The position numbers and the translations under genes are program-made. From Limonium bicolor (Eukaryota; Streptophyta; Magnoliopsida; Caryophyllales; Plumbaginaceae), in NCBI GenBank assembly GCA_023374045.1, contig CM041783.1, forward strand, positions 92,477,298 to 92,541,297: 64,000 bases of DNA, given 5' to 3'. The notes beneath the pieces are model-generated. The model was given only the letters and a program-made list of their open reading frames with translations, was not told where the DNA came from and did no database searches. Shown here one piece after another: positions 1 through 64,000 of the stretch (position 1 is its first letter; every line of letters starts with the position of its first letter).

Positions 1-391
1 TTAGTTCTCAATAATAGTTACTTAATGATTCATAATTTTTTACGGGTTCGTTTGATCACTTAAAATCACGTTTTCGGGTTTCCTCGAAAAACGTGCGCTA
101 AAGCTCTTTTAGCGTTTTAACACCTTTCTTGGATCCGTTTTCTTCGGGAATCATTCCCGTATACTACCTAGGCATGAATAAGCCTTAGGAATCCTTACGA
201 TACTATAACCGAGGTCTCGTACCTCCTATGGTTATTTAACGCTTGTTTTAGCGTTTTCCGCTTCCCAAGCGTTTTCTCATTTCTTTTGGATTAATTTTCC
301 TTACCAAAATTACTTAGGCACTATTAGGCCCTTAAATACTATATTAAAATATTCTAATCACCATATTTAAGTTCGGGGTATTTCAAAGACA
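1..391 (-). repeat. Chromovirus-type LTR end fragment (G1)
   Basis: Read on the minus strand this fragment begins at 391 with TGAAATACCCC, the same LTR start seen at 1555, 4987, 20386, 25766, 33250, 42681 and 50054. It resembles 1190-1555 throughout: the block around the phrase GCGCTAAAGC, the TTCTTCGGGAAT-like motif and the AGGCCCTTAAATAC motif occur in the same order. It abuts 392 inside another LTR of the same family, so it is probably the end of an element inserted there. The rest lies left of the window. No coding region is seen. Confidence 0.6.
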
Positions 392-1555
392 CTTAACTCA
401 TTAATTAACTCAAGATTACTAGGAAGTGCTTAAAACACTAAGATTGGCATTACCTTTGAAACCTTAGAAATGGGTTCTTGCCATGAATCAAAGGATGGGA
501 TATAATCCACCATGGAAGGCTTGGAGAGTAGCTCAAAACAAGAAAAGGAACAAGGCATAAGAGGGGGCAAAATTGGCCAGAGGTGGAGAAAAAATGAGTT
601 TTTCTTGGAGATTTTTACCTTTAGAGAAAGAGAGGACTCCAAGCTTCAATTTGATGCCATTTTGTTTTCAAATGAGCTAAACCCATGGAGATGAAGTTCA
701 TCCTTTTGTGATTTTAAAAAGAGAGAAAGGTGGAGCTTGGTGAGAGGAGCAAAAATATGCACTTATTTTTGTGTTTGGAGCTTTAATGCAGCTTGTACAT
801 AAGAGGGAAGGTGAGGAAGCCATGGAAGCTTTGTGAGGAAGCTCAAAATCGTCCTAGCCAGAGGGAGAGGGAAGAAATCGGCAGGGAAGGGAAGGAGAAG
901 GGAAAAAGAAGAGGGAAAGAGAAAATGAGGGAGGAGAGAGAGTACTCTTTTTACTTTTGTACTTTTTTCCTTCCTTTTTGCTTTTGACTTATTTTAATAG
1001 CTAGCTAGTCATGTGAGAGGGGCTGATTACCCTTATAAAACCGGCCCCATTAATAATACAAGCTAGGAGCATTTTTCATCTTTTACAGAAAACGCTCGTT
1101 AATTTACCGGGTTTTAGCACTCACTAACCGGGCTCATTTTCTAGATTTTTCTCGTTTCTAATGGTTCTTAAGCTTCCATTAATGTTTAATTGTATTTATT
1201 TGATGAACTATAATTTTACGGGTTCATTTGACCACTCAAAGTCACATTTTCGGGTTTTCTTGAAAAACGTGCGCTAAAGCTTTATTAGCATTTTTATTTC
1301 ATTTCATGGATCCGTTTTCTTCAGGAATTGTTCCCGTATATTAATTAGGCCTAAATAAGCCTTAGGAATCGATCTAAGACCTTGTCGAGGTCGTATTCCT
1401 CCTACGGTCACATAACGCTCATTTTTGCGTTTTTCACTTTTTAAGCGTTTTCTCTTTTCTTTTGGATTTATTTTTCTTTGCCAAAATTCTTTAGGCACTA
1501 TTAGGCCCTTAAATACCATATTAGAATTATTTAATCAATAAGTCGGGGTATTTCA
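392..1555 (-). repeat. Chromovirus-type LTR fragment (G2)
   Basis: The minus strand starts at 1555 with TGAAATACCCC. The interior follows the order of the other LTRs in the window: an A-rich segment, an AACCGGCCCC motif near 1040, purine-rich 'gagaggactcc' sequence, and CATTACCTTTG near 448. No polypurine tract follows 1555, so this is the outer edge of a 5' LTR or a solo LTR. The left end is interrupted at 391/392 by fragment G1. Short open frames at 430-990 are in low-complexity purine sequence and look non-coding. Confidence 0.55.
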
Positions 1556-1680
1556 GAGAGTGTTAATTATTTACTACTCTCGTTTAGTCAGTTCTCGTAT
1601 TACATTTCTCTCGTATAACGTTTCTTGTATACGGTTTTCCTTTTTAATTACAACTTGCCAATTATATATATTGTGTGTGT

Positions 1681-1692
1681 GTATATATATAT

Positions 1693-1731
<39 letters not shown>
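1681..1731. repeat. (TA)n microsatellite
   Basis: About 50 bases of nearly pure alternating TA, next to a GT-rich stretch. It borders the inverted repeat at 1733-1841. Confidence 0.9.
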
Positions 1732-1732
<1 letters not shown>

Positions 1733-1734
<2 letters not shown>

Positions 1735-1841
1735 AAGAGGAGTAATATATTATATTGTCACATTTGGAATTATAAGAACACACACAATATATATATATTA
1801 TATTATATATATAGATATATATTAAATATTACTCCTCTTAG
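1733..1841. mobile_element. Short inverted-repeat (MITE-like) element
   Basis: A perfect 16-base inverted repeat (CTAAGAGGAGTAATAT at 1733-1748 and its complement at 1826-1841) encloses about 77 AT-rich bases. Size and AT content suit a MITE or a simple foldback. I see no convincing target duplication and do not recognise the family. Confidence 0.35.
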
Positions 1842-3299
1842 TATGTAACATAAATATTACATACTCTTACAATTGTTTATATGACATGTTTATTCTTTCA
1901 AATGTCATATAATTATCTCATTAAACCTTATGCTATTTTTCTACTATGTCACACATAGATTATGCCCTTATACACCAATATTTCATTTATTACACTAACC
2001 CCAAATATCATACAAAGTGTTACAATTAAATACCTTAACACTTGTATAACCTATTGTTTTCATTTCATACTTATATATTCCAAAATTCCAATTCCAATTC
2101 ATTCCAAGCAGAACCTAAACTTTCTGTAAATTCAAACTACTGCCCATAATTTTCAAATATTACAATTTGGCCACACTTATTTTTTTACAATCTTACAATT
2201 TACTACAAATGTCACCAATTTTCAATTTTATTTCTATCTTTGATAAACTACAAATCCAACCTTAAAATTTTGGTAATTACTAACAGACCACACCTCAAAT
2301 TTTCGGCTTTCACACTATATTTCTCATATTTATGTTTTGACCCCTAAAGTTTTACAACTTTTACAATTATGTAATAACTCCTTTCTAACCTATAGTTTTA
2401 ACTCTTATAATTTCTAACTTCCAACACAGCCATAATTTCCAACAATTAGATAACATACCCACCTCAAATTCAGCTGTTACAATAATTTTCCCTTACATTT
2501 TCACCCCATAATGTTTATAATCTTTACAATTATAGTATATTTCCTTATTTAATTTCATTTCTCATCATTTATTCCTCCAACTTGGTCAGCACTTTGACCC
2601 AACCTATATTTGACCTTTATTTCCTCATTAACACATAGAACTTTACATATTTATGTTTTGGCTCAACATTTCCTATAAATTACTATTTGACCCCAAAACT
2701 TCTTAAACTTGTATTTTCCCATTTCTTTCCAACCAAGGCCTATACTCTCAGCCTATTTATGTTCCCATCACTCCAACTTTATTTTATTTTCATTTTACAA
2801 GCCCTCTTTAGCCCAAAGTTTATTATATCATTATATAACTTTATAATTCACTTTTTTAGTCATTCTTTGTACTTAAATTCACCAAACATTTTCCAATCAC
2901 TTAGATATTATTTATAAGTCCTCAAAATGATTTAATTCACCATTTAACTCCAGATTTTGGCACATAGCATTATATTTCATAATATATGATTTTATAACAT
3001 TTTATGTTACAAAAACCTTATAAATGCAAGCCTAAACATTTGGCTATCATATAAACTTTAATATAAACTAAAATTACACCAAAATACATAAAAGTTACAG
3101 ATTAGCCATAACTTTAATTTATTATAACCTATCCTTTTTAACTTAATGTTGTGTACATTTACCACCATGTAACTTAGCCAAATGTTTAAATAATGTTTTA
3201 AGCTGATTTCGTAGTCAATTTAGACCATTTTCTCCTAGGCACTCAGCCATGATTCCAACTCCAACAATAATCAACATAATGACATAAAATCAAGCTTAA
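1842..3299. other. AT-rich spacer, no gene seen
   Basis: Very AT-rich, pyrimidine-biased sequence with stops in all frames. The longest open stretch is low-complexity Phe/Leu/Ser sequence and matches nothing I know. It may be the degenerate end of the LTR-like block that follows. Confidence 0.5.
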
Positions 3300-4489
3300 C
3301 TTTGGGACTTACCTCTTTATGCCCTAATGGAACTTTTCCAACTCTTTTCTCTCGGCCCTATATTATTTAAGGGTCTAAATTAAGTTCCTTGCTCAACCAA
3401 ACAGATTAAAGATGGTTTAAAGCACTAAAATTGCTTGATCTTTTGGCCAACCCCTTTGGATTTCTTGAAGTCCCTTTCAGCCATGTTTACAAGGAAGAAA
3501 ATGAAGACAAAGTTAGGGTCTTATGTCACTTTAACACAAAGATAGAAAGATGTAAGGCTTTAAACCACAATTTATGCATTAAGCAAGATGATTCACCTTA
3601 AGGCTTACAAAATGGAGTTTAGCTACTTCAAACATTCGGTTATACTAATGAAAATATGTAGGAAGAGAGCTTTGGACAGATTCAAGAGTAGAATCATGAA
3701 ATAGCACTTAAAAACCCTAATTTGGAAGGATTTACCTTATGTAGAATCCATGGAGATTTTCATCCCTTCTTGGTGTGTAATTTGAACAAAATTAGAGTAT
3801 GAAAAGACTGAAGAAAAGTAGGTTAAAGATCTCATGAAATTTGGCCCTAAACAAATCAAGAGAACCCTTGGAGCTTAAAAGGCCCATTTTTACCTTCTTT
3901 AGGCGGAGTTGAGATTCTACTCCATTTCCAAGCTTGATGGCCGAAATTCCTTAATGAAATGTGCTGGAGTTTGAGTTTTTTGAACAAAATAAAGGTGGAT
4001 CTAAGCTTCCCTTGGCTTATAGATGAAGAAGATGAAGTTTGGAGTGAAAAGGGTGAAAGGAGATCAAGTTGCCATGCTCACCATGGATGAATTCTTCATG
4101 AACACTTGGGAGAAAATGAAGAACAAGAGAGAGGGATGAAGACGGCCAAGAATAAGAGAGAGAAGGGAGGATGAAGTCTTGCTTTACTTTGGCAGTTAAT
4201 GTAAAATGGTGAGTCATGACTTAAGTTAGATATTTACCTCCTTAAAGCTAGTTTTTGGATGACTCCCCCTTCGACTATTCATCCATTTCCACCAAAAAAA
4301 AGATATTTTGGTGGGTTTTGATGACTCATCAAGTCTTGTAATATTAGAGACTTAATGTTGTACAAATGGACTTATTCATGTGTTAGGTTGTAACATGTGT
4401 TGTTACCTTGTTCTAAGGTGTATTTCTAGTGTATTCTTTGTGTTTTTTGACTATTTGGTATACTTTACTATTCATTGTAATAATATATT
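3300..4489 (-). repeat. Degenerate LTR-like sequence
   Basis: The order of motifs follows the middle of the D and E LTRs: 'acttacctcttt', then 'aaaccctaa...ttacctt', then 'ttaccttc', then a purine-rich gatgaag/agagag segment, then 'atggtgagtcatgac' near 4205. The sequence is strongly diverged and no LTR terminus is preserved near 4440-4489. It is probably an old chromovirus LTR. Confidence 0.4.
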
Positions 4490-4986
4490 GTATGTTTGCT
4501 AACAAGAGATTTTGTAGGGAAAAACTATGTACAAAAAATGAATAAAACCATAAAAGAATCCTACAACTCTATTACGGGTAGCAAAATCCCGGTCAGAATA
4601 AAGTGTAAGTAAATTACGACCAAGAGTATCAAACCCAAGGGACTTAAAAGAAAATTTGTCCTAATCCTAGTAATTACCTAATTCTAATAAGGGGAAAATT
4701 GATAGTGAAAATTAATTCAAACTAAGGAACTTATCTAATAATCTAATTAAATGGTCAATTACAGTGAACTATTCCTTGATTCAGAACAATAATCCATATA
4801 AAAACAAGCATGATCACCCATTCAAGTTGACAAGTCTCGAACTAACCAATTTCTGAACATGCCGGATGACATTCCGGATAGAGGATGCACGACACATTCA
4901 AGGATTTTGAATGCGCCGGACACCAAACACCCGACAATGGATCCGGTAGAGCCAAAAGTTCAACATTGTTTACCAGTTTCGAATCT
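4490..4986 (-). repeat. Athila-like LTR fragment related to element F
   Basis: The phrase around 'aaaatcccggtcagaataaagtg' (about 4588-4610), followed by 'accaagagtatcaaacccaagggac', parallels 5990-6050 in the F LTR in order and spacing. It is cut at 4986 by the TGAAATACCCC start of the next LTR. It is an older layer of the nest. Confidence 0.5.
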
Positions 4987-5932
4987 GAAATACCCCAAAC
5001 ATAAATATGGTGATTAAATAATTCTAATATGGTATTTAAAGGCCTGTTAGTTCCTAAATAATTTTGGTAAGGAAAATAAATCCAAAAGAAATGAGAAAAC
5101 GCTTAAAAAGCGAAAAACGCTAAAATGAGCGTTACATAACGATAGGAAGAATACAACCTCGAAAAGGGTATTGGATGGATTTACAAGGCCTAATAATTCC
5201 TAAATAATATATGGGAACAATTCCCAAAGAAAAAGGATCCAAATAATGAGTTAAAACACTAATAAAGCTTTAGCGCACGTTTTTTCGAGAAAACCCGACA
5301 CGTGAATTTAAGTGGTCAAATGAACCTGTAAAAATTATAGTTCATCAAATAACTATAAATAAACATTAATGGAAGCTTAAGAACCATTAAAATTAAAGAA
5401 ATTCCGAAAACGGGCCCGGTTAGTGAATAGTGCTAAACCGGGTAAATTAACGAGCGTTTTCTGTAAAAGACGAAAATGCCCCACCTAATTAATTGTGGAG
5501 GCCGGTTTCTATGAGTGTAAGACACTCTCACACACACACTAGACTACTTAATAATTTAATGGGTTGAAAAGTCAAAAGTAGAAAAAGAAAAGTACAAAAG
5601 TAGGAATACTCTCTCACCTCATTCATTTCTCTCTTCCTCTCTTACCTTTTCCTTCTTCTTCCACAAGAGATCCTCCCTCCCTCTGGTTGCTGGCCAATTT
5701 TGAGCCCCAAGATAAGCTTCCATGGCTTCTCCATCTTTCCAAGCTTGCCTAAGCTTCATTTAAGCCCCAAATCGAAAATAAATTGCATATTCTTTTTCCC
5801 CTCATCAAGCTCTACATTTCTATCTTTTCAAAATTCTAAATGGAGGAGTTTGACCTCCATGGGTTTTGGACATTTGAAGAGGAAATGGCATCATCTTGAA
5901 GCTTGGAGTTGCAGACTATATATTGTGAGTGG
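4987..5932 (+). repeat. Chromovirus LTR fragment (G3), plus orientation
   Basis: Starts TGAAATACCCCAAACATAAA and reads as the reverse complement of 392-1555: the AGGCCTGTTAGT, CGCACGTTTTTTCGAG and GGCCGGTTTC motifs recur in mirrored order. It is truncated at 5932, where the F LTR begins. An open frame at 5700-5945 is not supported as a gene. Confidence 0.6.
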
Positions 5933-7331
5933 TGTAATTAAATAAAAGAAAAGAAATTAAAACTCAAAATAATAGTCGGGCTGCAAACAAATCCCGGTCG
6001 TAGTAGTATAGTAAAGTGTAAGCGACCGGATATCGAACCGTGGGACTAAGGGGAATTATTAAGTACCTAAGCTTTGTCACAAGAGGGGGATTAATTGACT
6101 TGTTTTCGTAAAGTAAAACAACAGATAAAATTAACTGAGTTGAAGATAAATTAAACGAACTCCGGGTTCAGGGTTATATAATTGATTAATTATGCTATCT
6201 CTACTAACGGTTTATTATAATAGTTTGGCAAAATTCCTCTTATTCTCTAAGGTCCCCGATGAAACTCATAAGAACTCGTTTACCAGAAAATGCAAGGTCC
6301 GATGAAACTCAAGCAGACTAGTGACGACTTTGTAAAAGGAATAATATTCTTGCAACTGAGTTACTAAACTTATTCCTAGAAACACAAGTTGCCTACATTT
6401 TACACGGCTTAATTAACCTATCTGTTGTCACCGATCAGATTAAACAGATTTATAAGCTTTTTAATAAATCGATGAATTTATTAAAAAGGTGAGAGAAAAA
6501 CTTAATCGTACAAACTGTTTAATTTAATAGGTAGAAATATATTACATAATTAAACAAATTACGGCTCACCTTCGCCCGGATAAATCCTCTTACCTAGCCC
6601 GACATAATTAAAAAGACAGAATAGAAGTAAAAAAATCATCTGGGAAAGATAATTAATTCAGCTCCACTATCTCGACTGCTAATATTTGGGTAGAGGTTGG
6701 ACAGACAATGGTATGGAAATGGAATGTTTTTATGAAATGAGGTGTTGTATGGAATTTATGTGGATAATATGTGGATGAGATGTATGATTTTTGGAGTTTA
6801 GTTATTTTATGGAGGAAAATGGCATAGTTTGGGGTGGAATGAATATGGATAATGGAGGTTTGGAGGTGTTTTATAGAGAAATATAGGTAAAATGGGAGTA
6901 ATGCGGGGGTATTTGCGTGTGAAGAGATAAGGATTTTATCTCTCACACGGCTGCGCTCTGTATGCGGCATAGTCGACATGTCCGGATGGTCCGGACCAGC
7001 TGTCCGCGCCACTGTCGATTTTCGTATATCTGGGTGTGCTGGCGTGTGTTGGTCCGGACCAGGTGATCCGGACACTGGTTCGGACCAAGGGTCTTTTGCC
7101 TCTAAAATGTTCATTTTAGCTCCGATTTGATCCCCGTTTTCGCCTACACGTTCGTCTCTTCGTGTACTTTGCTCCTAGCTTGGTTTTCCTCATGTTTAAC
7201 CAATAAATTTGTGAGATAATAAATAAAACATAACTAGAGGAAAACTAACCAAAGTGGAGAAATGAGCAAGAAAAATGCTAATATAATATATGAAATACAC
7301 CTATAAAACATGCTCATTTGGACACTTATCA
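5933..7331 (-). repeat. 3' LTR of Athila/Tat-like element F
   Basis: On the minus strand the LTR starts at 7331 with TGATAAGTGTCC, directly after a polypurine tract, and ends near 5933 in ...TTACA (plus strand TGTAATTA). The length is about 1.4 kb. The left border is less certain than the right because the partner LTR and target duplication are outside the window. It contains a cluster of GGTCCGGACC palindromes at 6974-7088. A 153-codon open frame at 6653-7114 lies wholly in the LTR and looks fortuitous. Confidence 0.65.
6974..7088. repeat. GTCCGGAC inverted-repeat cluster in F LTR
   Basis: Two perfect GGTCCGGACC palindromes (near 6988 and 7050) with further ATCCGGAC and GTTCGGACC half sites. 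It is the counterpart of the longer arrays in the chromovirus LTRs. Confidence 0.7.
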
Positions 7332-7370
7332 CACCCCCACACTTATCTTTTTGCTTGTCCTCAAGCAAAA
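7332..7370 (-). promoter_or_regulatory. Polypurine tract and stem-loop of element F
   Basis: The minus strand reads AAGTGTGGGGGTG directly before the LTR start, a typical plus-strand primer tract. Immediately upstream in the sense direction is a perfect 9-bp stem (7349-7357 with 7362-7370) closing a four-base loop, AGGA in the sense strand. The same loop type adjoins the tracts of B, C, D and E. Confidence 0.75.
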
Positions 7371-8392
7371 CCATGTACCCAAGTAAGTAGGGAATGCTCA
7401 ATACTAACAAATATTTATGAAGGGTAGGATAAAGAGGTGAACAGTACATGATCTTTAACTTGTTGAGGAGTGTGATCCATCAACTGCTGGTGGCATAGGT
7501 GTGCTCAAGGTAAAATAAAATTAGAGTTTCGGGGTATGATCCAAGGTACTTCAATGCTTCTTTCTTTAGGTGACTCTGAGAACTTTTACCATGGCCAACT
7601 TCTCTCAAGAATGGGCATTGAGGAGAAAACAAAAGGAAAAATAGATTTATGCATTTGTTTCACTTTTGCATAAGGGATGAGAAGATAAAATGTAGGCATC
7701 ACGCCTTTGTATTTAAGAACACTCAACTCTTTTTTGTTGGTTACCAATGGTGTCTCGCAAGTCCCTTATTATTATTTTTTTTGTATTTTTTTTAATAGAG
7801 AAGCACCCCTTAGCAATCCCTAAGAGAGAAGACAGAAAGAAACCCTGAGCAATAAAAATCCAACCATTGCAGATCATTTGGTCACACCGCATAAAAATGC
7901 TCCTCAAAAGTAATCAAATTTTTGTACCCCTTTATCCCACAATTCATAACAGTATTTGTTTTTAAAGAGAACAACCTATATTAGCAGGGTCCATAATTTT
8001 AATTTTTGAACACATGCAAGATAAGCAGAGAGATTTAAACATTTTAAGCACAAAATGCCCCGAAAAGGGCTCTTCCCCCACACTTAAGCTCAAGTAATGC
8101 CCTCATTGCGTAGATGGAATTAAATTAACAAGGCATGCAATTAATAAAGGAAAGAGTGTACTCCCCAATTTTCATAGCAGCTGTGGAATGACATGAAATG
8201 TACCTGTAAAGAATATTCTACACAGCCAGAAGAACTCAAGTAAAACCTGCATTTTATTATAACATATAAAAGTGAAATATAGTACAAAAAAGAAAACAGT
8301 ATTAAATTAAAGGAAAGACAAAAGATAGATAGTGGGTTGCCTCCCACCAAGCTGCCCGGGTTTAACGTCTCTAGCTAGACGCATGTTCGTCA
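7371..8392 (-). other. 3' non-coding region of element F
   Basis: About 1 kb between the stop of the gag-like frame and the polypurine tract. No reverse transcriptase, integrase or other recognisable domain is present. Small open frames here are AT-rich and unsupported. Confidence 0.6.
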
Positions 8393-10045
8393 TTATCCCG
8401 GATCATAAATGAAAGTTGACAATGGTAGCACCGGGAATAGGAATTTGGCAATAAGTAGGGCCGAACCACCTGGATCAAAACAAAGTATTATGGCAACAAT
8501 TACAGTAGGAAAATACAAACTCCACAAAACCTGGTTTTGAAGGAGTTGTTTGCCGTCATTAATATTGTATTGAAAACCGGGTGATTGTATTGCTTCGTCA
8601 AACTGGAGAATGTAAACATTCTCCCTCTGTTGTTTTGCCGTATGGATGTAAGATGGTAGTGGTGGTGCTTGCTCAGAGTCGAGGATGTAAATTTCCTCCC
8701 CTGGAACGAAAATGAAGGTGGAAGTGGGCTTCAATGGGTGGGTTGGGTGGGCATTATTTTTCTTTGGAGAAGGGCCCAGATTTTTTAATGGATGACCCTT
8801 GGTGCGAGGATCAAAGTTGGATTGCTCCTCCTCCTCAAATTTGAGGACGTATATATCCTCATCTTTTTGAAGAGGCTCATAGGAAGAGCCCTGATAGAAT
8901 TCAATTTCAGAGGGAGATGGCTCCTTGAAGTTGAATTTGGTGTTTTGTTTGGATATTCTGGCGGGAGCGAGCATTTCCCTCCTCTTCATTTTTGAGGATG
9001 TAAATATCCTCATTTTCTGGAATAACACAGAGAAGGAGGGAAAATAACGGTAATTGACTTCAGAGGGAGGGGACTCCATCAAGTTGAGGTAGAAGTTGTC
9101 CTCTGATGGCTTGTCTTCAAGCTCAAGCAGAAGGTTTGATGCTGTTTGCTCAGGTTCAAACGGGGGTGGTGATATAGAGTAACTCAAATCCTCAGGTAAG
9201 TCGTCCACTATATGAACCAGTTTGCTCCCCGGTTGCTGTGATGCAAGGTCTAGTGGACCTTCCATCATTTCATTTATCGCAACTAATTTGGCATAGAGCT
9301 TCAGTTGGTTCATGTCGAGGTATTCTTCCTCAGCCTGCTGCTCCACTTCAGGGACCATTTCACTCTCGGGTTGTTGCTCCCCTTGAGCTAATGTGATGGG
9401 CTGGTCCACTACGTAAATTGCATTTGCATACTCTTTTGGATTTGGATTGGTTTGTGAAGGGAATTTACCAGGAGGTCTTTGTTGAGTTAGAAGCTGTTGT
9501 ATTTGGGACTACAAGGCTATTTGGTCTTTGCGCAGGGCAGCGACCTCCTCTTGCGTGTCTCGGGACTTACCCATCATTGCTTTAAACATCTCTTGCATTT
9601 GGGACATTTCAGATTCAGGATTCGAAGGAGGTTGAGTTGGTCGACTCGAAGAAGCATCATTGCCATAAGGCTGTTGCTGATACTGCCTTTGGCCTCCTTG
9701 AAAATTGGACTGAGGTCTGTAATTTTGAGATGGTTGTAGTGTATGTGGGTTTTGGATATTGTCGGTGTTTGAGTAGCGAAGGTTGGATTGCATGTTACGT
9801 TGCCAAGGTTGTCTGTATCCTGAATTGTTGGTGAGATAGATTGCTTCCTCTGCTGCTTTTAATTCTTGTAGTTGGGGGCATTGTTCATAGTCATGAGGCC
9901 CACCACATTGTGTACAAGAAATAACAGGAGATGATTGGGACAGAGGAGCATAGCCTGGAGGGATTGTAGATGATCGGGAAATCATCGACTTATCTTGCTG
10001 GGGGTAGGAGTTCTTAGCCATCTGCTCTACCACTTTTTGCAGAGT
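8393..10045 (-). pseudogene. Athila/Tat-like Gag with acidic repeat tail, 5' end missing
   Basis: One reading frame of 551 codons on the minus strand, interrupted by a single TAG near 9508 (probably CAG originally). The N-terminal part has a CCHC zinc knuckle (C-T-Q-C, H, C within the first 60 codons), a Gln/Asn/Ser-rich linker, then a P-S-Q-T-N-P-N-P-K-E segment like the end of Athila/Tat Gag. Where those elements normally continue into protease, this one runs into an acidic tail with repeated E-D-I-Y-I-L-like motifs and a hydrophobic C-terminus. The 5' end is cut at 10045 by element E; the frame is open up to that base. Gag would form the particle and bind RNA. With no pol visible, F is probably non-autonomous. 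Confidence 0.7.
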
Positions 10046-11943
10046 TGTAACACCCCATCCAACATTAACACACTTACAATAAACTGCAGCGGAAAAACAG
10101 ACTTCGTCACATTACTTAACTCGTTGGTGTTACATGCCGCTAACCACCCACGTGGCTAACAAGGCTATTACATATACATTGTACCGGTCTGATGGGCTAA
10201 ATTCCCGAGCGACTACACATTACTATCCCTTTCCATTAACAACAAAACAACATACACCTTTCAACTGTACCGAGTATTCACAAACTGATGCCGATAATAG
10301 TTTCGGGCTTACTACGCCTACTGTATAATACACTTAAATGATTACCCATGTACAACGACTACCCGTCCTACTCTCGAACGGCTTCCAGCACTTCATACCT
10401 GAAATAAGAAAAGAAGAGAAAGGGTGGCCCCCAAGGGGCTCAGCACCTTTGCTGGTATGGTAATCCCGCAACCCACATGCTACCGGGCCACGCACAACTA
10501 ATTGTCGTCTTAGCATGCGATTGATTATATTTAAATCATGCATGCGATTGTAAACACACAACACATAATCATTTCGCCTCAACGTGCTCAACAAATGGAT
10601 AATATATCCTTACTTGATAAGTCACTCATGGTATTCATTATCCCTAGAGTGTTCCTCCTCTAATGGAGCTACTTCCTTAATAGATGACACTTACCCTTAA
10701 ATCGGATTATCCTTAACGCCTCTTATCACAAACTGGGATTCATTTCCATGATCCACACACTCCATATCTTACAACATATATCATTCCTCACATAACAAAA
10801 CATAACAACACTTTTCACGTTTCGACGTGCACATGATAACATCGCAATAGGAATTGCATTACAACAACATCACATAACATAACGGGAACGGTCCTCTTAG
10901 GAACCGACCCAAACATAGTTAATTCACTGGTGAGCCTAGAGAATGGTGTCACTCTCATGGTAAGCTCGTTATACAATAACAACAACACCCATTACCGTCC
11001 TAATAGTCGGACGAGTAACTTAAGTTAAGATGGTTCGGGTTTTGTGGCCCGAACACACCACACAAACACATGTTCCCCCTAAACCGATCATAAGTCAGAA
11101 TAGCTAAGCTTTGGAATAAGCTAATGGGAGATCATAACCCGTGAGGGAAACAACCATAACAGAGAGAAGGGTAAGGCTAAGAAGGATACCTACTCCCAAA
11201 CAACGCGCGACCGGCCTAACCGGATTCCTCACCACTGTTAGTACATACTTACTTTTAGATATTAGTTAGAACCCCACTATGGAGTCTATCACATCTACAC
11301 ACTATACAGTATTACAACTGGGTTAAACAAACAAGGGAGATCCCTACACTCACATACACATATCACACAATTAACACACGCATAGCCGTGGTTAGAACGT
11401 CCCATGGTTCGGGTCATTTACTCCGAATACCGAACTCTCATGTGATCCTAGACTCAGTCAACTAAGGTTAACACTTCCGAGGTTAAATGGTATCGGAGTT
11501 GTACACGCCACATAAATGAATTACTGTAAACTCATTACATGTTTAATCTTACAACGTGGCAAACATACAGAAAAACACATTGGCATACAAGCCGGTGTAA
11601 TCCGGTAGGACACAGGTTGCAAGAAAACCATACTTGTCACCGGAGTCCACTTTACCACGTCCACTTATGTTCCTCGAGCAATTCTCGAACAACTGATAAC
11701 ATTACATGTACTTTTATTAACTTCGGGGTAACATGATTGTTTAAAGTCTAATGCTTATAACTTATCCCCGTTAATTTAGTTATATAACTTCACATTTTAA
11801 CTTGTTTTACTTTTACATTTTAATACAATTTTTCCTCCACTAAATTGTCATTATAACTCACTTAACATGTCCTTAACAATCTTATATCATCATTACTGAT
11901 CAATCCCCATCATTACACATCATTTTCATACCTTAAACAACAT

Positions 11944-12139
11944 TTTTAGAGTGGTCCGGGACTTAGTCCTTACCTTAAGTCCCGGACCAACACTTACAGA
12001 AACTCTCGGCTATTTTTAACAGGGTGGTCCGGGACCTTGTACTCACCCTAAGTCCCGGATCAAAGCTCTTGTGAACTCTCAGCCCTTTTTTGTGTATGGT
12101 CCAGGACATCATCCACTACCTAGGTCCCGGACCACTGTA
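11944..12139. repeat. Hairpin array 1 in E LTR (GGTCCGGGAC units)
   Basis: Three successive inverted repeats of the form GGTCC(G/A)GGAC ... GTCCCGGA(C/T)CA, each about 40 bases across and spaced at roughly 75-95 bases. Spacers share an 'aactctc(g/a)gc' phrase. Confidence 0.8.
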
Positions 12140-12299
12140 ACAGAATCCCAAATATGACATTTTCAAGACTTGTTTCATCTATTCTCTACATCCATTGATT
12201 ACCCAAACTTCATACATGAACTTAGGCATATTCTAATACCAAAATATCACTTTGATTCTCCTTACAACATTGTCTTGTTTTTTTTTTGCATAATTTTTG

Positions 12300-12486
12300 G
12301 GCCGTCTGACCCACCGTCCGACCCACAGCTGGGTCGGACCGTTCTAGAAACTTTTCCCGTCTTTTAAATACACATGTCCGACCCAAGACCTCTGGGTCGG
12401 ACCATTCCAGAAACTCCAACCGGTGACTAAAACAGAGCTGTCCGACCCACCCTGGGTTGGACCACTGGGTCGGACAACACCAGAAG
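12300..12486. repeat. Hairpin array 2 in E LTR (GTCCGACCC units)
   Basis: Repeated GTCCGACCC / GGGTCGGAC inverted pairs, separated by 'ttc(t/c)agaaac' spacers, at about 60-70 base intervals. The sequence differs from array 1 and from the arrays of B, C and D, but the architecture is the same. Confidence 0.8.
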
Positions 12487-14724
12487 TTGTCCCAAAACTT
12501 GTCAAACTTTCTCCAAACTTTTCCTCAAGCCTCCAAATGTGTTCTAACATCATTTGGCACTTCAAACACACCTTTAGCCATATGCTAAACTCTTTAAATC
12601 ACTCACCAAAACCATTTTATCATTCACAAATTCCTTACAAAATTCCTAGCACTTGGAATGTTTTCTCCTTAAGATTTCTAGGTGGTATTTCACCTATAAT
12701 GACCACTATACCAAGGTGTTTCCTCTACACCTTAACATCCTTGCATCACTCTAAATCACTTTAATACATGTTTTCTTCCCAAGTAAAACATTTGTTCACC
12801 TTTCACACCTCCTAGTTCACCAAAACCATTTTAAAACACTTAGAACTTCTTACACATTTTCCCAAATTTGGCCATAGCTTCTCTTGTATATACTCACATC
12901 CTAACACTTAGGTTTATACCTTATTTCATTCAAGAACACCTAAAACCATCAAGAACACCATCAAACACAAGACTTCACCAAATATACACTACATCACAAT
13001 ATAGTGCACAATTTAAATTGCTTGGCACTTAGGCCCTTAAATAACATGGCTCTTAGGCCCTTAAATTGCATAAACCATAAACACTGAATTTCCCACATAA
13101 ATAATGCCTTTGACCTGCAATTACACCCAACAATACATATGCCCTTAATAAACTCCTTGAGAGCATTTCACTAGGTCATTCACCTTTGGCTCCTTAGATC
13201 ATTTTAACAAGCAATATAAGCTCACTTCTCCTAAGGCATTATACCACATTAGGTTAGTATATTTACCACTTTTCCACTCAAATTTCTTTCTTGTTTCCTT
13301 ATAAAACCGGTAAGGTATTTGATTCCTTGTCAACTACTACACAATATACAAACATTGAAATGAGTATACAAGCTTTAAGCTTAAACTCATTGTAAACCCT
13401 AGGTTTATATTGTTTCAAAAACATTAATGTAGTTGTTTTACCTTGATCTTTGAAGAGAGTTTGAATATCTATGAAGAGAGGACTCCACCTAGTCCATGAA
13501 AGGTTGGAATGAAGCTAGAACAAAGTCACACCAAGAGCACCATTAATGTGCAATTTCGGTCAAGGCAAAAACATGAAGGAAACTTGATTTTTCATTGAGA
13601 TTCCTTACCTTAAAGCAAAGGAGAGTAATAATATGTAGAAACACAAGCTCAAGCTCCATCAATGGTGGAACTCCATGGCACCGAAATGGTGGTCTTGAAA
13701 TTTTGAGAAGATAGGAATGAAGAGCTTGATGAGAGGAAGAGAATGGTGGTGTTTGTTTTTGATTTGGTTAAGTGAGCTAGGTTTTACAAGTGGTCAAAGA
13801 TGGAGTCTTGGTGGTACTATTCCAAATCGTAGAAGAGCAGCAAGAAGAGAGGTAGAAGAAGATTGGATACGTGGGAAATGAAGAAGGAAATGAGAGAATG
13901 AGATAAGTTTTGCTTTTTGGAAGATATTTGTACTTAAAAAGCAAATAGTACTTAAGTTAGTCATTCTTTATTTCCTTAGCATGTTAACAAGGGTGGTGAG
14001 TCACCACACCTTAAAAACCGGCCCCCAATAGTACCTAGGGGTATTTTAGACTTTATTAATCAATTGTCTCACTTATAATAACATATGTTACAAAATAGCT
14101 TATTAAAGTCACTATTCATAAAACAAGGCACATAGAAGTGAAAGTTTTGATTTCCTATTGATATAGACATCCAAATGTGATACTATATAGTACACATGTA
14201 TATTTAAGAGTAATGATGGACATTTAGCCACTCAAAACTCATTTACAAGACAATTTTTCAAAAATGTGCTTTAAGACTCCTTAAAGCACTTTTTGTGTCT
14301 TAACTTGTTTTCAAGCTTGGTTTTCTTTGGTAATTGATTTAATATGTTCATTAACATATTTATAAGATATAGGTATGACCATTAGGTCTTATACAAATTT
14401 ATCCCAAGCTTAGAGCACTTTTAGTCCATATTGACCTTAAGGTATTTATTTATGTTTTGTTTGGTTCCAATGTCTACCAAGGTTTCCTAAGGACTTAATT
14501 AGCCCTATTAAATCATAATTGAATATTATTAAGTCTTAGTAGGCTCTTTGGGTCCTAACCAAGTTCACTCATAGCTTAGAGCATGTTTTTGCTCAAACTG
14601 TATCTTAGTGCTTTACTGCATTTACTATGGTTTAAATTGTTCACTGATGTTTCTAAGGCACTTTTTAGCCTTTACATACCATAGTTTAATATTTAAACAA
14701 TATATCAGGGTTTGGGGTATTTCA

Positions 14725-16514
14725 ATCTACCCCCTTAAAAGAACTTCATCCTCGAAGTTTACACTTCCCACACATCTTGGATTAGAATACGGGGATTACT
14801 TATAGAAATAAAACTTCCATAACCAAACACACTTTACATCACAACCTCGGACTTAATGGTCCGGGTAACACCTTCACATCCATACATAACATAACATACT
14901 CACATGATAACCTCGGACTCATGGTCCGGGTATCTTAACAATATTTGCACATACATAACAACCTTTAGACTCTCTGGTCTTGGGTAACATAACAACATTT
15001 AGAGACATAGGTCTTGATAACATAACAGCCCTTAGACACATAGGTCTATGTAACACAACACATTTAGACTCATAGGTCTTAATAGCATACACTTTAGGAA
15101 AGCAAGGTCAAAATAACATTTATTACACATACCACACAACATGTCATAGCATGTATAACAATCAAAAATATCTTTTATATACACTGTGATCCCGCAGAAC
15201 CCGGTCGCGATGGACACCTTCTGGTCCCCGTTCCTTTGGGAGGTCAAAGCAATCACTTAAATTTAAATTTTTTTCCTTGTGAGGTTAAGTAAGAAAAATT
15301 TAATTATGTAAAGTATCCATCGACGTTTTATAAATACCAATTAGAAATCCTTTTTGAAAACACACACAACTCCAAGTCCAACTTATGGTCTTTACTTCTT
15401 TTCTTAGCGTGGTTAATTGTGACCACTTACAGGGAACTTCGAGAATCATCCAACCCTGATGTGATCAGCATCAGTGTTGAACTATCCTTCCACCCCAATT
15501 TGTGTTCGGCTTCCTTGATCGCATGCAAATCAAGTTCCACCTCCCACTTCATTTTCAAGCATCGATTAAATCACTCATTTCCAATTTTCTATCTTTTAAA
15601 TCATTCTAGTCATGATCATAACATCTCCAAGGGATAGAACTTCGTCTATCAATTATTTCCATACACTTTAATGTTGTTACCTAGGGAATCTTATTCTCAC
15701 TAGGTTCTATGTCGGTTTCATACCCTTTCGTGAATCACTATATAGTATATATACACATATATTTTATCAAAATACAACACACGGTTTCACATTTATACAC
15801 TGTCGGGGTTTTGTTCCCCGGGAGTTTCTCTACTCCCCACACTTGTATTATCACACACAACTATTAATAAATCAACACACTTATCACAATGGTATTCGCA
15901 TCTTCTGTGTGCAGTTACCACAATTAAACCATGAATGAATGTGTATGTTTACGTAACACACACACCAATCATCAAAACAATAACTTTGTGCTATGCACAG
16001 TATAAGTCACATACACTACGTACACTTGTACGGTAATACACACTAAGTGGTTTTGCGCTCTACCCCCCTTAAAAGGGATTACGCCCACGTAATCAATCAC
16101 TAAACATTGGCTTAAAATGTTCTGCCGTCGTGAAGTGTTTTAACTTCCACGCGGCCTATTATACAATGGATTCTGATTAGAGGATCTTAACCATATAGCG
16201 GTTTAGTCCCTAAACCAAGAATTCTCATTGGAGTTTGTTTAAACTCTTAGTTGGTTTCGATTCTGGCCTGTTTGGCTTCTAGGCATTAATAATTAGTCAT
16301 TCACTTATGTTCACCATGTACATTCAACACTTGAATCACTGGCTCACTAGTTTCTGCTGTGAAACTCTAATAACTGTAGAGCTTAATTGCCCCATTTGTT
16401 ATTCTTACTGTATTGTACATCCCTAATTGTCACCTTCATCTTGGTAACAACGGTTTCTCAACCGATGTGTGGTATTTCTGACCTTGAGCAAATTCGGTGA
16501 GTTTCAAAACTTCC
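14725..16514 (-). mobile_element. Element E interior, truncated non-coding part
   Basis: Begins with the complement of a polypurine tract (14725-14740) and a stem-loop (14742-14759) with one G-to-A-type mismatch. It aligns in order with the D interior 33251 to about 35030, including the second polypurine copy at 16059-16070 and its stem-loop at 16077-16094. No protein domain is seen on either strand. It is interrupted at 16515 by C. Confidence 0.75.
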
Positions 16515-18027
16515 TGTAACACCCCAACCGCTAATCCTATGCTTACTGTCTAATCGTCCTATTAATCTTACGAGTTCGCAGCGGAAATATTACATACTTA
16601 CTACGGCGGGTGGTACAACGCCGCTAACCGCCCATACGGCTAGCTAGGCTTACCTTACTTACAGTCACGGTCTGATGAACATACGTACTGAGCTACTAAA
16701 TTATTACCAAAAATATATGCCAAATACTTACATCAGGATCAGAGTATTAGAGTGTATTCAGTTACATCAGATCTAAGCTCCAAAAGAATGAGTTTACCAA
16801 ACTACTCATCTATACCAATTCCCATTCTACAAAATCCAAAAAGTGTACCCCATGGTACACCGGCTATTCCAAAAAGCTATAACCATGTACTACTAGACAC
16901 CCATCATAATTCACCATTTACAATCCAAAAGCAGATAAAGAAATAGAATTGAGTCTTCACATCTTCATCACTCTCGAGTACCTGCGTGTAGTAAAAATGG
17001 TGCCCAAGGGGCTCAGCAACGCTGCGTATAAAATCCGCATATACCGCGTGCTAGCTAGGGCACGCCAACTAATTGACGTCCACTAAACATGCGTTCATTT
17101 ATTTCATACATACATGCTATACAATTCATTACACAATTCAAGGCAACAATATCATAGCATACATCTCACTTACCTTCACAAGGTTAGCCAAATTATGCAT
17201 CCGGGTTAATCAGAATGCTTTTACTCTTTTACTCATTACTTACTTTTTCTTACTTACAATTACTTACTTTCATTTACTTTACTTACTCATTCTTACTTAC
17301 TTACTTATACTCAAGTTAAGTCGTCGGGACCTCCGCCCTGGGGACTACGCCGTCCCACCTCCGGGATTTACTTGACTCACCAATCCGGGATGCTACCCAC
17401 TTAAGGGATTTGGGCCGCGGACCAGTTTAAGAGTCAGGAATTGGAGCCAACCTCTCGTGACCCCGCATCCTCACGCTGGCCGAACTATATCGGACTTCTA
17501 CTCATTCCAATTTAATTACCAATTTAAGTTAGGATGGTTAGGTTGTAAGGAATAAGTTAGAAGTCCAAACACATCACAATCGGTCACAATACAATACCAT
17601 ACTTACACACATTCATATTCATCCAAACATTTCATGAATTATACAAACTAAAATTTAAGAAAAATATCACAACATACAACACTACATATTCACAAGTATG
17701 CATATTAACTCCGATTCGTGCATTATCTTATTTGGTGATCAATTAGCACACAACACACAAATCAGAGTAACCAAGATAGCATACGGGGCATGAGGAATCC
17801 ATACCGTTCACCGTTGCACGTGTTTCCAAACGTCCTCCGGTGTCACAAATCAAGTCCTATTATATACACAATTGAATGATTAATTTACCTATCATCAACT
17901 TAACTCCTACCTACTATGTCCTTACAATTCTTACACTACACTTTACTTACTTATTTTTCATTACTTAAGTTCACTTTCAAACTTAACTTTGGCATGCTTT
18001 CATACATGTACATATATATATATATGT

Positions 18028-18066
<39 letters not shown>

Positions 18067-20386
18067 ATTTAAATAATATATTTTTTTTTGACCGGACCGG
18101 ACTTGCGACCGACCTTGCAGTCCGGTCCATTCCAGTAGCTCAGATTACCGAAATTCTTCTGGCCGACCGAACTTGCAAGTCCGGTCGCAAGTTCGGTCCA
18201 TTCCAGAAGGTTTCCTCGGTGAATTTTTCTGGCTCGACCGAACTTGCATGTCCGGTCGCAAGTCCGGTCGATTCCAGTAGGTTACATCGGGGAAAATTCT
18301 CTGGTCCGACCGAACTTGCAAGTCCGGTCGCAAGTCCGGTCGATTCCAGTAGCTTTCTGACGGGAAAATTTTCTGCTCCGACCGAACTTGCAAGTCCGGT
18401 CGCAAGTCCGGTCGATTCCAGAAGCTTTCCCGTCTTTGTAAATCTGGGCTCGACCGAACTTGCAAGTCCGGTCGCAAGTTCGGTCCGACCCAGTATTTGC
18501 ATTTTAATTTCTGTTTTCAGTCCTCTCTTTCACCCATTACTTCCCCATTGTTCCTACACTCATTCCCACATGTCATAACATTATTTAAACCTCCTAATAC
18601 ACCCTAGTTCATTTCCTAACTCCTTACACAATTCTATACTCATTCACTCACATAATTTTCCAAGTTTCATACACACTCACACTAGGTTCTTCTCTAGTTG
18701 CATTATGCTACAAATTTTAACACTAACACTCTCCATCTACAACTCCCTCTTCTAATGTCATTTCTAACACCTCTAATACATTACAACCACATTAACTATC
18801 TCTCCCCATCTTCCCTCTATCTATCTATCTCAAAATCTGTTACAACTTACATCATTCACCTAGTTTAAAATTCACTAAGTGTTCTAATTCGATAAATTTT
18901 GACATAACCTCCCCTATATTTTTACACTCTCACCACATATTCTAGTTCACATTTCAACACTCTTTTCACCTGTTTCAATAGGCATCAATATTCAAGCTCC
19001 CATACACAATACCAATACTAAAACCCTCATAAAAATTCCTGCACTCAAACACATCTTTCCCAATCTGTTTTAACAAGTTTTAACATATCTTTTAAAGCTT
19101 CAAAATACTTATATCCTCTTATACATTACACTACTAATACATTACCATTTCCATTACTCATTTCAAACTACCAAAACTGTTACATACATATATATACCAA
19201 GTTACACAAAAGAGTATCCTTACCTTGTTTCTCTTCTAGTTCCGTTCTTCTTCTTTCTTCTTCCTTCCTTCTCTCTCTACCGGTTTTGTAATCTCAATTC
19301 CTCTAACACTACAACCATTTACATATATACATTTCAATACACCATTTTAATACTAAAACTAACCCTAACCATTATTCAAGCTCTAATGTAGGTTTTAGGG
19401 TTTAGAAATTATATTACCTTTCAAGGGTGCAAATGGAGCTTGGAGTGGCTCAAGAACAATATTTCCAACTCCACCAACAAGCCAAAATCGGCTAGAACAA
19501 GAGGAAGAACAAGGGTTTAGTTCATGAATTTCGTTTTGCCTTTAAGGCTAGAAAAAGATGGAGTTTTTGAAGATGTTTTTACCTTAATAGAACAAGGAGA
19601 AGGAGGGCCTTCTAATGGTGGTGTTGAAGCTCCAAATGAGACATACCCATAAAACCGAAAATGCTCCTTTTCAATTTTTGGAAAGAGGAAAATGTAGCTC
19701 TTGAGGAGAGGAAGACAATGGTGTAATTTTTTGTAATTTTTGGAAGAGTTTTGAGGGAGTTACAAAGGAGAGAAGATGGAGTTTGTGGGTGTTTTCTCAA
19801 TCACCATGGAAATCGGTTGGAGGTAGAAGAAGAAGAAAAGAGAGAGTGCTAGGTGGGGGCTTTCACGTGAGAGAGAGGATGAGTGTGGGAGAGAGAGAAT
19901 TGTGAGAGTAATAAAGTAAGGTGAGTTTACTTTATTGTTTTTGTTTTTAGTTAATAAGAGAAGAGTGTGAGGGGTGTGAGGGGGAACAAAATCGGACAGC
20001 CCCACAACCCACATGGGTTTTAGAATTCTTTTTACATTATTGGACACATAAGTTTGGTCTATTTATATTTCTACCCCACAACTTCCCGTTTTTGACAGTT
20101 TTTACTAATCTCTTGTTTTATTGATTTTATTGGTCCTAAAGCTTCACTAATATTTATTAATGATTATTTAGTTGACTAAAATTGTTACGAGTCTATTTGA
20201 CCCGCTTAAAGACACGTTTTCCCGGATACCTCGAAAAACGCGCTTTAATGTTCATTAGTGATTTTAATCCATGTTAAGGATCCGTTTTCTTCGGGATTTG
20301 TTCCCTCATGATTATTTACACTTAATTAAGCCTCTAAATTATTTATTAGCCTAATTAATCACTATTTTTAATTACAGGGTATTTCA
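16515..20386 (-). repeat. 3' LTR of chromovirus C
   Basis: Plus strand TGTAACACCCCAACC ... GGGTATTTCA, 3,872 bp, then the complement of a polypurine tract. The preceding five bases are CTTCC; the partner is outside the window. It contains a (TA)n tract near 18013-18062, a six-unit hairpin array and a U5-side hairpin at 16623-16644. It is inserted in the interior of E. Confidence 0.85.
18089..18494. repeat. Hairpin array in C LTR (six ~70-base units)
   Basis: Six units, each with GACCGAACTTGCAAGTCCGGTC-like inverted sequence followed by 'attccagtag/attccagaag' and a 'ttctgg' closing phrase. The period of 69-72 bases keeps several frames open on both strands, giving spurious repetitive open frames. 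The nested arms (gaccgaacttgc / gcaagttcggtc) can fold into long hairpins. Confidence 0.9.
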
Positions 20387-20824
20387 ATCTACCCCCCTTA
20401 AGAAACTTTGCCCTCAAAGTTGCTCAAGGTTAGTGGTTTAGGTAATTCTACTCATTAGGCAAACCAATTGCACTAATGTGTCTTACTACACCTATGAGGT
20501 GTTTACTTCATTCCACATTACAAGCATACACACTTCAAGCACCACACATAATCCCACATTTTCCATACATACCATTCCACGATACCACATTACCATTCAC
20601 GATACACATTACACAAACATCATCCATCATACAAATACATTCATACACTACACATTACACATACATACACATACCAATTCACTTACACTACATGTGCCAT
20701 ACAAAATCTGTTACAATACCTACACCCTAAGCAATGCTTACCCCGAAGCAATGCAAAAGCAAAAGGGCTCTACCCCCCTTAAAAGGGGTACGACCCGTAC
20801 CCGTATTTCTAAATACTAGACTCT
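20387..20824 (-). promoter_or_regulatory. C 3' untranslated region with two polypurine tracts and stem-loops
   Basis: Next to the LTR the minus strand has AAGGGGGGTAGAT (20387-20399) and a 7-bp stem with AGGG loop (20404-20421). A second AAGGGGGGTAGAG copy lies at 20768-20780, followed by a stem (20786-20792 with 20796-20802). Between them is ACA/TCA-rich sequence with no gene. Confidence 0.7.
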
Positions 20825-21448
20825 CTAGTCTATGAATAACTGCGGGTACTTAGCCTTCATGGCATCTTCCAGCTCCCATGTCGCTTCTTTGACATCATGG
20901 TTTGACCATAGGACCTTCACCATTCGCACAGACTTATGGCGAGTGTCTCTGGTCTTCCTATCAAGGATTCTCACTGGGGTTTCGACATATCTCATGTTTG
21001 GCTCAATGGATAAGTGCTCGGGCTCCAACACATGAGAAGGATCAGCAATATACTTCGTGAGTTGTGACACATGAAATACATCATGGACACGCCCCAAGTC
21101 CTCAGGTAGTGCTAACCTGTAGGCTACGGATCCAACTCTTTCGGTGATAGTGTACGGCCCTACAAACTTTGGGCTTAGCTTGCCCTTCTGACCAAAACGG
21201 AAGACACCCTTCATAGGTGAAACTTGCAAGAACACTTGGTCGCCCACGGCGAACTCAAGGTCGCGTCGTCTCACATCGGCATAGGATTTCTGTCTATCTT
21301 GGGCTGCCTTCATGTTAGCTCTAATCTGCTGCACTTCAGCTTGCACTTGCTCAAGATACTCCGGTCCTATTATGACCGCTTCACTTGACTCATCCCAACA
21401 CAAGGGTGTACGGCAAGGTCTACCGTATAGAGCTTGGAAAGGTGACAT
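20825..21448 (-). CDS. C integrase C-terminus and chromodomain
   Basis: This is a 207-codon open frame, the end of the C polyprotein. The start of this piece ([10 protein letters not shown]) is a standard Ty3/gypsy integrase motif just after the catalytic core. A GPY/F-like region (K-F-V-G-P-Y) lies near residue 86. The last 60 residues form a chromodomain with V-K-V-L-W-S-N and A-T-W-E-L-E motifs. In chromoviruses this directs integration to chromatin with particular histone marks. The frame is intact here but is disconnected from the core by indels just upstream, so it is not functional as it stands. Confidence 0.85.
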   Translation of the reverse strand: MSPFQALYGRPCRTPLCWDESSEAVIIGPEYLEQVQAEVQQIRANMKAAQDRQKSYADVRRRDLEFAVGDQVFLQVSPMKGVFRFGQKGKLSPKFVGPYTITERVGSVAYRLALPEDLGRVHDVFHVSQLTKYIADPSHVLEPEHLSIEPNMRYVETPVRILDRKTRDTRHKSVRMVKVLWSNHDVKEATWELEDAMKAKYPQLFID

Positions 21449-21926
21449 CTTAATCGAGGCGTGATAAATTATTATACGAGAACTCGATAAGATGAAGCTT
21501 ATCTAACCAACTCCCCTGAAAGTCCAAGGCACATGCCCGAAGCATGTCCTCCAGTGTCTGGATGGTCCTTTCTGTCTGACCGTCGGTCTGAGGATGGAAG
21601 GCGGTACTCAACTTCAATTCTGTACCCAACGCTTCCCTTGTGCTCTCCAGTATCTCGAAAGAAACCTGGTGTCGCGTCGATATATAGTCTAGTGACCCTC
21701 CGTGGGTCTGATAATCGCCTTATCGCAAAAGCTCAGCTAGCTTTACTACCTTCCAGGTCCTTCATCGGTATAATCTGGCAACCTGGTAATGCGATCTCTA
21801 CTACAACCCAGATCATGTTGAGTCCTCCCCTAGCAGGTGGGAGTCCTACACACAAAATCCATGGAGATATCATGAAATTTCCACTCCGGAACTGGCATAG
21901 ATTGTACCATTCCGCCCGGTCTACGG
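21449..21926 (-). pseudogene. C integrase core, degraded
   Basis: Translating the minus strand from 21926 gives R-P-G-G-M-V-Q and the segment F-H-D-I-S-M-D-F-V, identical in place to B, so the first catalytic Asp region is recognisable. After that several indels and stops break the frame, and the second Asp and Glu regions cannot be read continuously. The other half of this integrase is at 50055-50379; B is inserted between the two. Confidence 0.7.
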
Positions 21927-24900
21927 TGTAACACCCCTAATAGCACATGATACTAAATGAAATCGCAGCGGAATTAAATAACTAAACAGTAACTAACGCT
22001 TCGGTGCTACAAACGCCGTCAACCACCCACGTTGTTGACAAGCAGAATAAATACAAGTGTACCGGTCTGACGATCAGACTCCCGAGCATAAAACTAACCA
22101 TAAATACATCATATACAATACCGAGTGTTTACATGTCCATCACTGTAACACATCACTGTTATCTGTCACCAACCAAATATACATCACGCCACGGGAGCAC
22201 AGGCGCATCCCGGGCCATCATCCAAAGTACTCAAAATAAACCACAATCCTAGGATCTAGAGCCACTCCCTTCTTCGATCCTCATCCTGCAGTATAAGAAA
22301 TATGGATCCCCCGAGGGGTCAGCAACCCTTGGCTGGTATGGCTAACGCGCAGCCCATCGGCTACCGGGATACGCGCAACCAATTGTCATGATAACATGGC
22401 ATTCATTTATACATAACATAACATAACATATGGCTGAGTATCATGGTGCACAGCACAACAATACATACACAGTGGATTTTCACTCCACGATAACAAACCA
22501 CAAGGGCCAAATAACACAAGAGCCTAGAGAGTGATTCACTCTCATGTCAAGCTCGTTAAACACACTCATTACCGTTCTGTTAGACGAACGAGTAACTTAA
22601 GTCATAGATGGTTCGGATTTAGTGACCCGAAACACACACAAACATAGGTTCCCACTAAACCGATCATAAGTCAGAATAGGTAAGCTTTGGAAGAAGCTAG
22701 CGGGAGATCGAACGCCAATTAAGGAGAACAATCTTAACAACATAAGAGTCGAATCTGATTCAGATATCTACTCTTAACTTACATGCATGACCGGATAACC
22801 GGATTCCTCACTTCCCAGTTAACACTTGTTAGAAGTTCATAGTGGAACTTAACAACCAACACAATAGGTGGTAAGTCATGTTAGACACACACAAGGGAAA
22901 TGAGTCACAACATAACATCACAATAATATGAACAACTGTAAACTCATTACATGTTTAAGTCTTATAACGTCATAAACACACAGAAAAACATACAACACAC
23001 AAGCCGGTGTAAACCGGTAGGCAACAGACTGCAAGAAAACCATACCTCGTCCTTGCCTCGACTGGTTTCCACCTTGAGAGAATCCTAAACACATTAGTAA
23101 CGTCGGTTAATTTACGCACTAGTCCATTATTAACATTATCTACTCAACATTACTAGTTTATTTTTATTTTACACTTGTTACAACTTTTCACCCTTTTAAT
23201 TGCCTTTAAAACCCACCTAACATGTCTCACATAACCTTATAATATCATTACTAACCAACTACCATTTTTAGATAACAACTCCCATCTTAAAACTAATTTT
23301 TGGTCCATACAGTGGCCTGTCCGAACTTGTGTCCGAACTTCCAAGTTCGGACGCAAGCCGTGACTTTAGACAGAAAACAGACGCACGTCCGAACTTATGT
23401 CCGGACTTCGGAAGTTCGGACGTGAGCCGAGAAAAATCTAGACAGAAATCCATGCGTCCGAACATGTGTCCGGACTTCCCAAGTTCGGACACAGTTCGAG
23501 GATAATCCTAAGGAAGAATGGGTACGTCCGAACTAGTGTCCGGACTTCCCAAGTTCGGACACTGTTCGCGAGTGAGAATCCTTTTACCCAACAGAGCCTG
23601 TCCGAACTTCCACATCCGGACGGAAGTTCGGACAAGGCATTTTACTCAATTTCCAAGCCCTTAAACACTTAACCAAATTTCTCCAAAGCCTCCAACCTTA
23701 TAGTATCTCTTCCCTAAAGTTTCTAAGTGGTATTCCTTGCCTATTCCAATCATTATACCAAGATATTTCTTCCACACAACATCATTACTTTAACATCATT
23801 TCTTACAAGCTAAAACTTCTTATGTCATCCTTGAAATCCCTTTTTCTAAGCTTACACTTTTTCCTTATTTTACCAAAGTTTGCCTAAGTCCTTACCTAAG
23901 TCCAAAATGACTTTGGTACATACTAAAACCTCAAGATCATGCCTAAGTCCTTCTCACATCTTAAATCACCCTAATGCATGTTTCTTTCACAAGGAAAAAC
24001 ACCTAACCATTCTAAATACTCCTTAACTCATCAATCTCATTTTAAACTCCTAGAACTTCACATTTATTACCTAAATTTCGACATAGGTTCTCCTAGAACA
24101 TTACTAAACCAAAACACATTGTTCTTACCAACAAACAACCAAGAACACTAAAAATCCATCAAGCACTTATTATACATAAACTCCACTCACAAAGCACTAC
24201 ATCACAATATGGTGCATAATTTAAATTGCATGGCACTTAGGCCCTTAAATAACATGGCTCTTAGGCCCTTAAGATGCATAAATCATAAACACTGAATTTC
24301 CACAATATATTTGCCTTTAACCTGCAAATACACTCAACAACACATATGCCTTTTACTAAGCTCTTGAGAACACTTTACTAAGTCATTCACCATTTGCTCT
24401 TTAGGTAGTTTTAACAAGCATTATAAGCTCATTTCTCCTAAGGCATTAAACAACATTAGGTTAGTAGATTTACCTCTTTTCCAAACAACCTCTTTCTTGT
24501 TTCCTTTAAAAACCGGTAGGGTATTTGATTCTTTGACAAGTTCTAAACAATATACAAACATTATAATGAGTATTCAAGCTATAAGCTCCATCTCATTGTA
24601 AACCCTAATTTTACATTGTTTCAAAAACATTAATGTAGTTGTTTTACCTTGCTCTTTGAAGAGAGTTTGAATATCTAGCAAGAGGACTCCACCTAGTCCA
24701 TGAAGAGTTGGAATGAAGCTAGAACAAGGTCACACAAAGAGCTCCTTCAATATGTATTTTCGGTTACCACAAAAACATGAAGGAAATGGAGTTTTTATTT
24801 GAGATTCCTTACCTAGAAGCAAAGGAGAGTAACAATATGTAAAAATACAAGCTCAAGCTCCTTCAATGGAGGAACTCCATGGCACCGAAATGGTCTTGGA

Positions 24901-25766
24901 CTTTTAAGAAGATAGAAATGAAGAGCTTGATGAGAGTAAGAGATTGGTGGTGTTTGTTTTTGATTTGGACAAGTGAGCAAGATTTTACAAGAGGTCAAAG
25001 AGGAGTTTTAATGGAGGTGGTGTGGTATTACCATGAGAGAACAGCAAGAAGAAGGAAGAAGAAGGTTGAGACCGTGGGAAATGAAAGAAAGAAATGAGAG
25101 AATGAGATAGAATTTGCTTTTAAGAGATATTTGTAGTAATAAAGTAAAAAGTAAGTTTAATTAGTTTTCTTTACTTACTTATTATATCAACTAGAGAGTG
25201 GTGAGTCACCACACTTAGAAAACCGGCCCCCTATATTATAATGAGGGTATTTTAGTCTTTGTTTGTCAATTTAATTACTTATACAAACATATGTTACAAA
25301 ATAGCTTATAAAAATTACTATTCATGAAAACAAGGCACATAGAAGTGAAAATTTGATTTCCCATTAATATAGACATCCAAATGTGATATTATATAGTACA
25401 CATATATATTTAAGAGTAATGATGGACATCTAGCCACTCAAAAACTCATTTACAAGACAATTTTTCAAAAATGTGCTTTAAGACTCCTTAAAGCACATTT
25501 TGTGTTTAAACTTGTTTTCGAGCTTGGTTTTCTTTGGTAATTGGTTTAATATGTTCATTAGTATATAAATGAGGTCTTGGTAAGTTCATTAGGTCTTAAC
25601 CAAGTTTATCCCAAGCTTAGAGCACATTTTGGCTCTTATTGACTTTAAAGCACATTTTGTGTTTTCTTTTGTTTAAATTTGTTTACTAATGTTTCTAAGA
25701 CTCTTTTTAGTCTTAATACATCATATTTAAGTGTTTAAACAATATATTAAGGTGTGGGGTATTTCA
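21927..25766 (-). repeat. 3' LTR of element B
   Basis: Plus strand TGTAACACCCCTAATAGC ... GGGGTATTTCA, 3,840 bp. It is nearly identical to 46213-50054. It contains a five-unit hairpin array at 23316-23640, the double 'cttaggcccttaa' block at 24235-24273, an AACCGGCCCC motif near 25222 and a U5-side hairpin at 22018-22039. Confidence 0.92.
23316..23640. repeat. Hairpin array in B 3' LTR
   Basis: Five units of about 70 bases with the core CGTCCGAACnnnTGTCCGGACTTC...AAGTTCGGAC. The arms are self-complementary. The same array is at 47618-47941 in the other LTR. Confidence 0.9.
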
Positions 25767-26098
25767 ATCTACCCCCCTTAAAAGAACTTTGCCCTCAAAG
25801 TTCATACCTCCACATATCCTAAATGTTAGAACACGGGGTTACTTATAAACAATACTTCCATACATCATTAACAACATACTTACATAACATTGGACACCTG
25901 GTCCATACAACATAACATCGGGTACATAACATTGGACACAAGGTCCATACAACATTATCCACATCATTCAGACACAACGGTCTGTAACATAACAACATAA
26001 CATAGACGATGTATTCAAATACACGTCGTACACACATAACCGAAACGGCTCTACCCCCCTTAAAAAGGGGTACGCCCCGTACCCTATACACATAAGGA
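25767..26098 (-). promoter_or_regulatory. B polypurine tracts, stem-loops and 3' UTR
   Basis: The primary tract AAGGGGGGTAGAT lies against the LTR (25767-25779). An 8-bp perfect stem with loop AGGG (sense) is at 25784-25803. The second copy of the tract is at 26049-26061, with a 7-bp stem at 26068-26084, just after the stop codon of pol. Between them are short 'acataac' repeats and no gene. Confidence 0.75.
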
Positions 26099-26734
26099 CT
26101 AAGAAGTAAACAATGACGGGTACTTCGCCTTCATCTTATCTTCCAGCTCCCAAGTGGCCTCCTCAACGTCCTGGTTAGACCAGAGAACTTTCACCAGTCT
26201 CACGGACTTACGGCGAGTGTCTCGAGTCTTAGTATCCAGAATCCGTACCAGAGTCTCCACTGATCGCATGGTCGGCTCTAAGGTTAGCCTTTCAGGCTGA
26301 AGCACATGAGACGGATGAGACATATACTTCTTCAACTAGGACACATGAAATACATCATGTACCTTGCCAGCTCGGCGGTAGGTCTAGTCTATAGGCTACC
26401 GGGCCGATCCGCTCCGTCACAACATAAGGCCCCACATACTTTGGGCTCAACTTGCCCTTCTGGCCAAAACGAAATACTCCCTTCATGGGGGATACTCTTA
26501 AAAATACCTGATCGCCCACGGCGAACTCCAGGTCACGTCTGCGTACATCTGCGTACGACTTCTGTCTATCCTGAGCTGCCTTCATGTTAGCCCGGATCTG
26601 GCGAACTTCTGCCTGAACTTGTTCAAGATACTCTGGTCCTATAATGACCGTCTCACTCGACTCATCCCAGCATAATGGCGTGCGGCATGGTCTACCGTAC
26701 AAGGCCTGGAAGGGAGACATCTTGATCGAAGCAT
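26099..26734 (-). pseudogene. B integrase C-terminus and chromodomain
   Basis: Two overlapping frames carry the end of the polyprotein. The first, from 26720 ([10 protein letters not shown]), contains the GPY/F-like K-Y-V-G-P-Y and runs to about 26355. A frameshift near 26340 moves the frame into 26335-26099, which ends in a chromodomain (V-K-V-L-W-S-N, A-T-W-E-L-E). Sequence and order match C 20825-21448, which has no break there. Another frameshift near 26735 separates this part from the integrase core. Confidence 0.8.
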
Positions 26735-27760
26735 GATAACTGTTTTGTAACTAAACTCGATCAGATGTAACTTATCAATCCAGCTGGTCTGAAAGTCAAG
26801 TGCACAAGCACGTAGCATATCCTCAAGTGTCTGGATGGTGCGCTCACTCTGACCATCGGTCTGTGGGTGAAACGCTGTACTCAGTTTCAGTTCAGTACCC
26901 AATGCCTCTCGTGTGGACTTCCAATATCTGGATAAGAATCTGGTGTCTCTGTCAGATACAATCGTTTTCGGTACACCATGATGTCTTACAATTTCTTTAT
27001 CAAAGAGTTCTGCCAATCTTGCCACTTTCCAAGTGTCCTTCATTGGAATGAATCGGGACACCTTGGTCAGTCGGTCAACTACAACCCATATCATATTCAG
27101 ACCTCCCCTTGTAGGCGGAAGCCCTACTACAAAGTCCATGGAGATATCATGGAACTTCCACTCAGGCACTGGCATTGGCTGTACCATACCACCAGGCCGT
27201 CGGTGCTCAAACTTGACCTTCTGGCAAGTGAGACACCTCAACACATAATCACTTACATCTTTCTTCATTCCAATCCACCAAAAATACCTTTTCACACTCT
27301 TATACATCTTTGAAGCTCCGGGGTGAATCGAAGTAGTAGAACAATGGGATTCACTCAATATGCGCTCCTTCAACTCAGCGCTACTCCTAGGTATACACAA
27401 TCGGCCATTCAGCCTAATCAGGTCATCATCGTGGAGTCTGAAGTCATACTTCTGACCCTCGAATGTGCCATCAATAAGCTTCTGCCGGATCTCCAGCATA
27501 TACTGATCCGTCATCTGAGCACTCCGCACCTCTTCAACCAAGCCAGTATGAGAGACTAGCGAATGGAGAGAGTGTGCTCGGTGACTCAGTGCGTCAGCTA
27601 CCACATTTGCCTTACCCTCTTTATATTGCAGATTAATATCGTAGTCATTCAAAAATTCAACCCACCTTCTTTGCCTCATGTTCAACTCTTTCTGAGTGAA
27701 TAAGTACTTTAAGCTTTTGTGGTCAGAATAAATCGTCACACTTACCCCATACAAATAATG
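26735..27760 (-). CDS. B RNase H end and integrase core
   Basis: Continues the pol frame after the TGA at 27761-27763. It begins with the end of RNase H (T-I-Y-S-D-H-K-S-L, then A-D-A-L-S), followed by the integrase HHCC zinc finger (H-C ... H-P-G-A ... C-L-T-C). The DDE core has D in H-D-I-S-M-D-F-V, D in I-V-S-D-R-D and E in S-E-R-T-I-Q-T-L-E. This enzyme would insert the cDNA into chromatin. The frame is lost at about 26735. All catalytic residues are present. Confidence 0.88.
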
Positions 27761-28703
27761 TCACCATATCTTCAATGCGAAGACAATGGCACCCAATTCT
27801 AAGTCGTGGGTAGGGTAGTTCTCCTCATGTTTCTTCAGCTGACGGGAGGCGTATGCTACGACCTTCCCGTGCTGCATCAATACACAACCCATACCTCTGC
27901 CTGATGCGTCGTAGTAGACCTCAAAACCATCTGGACCGTCTGGTATAGTCAGGACTGGTGCAGATGTCAGAGCATCCTTGAGACTCGCGAAAGAACTCTC
28001 ACAGTCGACTGTCCACTCGAATGGTGCATCCTTCTTCATTAAGGAAGTCATCGGCTTCGAGACACTGGAGAAGTCCTTCACGAACCTCCTATAATAACCT
28101 GCCAGACCGAGGAAGCTCCTGATATCAGTGACTGTCTTCGGCCTAGGCCAGGTGCGCACAGCATCAATCTTTGCCGGATCAACAGCGATCCCGGCCTCAG
28201 AAATCACATGTCCAAGAAAGGATACTTGGTTCAACCAAAATTCACATTTCGAGAACTTTGCATACAACTGATTCCTCCTCAATGTTTGTAACACATTTCT
28301 CAGGTGGCTTTCGTGCTCACCTCTTGATTTAGAATACACAAGAATATCATCGATGAAGACTACCACTGATTTGTCCAACTGATCTTGGAACAAACGGTTC
28401 ATTAAGTCCATGAACTTTGCTGGTGCATTCGATAAGCCAAACGGCATAACTGTGAACTCATAATGCCCATACCTCGTTCTGAAAGCTGTCTTCTCGATAT
28501 CACTATCACGGATGGCAATCTGATGGTATCCGGAACGTAAGTCTATCTTGGAGAATACTGATGCACCCCTCAGCTGATCAAATAGATCGTCGATGCGTGG
28601 TAAAGGGTAACGGTTTTTCACCGTAACAGCATTCAGCTCCCGATAATCAATACACAGGCGGAGGCTACCGTCCTTCTTCTTCACGAAGAGGACCGGCGCT
28701 CCC
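27761..28703 (-). CDS. B reverse transcriptase and RNase H, 3' part
   Basis: Starts exactly at the edge of element D (28704) with [11 protein letters not shown], continuing the W-G left on the other side at 42682. The active site F-I-D-D-I-L-V-Y-S lies at about residue 110 from this edge, with M-P-F-G-L-S-N-A-P and L-G-H-V-I flanking. RNase H begins near F-E-V-Y-Y-D-A-S. It ends in a TGA at 27761-27763 where C reads Arg (I-W-R-H-Y), a CGA-to-TGA change. Confidence 0.92.
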
Positions 28704-31700
28704 TGTAACACCCCATCCAACAACAACCACGTAACAACATTCTGCAGCGGAAAATTTACTACTACACATTACTTAACTCGTTGGTGTTACACGCCGTTAA
28801 CCACCCACGTGGCTAACAAGGCTATTACATAACATTGTACCGGTCTGATGGACTAGATTCCCGAGCGACTACACATTACTGACCCTTCCATTAACAATAG
28901 AAACAACATACACCTTCACTGTACCGAGTATTCACAAACTAATGCCGATAACAATTCGGTCTTACTACACCTACAGTACTATACAATTTAAAGATTACCC
29001 ATGTACAACGACTACCCCGTCCTCCTCTCGAACGGCTTCCAGCTCTCTGTACCTGAAATAGGAAAAGAAGAGAAAGGGTGGCCCCCAAGGGGCTCAGCAC
29101 CTTTGCTGGTATGGTAATCCCGCAGCCCACATGCTACCGGGCCACGCACAACTAATTGTCGTCTTAGCATGCGATTGATTATATTTAAATCATGCATGCA
29201 ACTGTAAACACAAACACATAACATTTCGCCTCAATGGGCTCAACAAACGGATAATACATCCTTACTTGATAAGTCACTCATGGTATTCATTATCCCTAGA
29301 GTGTTCCTCCTCTAATGGAGCTACTTCCTTAATAGACGACACTTACCCTTAATCGGGTTATCCTTAAACGCCTCTTATCACAAACTGGGATTCATTTCCA
29401 TGATCCACACACTCCATATCTTACAACATATAACATTCCTCACATAACAAACATAACAACACTTTTCACGTTTCGACGTGCACATGATAACATCGCAATA
29501 GGAATTGCATTACAACACTCACATAACATAACGGGAACGGTCCTCTTAGGAACCGACCCAAACATAGTTAATTCACTGGTGAGCCTAGAGAATGGTGTCA
29601 CCTCATGGTAAGCTCGTTATACAATAACAACAACACTCATTACCGTCCTAATAGTCGGACGAGTAACTTAAGTTAAGATGGTTCGGGTTTGGAGGCCCGA
29701 ACACACCACACAAACACATGTTCCCCCTAAACCGATCATAAGTCAGAATAGCTAAGCTTTGGAATAAGCTAATGGGAGATCATAACCCGTGAGGGAAACA
29801 ACCATAACAAGAGAAGGGTAAGGCTAAGAAGGATACCCTCTCCCAAACAACGCGCGACCGGCCAAACCGGATTCCTCACCACTGTTAGTACATACTTACT
29901 TTTAGATATTAGTTAGAACCCCACTATGGAGTCTATCATATCTACACACCATACAGTATTACAACTGGGTTAACACAAGGGAGATCCCTACATTCACATA
30001 CACATATCACACAATTAACACACGCATAGCCGTGGTTAGACGTCCCATGGTTCGGGTCGTTTACTCCGAATACCGAACTCTCATGTGATCCTAGACTCAG
30101 TTAACTAAGGTTAACACTTCCGAGGTTAAATGGTATCGGAGTTGAACACGCCGCATTATGAATTACTGTAAACTCATTACATGTTTATCTTACAACGTGG
30201 CAAACATACATAAAAACACTTGCATACAGCCGGTGTAATCCGGTAGGACAGGTTGCAAGAAAACCATACCTGTCACCGGAGTCCACTTTATCATGTCCAC
30301 TTATGTTCCTCGAGCAATTCTCGAACAACTGATAACATTACAATTACTTTCATTAACATTGGAGTAACATGCTTGTTTAACGTCTAATGCGCCCATAGTT
30401 ACCCCGTCATCCCGTTATATTTAATTTTACACTTGTGATCTTAAGTTCACAACTCTCACATCAAACCTAACATTTGTTTACACACTTTAAGACCTTTACA
30501 TGTCACCAAACAAGGCCTAAACATCATCTAAAACCATTACCATTCAATCCCCCATCATTAGGAGCCTTAAACAAATTTTTTTCTTCATCTCTGGTCTGGA
30601 CCGCCCCTCTGGGGCGGTCCCAGGGGCGGTCCACAACAGATGCTACACGTTTTTTTTTTTCACTTCTCTGCACTGGACCTCCCCACAGGGGCGGTCCGTA
30701 GGGGCGGTCCACTGCAGAACCAATTTTCTAATGTGCTTTTCTCCTCTTTCTGAACTCCAAATTCATCCCAATTTTTTCCTATGCTTTACACATGTTCTCC
30801 CACATGTTTTAACATCTTTTGGGCACACTTAAACCCTCTCGAAACATCCCAAAAATTCCTTAAACTTTTACTCAACTTTTACTAAGTCCTTAACACTTAG
30901 AACATTTTTTTCTTACACTTGTAACTTGTATTCTTGCCTAAAACTTCACCTAACCAAAGTACTCCCTCACTACCTTATAACCACCCTTTTAAACATCATT
31001 TGCACTACACTCATCCCCTTTACACACACTCCTCAAGTCTTTCCCACAAGTTCATAATTAAACCTTCACAAGGCGTTACACTTCCATTGTTCACCAAACT
31101 TTGCACAAGACTTTACGACACCTCCACCATCACCTTGGTGTATCAAGAAATCATCCATTAGTTCCCTAAATCTCCAAGACTATGCCTAAGGCATCTTAAC
31201 ACCTAAGAACACCTTAATTCACTTTCTTTCACCATCTTAACACTTAAAAATTCCTAGTACCTTCTAGGTCATAAAATCTCATTACAACACATAAACTCTT
31301 TTGTTTATCAACTAAATTTCGCCATAGCTTCTCTTGTATCACCTTACACCAAAACACATTGTTTTTCACCTTTAGACAATCAAGAACATTCAATCTCTTA
31401 ATACACACTCTTATACACAAACATATGGTTTTTCATCCTTTAACCATCAAACACATTCACCTTCACAAGAGATGTTCTTTACACACAACTAAACCTTTAA
31501 ACTACACTACATCACAATATAGTGCATAAACTTAAATTGCTTGGCACTTAGGCCCTTAAATAACATGGCTCTTAGGCCCTTAAATTGCATAAACCTTAAA
31601 CACTGAATTTCCACATAAATAATGCCTTTGACCTGCAATTACATACAACAATGCTCCCATGTCCTTTTAGTCCACCTTGTGGATAGTTTTCTATCTCATT

Positions 31701-33250
31701 TCCCATTGGCTCTTTAGGTTAATTATTAAGCAAATATAGCTCAATTTCCTAGTACATAAAACTACATTAAGAGAGGTCATTTACCTCTTTGTTTTCCAAG
31801 CTTTCCCACATGTTTTCTCTTGTTCTTTCTTGGTTGAAAATCGGCAAGGAGCTTTTATCACTTGTCAATCTTCTAACCAATACACATATAAGGGTAATGA
31901 GCATTAAGTTTAATACTTAAACTCATAATTAAACCCTAGGTTACATAAGTGTCCTTAAAACACTAAAATTGATGTTTACCTTTGGAATTTGAAAGGGAAC
32001 TTGAATAAGTAGCAAGATAGGACTCCTCCTAGTCCTTTGAAGATTGAATTAAGAAATAAGAGCAAGACAAGGCACCATTAAGGGGTGAATTTTCGGCTAT
32101 ACACAAAAATGAAGGAAACTTGGATTTTCTTTGATTTTCCTTACCTTGAATGAGAGAAGAAGCAAAAGAGCTCTTCAAACAGAACTTTCCCCCTTCAATG
32201 GAGTTTCTTCATGGCATCAAACATGAGCTTTTGAAATTTTGAAAAGAAGGATGAAAGGCCTTGACTCAACTAAGACAAATATGTGCTTAGTTTTTGATTT
32301 GGAGCAATATTGAACATTTGGTGAGCAATTGAAGTTGGAGAAGAGATGTGCTGTAGCAAGAACGATATTGGTTGGGAGAATGGAGGAAGAACACGGTGGG
32401 AACAAGAGGAAATGAAGAAAGGAGGTGAGAGGTATGCTTTGTTAAGATATTTTGACTTATAAAGGTAAATAGTAACTTTACTTTATTTCTTTTTCTTTTC
32501 TTTAGTTGGCTGGCTTGGTATGGTGACTCACACTCTAAAAACCGTGCCCCCTTCATTCTAAAAGATATTTATGGTCTTTGTTGACCATTTAACTAATCAA
32601 AGTTGACTTAAGTCAAAACTAGCACTATTTGAGCACTATTCACATATTAAGGCACATATTTGTGAAATTTTTGATTTCCCATTGATCTAGACTTCCTAAT
32701 GTGATACTAAGTAGTACACATGTTGATTAAAGAGTAATGATGGACATTTAGCCACTCAAAACTCATTTACAAGACAATTTTTCAAAAATGTGCTTTAAGA
32801 CTCCTTAAAGCACATTTTGTGTTTTAACTTGTTTTCAAGCTTGGTTTTCTTTGGTAATTGATTTAATATGTTCATTAACATATTTATAAGGTATAGTTAT
32901 GACCATTAGGTCTTATACAAATTTATCCCAAGCTTAGAGCACATTTTTGCTCTTATTGACTTTAAGGTATTTTCTTGTGTTTTGTTTGGTTTAACTGTCT
33001 ACCAAAGTTTCCTAAGGACTTAATTAGCCTTATTAAATCATAATTGAATATTATTAAGTCTTGGTAGGCTCTTTGGGTCCTAACCAAGTTCACTCCAAGC
33101 TTAGAGCATGTTTTTGCTCAAACTGTATCTTAGTGCTTTATTGCATTTTACTATGGTTTAAATTGTTCACCGATGTTTCTAAGGCACTTTTTAGCCTTTA
33201 CATACCATAGTTTAATATTTAAACCACATATCAAGGTTTGGGGTATTTCA
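28704..33250 (-). repeat. 3' LTR of element D
   Basis: Plus strand TGTAACACCCCATCCAAC ... GGGGTATTTCA. A hairpin array of GGGGCGGTCC type is at 30593-30716. The U5-side hairpin is at 28796-28817 and the double 'cttaggcccttaaa' block near 31546-31586. Confidence 0.92.
30593..30716. repeat. GGGGCGGTCC hairpin array in D 3' LTR
   Basis: GGACCGCCCC and GGGGCGGTCC alternate as inverted pairs in two clusters about 80 bases apart. Cruder and shorter than the arrays of B and C; the second copy is at 40032-40148. Confidence 0.8.
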
Positions 33251-36200
33251 ATCTACCCCCCTTAAAAGAACTTCGTCCTCGAAGTTTACACTTCCCACAC
33301 ATCTTGGATTAGAATACGGGGATTACTTATAGAAATAAAACTTCCATAACCCAACACACTTTACATCACAACCTCGGACTTAATGGTCCGGGTAACACAT
33401 TCACATCCATACATAACATAACATATTCACAAGATAACCTCGGACTCAATGGTCCGGGTATCTTAACAACATTTACACATACAAAACAACCCTTAGACTC
33501 TGGTCTTGGGTAACATAACAACATTTAGACACATAGGTCTTGATAACATAACAGCCTTTAGACACATAGGTCTATGTACACAACACATTTAGACTCATAG
33601 GTCTTGATACATACACTTTAGGAATCAAGTCAAAATAATATTTATTACACATACCACACAACATGTCATAGCATGTATGGTAACCAAAAATATCTTTGAT
33701 ATACACTGTGATCCCGCAGAACCCGGTCGCGATGGACACCTTCCGTCCCCGTGCCTTTGGGAGATCAAAACAATCACTTCAATTTGAAATTTTGTGAGGT
33801 TAAGTAAGAAAACTTTAATTATGTAAAGTATTATCGACGTTTTATAAATACCAATCAAAATCCTTTTTGAAAACACATACAACTCCAAGTCCAACTTATG
33901 CTCTTTGCTTCTTTTCTTAGCGTGGTTATTTGTGACCACTTATAGGAGCTTCAAGAATCATCCAACCCTGATGTGATCAGCATCAGTGTTGAACTATCCT
34001 TCCACCCAATTTGTGTTCGGCTTCCCTTGATCGCATGAAATCAAGTTCCACTCCCACTTCATTTTCAAGCATCAATTAAATCACTCATTTCCAATTTTCT
34101 ATCTTTTAAATCATTCTAGTCATGATCATAACATCTCCAAGGGATAGAACTTCGTCTATCAGTTATTTCCATTCACTTCAATGTTGTTGCCTAGGGAATC
34201 TCATTCTCACTAGGTTCTATGTCGGTTTCATACCCTTTTCGTGAATCACTATATAGTATATATATACACATATATTTTATCAAAATACAACACACCGTTT
34301 CACATTTATATACTGTCGGGGTTTGTTCCCCCGGGAGTTTCTCTACTCCCACACTTGTACTATCACACACACTTGTTAACAAATACACACACTTGTTAAC
34401 AAATACAACACTTATCACAATGGTATTCGCATCTTCTGTGCGCAATTACCACAATTAACCATGAATGAATGCGTATGTTTACATAACACACACACCAATC
34501 ATCAAAACAAATTATTTTGTGCTATGCACAACATAAATCACGTACACTTGTACGGTAATACACACTAAGTGGTTTTGCGCTCTACCCCCCTTAAAAGGGA
34601 TTACGCCCACGTAATCAATCGCTAAACATTGGCTTAAAATGTTCTGCCGTCGTGAAGTGTTTTAACTTCCACGCGGTCTATTACACAATGGATTCTGATT
34701 AGAGGATCTTAACCATATTGGCGGTTTAGTTCCTAAACCAAGAATTCTCATTGGAGTTTGTTTAAACTCTTAGTTGGTTTCGATTCTGGCCTGTTAGGCT
34801 TCTAGGCGTTAATAATTAGCCATTCGCTCATGTTCACCATGTACATTCAACACTTGAATCACTGGCTCACTAGTTTCTGCTACAAAACTCTAATAACTGT
34901 AGAGCTTAGTTGCCCCATTTGTTATTCTTACTGTATTGTACATCCTCAATTGTCACCTTCATCTTGGTAACAATGGTTTCTCAACCGACGCGTGGTATCT
35001 CTTACCGTTAGCGAATTCGGTGAGTTATAAACTTTCCATCCACTTCCATATCAATTTACTGGTATACAGTTATGTATTTCACACTGATTGACTTGTTCCC
35101 TTCGACTTACTGTCGGTTGAGATTGAGCTACTACCTAGTGTGTAGTGCTCTCTCAGCTATTTACAACATATGGGGTATATTCCATACCGATATTTGGCAG
35201 TTAGTGCTACTGTAGTCACTTACTGTTAATCATGTCTCCACATTCGGTTTTGTACAAGTACTCTTTTATTGGTGCGGCCTTGCATTTCCTATGCATCGGC
35301 CATTATAACATTATTCTTCCACAATTAACATGTTTCCAATTCCTAGCTATCCCATTCGATCATTACTGCGCAAGTGCAATACCAAAACATTCAGTCATAC
35401 AGAGTGCAGAGGTGTAAACTCTTGACAGTAAATCTCTTATGCGATTCGCCATGGAATTCACACTGAGTTCCTCATCACATAGTACCTACCACTGGCTTAT
35501 TGCCCAGTTTGTTTAACATCACTTACCTTGCATCTCTACTGAGTTTAACTCATAACTGGTCTTATCTGCCACATCATTATTCAACAACACTTATACAACG
35601 GTCGCTTACTGCGCAACGTGCTTATTGTATAACACTAACTTACATGGTATTTACTGTCACATTAACTTCCACACATATACTTACATCATTCGTATTATGG
35701 TTCATCACTCATTTGGATGACTACTGAATGCTCCTTGAGCATCGATCATTCGAGTCACAAGCCGGCATTATTCAGCTCGGTGTTTCACTTTATACACACA
35801 TACTACTAAGCTAACTGCTCTCTTTCAATAATAACATCGTCCATCTTTAACATATTTCTTGAACTTGATTCACATAACTACCGCTCCTGCGGTCTCACAA
35901 TATCGAGAGGTATCCCCACTCTTAATGCAGTGGTTCGTTTTCCACTCTATTCACTTATATAACATAAACTTCTGCAATCAATCTAATTTACATAACACAT
36001 TTTATTTGTGGCTTATAAGCCTTACTGCCTTGAGCTGCGCTCATTGTAGGCTGTCCACACACATGTACTTCTCTGTACAACATTACATGGTTTGGATATT
36101 ATATTGAGCTCCATGACAAGGTCGTTGCATTCTGTTTCCTTTCATGGGTTGCCCCTTAGGTTTGTCAGTCCGTCTCCTGACAACTTATGTCTAAACTGGG

Positions 36201-38142
36201 TGTTAGTTTCAACCCTTGTGCATCTGTCATGCATTTCGTTCAACAATTGGTGATGCGAACACCCTTCAAGGATTGCTCCTGGGTGTTGTTAAGTTATGCC
36301 TTTACATCTAGTTCACACTTATTGGTACATTCCGTTAGCCACGCCGTTTGCGTTCTTAACTGGCTTATTATCTCCTTCTGTGAAGATCAACATTTCCTGA
36401 TAGTGTAGGTACTCATTCTGGGAGCTTCATCCTGTTCATTGCACATTAATGTGTCCATATTAGATATCTGCCTTGCCATGTATAGGCTGGGTCACCGTTC
36501 CAGCTATCATGTTTATCCCTGAGGATCCTTAAGACATATATGATGTCTTCACATTACAGTTAGTGCACTTCGCACCTCCTGACTCTTAAACATTTCCTTG
36601 AAAGGAATTCACTAATTCCTTTAGTCTCGTTAACTTAACTGAGTTCCTTTACTTCAACCATTCATGGTAATCCTTAGCTCTTGTTTGACTTATACTGCTG
36701 ACCGTAGAACGGAGTCGACTACTTCCCGTGTTTCGGACTCTACTCGTATACATATGTGGGGTACCATACTGATACATTACTACTTACCCAACTAACCCAT
36801 AAGTAGGTCTGTCAGGCCTACAAGCTCCTATCGGAGTGCGGTCTTCCCACAATTCAGTTGGTACACTTGTAGTGTCCGTCACACGCCTAGGTGAAGTATT
36901 CTGTTGTCAATTCCCTTATATTGTCCCGTGACAATATGCGTCCCGTGCTTCCCGAACTTAATCGAAGGAAAGTTTATCCACTGTTGTATCCTTGTCAACT
37001 GTCCTTGGTTTTACTGGTTTGGTTTAGAAGAAGGTTAGAAAGAAGTATTGGTTTGAAAGAAAATCTGGTTTTGAAAGGAAAGAGTTTGAATAAATCTGAG
37101 TTTGAAAGAAAATTTTCATGGTTTCACAACATCTTCTTACCTTAACCAAGTCTAGCTTCTTGCTGACTGGTGTACTTACAATTACAGAGGTTAGGCTAAC
37201 AGGCCCTTCCACTGTTATGACGATCACATTTAACTTTATGGTACTTTACCAAGTACTTTGTAGTGGTTATAAATTTCCCGAACAGCCCTGTTATAGCAGC
37301 ACTTGCTATGGCAAGTGCGCCATGCTAATTGTCTATCGGTTTAACACATACCGGTTGTGGTATTGTTTTTACCCGCACTGTCATCAGTGGCCTTGTTGGC
37401 CCTCACTTGTTCTTACAGTCTTGATAATAATTCCTCCGGATGACTTCTCACTGTCTTTACATGATAATCACTAACTAGGGTGTTTCCCATTCTGGAAGAC
37501 CCTATTTTTCTGTATTGTTTCCTCTTCGTAGCCCGTTCCACGCATTGTCGTGGTTGCTGAGACTTGTCTCTTGTTTGGGCACTACGTTGTAGTTCCTTTG
37601 TCGGTTGGTATACCGTTGGTGTATTATTTATCAACTGTGGTTCCATAGACACTCGTCTCGGGTTTCATTAATCCACTTCTTGTCTGTTACACTGTTGGTG
37701 CGTTGCAAGCTGGTTATCCTCGACTGCTCAGCATGTCGACCCAGGTTGCCGGAAATTTTATTCTTTTATACACAAAATTCCTCATTCTTCGCTATTTAAT
37801 ACGGTCAACATTGTCCAGATGGAAACCGTCTCCGGGATTCCCACTTCTTGGGATCTACCATATGACAGGTCTTCCGTACTCTAAAGGTATTTAATAACAG
37901 CCAGATCGGGTATTCCCGAGTAAGAGAGGACTTCCATCTCTTTGGCGTTGTTTCCCAAGTTATAAAACTGGGGTTGTGGAGGGCGGGATGGATATTGTAG
38001 GTTTCCAGTACACACTGGTAAGTCCTAACTAGTGTATCTCTCACGCTATCACTCAACCCTTAACCCAAAGTACTTAAATCCTAACTCGGTACATCCTAAG
38101 CTCGGTAATTCAGTCATCAGAGCATACTTGTGTAACCACATT
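33251..38142 (-). other. Element D interior, no coding capacity seen
   Basis: Polypurine tract complement at 33251-33263, stem-loop at 33269-33286, second tract at 34581-34592 and its stem-loop at 34599-34616. The remainder is non-repetitive sequence with stops in all frames and no retroviral domain on either strand. Imperfect 'gtttgaaagaaaat' repeats occur at 37050-37115. The leader at 38090-38142 resembles that of B, but the primer site is altered: only ACCA of TGGTATCAGAGC is recognisable next to the LTR. Confidence 0.7.
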
Positions 38143-41100
38143 TGTCCCATCCAATAACAACCACGTAACAACATTCTGCAGCGGAAAATTTACTACTACA
38201 CATTACTTAACTCGTTGGTGTTACACGCCGTTAACCACCCACGTGGCTAACAAGGCTATTACATAAACATTGTACCGGTCTGATGGACTAGATTCCCGAG
38301 CGACTACACATTACTGACCCTTCCATTAACAATAGAAACAACATACACCTTCGGACTGTACCGAGTATTCACAAACTAATGCCGATAACAATCTCGGTCT
38401 TACTACACCTACAGTACATATACAATTTAAATGATTACCCATGTACAACGACTACCCCGTCCTACTCTCGAATGGCTTCCAGCTCTCTGTACCTGAAATA
38501 GGAAAGAAGAGAAAGGGTGGCCCCCAAGGGGCTCAGCACCTTTGCTGGTATGGTAATCCCGCAGCCCACATGCTACCGGGCCACGCACAACTAATTGTCG
38601 TCTTAGCATGCGATTGATTATTTTTAAATCATGCATGCAACTGTAAACACATAACACATAACATTTCGCCTCAATGGGCTCCACAAACGGATAATACATC
38701 CTTACTTGATATGTCACTCATGGTATTCATTATCCCTAGAGTGTTCCTCCTCTAATGGAGCTACCTCCTTAATAGACGACACTTACCCTTAAATCGGGTT
38801 ATCCTTAAACACCTCTTACACAAACTGATCATTTCCATATCAACACTCCTACACAAACATTCCTCACATAACAAACATAACAACACTTTCACGTTTCGAC
38901 GTGCAATGATAACATCGCAATAGGAATTGCATTACAATAACATCACATAACATAACGGGAACGGTCCTCTTAGGAACCGACCCAAACATAGTTAATTCAC
39001 TGGTGAGCCTAGAGAATGGTGTCACTCTCATGGTAAGCTCGTTATACAATAACAACAACACTCATTACCGTCCTAATAGTCGGACGAGTAACTTAAGTTA
39101 AGATGGTACGGGTTTGGAGGCCCGAACACACCACACAAACACATGTTCCCCCTAAACCGATCATAAGTCAGAATAGCTAAGCTTTGGAATAAGCTAATGG
39201 GAGATCATAACCCGTGAGGGAAACAACCATAACAAAGAGAAGGGTAAGGCTAAGAAGGATACCCTCTCCCAAACAACGCGCGACCGGCCAAACCGGATTC
39301 CTCACCACTGTTAGTACATACTTACTTTTAGATATTAGTTAGAACCCCACTATGGAGTCTATCACATCTACACACCATACAGTATTACAACTGGGTTAAA
39401 CACACAAGGGAGATCCCTACATTCACATACACAAACATCACATAATCAACTCACGCATAGCCGTGGTTAGAACGTCCCATGGTTCGGGTCGTTTAATCCG
39501 AATACCGAACTCTCATGTGATCCTAGACTCAGTTAGTTAAGGTTTAACACCTTCGAGGTTAAATGGTATCGGAGTTGAACACGCCGCATATATGAATTAC
39601 TGTAAACTCATTACATGTTTTATCTTACAACGTGGCAAACATACAGAAAAACACATTGGCATACAAGCCGGTGTAATCCGGTAGGACACAGGTTGCAAGA
39701 AAACCATACCTGTCACCGGAGTCCACTTTATCATGTCCACTTATGTTCCTCGAGCAATTCTCGAACAACTGATAACATTACAATTACTTTCATTAACATT
39801 GGAGTAACATGCTTGTTCGTCTAATGCGCCCATAGTACCCCGTCATCCCGTTATATTTAATTTTACACTTGTGATCTTAAGTTCACAACTCTCACATCAA
39901 ACCTAACATTTGTTTACACACTTTAAGACCTTTACATGTCACCAAACAAGGCCTAAACATCATCTAAAACCATCACCATTCAATCCCCCATCATTAGGAG
40001 CCTTAAACAAATTTTTTTCTTCATCTCTGGTCTGGACCGCCCCTCTGGGGCGGTCCCAGGGGTGGTCCACAATAGATGCTACACGTTTTTTTTTCACTTC
40101 TCTGCACTGGACCTCCCCATAGGGGCGGTCCGTAGGGGCGGTCCACTGCAGAACCAATTTTCTAATGTGCTTTTCTCCTCTTTCTGAACTCCAAATTCAT
40201 CACAATTTTTCCTATGCTTTACACATGTTCTCCCACATGTTTTAACATCTTTTGGGCACACTTAAACCCTCTCGAAACATCCCAAAAATTCCTTAAACTT
40301 TACTCAACTTTTACTAAGTCCTTAACACTTAGAACATTTTTTTTCTTACACTTGTAACTTGTATTCTTGCCTAAAACTTCACCTAACCAAAGTACTCCCT
40401 CACTACCTTATAACCACCCTTTTAAACATCATTTGCACTACACTCATCCCCTTTACACACACTCCTCAAGTCTTTCCCACAAGTTGATAATTAAACCTTC
40501 ACAAGGCGTTACACTTTCATTGTTCACCAAACTTTGCACAAGACTTTACGACACCTCCACCATCACCTTGGTGTATCAAGAAATCATCCATTAGTTCCTA
40601 AATCTCCAAGACTATGCCTAAGGCATCTTAACACCTAAGAACACCTTAATTCACTTTCTTTCACCATCTTAACACTTAAAAATTCCTAGTACCTTCTAGG
40701 TCATAAAATCTCATTACAACACAAACTCTTTTGTTTATCAACTAAATTTCGCCATAGCTTCTCTTGTCACCTTACACCAAAACACATTGTTTTTCACCTT
40801 TAGACAATCAAGAACATTCAATCTCTTAATACACACTCTTATACACAAACATATGGTTTTTCATCCTTTAACCATCAAACACATTCACCTTCACAAGAGA
40901 TGTTCTTTACAACAACTAAACCTTTAAACTACACTAGATCACAATATAGTGCATAAACTTAAATTGCTTGGCACTTAGGCCCTTAAATAACATGGATCTT
41001 AGGCCCTTAAATTGCATAAACCTTAAACACTGAATTTCCACATAAATAATGCCTTTGACCTGCAATCACATACAACAATGCTCCCATGTCCTTTTAGTCC

Positions 41101-42681
41101 ACCTTGTGGATAGTTTTCTATCTCATTTCCCATTGGCTCTTTAGGTTAATTATTAAGCAAATATAGCTCAATTTCCTAGTACATAAAACTACATTAAGAG
41201 AGGTCATTTACCTCTTTGTTTTCCAAGCTTTCCCACATGTTTTCTCTTGTTCTTTCTTGGTTGAAAATCGGCAAAGAGCTTTTATCACTTGTCAATCTTC
41301 TAACCAATACACATATAAGGGTAATGAGCATTAAGTTTAATACTTAAACTCATAATTAAACCCCAGGTTACATAAGTGTCCTTAAAACACTAAAATTGAT
41401 GTTTACCTTTGGAATTTGAAAGGGAACTTGAATAAGTAGCAAGATAGGACTCCTCCTAGTACTTTGAAGATTGAATTAAGACAAGAATAGAGCAAGACAA
41501 GGCACCATTAAGGGGTGAATTTTCGGCTATACACAAAAATGAAGGAAACTTGGATTTTCTTTGATTTTCCTTACCTTGAATGAGAGAAGAAGCAAAAGAG
41601 CTCTTCAAACAGAACTTTCCCCCTTCAATAGAGTTTCTTCATGGCATCAAACATGAGCTTTTGAAATTTTGAAAAGAAAGGATGAAAGTCCTTGACTCAA
41701 CTAAGACAAATATGTGCTTAGTTTTTGATTTGGAGTAATATTGAACATTTGGTGAGCAATTGAAGTTGGAGAAGAGATGTGCTGTAGAAAGAACGAGATT
41801 GGTTGGGAGAATGGAGGAAGAACACGGTGGGAACAAGAGGAAATGAAGAAAGGAGGTGAGAGGTATGCTTTGTTAAGATATTTTGACTTATAAAGGTAAA
41901 TAGTAACTTTACTATATTTCTTTTTCTTTTCTTTAGTTGGCTGGCTTGGTATGGTTACTCACACTCTAAAAACCGTTCCCCCTTCATTCTAAAAGATATT
42001 TATGGTCTTTGTTGACCATTTAACTAATCAAAGTTGACTTAAGTCAAAACTAGCACTATTTGAGCACTATTCACATATTAAGGCACATATTTGTGAAATT
42101 TTTGATTTCCCATTGATCTAGACTTCCTAATGTGATACTAAGTAGTACACATGTTGATTAAAGAGTAATGATGGACATTTAGCCACTCAAAACTCATTTA
42201 CAAGACAATTTTTCAAAAATGTGCTTTAAGACTCCTTAAAGCACATTTTGTGTTTTAACTTGTTTTCCAGCTTGGTTTTCTTTGGTAATTGATTTAATAT
42301 GTTCATTAACATATTTATAAGGTATAGTTATGACCATTAGGTCTTATACAAATTTATCCCAAGCTTAGAGCACATTTTTGCTCTTATTGACTTTAAAGTA
42401 TTTTCTTGTGTTTTGTTTGGTTTAACTGTCTACCAAAGTTTCCTAAGGACTTAATTAGCCTTATTAAATAATAATTGAATATTATTAAGTCTTGGTAGGC
42501 TCTTTGGGTCCTAACCAAGTTCACTCCAAGCTTAGAGCATGTTTTTGCTCAAACTGTATCTTAGTGCTTTATTGCATTTTACTATGGTTTAAATTGTTCA
42601 CCGATGTTTCTAAGGCACTTTTTAGCCTTTACATACCATAGTTTAATATTTAAACCACATATCAAGGTTTGGGGTATTTCA
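38143..42681 (-). repeat. 5' LTR of element D
   Basis: Near identical to 28704-33250. The plus-strand left end has lost about six bases (TGTCCCATCC instead of TGTAACACCCCATCC). The hairpin array is at 40032-40148 and the U5-side hairpin at 38230-38251. Confidence 0.9.
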
Positions 42682-43458
42682 CTCCCCATGGTGAAACACT
42701 AGGGCGGATAAAGCCCTTTTCAAGTAGGTCTCTCAGCTACTCCTTGAGCTCTGTCATCTCTGCTGGAGCCATACGATAAGGTGCTTTCGCAATGGGTCCA
42801 GTGCCCGGAACTAAGTCGATCTCAAACTCAACCTCTCGTGCTGGCGGCATGCCCGGCAGTTCCTTAGGAAATACATCAGGAAACTCCGACACTACCGGCA
42901 CATCTGGGCTAAACTCAGGGTCTCTCTCTATGTCCTGGACATAGCAGAGGTATACATCACTCCCTCGTCGTAACTCACGATACATGGACATGGCGGTGAT
43001 GATCTGAGTCGAAGGCTCCCTGGGCCTCTGGCGGTATGATATGGTAACCCCAGATGGACTCCGAAGAAGCAGTCGATGCTCGGCACATAGGATTCTGCCC
43101 TTGTACCGCTCCAACCAGTTCATCCCGACAATCACATCAAACCCAAGTCCGTCGAACTCTATCAGGTCGATCGGGAACTCTTCACCTCTGATTCTTACAA
43201 TGACATCTCGGTGGTAGCGGGTACACCTGATCCGCTCTTTCGATGGGAGAGTGACCAAGAAGTCTGGCATCTCCTCTCCATCTAACCCCAGCCTCTTCGC
43301 AAAAGATAGCGAAACAAATGTGTGTGAGGCTCCAGAGTCGAACAAGATCGATGCATCCACGCCATTCACTGGAAAGGTACCGGTGAGGATTGTGCCGCTC
43401 TTGCCGGCTTCTGCCTCATTGCAGACACTCAGTGTACCTCCCATTCCGAGTGCACAGC
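42682..43458 (-). pseudogene. B protease and start of reverse transcriptase
   Basis: The exon is taken to start at 43458 after the acceptor TTAG. The aspartic protease motif L-F-D-S-G-A-S-H-T-F has Asp36 counted from the Met at 43444. The second flap-side motif is I-V-G-M-N-W-L-E near residue 108. It then runs into the pre-RT linker (F-P-K-E-L-P-G-M-P-P). The frame is stopped by TAG at 42737-42739 where C reads Gln (K-E-Q-L-R-D). The remaining bases to 42682 still encode L-R-D-L-L-E-K-G-F-I-R-P-S-V-S-P-W-G up to the D insertion. Protease would cleave the polyprotein. Confidence 0.88.
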
Positions 43459-43642
43459 CTAATTCATTGGCATACTAATAAGTACTGGGTAACAACACGG
43501 TTGATATACTTCAATAACTCCACTTTATTCATTAACACTTCCTCTTTACAACATTGTTGGTTTACATGGTTGATATAACTTAACACATACATAACTTCCT
43601 TAACATATACTGGCTCAACACATTACAAAAGTATACAAGGCT
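43459..43642 (-). promoter_or_regulatory. Candidate poly(A) region and intron between AlkB and protease (B)
   Basis: After the AlkB stop (43643-43645) the sense strand is AT-rich with AATAAA at 43524-43529, 114 bases downstream of the stop. The segment ends in a splice acceptor-like ...AATTAG at 43459. C has an equivalent stretch with AATAAA at 52395-52400. It looks like a 3' end for a short gag-AlkB transcript. Confidence 0.5.
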
Positions 43643-44382
43643 TTAGAATTGTCTGAAGGTCAAATTCAAACGTCCGGGTTTCATGTGTGTGGCATTGATC
43701 ACTGCCGACGGTGCGGTATTCAGTTTGATCTTCCTGATGCCATGGTATAGCATCCTTGACTGCCCACCCATAACTAGCACATCTCCTGACTTTAGCATTA
43801 ACTTCCTTGCGAGATCAGCACGCTTCTGCTCGCCGTATACAAATACTGCGGTATCACCAATGGACCAAGACACCACGGGTACTCCCTTACTTAGAGACTC
43901 GGGTGACTCGTCCTTATCTTGGTGTAAACCTAACCGTCCACCTTTCTGGTAGAAGTTCACAATACACAAATCTGCTTCCACACTTGGAATTGAATCCGTT
44001 TCAACTTGTTGAGCAATCCCCACGGCGTGATTAACGACCGCACGGAACTCCTCAGGTATACTTGGTACTGTTGCTCCATCTTCGGCTCGCACTTCTTGAT
44101 ATGACTTGGTGTAAGGGTTCCAGTCCTTACCCATGCACATCATCTTCAATTGCATTCTTGATCCGTTCGGATATTCAGGTGTGTAGAAACCTCTAGGTTT
44201 AGCTCCAAGTTCGTCGCATCGTCTGATGATATGGACTTGTGCTTCCGGTGTCAGGTATCCACTTAAGAGTATCATACCTGGCTGGATAACCTGACATTGC
44301 TCCATTGGAAAGTCGGTAATGTTGATGGTGGTTTCTTTAGGGTTTGGTGTGGGTGGGATTGGATAACATATATTGAAGGTTC
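43643..44382 (-). CDS. AlkB-type 2OG/Fe(II) dioxygenase exon in element B
   Basis: Exon of 740 bases, ending in TAA at 43643-43645. Numbered from the Met at 44305, the iron ligands are His128 and Asp130 (G-L-H-Q-D-K-D-E) and His188 (S-R-M-L-Y-H-G-I). The 2-oxoglutarate-binding arginines are Arg212 and Arg218 (G-R-L-N-L-T-F-R), with Asn117 and Tyr119 (V-N-F-Y) in the substrate/cofactor pocket. These match E. coli AlkB and plant ALKBH1-like proteins. An upstream in-frame piece (T-F-N-I-C-Y-P-I-P) follows the splice acceptor ...CTTAAAG. The phase joins the preceding zinc-knuckle exon exactly (Pro-Gly-Thr). The family removes methyl or larger adducts from RNA or DNA bases (m1A, m3C, and in some members m6A or tRNA marks). 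The frame has no stop or shift, unlike gag and pol of the same copy. Substrate cannot be told from sequence. Confidence 0.93.
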
Positions 44383-44529
44383 CTTTAAGTTTAGAATTAT
44401 CTAATTAGGTGACTTTCACACTACACTTTGACTCCTTACTCACATGATAATACACTTGAACTCACTAATACACATAAGCATGAAATGCGGTATGCAATTA
44501 CTTATTACATTCAACAGTTTAGGCGGTAC
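44383..44529 (-). other. Intron 3 of element B
   Basis: Donor CCAG|GTACCG at 44529 and acceptor CTTAAAG| at 44383; 147 bases, AT-rich, phase 1. The homologous intron of C (donor 63910, acceptor 53210) has the same phase and would be about 150 bases without its CACTA insertion. Inferred from frame and sequence; no transcript evidence. Confidence 0.7.
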
Positions 44530-44871
44530 CTGGTCTAGAAGAGGGCCCTGGCGCCTCAGACCGGTCCACCACATTCAGGGTGGCCTTGCTAGGTCCCGAC
44601 CCTTTCCCCTTCTGGGAATCAGTATGCCTCTGATCAGTGGGTGGCTGGTTAGCCGTCTTCGGGCCATCAATAGCTGCTGTGGCCTTACCCTTCCACTGCC
44701 CCTTGGGCTTGTTGACTCTGCTGTTGGGGTTCCGGTAACACTCGTGGTCACGGTGACCCCACTTCTCGCAGTAGCGACACTGCACCTCATTTCCTTTGCA
44801 GTCCTTGCCGGGGTGGTCTCCATTGCACCACTTACAGTAATAGTGGCGCTCCGGTCCAGAGCCCGTGCTAG
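44530..44871 (-). CDS. B Gag zinc-knuckle exon
   Basis: Third gag exon. It has two knuckles in a row: C-x2-C-x3-H-x4-C (C-K-W-C ... H ... C) and C-x2-C-x4-H-x4-C (C-R-Y-C ... H ... C). A basic, Pro/Ser/Gly-rich tail follows, ending S-S-R-P-G at the donor. It would bind genomic RNA during packaging. The acceptor reads TTAGCAG, so two NAG sites three bases apart both keep the frame. The terminal L-N-V-V-D-R is echoed in C by L-H-V-I-D-R at 63911-64000. Confidence 0.85.
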
Positions 44872-44954
44872 CTGCTAACACGATACACACTCATTACTTG
44901 TTTCACAACTTATCAATATACACATCAACTTATCACACAAGATTAAACAATTAC
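44872..44954 (-). other. Intron 2 of element B
   Basis: Donor AAGG|GTAATT at 44954, acceptor TTAGCAG| at 44872; 83 bases, phase 1. Joining restores a continuous Gag frame (P-P-K-A-S-T-G). Confidence 0.65.
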
Positions 44955-45216
44955 CCTTAGGTGGGTAAGAGCGTAGGGGCTTCGCCGCATAACCGTATGT
45001 GAGCTTCAATGGCTCCTCAGCTGTGGTGGTTTGGGCTTGGCCCTTGTCACCCTGGTGCTGACTCTTCTGGGGCTGGGGATAAGGTTACTTCTTCTTCTTT
45101 CCTCCCCCGTACCCCTGCGGACTCTGGCCCTCGCTCGTGGCCTTGCGCTTGTGTGCATTCTCCTCGTCCCTCAGACGGACGGTGATCTCCACCTTAGCAG
45201 CGGCATGATAGCACTC
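44955..45216 (-). pseudogene. B Gag middle exon with one stop
   Basis: Encodes E-C-Y-H-A-A-A-K-V-E-I-T-V-R and a Lys/Gly/Gln-rich linker, typical of plant chromovirus Gag before the knuckles. One TAA (45085-45087) interrupts it; the frame continues in phase on both sides (K-K-K-K-stop-P-Y-P-Q-P-Q), consistent with CAA to TAA. Length 262 bases; ends in phase 1. Confidence 0.75.
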
Positions 45217-45321
45217 CTGAATTTAGGATGGTCAGTCATGCCCCGCAATACATACTCACAAACTCACATTAATACTCACTTGTAGACTACACATATTCAC
45301 ATCACTCTTTACTTAAATTAC
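45217..45321 (-). other. Intron 1 of element B
   Basis: Donor TTGCAG|GTAATT at 45321 and acceptor AATTCAG| at 45217; 105 bases, phase 0. Splicing joins T-L-Q to E-C-Y-H in frame; without it a TAA follows three codons later. Confidence 0.7.
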
Positions 45322-45996
45322 CTGCAAGGTAGTATACTCAGCTGGCCCCATCCCATAGCGAAGACGGTGGCTGAGACCGTAATAGAAACGGTTTACCAGC
45401 ACCCGGTTTGAGTATCCCAGGTCCGGTAACAGGTGGACAAGGCCGGTGAAGGCAGTGTAATACTCATCAACCGACACCTTGTCCCCTTGCCTCAGACTAT
45501 CCAGCTCAAGGCGCTTGGCCTCTTGAACGTGCACAGGGTAGTATTTGGCTCGCAGCAGAGCCGTGTACTCCCTCCATCCAAACTGAGGATCCGCCATCCG
45601 GTCCTCTCTCACAAGCTTCCACCAGTTTTGTGCCGAACCCTTCAGGTAGTAAGCGGCAAGACGGACCTTAGCCTCAGCAGGTACAGCCAAGGTCTCGTAG
45701 GCGGTCTCCAACTCGGAGATGTACGCCTCCAGCTTACGTGGGTCAGTCTCCCCATGAAACGAAGGGGGTCTTAGATCTGCCAATGCCTTGACCCAGTTGG
45801 TCTCTCGTGGCGGTGGCGGTGGTGGTTGAACTCCGGGCATCTGCCCCTGCTGTATCGTAGCTACAAGCTGGGGTACCATCTGGGCCACAGCGGCTGCTAC
45901 AGCCTCAGCCATAACCTGGGCCGTAGTGTTCTCGCCCTGGTCACCCGCATTACCGGTGCCACTTCCGCGGCCTCTACCACGTGGTCTACCTGCCAT
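45322..45996 (-). CDS. B Gag N-terminal exon (capsid region)
   Basis: 225 codons from the Met at 45996, the first in-frame ATG about 200 bases after the primer site. The Arg/Gly-rich N-terminus (G-R-P-R-G-R-G-R-G) is followed by an Ala/Gln helix, a Pro stretch, then the retrotransposon Gag core: F-H-G-E-T-D-P at about 79, A-A-Y-Y-L-K-G-S-A-Q-N-W-W near 113, and L-D-S-L-R-Q-G near 165. It forms the virus-like particle. No internal stop. It is spliced to the next exon. Confidence 0.9.
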
Positions 45997-46212
45997 CTGT
46001 ATTCACATGAATATTCATTAGCAATATGCTTGCACACTTATCGGTCCAACGGTTGTAACGCTTCCCGACAATAAGGTATCTCCACACTTAATTAGTGGTT
46101 AACCTTTCCATAATGTTCACTGAAGTAACTGTAGTTAGGTTTCCTAACTCGGTATATTCCTAAGCTCGGTATTCTAGTCATCAGAGCGATACTTCGCTCT
46201 GATACCACTTTT
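45997..46212 (-). promoter_or_regulatory. B leader and primer-binding site
   Basis: The minus strand just inside the 5' LTR reads five bases (AAAAG), then TGGTATCAGAGC at 46196-46207, complementary to the 3' end of plant initiator-Met tRNA. The site is half-buried in a perfect 10-bp stem (46180-46189 with 46194-46203). The rest of the leader to the gag ATG at 45996 is non-coding. Confidence 0.85.
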
Positions 46213-49200
46213 TGTAACACCCCTAATACGCACATGATACTAAATGAAATCGCAGCGGAATTAAATAACTAAACAGTAACTAACGCTTCGGTGCTACAAC
46301 GCCGTCAACCACCCACGTGGTTGACAAGGCAGAATAAATACAAGTGTACCGGTCTGACGATCAGACTCCCGAGCATAAAACTAAACCATAAATACATCAT
46401 ATACAATACCGAGTGTTTACATGTCCATCACTGTAACACATCACTGTTATCTGTCACAACCAAATATACATCACGCCACGGGAGCACAGGCGCATCCCGG
46501 GCCATCATCCAAAAGTACTCAAAATAAACCACATCCTAGGATCTTGAGCCACTCCGCTTCTTCGATCCTCATCCTGCAGTATAAGAAATATGGATCCCCC
46601 GAGGGGGTCAGCAACCCTTGGCTGGTATGGCTAACGCGCAGCCCATCGGCTACCGGGATACGCGCAACCAATTGTCATGATAACATGGCATTCATTTATA
46701 TACATAACATAACATAACATATGGCTGAGTATCAATGGTGCACAGCACAACAATACATACACAGTGGATTTTCACTCCACGATAACAAACCACAAGGGCC
46801 AAATAACACAAGAGCCTAGAGAGTGATTCACTCTCATGTCAAGCTCGTTAAACACACTCATTACCGTTCTGTTAGACGAACGAGTAACTTAAGTCACAGA
46901 TGGTTCGGATTTAGTGACCCGAACACACCACCACAAACACAGGTTCCCACTAAACCGATCATAAGTCAGAATAGGTAAGCTTTGGAAGAAGCTAGCGGGA
47001 GATCGAACGCCAAATTAAGGAGAACAATCTTAACAACATAAGAGTCGAATCTGATTCAGATATATACTCTTAACTTACATACATGACCGGATAACCGGAT
47101 TCCTCACTTCCCAGTTAACACTTGTTAGAAGTTCATAGTGGAACTTAACAACCAACACACAATAGGTGGTAAGTCATGTTAGACACACACAAGGGAAATG
47201 AGTCACAACATAACATCACAATAATATGAACAACTGTAAACTCATTACATGTTTAAGTCTTATAATGTCATAAACACACAGAAAAACATACAACACACAA
47301 GCCGGTGTAAACCGGTAGGCAACAGACTGCAAGAAAACCATACCTCGGTCCTTGCCTCGACTGGCTTCCACCTTGAGAGAATCCTAAACACATTAGTAAC
47401 GTCGGTTAATTTACGCACTAGTCCATTATTAACATTATCTACTCAACATTACTAGTTTATTTTTATTTTACACTTGTTACAACTTTTCATCCTTTTAATT
47501 GCCTTTAAAACCCACCTAACATGTCTCACATAACCTTATAATATCATTACTAACCAACTACCATTTTTAGATAACAATTCCCATCTTAAAACAATAATTT
47601 TTGGTCCATACAGTGGCCTGTCCGAACTTGTGTCCGAACTTCCAAGTTCGGACGCAAGCCGTGACTTTAGACAGAAAACAGACACACGTCCGAACTTATG
47701 TCCGGACTTCGGAAGTTCGGACGTGAGCCGAGAAAAATCTAGACAGAAATCCATGCGTCCGAACATGTGTCCGGACTTCCCAAGTTCGGACACAGTTCGA
47801 GGATAATCCTAAGGAAGAATGGGTACGTCCGAACTAGTGTCCGGACTTCCCAAGTTCGGACACTGTTCGCGAGTGAGAATCCTTTTACCCAACAGAGCCT
47901 GTCCGAACTTCCACATCCGGACGGAAGTTCGGACAAGGCATTTTACTCAATTTCCAAGCCCTTAAACACTTAACCAAATTTCTCCAAAGCCTCCAACACT
48001 TATAGTATCTTCTCCTAAAGTTTCTAAGTGGTATTCCTTGCCTATTCCAATCATTATACCAAGATATTTCTTCCACACAACATCATTACTTTAACATCAT
48101 TTCTTACAAGCTAAAACTTCTTATGTCATCCTTGAAATCCCTTTTTCTAAGCTTACACTTTTTCCTTATTTTACCAAAGTTTGCCTAAGTCCTTACCTAA
48201 GTCCAAAATGACTTTGGTACATACTAAAACCTCAAGATCATGCCTAAGTCCTTCTCACATCTTAAATCACCCTAATGCATGTTTCTTTCACAAGGAAAAA
48301 CACCTAACCATTCTAAATACTCCTTAACTCATCAATCTCATTTTAAACTCCTAGAACTTCACATTTATTACCTAAATTTCGACATAGGTTCTCCTAGAAC
48401 ATTACTAAACCAAAACACATTGTTCTTACCAACAAACAACCAAGAACACTAAAAATCCATCAAGCACTTATTATACATAAACTCCACTCACAAAGCACTA
48501 CATCACAATATGGTGCATAATTTAAATTGCATGGCACTTAGGCCCTTAAATAACATGGCTCTTAGGCCCTTAAGATGCATAATCATAAACACTGAATTTC
48601 CACAATATTTGCCTTTAACCTTAAAATACAACCAACAACATATGCCTTTTACTAAGCTCTTGAGAACACTTTACTAAGTCATTCACCATTTGCTCTTTAG
48701 GTAGTTTTAACAAGCATTATAAGCTCATTTCCCTAAGGCATTAAACAACATTAGGTTAGTAGATTTACCTCTTTTCCAAACAACCTCTTTCTTGTTTCCT
48801 TTAAAAACCGGTAGGGTATTTGATTCTTTGAAAAGTTCTAAACAATATACAAACATTATAATGAGTATTCAAGCTATAAGCTCCATCTCATTGTAAACCC
48901 TAATTTACATTGTTTCAAAAACATTAATGTAGTTGTTTTACCTTGCTCTTTGAAGAGAGTTTGAATATCTAGCAAGAGAGGACTCCACCTAGTCCATGAA
49001 GAGTTGGAATGAAGCTAGAACAAGGTCACACAAAGAGCTCCTTCAATATGTGACGGTTACCACAAAAACATGAAGGAAATGGAGTTTTTATTGAGATTCC
49101 TTACCTAGAAGCAAAGGAGAGTAACAATATGTAAAAATACAAGCTCAAGCTCCTTCAATGGAGGAACTCCATGGCACCGAAATGGTGGTCTTGGACTTTT

Positions 49201-50054
49201 AAGAAGATAGAAATGAAGAGCTTGATGAGAGGAGAGATTGGTGGTGTTTGTTTTTGATTTGGACAAGTGAGCAAGATTTTACAAGAGGTCAAAGAGGAGT
49301 TTTAATGGAGGTGGTGTGGTATTACCGTGAGAGAACAGCAAGAAGAAGGAAGAAGAAGGTTGAGACCGTGGGAAATGAAAGAAAGAAAGAGAGAGAAGAT
49401 AGAATTGCTTTAAGAGATATTTGTAGTAATAAAGTAAAAAAATAAGTTTAATTAGTTTTCTTTACTTACTTATTATATCAACTAGAGAGTGGTGAGTCAC
49501 CACACTTAGAAAACCGGCCCCCTATAATTATAATGAGGGTATTTTAGTCTTGTTTGTCAATTTAATTACTTATACAAACATATGTTACAAAATAGCTTAT
49601 AAAAATTACTATTCATGAAAACAAGGCACATAGAAGTGAAATTTTTGATTTCCCATTAATATAGACATCCAAATGTGATATTATATAGTACACATATATA
49701 TTTAAGAGTAATGATGGACATAGCCACTCAAAACTCATTTACAAGACAATTTTTCAAAATGTGCTTTAAGACTCCTTAAAGCACATTTTGTGTTTAAACT
49801 TGTTTTCAAGCTTGGTTTTCTTTGGTAATTGGTTTAATATGTTCATTAGTATATAAATGAGGTCTTGGTAAGTTCATTAGGTCTTAACCAAGTTTATCCC
49901 AAGCTTAGAGCACATTTCGGCTCTTATTGACTTTAAAGCACATTTTGTGTTTTATTTTGTTTAAATTTGTTTACTAATGTTTCTAAGACTCTTTTTAGTC
50001 TTAATACATCATATTTAAGTGTTTAAACAATATATTAAGGTTTGGGGTATTTCA
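46213..50054 (-). repeat. 5' LTR of element B
   Basis: Plus strand TGTAACACCCCTAATACG ... GGGGTATTTCA, 3,842 bp. Differences from 21927-25766 are few single bases and short indels. Hairpin array at 47618-47941; perfect U5-side 9-bp hairpin at 46304-46325. The five bases after it are TACGG. Confidence 0.93.
47618..47941. repeat. Hairpin array in B 5' LTR
   Basis: Same five units as 23316-23640, almost unchanged. Open frames at 47536-47973 run through the array and are not genes. Confidence 0.9.
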
Positions 50055-50379
50055 TACGGTGTTCAAATTTTACCTTCTGGCATGTCAAGCATCTCAATAC
50101 AAATTCCGTCACATCTGATTTCATTCCAGACCACCAGAAGTACCTCTTCATGTCTTTGTACATCTTGGAGGCTCCCGGATGGACTGACAATGTGGAACAG
50201 TGTGACTCTCGCAGGATGCGATCCCTTAGCTCGGCATTGCTTCGGGGAACGCATAGCCTGCCATTCAACCGAATCAAACCATCTTCATGCAACTGAAAAT
50301 CGTATTTCTTCTTCTCAAATGTACCATTCTCGATCTTTTGTCTGAATTCGGTTAGGTAAGGGTCGCTCAACTGAGCATC
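50055..50379 (-). pseudogene. C integrase zinc-finger region
   Basis: Continues the pol frame after a TGA at 50380-50382. It contains the integrase HHCC finger (H-C ... H-P-G-A-S-K-M-Y ... C-L-T-C) and stops at F-E-H-R where B is inserted; the frame resumes at 21926 with R-P-G-G-M. Only the insertion breaks it here. Confidence 0.85.
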
Positions 50380-51558
50380 TCACACCTCGTCAACCAAGCT
50401 AGAAGAAGCGAGTAGCGAATGGAGCGAGTGTGTTCGACGGCTCAGGGCGTCGGCTACAACGTTTGCCTTCCCTTCCTTATACTGCAGGTTGATGTCGTAG
50501 TCTAAGAGAAACTCCATCCACCTTCTCTGTCTCAAGTTGAGTTCTTTCTGAGTAAATACATACTGTAAGCTCTTATGGTCGGAGTAGATGGTGATGCTTA
50601 CCCCATAGAGATAGTGTCGCCATATCTTCAAGGCGAAGACAATGGCTCCTAACTCTAAGTCGTGAGTCGGGTAATTCTCCTCATGCTTTTTCAGCTGGCG
50701 AGAGGCATATGCAACAACCTTGCCATGCTGCATGAGTACGCATCCCATTCCTTTGCATGATGCATCACAGTATACCTCAAATCCCTCTGTGCCCTCTGGA
50801 AGAGTAAGGACGGGCGCTGAGGTCAATGAGTCTTTCAGTTTCTGAAATGACAATTCGCACTCATGTGTCCATACAAACGGTGCATCTTTCTTCATCAGTG
50901 TAGTCATGGGCTTAGCGACTTTCGAGAAGTCCCTTACAAATCTCCGGTAGTAACCGGCTAGACCAAGAAAGCTCCTAATGTCGGTAACAGTCTTGGGTCT
51001 ATGCCATGATCGTACAGCTTCTATCTTAGAAGGGTCAACCGAGATACCTGCGCTCGAGATGACGTGTCCAAGGAATGATACCTGATTAAGCCAAAACTCA
51101 CATTTGGAGAACTTCGCATACAGCTGGTTCTCGCGCAGTGTCTCTAGCACTTTCCTCAAATGGGTTTCATGTTCCTCTAGTGATTTGGAATATACAAGGA
51201 TGTCGTCGATGAAGACAACCACTGAAGTGTCCAACTGCTCACTGAATAAACGATTCATGAGGTCCATGAATTTAGCCGGTGCATTTGACAAACCGAATGG
51301 CATCACCGTGAATTCATAGTGGCCATATCTGGTACGGAATGCCGTTTTTTCGATGTCTTGCTCTTTGATTGCAATCTGGTGATACCCTGAACGGAGGTCG
51401 ATCTTGGAGAAGACTGAGGCTCCTTTCAACTGGTCGAATAGGTCGTCGATGCGTGGCAGTGGGTATTTATTTTTGACTGTGACCGCATTCAGCTCGCGGT
51501 AGTCAATGCATAGTCGGAGACTACCGTCCTTCTTCTTCACGAAGAGGACCGGTGCTCC
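50380..51558 (-). CDS. C reverse transcriptase and RNase H
   Basis: Open from just after the TAG at 51559-51561 to the TGA at 50380-50382 (Arg in B). RT motifs: [20 protein letters not shown], active site F-I-D-D-I-L-V-Y-S near residue 110, and L-G-H-V-I. RNase H follows: F-E-V-Y-C-D-A-S, then L-E-L-G-A-I and Y-S-D-H-K-S-L, ending A-D-A-L-S-R-R. About nine in ten residues agree with B by eye. Confidence 0.92.
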
Positions 51559-52328
51559 CTAGGGTGATACGCTCGGGCGTATAAACCCTTTGTCTAGAAG
51601 GTCTCTTAACTGTTCTTTCAATTCGGTCATTTCTGCAGGTGCCATGCGGTACGGTGCCCTGGCAATGGGACCAGTACCTGGCAATAGATCAATTTCAAAT
51701 TCCACTGCTCTCGGTGGTGGCATGCCAGGTAGCTCCTTAGGGAATACATCGGGATACTCGGATACAATGGGTACTTCATCACTGAACTCTGGATCTCGCT
51801 CCAGGTCTTGTACATAACAAAGATACACCTCTTGGCCCTTTCTGAGCTTCCGGTACATGGCCATGGCAGATATGAGTGTGGTCGAAGGCTCTCTCGGTCT
51901 CTGGCGGTAAGATACGGTAACCCTAGAAGGACTCTTGAGCAGCAAACGATGCTCGGCGCAGAGGATTCTACCCTTCTGCCGCTCCAACCAATTCATTCCA
52001 ATGATTACGTCGAATCCCAATCCATTGAATTCGATGAAGGAAATGGGAAACGATTCGCCTTTGATTTGGATTGTGGCTGATTGATAATACTTGGTGCACT
52101 TTACTCTCGCCCTTCGATGGAGAGTAACCATGAAGTTCGGTAGCTCATCCGCATCTAGCTTCAACCTCTTCACAAAGGATGGTGATACGAAAGTGTGAGA
52201 GGTGCCGGAGTCGAATAACACATTGGCATCAATGCCATTTACTCGGAATGTTCCCGTTAGAATGTGCCGCTCTTGCCGGCTTGTGCTTCGGTGAGGATGC
52301 TCAGGTTACCTTCGGTACCGAGTCCACA
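51559..52328 (-). pseudogene. C protease and RT linker
   Basis: Protease motif L-F-D-S-G-T-S-H-T-F with the flap-side I-I-G-M-N-W-L-E, then the linker to S-V-S-P, where TGG has become TAG (51559-51561). Upstream of 52221 the frame is shifted by a one-base loss near 52262 (after G-K-S-G) and probably another near the acceptor at 52329. The residues A-G-K-S-G and T-G-T-F-x-V-N-G are still recognisable. Confidence 0.85.
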
Positions 52329-52469
52329 CCTATTGGATTCACAATTGGATAAGTATTGATGGTGGACACAAGTGGAATTAAATCAACACTGCTCTTTATT
52401 GATAAACCAACCATCATACATGTCGTGTCTCTAATACACGTTACTAATAGATTACATGATACTAGGAAT
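52329..52469 (-). promoter_or_regulatory. Candidate poly(A) region after AlkB (C)
   Basis: Non-coding stretch between the AlkB stop and the protease exon. AATAAA on the sense strand at 52395-52400, 70 bases after the stop, and an acceptor-like CCAATAG ending at 52330. It parallels B 43459-43642 although the surrounding sequence has diverged. Confidence 0.45.
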
Positions 52470-53209
52470 TTAATACTTTCTAAAGGTAAGGTTCAGGCGT
52501 CCTGGTTTCATGTGTGTGGCATTGATTATTGCTGGCGGTGCCGTATTCAACTTGATCTTGTTGATCCCGTGATACAGCATCCTAGAGTTTCCACCCATGA
52601 TTAGGACATCTCCTGATCTCAATACCAGTTTCTGTGCGAGGTCCACACGCTTCTGCTCGCTATACAGGAATACGACGTCATCACCAATGGACCAAGACAC
52701 TACGGGCACTCCTTGTTCAAGAGATTCTGCTGCCTCGTCCTTGTCTTGGTGTAACCCAAGTCGTCCTTCTTTCTCATAGAAGTTGACGATACAGAGATCC
52801 ACTTCGAGTGCGGGGATCGGTTCAGGTTCACATTGTTGTGCAAGTTCTACTGCTTGTGTGATGAGTGTCTGAAACTCTGGTGGTATTGTCCGTGGCGTCG
52901 CTCCGTCTTGTGTTCGTGTCTCCTGGTATGACTTGGTATAAGGATTCCAGTCCTTTCCCAAGCACATCATCTTCAGCTTCATCTTCGCTCCACCGGGGAA
53001 TTCGGGTGTGTAAAATCCACCTTGACCCGTTCCTAGCTCGTCGCATCGTCGGATGATTGAAATTTGCGCTTCGGGTGTCAGGTATCCCTTTAATAAGATC
53101 ATACCTGGTCGGATGACCTGACACTGTTTGTTGGTGTAGTCGTGGTTGGTGATGTCGATCTCTTCTTGATTCAAGTTTACCGGTATCAGGTAACAGATAC
53201 TAAAGCTTC
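52470..53209 (-). CDS. AlkB-type 2OG/Fe(II) dioxygenase exon in element C
   Basis: Again exactly 740 bases, with TAA at 52470-52472. Numbered from the TTG codon at 53174, the ligands are His142, Asp144 and His202 and the 2OG arginines Arg226 and Arg232, all in the same motifs as in B. The V-N-F-Y pocket segment is kept. About 70% of residues match B by eye, with no gap across the domain. The start used here is only the first residue of the open stretch; the real N-terminus is inherited from gag by splicing (acceptor ATAG| at 53210, joining G-P-G to S-F-S-I-C-Y). Intact despite the decay of the protease and integrase around it. It probably acts on alkylated or methylated nucleic acid of the element. 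Confidence 0.93.
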
Positions 53210-53363
53210 CTATGGTTATAAATTCATCTACGGTAAGTACTAGTTTTAACTACTTCATTTCATGCCTCATACATACTTCACTTATTTACTCATGCATTCA
53301 TTCCAACAATTATTCTACTACTTAGTCATGCTACTTCAAGGATTAAAGCACTAGTACAAAAAT

Positions 53364-53618
53364 GACCTATTTCGGCGCCCCTATCTCGGCGGTTGTACTA
53401 GGAACCGCCGAGATAGGTCCTCCGTAATTTTTTTAATTAAACAAATAACATCTATTTCGGCGGTTCGTAGTAACAACCGCCGAAATAGATATATTTGGTT
53501 GTCTATTTCGGCGGTTGCTACTAGGAACCGCCGAAATAGAGGTTATTTTTTAATTAAAAAAATTACGGAGGACCTATTTCGGCGGTTTTTAGTAACAACC
53601 GCCGAGATAGGTCGCTTA
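53364..53618. repeat. Left subterminal palindrome array of the CACTA element
   Basis: Four inverted pairs of ctat(t/c)tcggcggtt with aaccgccga(g/a)atag around 6-10 base loops. The whole left half is also an inverted copy of the right half (the phrase 'cggaggacctatttcggcgg' mirrors the start). These are expected transposase-binding sites. Confidence 0.9.
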
Positions 53619-56536
53619 ATAAACACCCCCACCCAGCCCCGACTCCGTTACGCTGTTACAACCCTAACCCCTCTTCTCTTCTCTGTAACGGGCGAATTTG
53701 AGTACCAATCTCGACAGCCACCACACCACCGCCGCTCCGACGTCCGTCGCCCTCCTCCCGCCTTCGCCGTCGTCGCGCCGCCGTCGCCGGTCGTGCGTGG
53801 TTGTCATCGGAAGTTGTTGCTGCAACCAAGAACCGCAGCTACAATATACTGGGTAAAACAAGTCCAATTCGGTTTTGACTAAAAAATTACAAATGTGTTG
53901 TTAAAATTGGTAGATGTGTGTCACATTATGATTGTTGATGCTGATATTTATTGTGTGTGTCAAATCTTTGAAAGATTTGGTTGTTAAACTAATCAAATTA
54001 TGTATGAACACAAGGTGTTTGATGAAATGTCTGAGTGAATATTTTTACTGTTTTTTGCCCTTTTTTAAGTATAGTTAGGCAGGGGCGGACCGACTTGGGT
54101 GCGTACTGTGTTTGTTGACACATATGGAAAAGAAAATTGCCTAACGTTTTACTTATTGTTATAATTAACTAATTTATTTATTAATTTAACACATTGTTAC
54201 GGAGCAATAGAGATCTGTACTATATATATAAACCCTAAAAAGTCTTAACAAAGCACTGCAACTCCGCGAGTCTGTAAAGACTGTAGAGGAGTACGAGCTT
54301 CTCTCCTATATTTTATTCATCAATCAATCAACATTAAATTTTATTTTTTTAATAGAATTACTTATTTACTTGTACGACGCATACTATTATATTCAACAGT
54401 AGCATCAAATTTCAGCTTTTTAATCGATTAGCTAATGACAGTAGATTTATATCATGGTAAGACACATAGATCAGAAATTGATATCTTTTTTTTCTGCTGC
54501 CTAGTTTGCTATAGTGTTTGCCAAAATCAAAATATTTTGTGGGTTCAATTTTTTTCTAGTCATTAATTTTTATATTTAGGTATTCAATAGTTTAACTATT
54601 AATTAAAAACTTGTTAAGTAATTGTTAGTAACAATTTAATATATCTTACATTTGTTGAACTGAAATACAATTAATAGATATGGTATAATTAATAAAATTA
54701 GTACATTTATTTCTATAGGTTTGATATGGAAAGGTTTTTATAAGAAAAATAGCTTCATCATCGGAGCCAACGCCCGCCCAAGAAATAATTGATATACCGA
54801 ACGAATGTGGTTGATAAAGATGTAAACAAAGTCGTGTTGTTAGCAATATAGTGTTGCGCCCTCAATTGATACTTATTTTGCGTTTGCGTTGCCTCTGTAG
54901 AGATTGGTACTGCTACACGTCTCGCATGCCCGATTGAGAAGAGGGGCTGAAAACAATTCCTTTAGGAACCGGTAATATACTTTAACTTATCTCTTCATTC
55001 TCTTCACTCGCTGTAAATTTTCAATTAACGTAACTACAAATAAGGAATAAATTTGGTATATATTAGTTTGGTTTATGATGGAAATTTGTGTTGTTGAATA
55101 ATTGGTGAATGCTTAATAATAAGCATGGTTGTGTCTTTGTAGAGGGAAATCACTAAATGGGTTCACCGGATTGAAGTCGTACGGGGCTGAATACCTTTCA
55201 TTTGTGAACCCGTAATATACTCAACCTACATCTTCATCTTTTTAGCTCATTATATATAATTTTGCAATCCTAATTACAAACAATTAACATACGTAAACTA
55301 ATGAGTTTGTATTCTATCTACAGAGAAGTGGTTAACAAACTCCTCATTCATTGCACGGTAGATTGAAAGCGGAGTGGAAGAACGGTAATATAATCTAACT
55401 TATCATTTTTCTCTTTTGTACTTTGTATTTGATTTCCACAAATTATTGGAATTTGGTTTGATGAATAAATTTGGTATATATTAGTGTGGTTTATGATAGA
55501 AATTTGTGTTGTTGAATGATTGGTGAATGCTTAATAATAAGCATGGTTGTGTCCTTGATTTCCACAAATTATTAAAATTTGGTTTGATGGATAAATTTGG
55601 TATTAGTTTGATTTGTGATGGAAATTTGTGTTGATGAATGGTTGGTGAATGCTTAATAATAAGCATGGGATAGGTAAAATTATGCAAAAGTCATGCCGAT
55701 TTTTTTTTAAATTCTCTTCGTAATTAATATTGTTTGATGTATGTGTATATGTCTAACAATATCTAATTTTTTTTATCAGGTCTCACTACATTCAAGTCCG
55801 TGAATCACCTCTCTTGTTTCCCGCCTTCTTCCAGTACTGTTGCACTTTCCTCCTCTGTGCACAAGTAAGTAACTAAACCTTATTTTTTGTTTAATAAATG
55901 CAATTATGTATTTAAATATAATTGCTAGTACATAATTTAGCTTCATTCCATATTTGTTGATGCATTTCTTTTGTAATTTATTTTTTGTTGCATCTCTCAC
56001 ACAGAAGCGTACCTCTCAGGACCAGTCTCCCCTGTCCATAAATCCTTAAAAAACAAGTACGTATTTTAACTCTCGATTCTTTGTTAATTCTAAACCGGTT
56101 TGAACTTATACAGTGGAGAATTGAAAGCGTTGATTTGATGATCTGAATTTGCAATTGGTTTTCAGTTAGCTAGTAAAGAATTGATTTATTTTAATTGTTG
56201 GTTGCTGCCATTGTTGGAATGTTTGTGGTTGTGATGACTTTGGTGAGTGCTGAATAATAAGCACGGGATGTGTACAATTATGCAAAGGTCATGCCGAATT
56301 TTTTGTAGAAAAAGTATTCGTAATATTGTTTTAAACACCGGTTTCTGTTTTAGAAGTGCAACAATTTCTTAAATTTAAAATGCTAGTTTATTTTGTGTTT
56401 GCAACCTTAGAGTTAGGCTAGACTAATTGACAATCATCCCAGTCATGCTCCATTAAGAAATAAACATGTGCAACTTAATACAGGCCATATTCTACAAAGG
56501 CTCTAACTCACACCTGTGATCTGTTGCACATGTAGT
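53619..56536 (+). other. CACTA 5' region with tandem repeats
   Basis: No convincing coding region. A short GC-rich stretch at 53640-53880 with CCG/CGC runs may be an untranslated first exon. From about 55035 to 55690 a roughly 100-base unit (containing 'gaaatttgtgttg' and 'gaatgcttaataataagcatgg') occurs three times, with a diverged fourth copy near 56235-56310. The 54054-55030 stretch is AT-rich with nothing recognised. Confidence 0.6.
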
Positions 56537-59500
56537 ATGGAGCGTGACTGGATGTATGGTGATAGAGGCGAACATTTTGACAAAATGCTGAAAGAGTTTT
56601 GCAAAGCTGCAGTGCAACACAAGGACAGGACAAAGGCGGAGAAAATTCCATGTCCTTGTGTTGATTGTGGTGTGGTTAGACATTATTCAAGCATCAACCT
56701 CGTACAACTCCATGTGAAGACCCGTGGTTTCATGCCACATTATACAAAATGGATTTTTCATGGAGAACGTGTTGAAGATAATGCTTCATCTTCCTACAGT
56801 CACGATCGGTGTAACTCAAGAACCGAGCAGACATTCGATACTACTAACGAGTCAGAACTCCCAAGCGCTTCCGGAGTCAATGTTGACAGTGAGTCGACTT
56901 ATCATGATGAACAAATTGACGAGATGCTTGATAACGTTGAGGATAACTTTGTCGACCGGCCGGATGAGTATCAAAGGTTGTTGGACGCATCCAAAACGGC
57001 GTTGTATCCTACTTGCACTAAGTACACGAAATTGACAGCTATATTGAATTTGTTCAACCTGAAGGGAAGATATGGATTGAGTGACAAAGGTTTCACGGCA
57101 TTCCTCGAGCTGATTCATGATATGCTACCGGATGAGAACGGTCTCCCTACGACCACGTATGAGGCAAAGAAATGGGTGTGTCCAATGGGAGTAGAGTACA
57201 AAAAAATTCACGCGTGTCCAAACAACTGTGTGTTGTACAGGGGTGAATACGAACATCTGGACAATTGCCCGAAATGTTCGTTGTCCCGGTATAAGCATAA
57301 AGATGGTGAGTACTCCTCCGTTCAGAAAAAAAGCCCTCCAGCAAAACTTGTTTGGTATTTGCCGATTATACCCAGATTCAAACGGTTGTTTGCGAATCCG
57401 AAAGATGCAAAGAACAACGATGGCATGCGGAGGGTAGAAAGAGTGATGAGAAACTAAGACATCCAGCAGATGGGCCTCAGTGGAGAAACATCAATAGACG
57501 GTAAAGAACATTTCGGACATGAAGATAGGAATCTGAGGCTTGGGTTATGTACTGATGGAATGAACCCGTACGGCACATTGAGTAGTCAACACAGTACATG
57601 GCCTGTTCTGCTAGTGATCTACAATTTGCCCTCATGGTTGTGTATGAAACGAAAGTACATCATGTTATCTCTCCTGATATCTGGTCCCAAGCAGCCAGGT
57701 AATAGCATTGATGTGTACCTTGCCCCTCTGATCGACGATCTGAAGCTATTGTGGAATGAGGGGACCGTGGTATATGATGCTTATGCAAGAGAGAATTTCA
57801 CGCTCAAGGCTTTGTTGTTCTGTACCGTCAATGACTTCCCTGCGTATGGGAACTTGTCCGGTTACACGGTTAAAGGAGCATTTGCATGTCCCATTGCGAG
57901 GAAGACACTTGTTCGGACCGTTTAAAACATTGTGGGAAGAATGTTTATATGTGTCATCGACGTCTTCTCCCCGAAGATCACCCTTATCGAGTAACGAAGA
58001 GAAGTTGTTCAATGGTCAAGCCGAAACTCGTGTGGCCCGTCTACCTCTGAGCTCTGAGGAAGTGTACGAAAAGGTTAAGGACATTGCAAATGTATTTGGA
58101 AACACATCAAAACCGGCGAAAAACATTTGGAAAAAGTGTTCTATCTTTTGGGAACTACCTTATTGGCGTCATATTTCTGTGAGACACTGCTTAGACATCA
58201 TGCACATTGTGAAGAACGTTGGTGAGGCAGTGAGTGGGACTTTACTCAATATACCCGGCAAAACAAAAGACGGATTGAAAATCAGAAAGGACATGCAAAC
58301 CATGGGTATACGAAAGGAGTTACACCCACAAGAGAACGGGAAACGAATCTACCTACCTCCTGCATGCTACACGCTCTCAAAGGCTGAAAAGATTAGTTTC
58401 TGCAAATGTCTGCACTCGGTAAAAGTACCGTCTGGGTACTCTTCAAACTGGAAGAACATTGTATCGATGAAGGATTTAAAACTTTTAGGCATGAAATCTC
58501 ACGATTATCATGTACTGATGTTACATCTTCTTCCGGTCGCAATTCGAGGGATATTGCCATCTGATGTCAGAAATGCTTTAACTCGGTTATGTTTCTTTTT
58601 CAACGCTGTTTGCTCCAAGGCAATTGACGTAACGTCTCTAGATGATCTACAACGTGAAATTGTTATCACATTATGTCAACTTGAGATGTATTTCCCACCA
58701 TCTTTCTTTGATATAATGGTACATCTAATTGTGCACATCGTTCGAGAGATACAGTTCTGTGGTCCGGTATACTTACGGTACATGTACCCTTTTGAACGGT
58801 ACATGGGTATTCTGAAAAGTAGAATGAAGAATAGGTATCGACCAGAGGGGAGCATTGTTGAAGCAACAGTGACTGAGGAAGTCACGGAATTTGTGACCGA
58901 TTATTTGAGTGAGGCAGAGTCTATTGGTATCCCAAAACCACGACACTATGGCAGGTTTAAGGGTAAAGGTGTTATTGGTAGAAAGATCGTGCAAGTTTCG
59001 CGTCTACTTATTATCAAGCACATTTGTTTGTCTTACAACATCTTGAGGTTGTTGAACCTTATTTGGAAACCCATATGGTTGAGTTAAGGCATCAAAATCC
59101 TTTGAAAGGCCACATTTGGCTGACAAAGGAACAAAACCGAGTTTTTATCCAATGGTTCAAAGATCATGTGTTGACATTAGCATCATCAGATCCAGAAGCT
59201 GTAAGCGAAGAGATCAGATGTTTGGCAATCGGACCTGAAACTAATATTACATCATTTGAGGGGTATGATATTAGTGGGTATACATACTACACTGCACGCC
59301 AAGATGCCAAATCGATAAACCAGAATAGTGGGGTAAAAATTGAAGCTGCTGCCACTGAGTACCACAGCGGTAACCGATCTCAACCAGTTAGTAATTGGTA
59401 TTATGGTGTCATCGAGGACATCTGGGAACTAGACTATGACATTGATTCCTTTCTGTTGTTCCGGTGCAAGTGGGTGGACAACCGACGCGGGTACCAAAAT

Positions 59501-59810
59501 GATGGAGGGCTTACCTGGTTGATCTTTCACGGTTACACGGTTATAATGATGATCAATTTGTTCTGGGAAAGGATTGCGAACAAGTGTGGTATGTTGAGGA
59601 TCCGAAAGACTGCAGATGGTCTGTTGTTCTTCCAGGAAGAAGGCCGGTTGTAATCGAAAATGAAAATGAGGATAACGATGAAAATGGACTGTAGAGGAAA
59701 CATCCTTGTTTCCTACTGGATTACCGGATTCGATTGATGATACCGAAAACGATTTGCTCTACGCACGATCAGACCATGATGAGGGTGTTTGGGTAGAAAA
59801 TATGAAATGA
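56537..59810 (+). pseudogene. CACTA TNP2-type transposase
   Basis: Starts at the ATG of M-E-R-D-W-M-Y, the usual start of the transposase-associated zinc-binding domain (C-P-C-V-D-C). The transposase core includes L-C-T-D-G-M-N-P-Y-G near 57545. A Cys-rich segment lies near 57880-57960. It is followed by DUF4218-like sequence (G-M-K-S-H-D-Y-H near 58495, Y-P-F-E-R-Y-M-G near 58790) and a DUF4216-like C-terminus (Y-Y-G-V-I-E-D-I-W-E-L near 59400). It ends at TGA 59808-59810 after an acidic tail. Single-base indels near 57418, 57498, 57893, 57995, 59010 and 59500 break the frame. Orthodox domain order; no active protein expected. Confidence 0.88.
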
Positions 59811-59944
59811 TTTATGTTTTTGTACGTGAGGTAATGTTGTTAGTAGAATGTAGACTGTAATGTCATCTTAACTGTTATTGTTATGCATCATAGTATTTAT
59901 GTTATGATTTATCTGATGAAAATGCTTTGTTATTTTTTTTGCAG

Positions 59945-62900
59945 TGGATGATCACCCTATGGATGACCCCATTGGACGGCTTCTCGACTGGAGAACCTGA
60001 GCCACAGCAAATAGACCAAGTAAGCGGGTCACAAGAGGAGGAAAGAAGAAGAAGGACCAGTTAGCAGTACACGACTGAGGCTGGCCCTTCACAGCAGACC
60101 GAAGAGGAGTCAGTTGTCCCACCAGAGGCGAAGAAGCAAAAGAAGAGAGGTGCAACACGTGGGCTGAAGGCTAACAAGGGCCCTCCTACAAAACCGGTGG
60201 ACTTCAATCAGTTCAACCAACCCCATGGAAATTGGAAGAATGACTTCACCGCTTACGGTAGCCATTTGGTGAAGTCATATTGCAACATAAACCACAACTG
60301 GAAGCAAGTGCCTCAATCATTGAAGGATACTATGTTTCAGCGTCTTCAGGTAAATCTCTACATTATTACTATGATCTTTTGTGAAATAATAGAACATTTA
60401 TGTTTACTTTACTAACTGAATGATCATGTACGTAGTCTCGTTTCTCCGTGGATCCCGCACTTAAAAAGGATGTGCTATCAGCGATGTCGAAACAGTTCCG
60501 GGACCACAAGAATAAGTTGGCTGACAAGTTCATCTACAAGATGCCTACTCCAGAAGATCCAGATGAGCCAGATCATGGTGGAGACGGTGAGAGACCACCA
60601 TGGGAGGTTTACGAGGGCATAACAGAAGAGCAATGGCTACAATTTGTTGAGAGGCGTCACACACCGGAGTTCCAGGTGCACTTTATTGTCATACATACAT
60701 AAATTAATCTTAATTTCTTATGTTTTTTTGTGTTCAATTTCACTTAACATGATCCCATTAATTTATGCAGGCTCTCCGTGCGAACAACAAGCAAATGCTA
60801 AGAAGAATCTGTACCCTCACCACTTAGGTGGAAAAAGTATTGCTCAAAGGGTACCAGAATGGGCAAAAGGGATATCTGCCCACAATGGCTCATTGGATGC
60901 CAGTGGCAGAAGAATGAAAGTGTGGGAGTTAAGCCACATTCCGAAGAACTCTACTCCCGAAAATCCTCAATACGATGAAGCCACGAGAGTTTATTGCTCA
61001 AATGGTAAGTGATAACATTTCATTTTCAGTCAAACTGTTCATTTCATTTGTATATGAACTTATGTTAAACTAATAACTGTATTTGTGTGTTGTATTAGGG
61101 TGAATTAAGCTCTCATCTCACCCAGGGCACCTGGACCTCACAGAGGAATGATGATCCTCTTACATGCGCTCTTGGTAAGAAGGATCATCCAGGTCGTGCC
61201 ATTGGGTTTGGTGGGCACGTTGGTATCCGCCAGGCATTTGGCGCACCCGGGTCTAGAATCAGCCAAGGAAAGTCGATTAGCTACGAGGAGCACCTGAGAG
61301 CGTTGGCTGAGATGGAGCAGAGGATTACTCAGAACGTCAACGAGAGGATCGCTCAGGCTATATCAAGGATTCAGCCACAGCAGCATGAAAGCCAAGAGGT
61401 TTTCTCGACCACCAGTTGATCAGTCACCCATTCAGCAAGAGTGCACCGGTAGTGAGAAGTAGTGTCCACTCGGCTGATCCGTTTCCCTATGCATCTCTAA
61501 AGGTTAGACTAACATTTCAATTGAGTACATGACGATTATGATTTTTCACTTGATCACTAATATCATCATAGAAGATTCACAATTTTTCTAAACAAGTTCC
61601 ACATAACACTCAGGCACCCACTGAGTGCCATCTGTTTTTACAAATTGGAGTAGAAGAGGTCATGGTTGCATGGGGAAAACTTTTCCCCTCTCTTCCAAGT
61701 GATATTGTGCACGGTGAACCACTCCGACATTACCATGCACGAGTGCTTCTAGACGAATTTGTTGCAGAGCATGCTGACGTCGGTTTACCGGTGCCAATCC
61801 CACAAAGACCTACCTTGCGTTCTGCACAAACTGCGATAGTGCAGTGGCCTGTACAATTGATCAAACTCCCTGGGCAGGTATTACTCTTAACCGTTGCTAT
61901 AAAACTATTAGTGTACCACCTTGCATCCATATACTTAATTAGACTAATATCATAGGATATGAGCCGACCGAAGACTGATAAGGGCAAAGGAAAAAGAATT
62001 ACCACACCTGTGCAATCAAAGGCATCCACAAATTTTGTGCTTAGACCTGCTTTGGTGGAGAAGAGAATATTGGCCGGCTTGTCGACTAACATGCAGATTC
62101 TGCATTCCTCGTTGTTGCTGCTACCACCTGATTCGATTCCCTCACTGTGGAAGATCCCGAGCGGATATTTCACTATATAGTTCAAGGAGAAGATATACAT
62201 CGATTTGGGATGTATATGTCTGACTTCGAGGAGTGCTTCAGGAGGGATTGGTTGAATGTGTCGATTATCAAGTCGGCCACCATGTGAGTGACTTCTACCT
62301 TTTATATTTTGAATTCATTAATTGGTGATGAATTAGATGTTTGAATAAAAAGTTAATGACTAATGATATTGCCTCATAGGTGGGTGCATGATAAGGCGAT
62401 CAATGTCTATGAAGCTCAAAGATTTGGATTCCTGTGTCCTGCTATGTGCAGTGCAGTCCAGATGACAAGTGATATGCAAGGCCTTATGCAATATATGATG
62501 AATGCCCTCTTTGAATGTTCTAACAAGTCATTTATTATGTTGCCATATCATTCAGAGTATGATATTTGACTATTTCTCTTAGTATTATCTAAAACATATA
62601 GTTTGTGTTAGTTGCTTAATGATTTCAACACATTGTGTAATTTTTGGACAGTCGACATTGGTCTTTGCTTGTGCTGGTGATGTCGAAGCACCCACGAATC
62701 TTGCAATTTGACTCACTTGGTAGGGGTGCCAAGAGACCGAAGATCTCCACCGCAATACTGGGGTAATTAGTTTGTTATCGTAAACAACAATTATTATTAC
62801 TTAACATTAACTGTTTCATAACTTGCTACTGATGCTTAAAACTATATATATTGCTGATGTATATAGTTCCATGAGAGCTGCGTTATCTCTCCAGGGTATA

Positions 62901-63300
62901 ACAATGAAGAGTACCATCCCTTGGAACACTGTCAAGGTACACTATTAATTGATAAATTTGTGATAATGTTTAAACTTGTTTATAACTGTCAATATGTGCG
63001 TTTGTATAGTGTTCGGTGCAGCCTGGGGGTTCAGAATGTGGATACTTTGTCATGAGATTCATGAGTGACATAGTAGGAGCGGCAAACCTTTTACCAGAGC
63101 ACTCGTTAGACAAGGTAACATTCTTTGAAAGTTTTAGTTATGCTCTTTACATGTTGTTAGACTTGTACATTTTAGATTAATGTTCATTTTTTTTCAAGGC
63201 TTACGAAGAAGTGTTCAAAGGTGGTCAGTATGATGATGCTCAAATTGTTGAGATGCTTGAGGAATGGTCGGAGTTCGTCTGCACAAGTTTAAAGAATTGA
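59945..63300 (+). pseudogene. CACTA TNPA-like gene fused to Ulp1-like cysteine protease
   Basis: Exon-like pieces: 59945-60350 (W-K-Q-V-P near 60302), 60436-60675, 60771-61010, 61099-61420, then 61610 onwards. The first half resembles plant En/Spm-type transposase (Ptta family): Y-P-H-H-L-G-G-K, E-F-I-A-Q-M and A-L-G-K-K-D-H-P-G-R. The second half ends in a C48/Ulp1 fold with His in H-W-S-L-L-V-L near 62655, Asp in F-D-S-L-G near 62705, and Gln/Cys in Q-P-G-G-S-E-C-G-Y-F-V-M-R near 63020-63055; final stop at 63300. Introns have GT-AG borders (for example 60350/60435). A TAG near 60061 and one-base indels near 60806 and 60985 suggest decay. Such Ulp1 domains, which cleave SUMO, are common passengers in plant transposons. 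Confidence 0.75.
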
Positions 63301-63607
63301 TGATCATGAAGATGTTTTGTGAACTTTTTTGAGTATGTAAATGTAACTCTGTACACTTGTGGATAGTGTAATGGTAGATTTGAATTGTAATGGTGTTTTT
63401 TTATTGTAATGAAAGTGTGAATTGCATTGGTTTTGTTAACTCTCAAATTGTGTGCGTCGTTGGTATTAATTGGGAGCTTTTATAACTTTTTAAATGTGTG
63501 CTGGAGCTCCCTGTGTGGATGAAGCTTTATTACAGGTCTCATTGAAGCAAATGCGGTGAATATATATATATATATAATAAGCTGGAATGGAAAAAACAAA
63601 AAAAATA
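63301..63607. other. CACTA 3' untranslated region
   Basis: AT-rich, with a short (TA)n run near 63561-63575. No coding sequence seen. Confidence 0.6.
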
Positions 63608-63872
63608 CCCCTATCTCGGCGGTTCTTAGAGAACAACCGCCGAGATAGGCCCCTGGGATTGACCGATGGTGGGATTGACCATGAGTCTATCTCGGCGGTT
63701 CTTAGAGAACAACCGCCGAGATAGACCCATGGTCAATCTCACCATCGGTCAATCCCAGGGGCCTATCTCGGCGGTTGTTCTCTAAGAACCGCCGAGATAG
63801 GTGCATCTAGTTCGGCGGTGCTCATTTTGGCGGTTCACAACCGCCGAAATAGGCCCATTGGAACCGCCGAAA
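63608..63872. repeat. Right subterminal palindrome array of the CACTA element
   Basis: Five or more inverted pairs of ctatctcggcggtt / aaccgccgagatag. Bases 63610-63800 form a nearly perfect palindrome of about 190 bases centred near 63705, built from three hairpins and the mirrored spacer 'cctgggattgaccgatgg'. Confidence 0.92.
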
Positions 63873-63910
63873 TAGGCCCTTTTTCTACTAGTGAAGGTTT
63901 AGATGATTAC

Positions 63911-64000
63911 CTGGGCCGGATTTCGAACCGGACCCATCACGGTCAATAACATGGAGAACAGGCTGCCTCTGAGGTGCGCCCCTCTGAGGACCCCGGGATC
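63911..64000 (-). CDS. C Gag zinc-knuckle exon, 3' end
   Basis: The last 90 bases of the window encode R-G-P-Q-R-G-A-P ... L-H-V-I-D-R ... S-G-P-G at the donor. Position and L-H-V-I-D-R match the end of the B exon (L-N-V-V-D-R). The knuckles themselves are outside the window. Confidence 0.6.

Follow-up and report, generated by a model that had tools for sequence, protein, structure and literature searches.

The genome of Limonium bicolor holds thousands of element copies, many of them worn, in which an AlkB dioxygenase gene lies between the shell-protein and protease genes of an LTR retrotransposon, and these copies belong to at least three element families, here called B, C and F. The enzyme is predicted to be of the ALKBH1 type, the elements are chromovirus-like, and their introns seem to offer two competing splice acceptors that would give either Gag-AlkB or Gag-Pro-Pol. 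We propose, with a probability of roughly 45%, that the enzyme is made as Gag-AlkB by acceptor choice and likely demethylates the element's own RNA or single-stranded cDNA in the particle.

Element B was found in a window of 64,000 nucleotides, the whole stretch of DNA that was analysed, where it lies on the minus strand together with elements C and D. Its 5' LTR (46213..50054) and 3' LTR (21927..25766) are 97.85% identical, with 36 substitutions in 3,815 aligned bases (K80 0.0095), and a target duplication TACGG stands outside both of them (50055-50059 and 21922-21926). The primer-binding site read from the sequence, TGGTATCAGAGC (46196..46207), is presumably of the initiator-Met type and not Arg. 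Protease and the start of pol occupy 42740..43458 (RVP_2 2.4e-28), the frame being closed by an in-frame stop in this copy. Reverse transcriptase (RT), RNase H and integrase, with stops, follow at 26639..28711 (RVT_1 1.5e-36, Integrase_H2C2 7.6e-19) beyond the nested element D, and the integrase C-terminus (SH3_Tf2-1 2.7e-18) is found at 26064..26750 with a chromodomain-like end read from the sequence. An LTR pair, a 5-bp duplication and gag-protease-RT-RNase H-integrase are thus all present, as in Ty3/gypsy LTR retrotransposons. The copy itself is dead: gag exon 2 and pol carry in-frame stops, and pol is split by element D. Element B in turn interrupts the integrase region of element C, an older relative, of which protease, RT-RNase H and the first part of integrase lie at 50057..52329 (open reading frame and domain matches) and the remaining integrase and chromodomain, past the inserted B, at 20754..21926 (SH3_Tf2-1 9.5e-26, Chromo 6.9e-5). 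The Chromo matches of C (23.1 bits, 6.9e-5) and of another B copy (22.2 bits, 1.4e-4) are preceded by strong SH3_Tf2-1 matches and fall just under the Pfam cut-off of 25.1 bits; on this recognisable chromodomain we class B and C as chromovirus-like.

Element D (28712..42684), flanked by the duplication CTCCC, has LTRs of 4.5 kb (28712-33253 and 38146-42684) that are 97.4% alike and an inner part of 4.9 kb in which no pol reading frame was seen, and is probably non-autonomous. The ends of its LTRs resemble those of B, and positions 10046-16514, with 84-94% similarity to parts of D, are probably another copy or LTR of the D type. Elsewhere in the window, plus-strand reading frames at 56507-59653 match Transpos_assoc (PF13963) and DUF4218 (PF13960), a combination we take to be that of CACTA-type DNA transposons. 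Near-perfect inverted repeats resembling foldback or MITE-type elements lie at 53380-53611 (89%) and 63610-63801 (95%), and two long minus-strand reading frames at 8393-10111 have no Pfam match.

The sequence-only reading of the window had described an intact AlkB exon of 246 codons with all cofactor residues, on the sense strand between the Gag zinc knuckles and protease. The minus strand is indeed the sense strand of element B, and the order capsid, zinc knuckles, AlkB, protease was confirmed, the knuckles being called from CCHC motifs (the Pfam match there is PHD at 18.1 bits, under its cut-off of 24). The frame is open and complete, although the surrounding B copy is dead, and the residues are present, but by its splice sites the exon is longer, running from 44400 to 43643 (43643..44400, minus strand) with 2 nt, 251 codons and its own stop codon. 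The word exon was apt; the intron system, however, was absent from that description. The profile search that had been suggested as a check scored far above background: PF13532 (2OG-FeII_Oxy_2) spans the entire model at 164.7 bits (E 3.7e-48) against a cut-off of 31.2 bits, and gives 155.5 bits (2.6e-45) for the AlkB of element C. With the NCBIfam model of the bacterial AlkB equivalog (NF011930) the element AlkBs reach 116.4 and 105 bits, under its 267-bit cut-off. The iron residues H160, D162 and H220, the 2-oxoglutarate residues R244 and R250 as well as N149 and Y151 are found in the element AlkBs of B, C and F, and an AlphaFold2 model of the B enzyme built from a 25-row alignment has a mean pLDDT of 89.0 and a pTM of 0.89. 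The first ATG of the frame lies at residue 33 in B (Met-33); C has no ATG before the domain and no Met-33. Since the frame lacks an early ATG and yet an FxICY motif in its leader is retained, an upstream exon seems to be needed.

The gag gene is not one frame. Three exons are parted by short, AT-rich stretches bounded by GT and AG, with a GC content of 0.32-0.36 in the intron pieces versus 0.58-0.59 in the gag exons. Exon E1 (45322..45996) encodes the capsid (Retrotrans_gag 9.2e-17, Ty3_capsid 9.8e-11) and ends CTTGCAG/GTAATT; it is followed by intron I1 (45217..45321, GT-AG, GC 0.36), exon E2 (44955..45216, with an in-frame stop in this copy), intron I2 (44872..44954, GT-AG, low GC, its boundary set by the GT rule) and exon E3 (44530..44871), which contains two CCHC knuckles and ends CCAG/GT in phase 1. 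Past this E3 donor, ACCAG/GT, two acceptors were read, TAATTAG/AT before AlkB and GAATTAG/GC before protease. Both are in phase 1, so that E3 could be spliced in frame to protease-pol or, alternatively, to AlkB with its terminal stop. The stretch from E3 to the AlkB acceptor CTAATTAG is intron I3a (44401..44529), and I3b (43459..43642) leads from AlkB to the GAATTAG before protease, both by splice-site reading. An AATAAA that may serve as the poly(A) signal of a short Gag-AlkB mRNA is located at 43524..43529, 114 nt past the AlkB stop.

The same plan was seen in other copies. Among 30 young B loci, which were picked by AlkB score (selection was measured on B/C/F pairs instead), the E3 donor, the AlkB acceptor and the protease acceptor are each retained in 30/30. 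With two mismatches the remaining sites are found in 27/30 (E1 donor), 22/30 (E2 acceptor), 24/30 (E2 donor) and 29/30 loci (E3 acceptor), and AATAAA stands 106-114 nt past the AlkB stop in all 30. In element C the AlkB exon (52470..53239, acceptor AAAACTAG, phase 1) is at the same place as in B, with 70% identity over 246 residues, and an AATAAA follows at 52400-52395, 70 nt past the stop. Two further C copies (L071, L072) and an F copy (L073) share the AlkB splice plan and its phase 1. In the F copy the number of gag introns seems to be higher than in B and C, with one more in the protease leader, and AATTAAA was the only such signal after AlkB, no AATAAA being found. When B (L012) was compared with C (L071), exons were 0.52-0.72 identical, with AlkB (0.72) and protease (0.71 over 251 bases) highest; intron pieces reached 0.42-0.54 versus 0.41-0.46 for shuffles, with I2 highest (0.54 versus 0.41). 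Splice sites and phases have been kept while the intron sequence drifted.

The possibility that the gene is a unique chimera absent from other copies, which the sequence-only reading had named as grounds for rejection, is ruled out by the second AlkB in the same window (53239-52470) and by copies throughout the genome (2,924,550,425 bases, 2,686 contigs). We scored 150 B-type AlkB copies of 96-100% identity, the window's own among them; 145 of the 150 are without internal stop. Since the 150 are the top-scoring ones out of 53,336 first-look candidates, the set is biased towards intact AlkB. A further 147 C-type copies were scored at 92-100% identity. A 27-base pattern across the AlkB acceptor of B has 2,738 genome matches at up to 3 mismatches, its reversed control none. 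Among the first 30 loci listed for this pattern, chosen independently of AlkB integrity, the AlkB frame runs open as far as the stop in 6/30, E3 in 13/28 scored and the first 200 protease codons in 11/27 scored; in dead copies AlkB decays along with the neighbouring gag and protease. The third family, F, emerged from a Silene ALKBH1D-like query with 95 genome matches of 51-60%. The one locus read among them (L073) has capsid, zinc knuckles, AlkB, protease and RT in the same order.

Selection was assessed between families. For AlkB, pN/pS was 0.19/0.71 (B-C), 0.27/0.86 (B-F) and 0.27/0.79 (C-F), and for protease 0.155/0.81, 0.24/0.78 and 0.27/0.90, respectively, the ratios being rough because synonymous sites are saturated or nearly so. 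Across B, C and F, constraint on AlkB thus appears to be about as tight as on protease, with a looser leader of about 33 codons (pN 0.39-0.53).

Copies from which introns or AlkB are missing were also found. I1 is exactly gone in 3/60 loci (L022, L053, L054) and I2 in 2/60 (L018, L067). Direct E3/Pro junctions with AlkB removed were found in 13 B-type and 9 C-type copies, with 0 in the controls. Ten of the 13 B-type copies were fetched: four also lack I1 and I2 (L031, L034, L037, L039), three have both (L032, L033, L036), two have I1 and one side of I2 (L035, L038) and in one I1 is missing (L040). In a tree from which 30 loci (L041-L070) were left out as too short, these ten form one clade (SH-aLRT 100), so the B-type copies may reflect a single loss of AlkB that then spread. 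AlkB loss is seen separately in C, where copy L074 has kept I1. Compared with AlkB-bearing loci, the AlkB-less B-type copies are about 77-90% alike in gag and 86-95% in pol, and L074 72% in gag and 88-89% in protease; the greater divergence of gag (about 72-90%) than of protease and pol in L031-L040 and L074 hints at recombination between sublineages. Against these 13 and 9 E3/Pro junctions, the genome search returned no E3/AlkB joined copy for B and none for C. This is the strongest finding that speaks against Gag-AlkB, and because of it the fusion is given here as a prediction only. AlkB mRNAs that end early at AATAAA and are not copied could explain why such copies are missing, but the F copy lacks this signal.

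The nearest solved structure by sequence is rice OsALKBH1 (235 bits), followed by E. coli AlkB (up to 84.5 bits) and mammalian ALKBH1 (up to 48.3 bits). By fold, OsALKBH1 again ranks first (E 3.0e-27, 48% identity), before E. coli AlkB (1.8e-16) and ALKBH5 (1.5e-8), and no ALKBH5 chain was returned by the sequence search of solved structures at E 0.01. Among the best 120 of 3,927 proteins below 1e-10, the more closely named ones are plant AlkB or ALKBH1C/1D-type. On sequence and modelled fold the element enzyme is therefore classed as ALKBH1-type and not ALKBH5-type, and an ALKBH5/9-type enzyme as in orchids was rejected. An origin from plant viruses was also rejected, the best viral model being 18% identical; in a scan of viral contigs one stretch matched a pattern and none encoded a relative. 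In a 47-row tree whose bootstrap had not fully settled, one branch (100/100) parts the element AlkBs (B, C, F and P0001-P0004) from 40 plant ALKBH1 rows, and in a 62-row tree the branch separating the element proteins and P0001-P0004 from the plant ALKBH1 rows has an SH-aLRT of 100; both trees were midpoint-rooted, and the plant rows include two Caryophyllales hosts. Separation by one branch fits one old capture, apparently from a plant host. Beyond P0001-P0004 no further element-type AlkB stood out among the best 120 of 2,757 (7,997 candidates scored), and P0121 was discarded as a high-scoring relative because its score is high only through a duplicated domain. The host ALKBH1 gene was not located with the Silene ALKBH1D-like query, whose 95 matches gave the F element (one locus read), and the N-terminal part of that query had no genome match.

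In the mechanism we favor, the E3 donor would be joined to the protease acceptor for Gag-Pro-Pol and also to the AlkB acceptor for a Gag-AlkB ended by the AlkB stop. The capsid part of the latter would carry the enzyme into particles, where its substrate may be a methylated base in element RNA or single-stranded cDNA, either 1mA/3mC or N6-methyladenine. 1mA and 3mC block reverse transcription. Besides the missing E3/AlkB junction, the loose constraint on the leader and the low share of open AlkB frames (6/30) in copies chosen independently of AlkB integrity count against this mechanism. Erasure of marks or damage on the element's own RNA or cDNA, the function offered by the sequence-only reading, is plausible.

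Other readings of the gene and its junctions have to be weighed against this mechanism. The AlkB-less copies could be the ancestral ones, with AlkB inserted into a continuous gag-pro frame and the flanking introns not reflecting AlkB splicing. The single clade of the ten B-type copies and the similarities given above for these copies and for the C-type copy L074 would agree with such a history, which demands, however, insertion at the same base and in the same phase in B and C separately, though the element AlkBs of B, C and F form one group. Four of the ten B-type copies moreover have neither I1 nor I2, as expected of spliced RNA, and we judge this order of events to be improbable. We hold it to be very improbable that AlkB is just carried along and does nothing for the element: the gene is broken in 24 of the 30 copies not chosen by its integrity, but in these copies gag and protease are disrupted at about the same rate, constraint on AlkB is as tight as that on protease in the three families and the cofactor residues are kept.

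The remaining alternatives concern where and on what the enzyme acts. AlkB might be made alone, unfused to Gag, and have its site of action in the nucleus. There it would act on the chromatin of the element or of the host (6mA, R-loops, Polycomb) and keep element DNA open to transcription, as is done for host genes by rice ALKBH1. This nearest characterised relative acts on 6mA in single-stranded DNA and R-loops and counters PRC2, according to the available text of PMC10469495, and for mammalian ALKBH1 a preference for bubbled or bulged DNA is described in the part of PMC7054317 at hand. The lack of any E3/AlkB joined copy likewise favors a stand-alone product, whereas no in-frame ATG precedes the leader, C is without the Met-33 of B, and the AlkB acceptor and its phase are retained in B, C and F; we regard a separate nuclear enzyme as rather unlikely. 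Similarly doubtful, and slightly less likely, is an m6A-RNA eraser by which element mRNA would escape the m6A control of the host, a role proposed for the orchid elements and demonstrated for ALKBH9B on ONSEN. Precedents are the orchid element with its in vitro m6A activity, in the accessible portion of PMC9289625, and the host ALKBH9B, as summarised in a review (PMC12786077, available part); the enzyme found here is, however, predicted to be ALKBH1-type and not of the ALKBH5/9/10 type, with ALKBH5 at 1.5e-8 by fold and absent at E 0.01 by sequence.

The sequence-only reading had known of no standard chromovirus layout that includes an AlkB gene. This stands for the arrangement of nucleocapsid, AlkB and protease, but AlkB in a plant Ty3/gypsy element has already been published. 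As far as the available text of PMC9289625 goes, the Phalaenopsis Gypsy_Pa_2799 family consists of Ogre/Tat Ty3/gypsy elements of 25.5 kb with an ALKBH5-type AlkB active on m6A in vitro, which is located at the C-terminal end of a separate 565-aa ORF2 beside a single intronless gag-pol ORF, and among 121 angiosperm genomes screened such AlkB-Ogre elements occurred only in two Phalaenopsis species. In the literature outside preprints and most subscription journals, titles and the opening of abstracts point to no other primary paper on a transposable element with AlkB; this work is reviewed in PMC12786077. Both systems are plant Ty3/gypsy elements with a PF13532 AlkB that has all cofactor residues, and both have been amplified in the genome. 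In contrast to the orchid family as there described, B, C and F are chromovirus-like, their enzyme is predicted to be ALKBH1-type, it lies between zinc knuckles and protease, and gag is split by introns; the orchid elements use a tRNA-Arg primer site, that of element B being TGGTATCAGAGC. Lineage, enzyme branch, position and splicing plan differ, and the element AlkB of B, C and F is probably a capture independent of the orchid one.

Partial likenesses were found in other systems. Ogre elements, likewise of the plant Ty3/gypsy order, have an intron that only some of their transcripts lose, but in the available text of PMC6317226 this is one gene-free intron between protease and RT, whereas B, C and F have several gag introns, one of which holds AlkB. 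Splicing yields a separate Gag product in BARE1, which is a Ty1/copia element and adds no enzyme to Gag according to the accessible part of PMC3735527. Two competing acceptors giving Gag-AlkB or Gag-Pro-Pol were not found described in the literature examined, preprints and most subscription journals lying outside it, as far as the available texts go. Plant ALKBH1 (rice OsALKBH1, PDB 5xeg/5xoi; ALKBH1C/1D) has 48% identity, the same fold (E 3.0e-27) and the same active site, but is a host gene with its own N-terminal part, and the element AlkBs stand apart from it on a long branch. AlkB of plant RNA viruses is likewise carried by a replicating RNA but is remote, with 18% identity for the best viral model. 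In betaretroviruses a dUTPase is encoded between nucleocapsid and protease, an enzyme of nucleic-acid upkeep at the same place; it is another enzyme, reached by frameshift and not by splicing, and serves as an analogy only.

Taken at its widest, our proposal is that an intron-bearing chromovirus lineage uses alternative 3' splice-site choice to produce a Gag-AlkB, carried with the capsid, by which methyl lesions or marks are removed from the lineage's RNA and from its single-stranded cDNA as it is made, that this is a second, independent AlkB capture, out of the ALKBH1 and not the ALKBH5 branch, and that base methylation is a recurrent barrier to retrotransposition; we put this forward tentatively, with the odds somewhat against it. 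If it is true, two plant Ty3/gypsy lineages would each have taken up a demethylase, from different AlkB branches and at different places. Two separate acquisitions would argue that retrotransposons are genuinely hindered by base methylation, be it of RNA, of cDNA or of both, and the enzymes of B, C and F, widely different in sequence with the same active site, would make this question testable.
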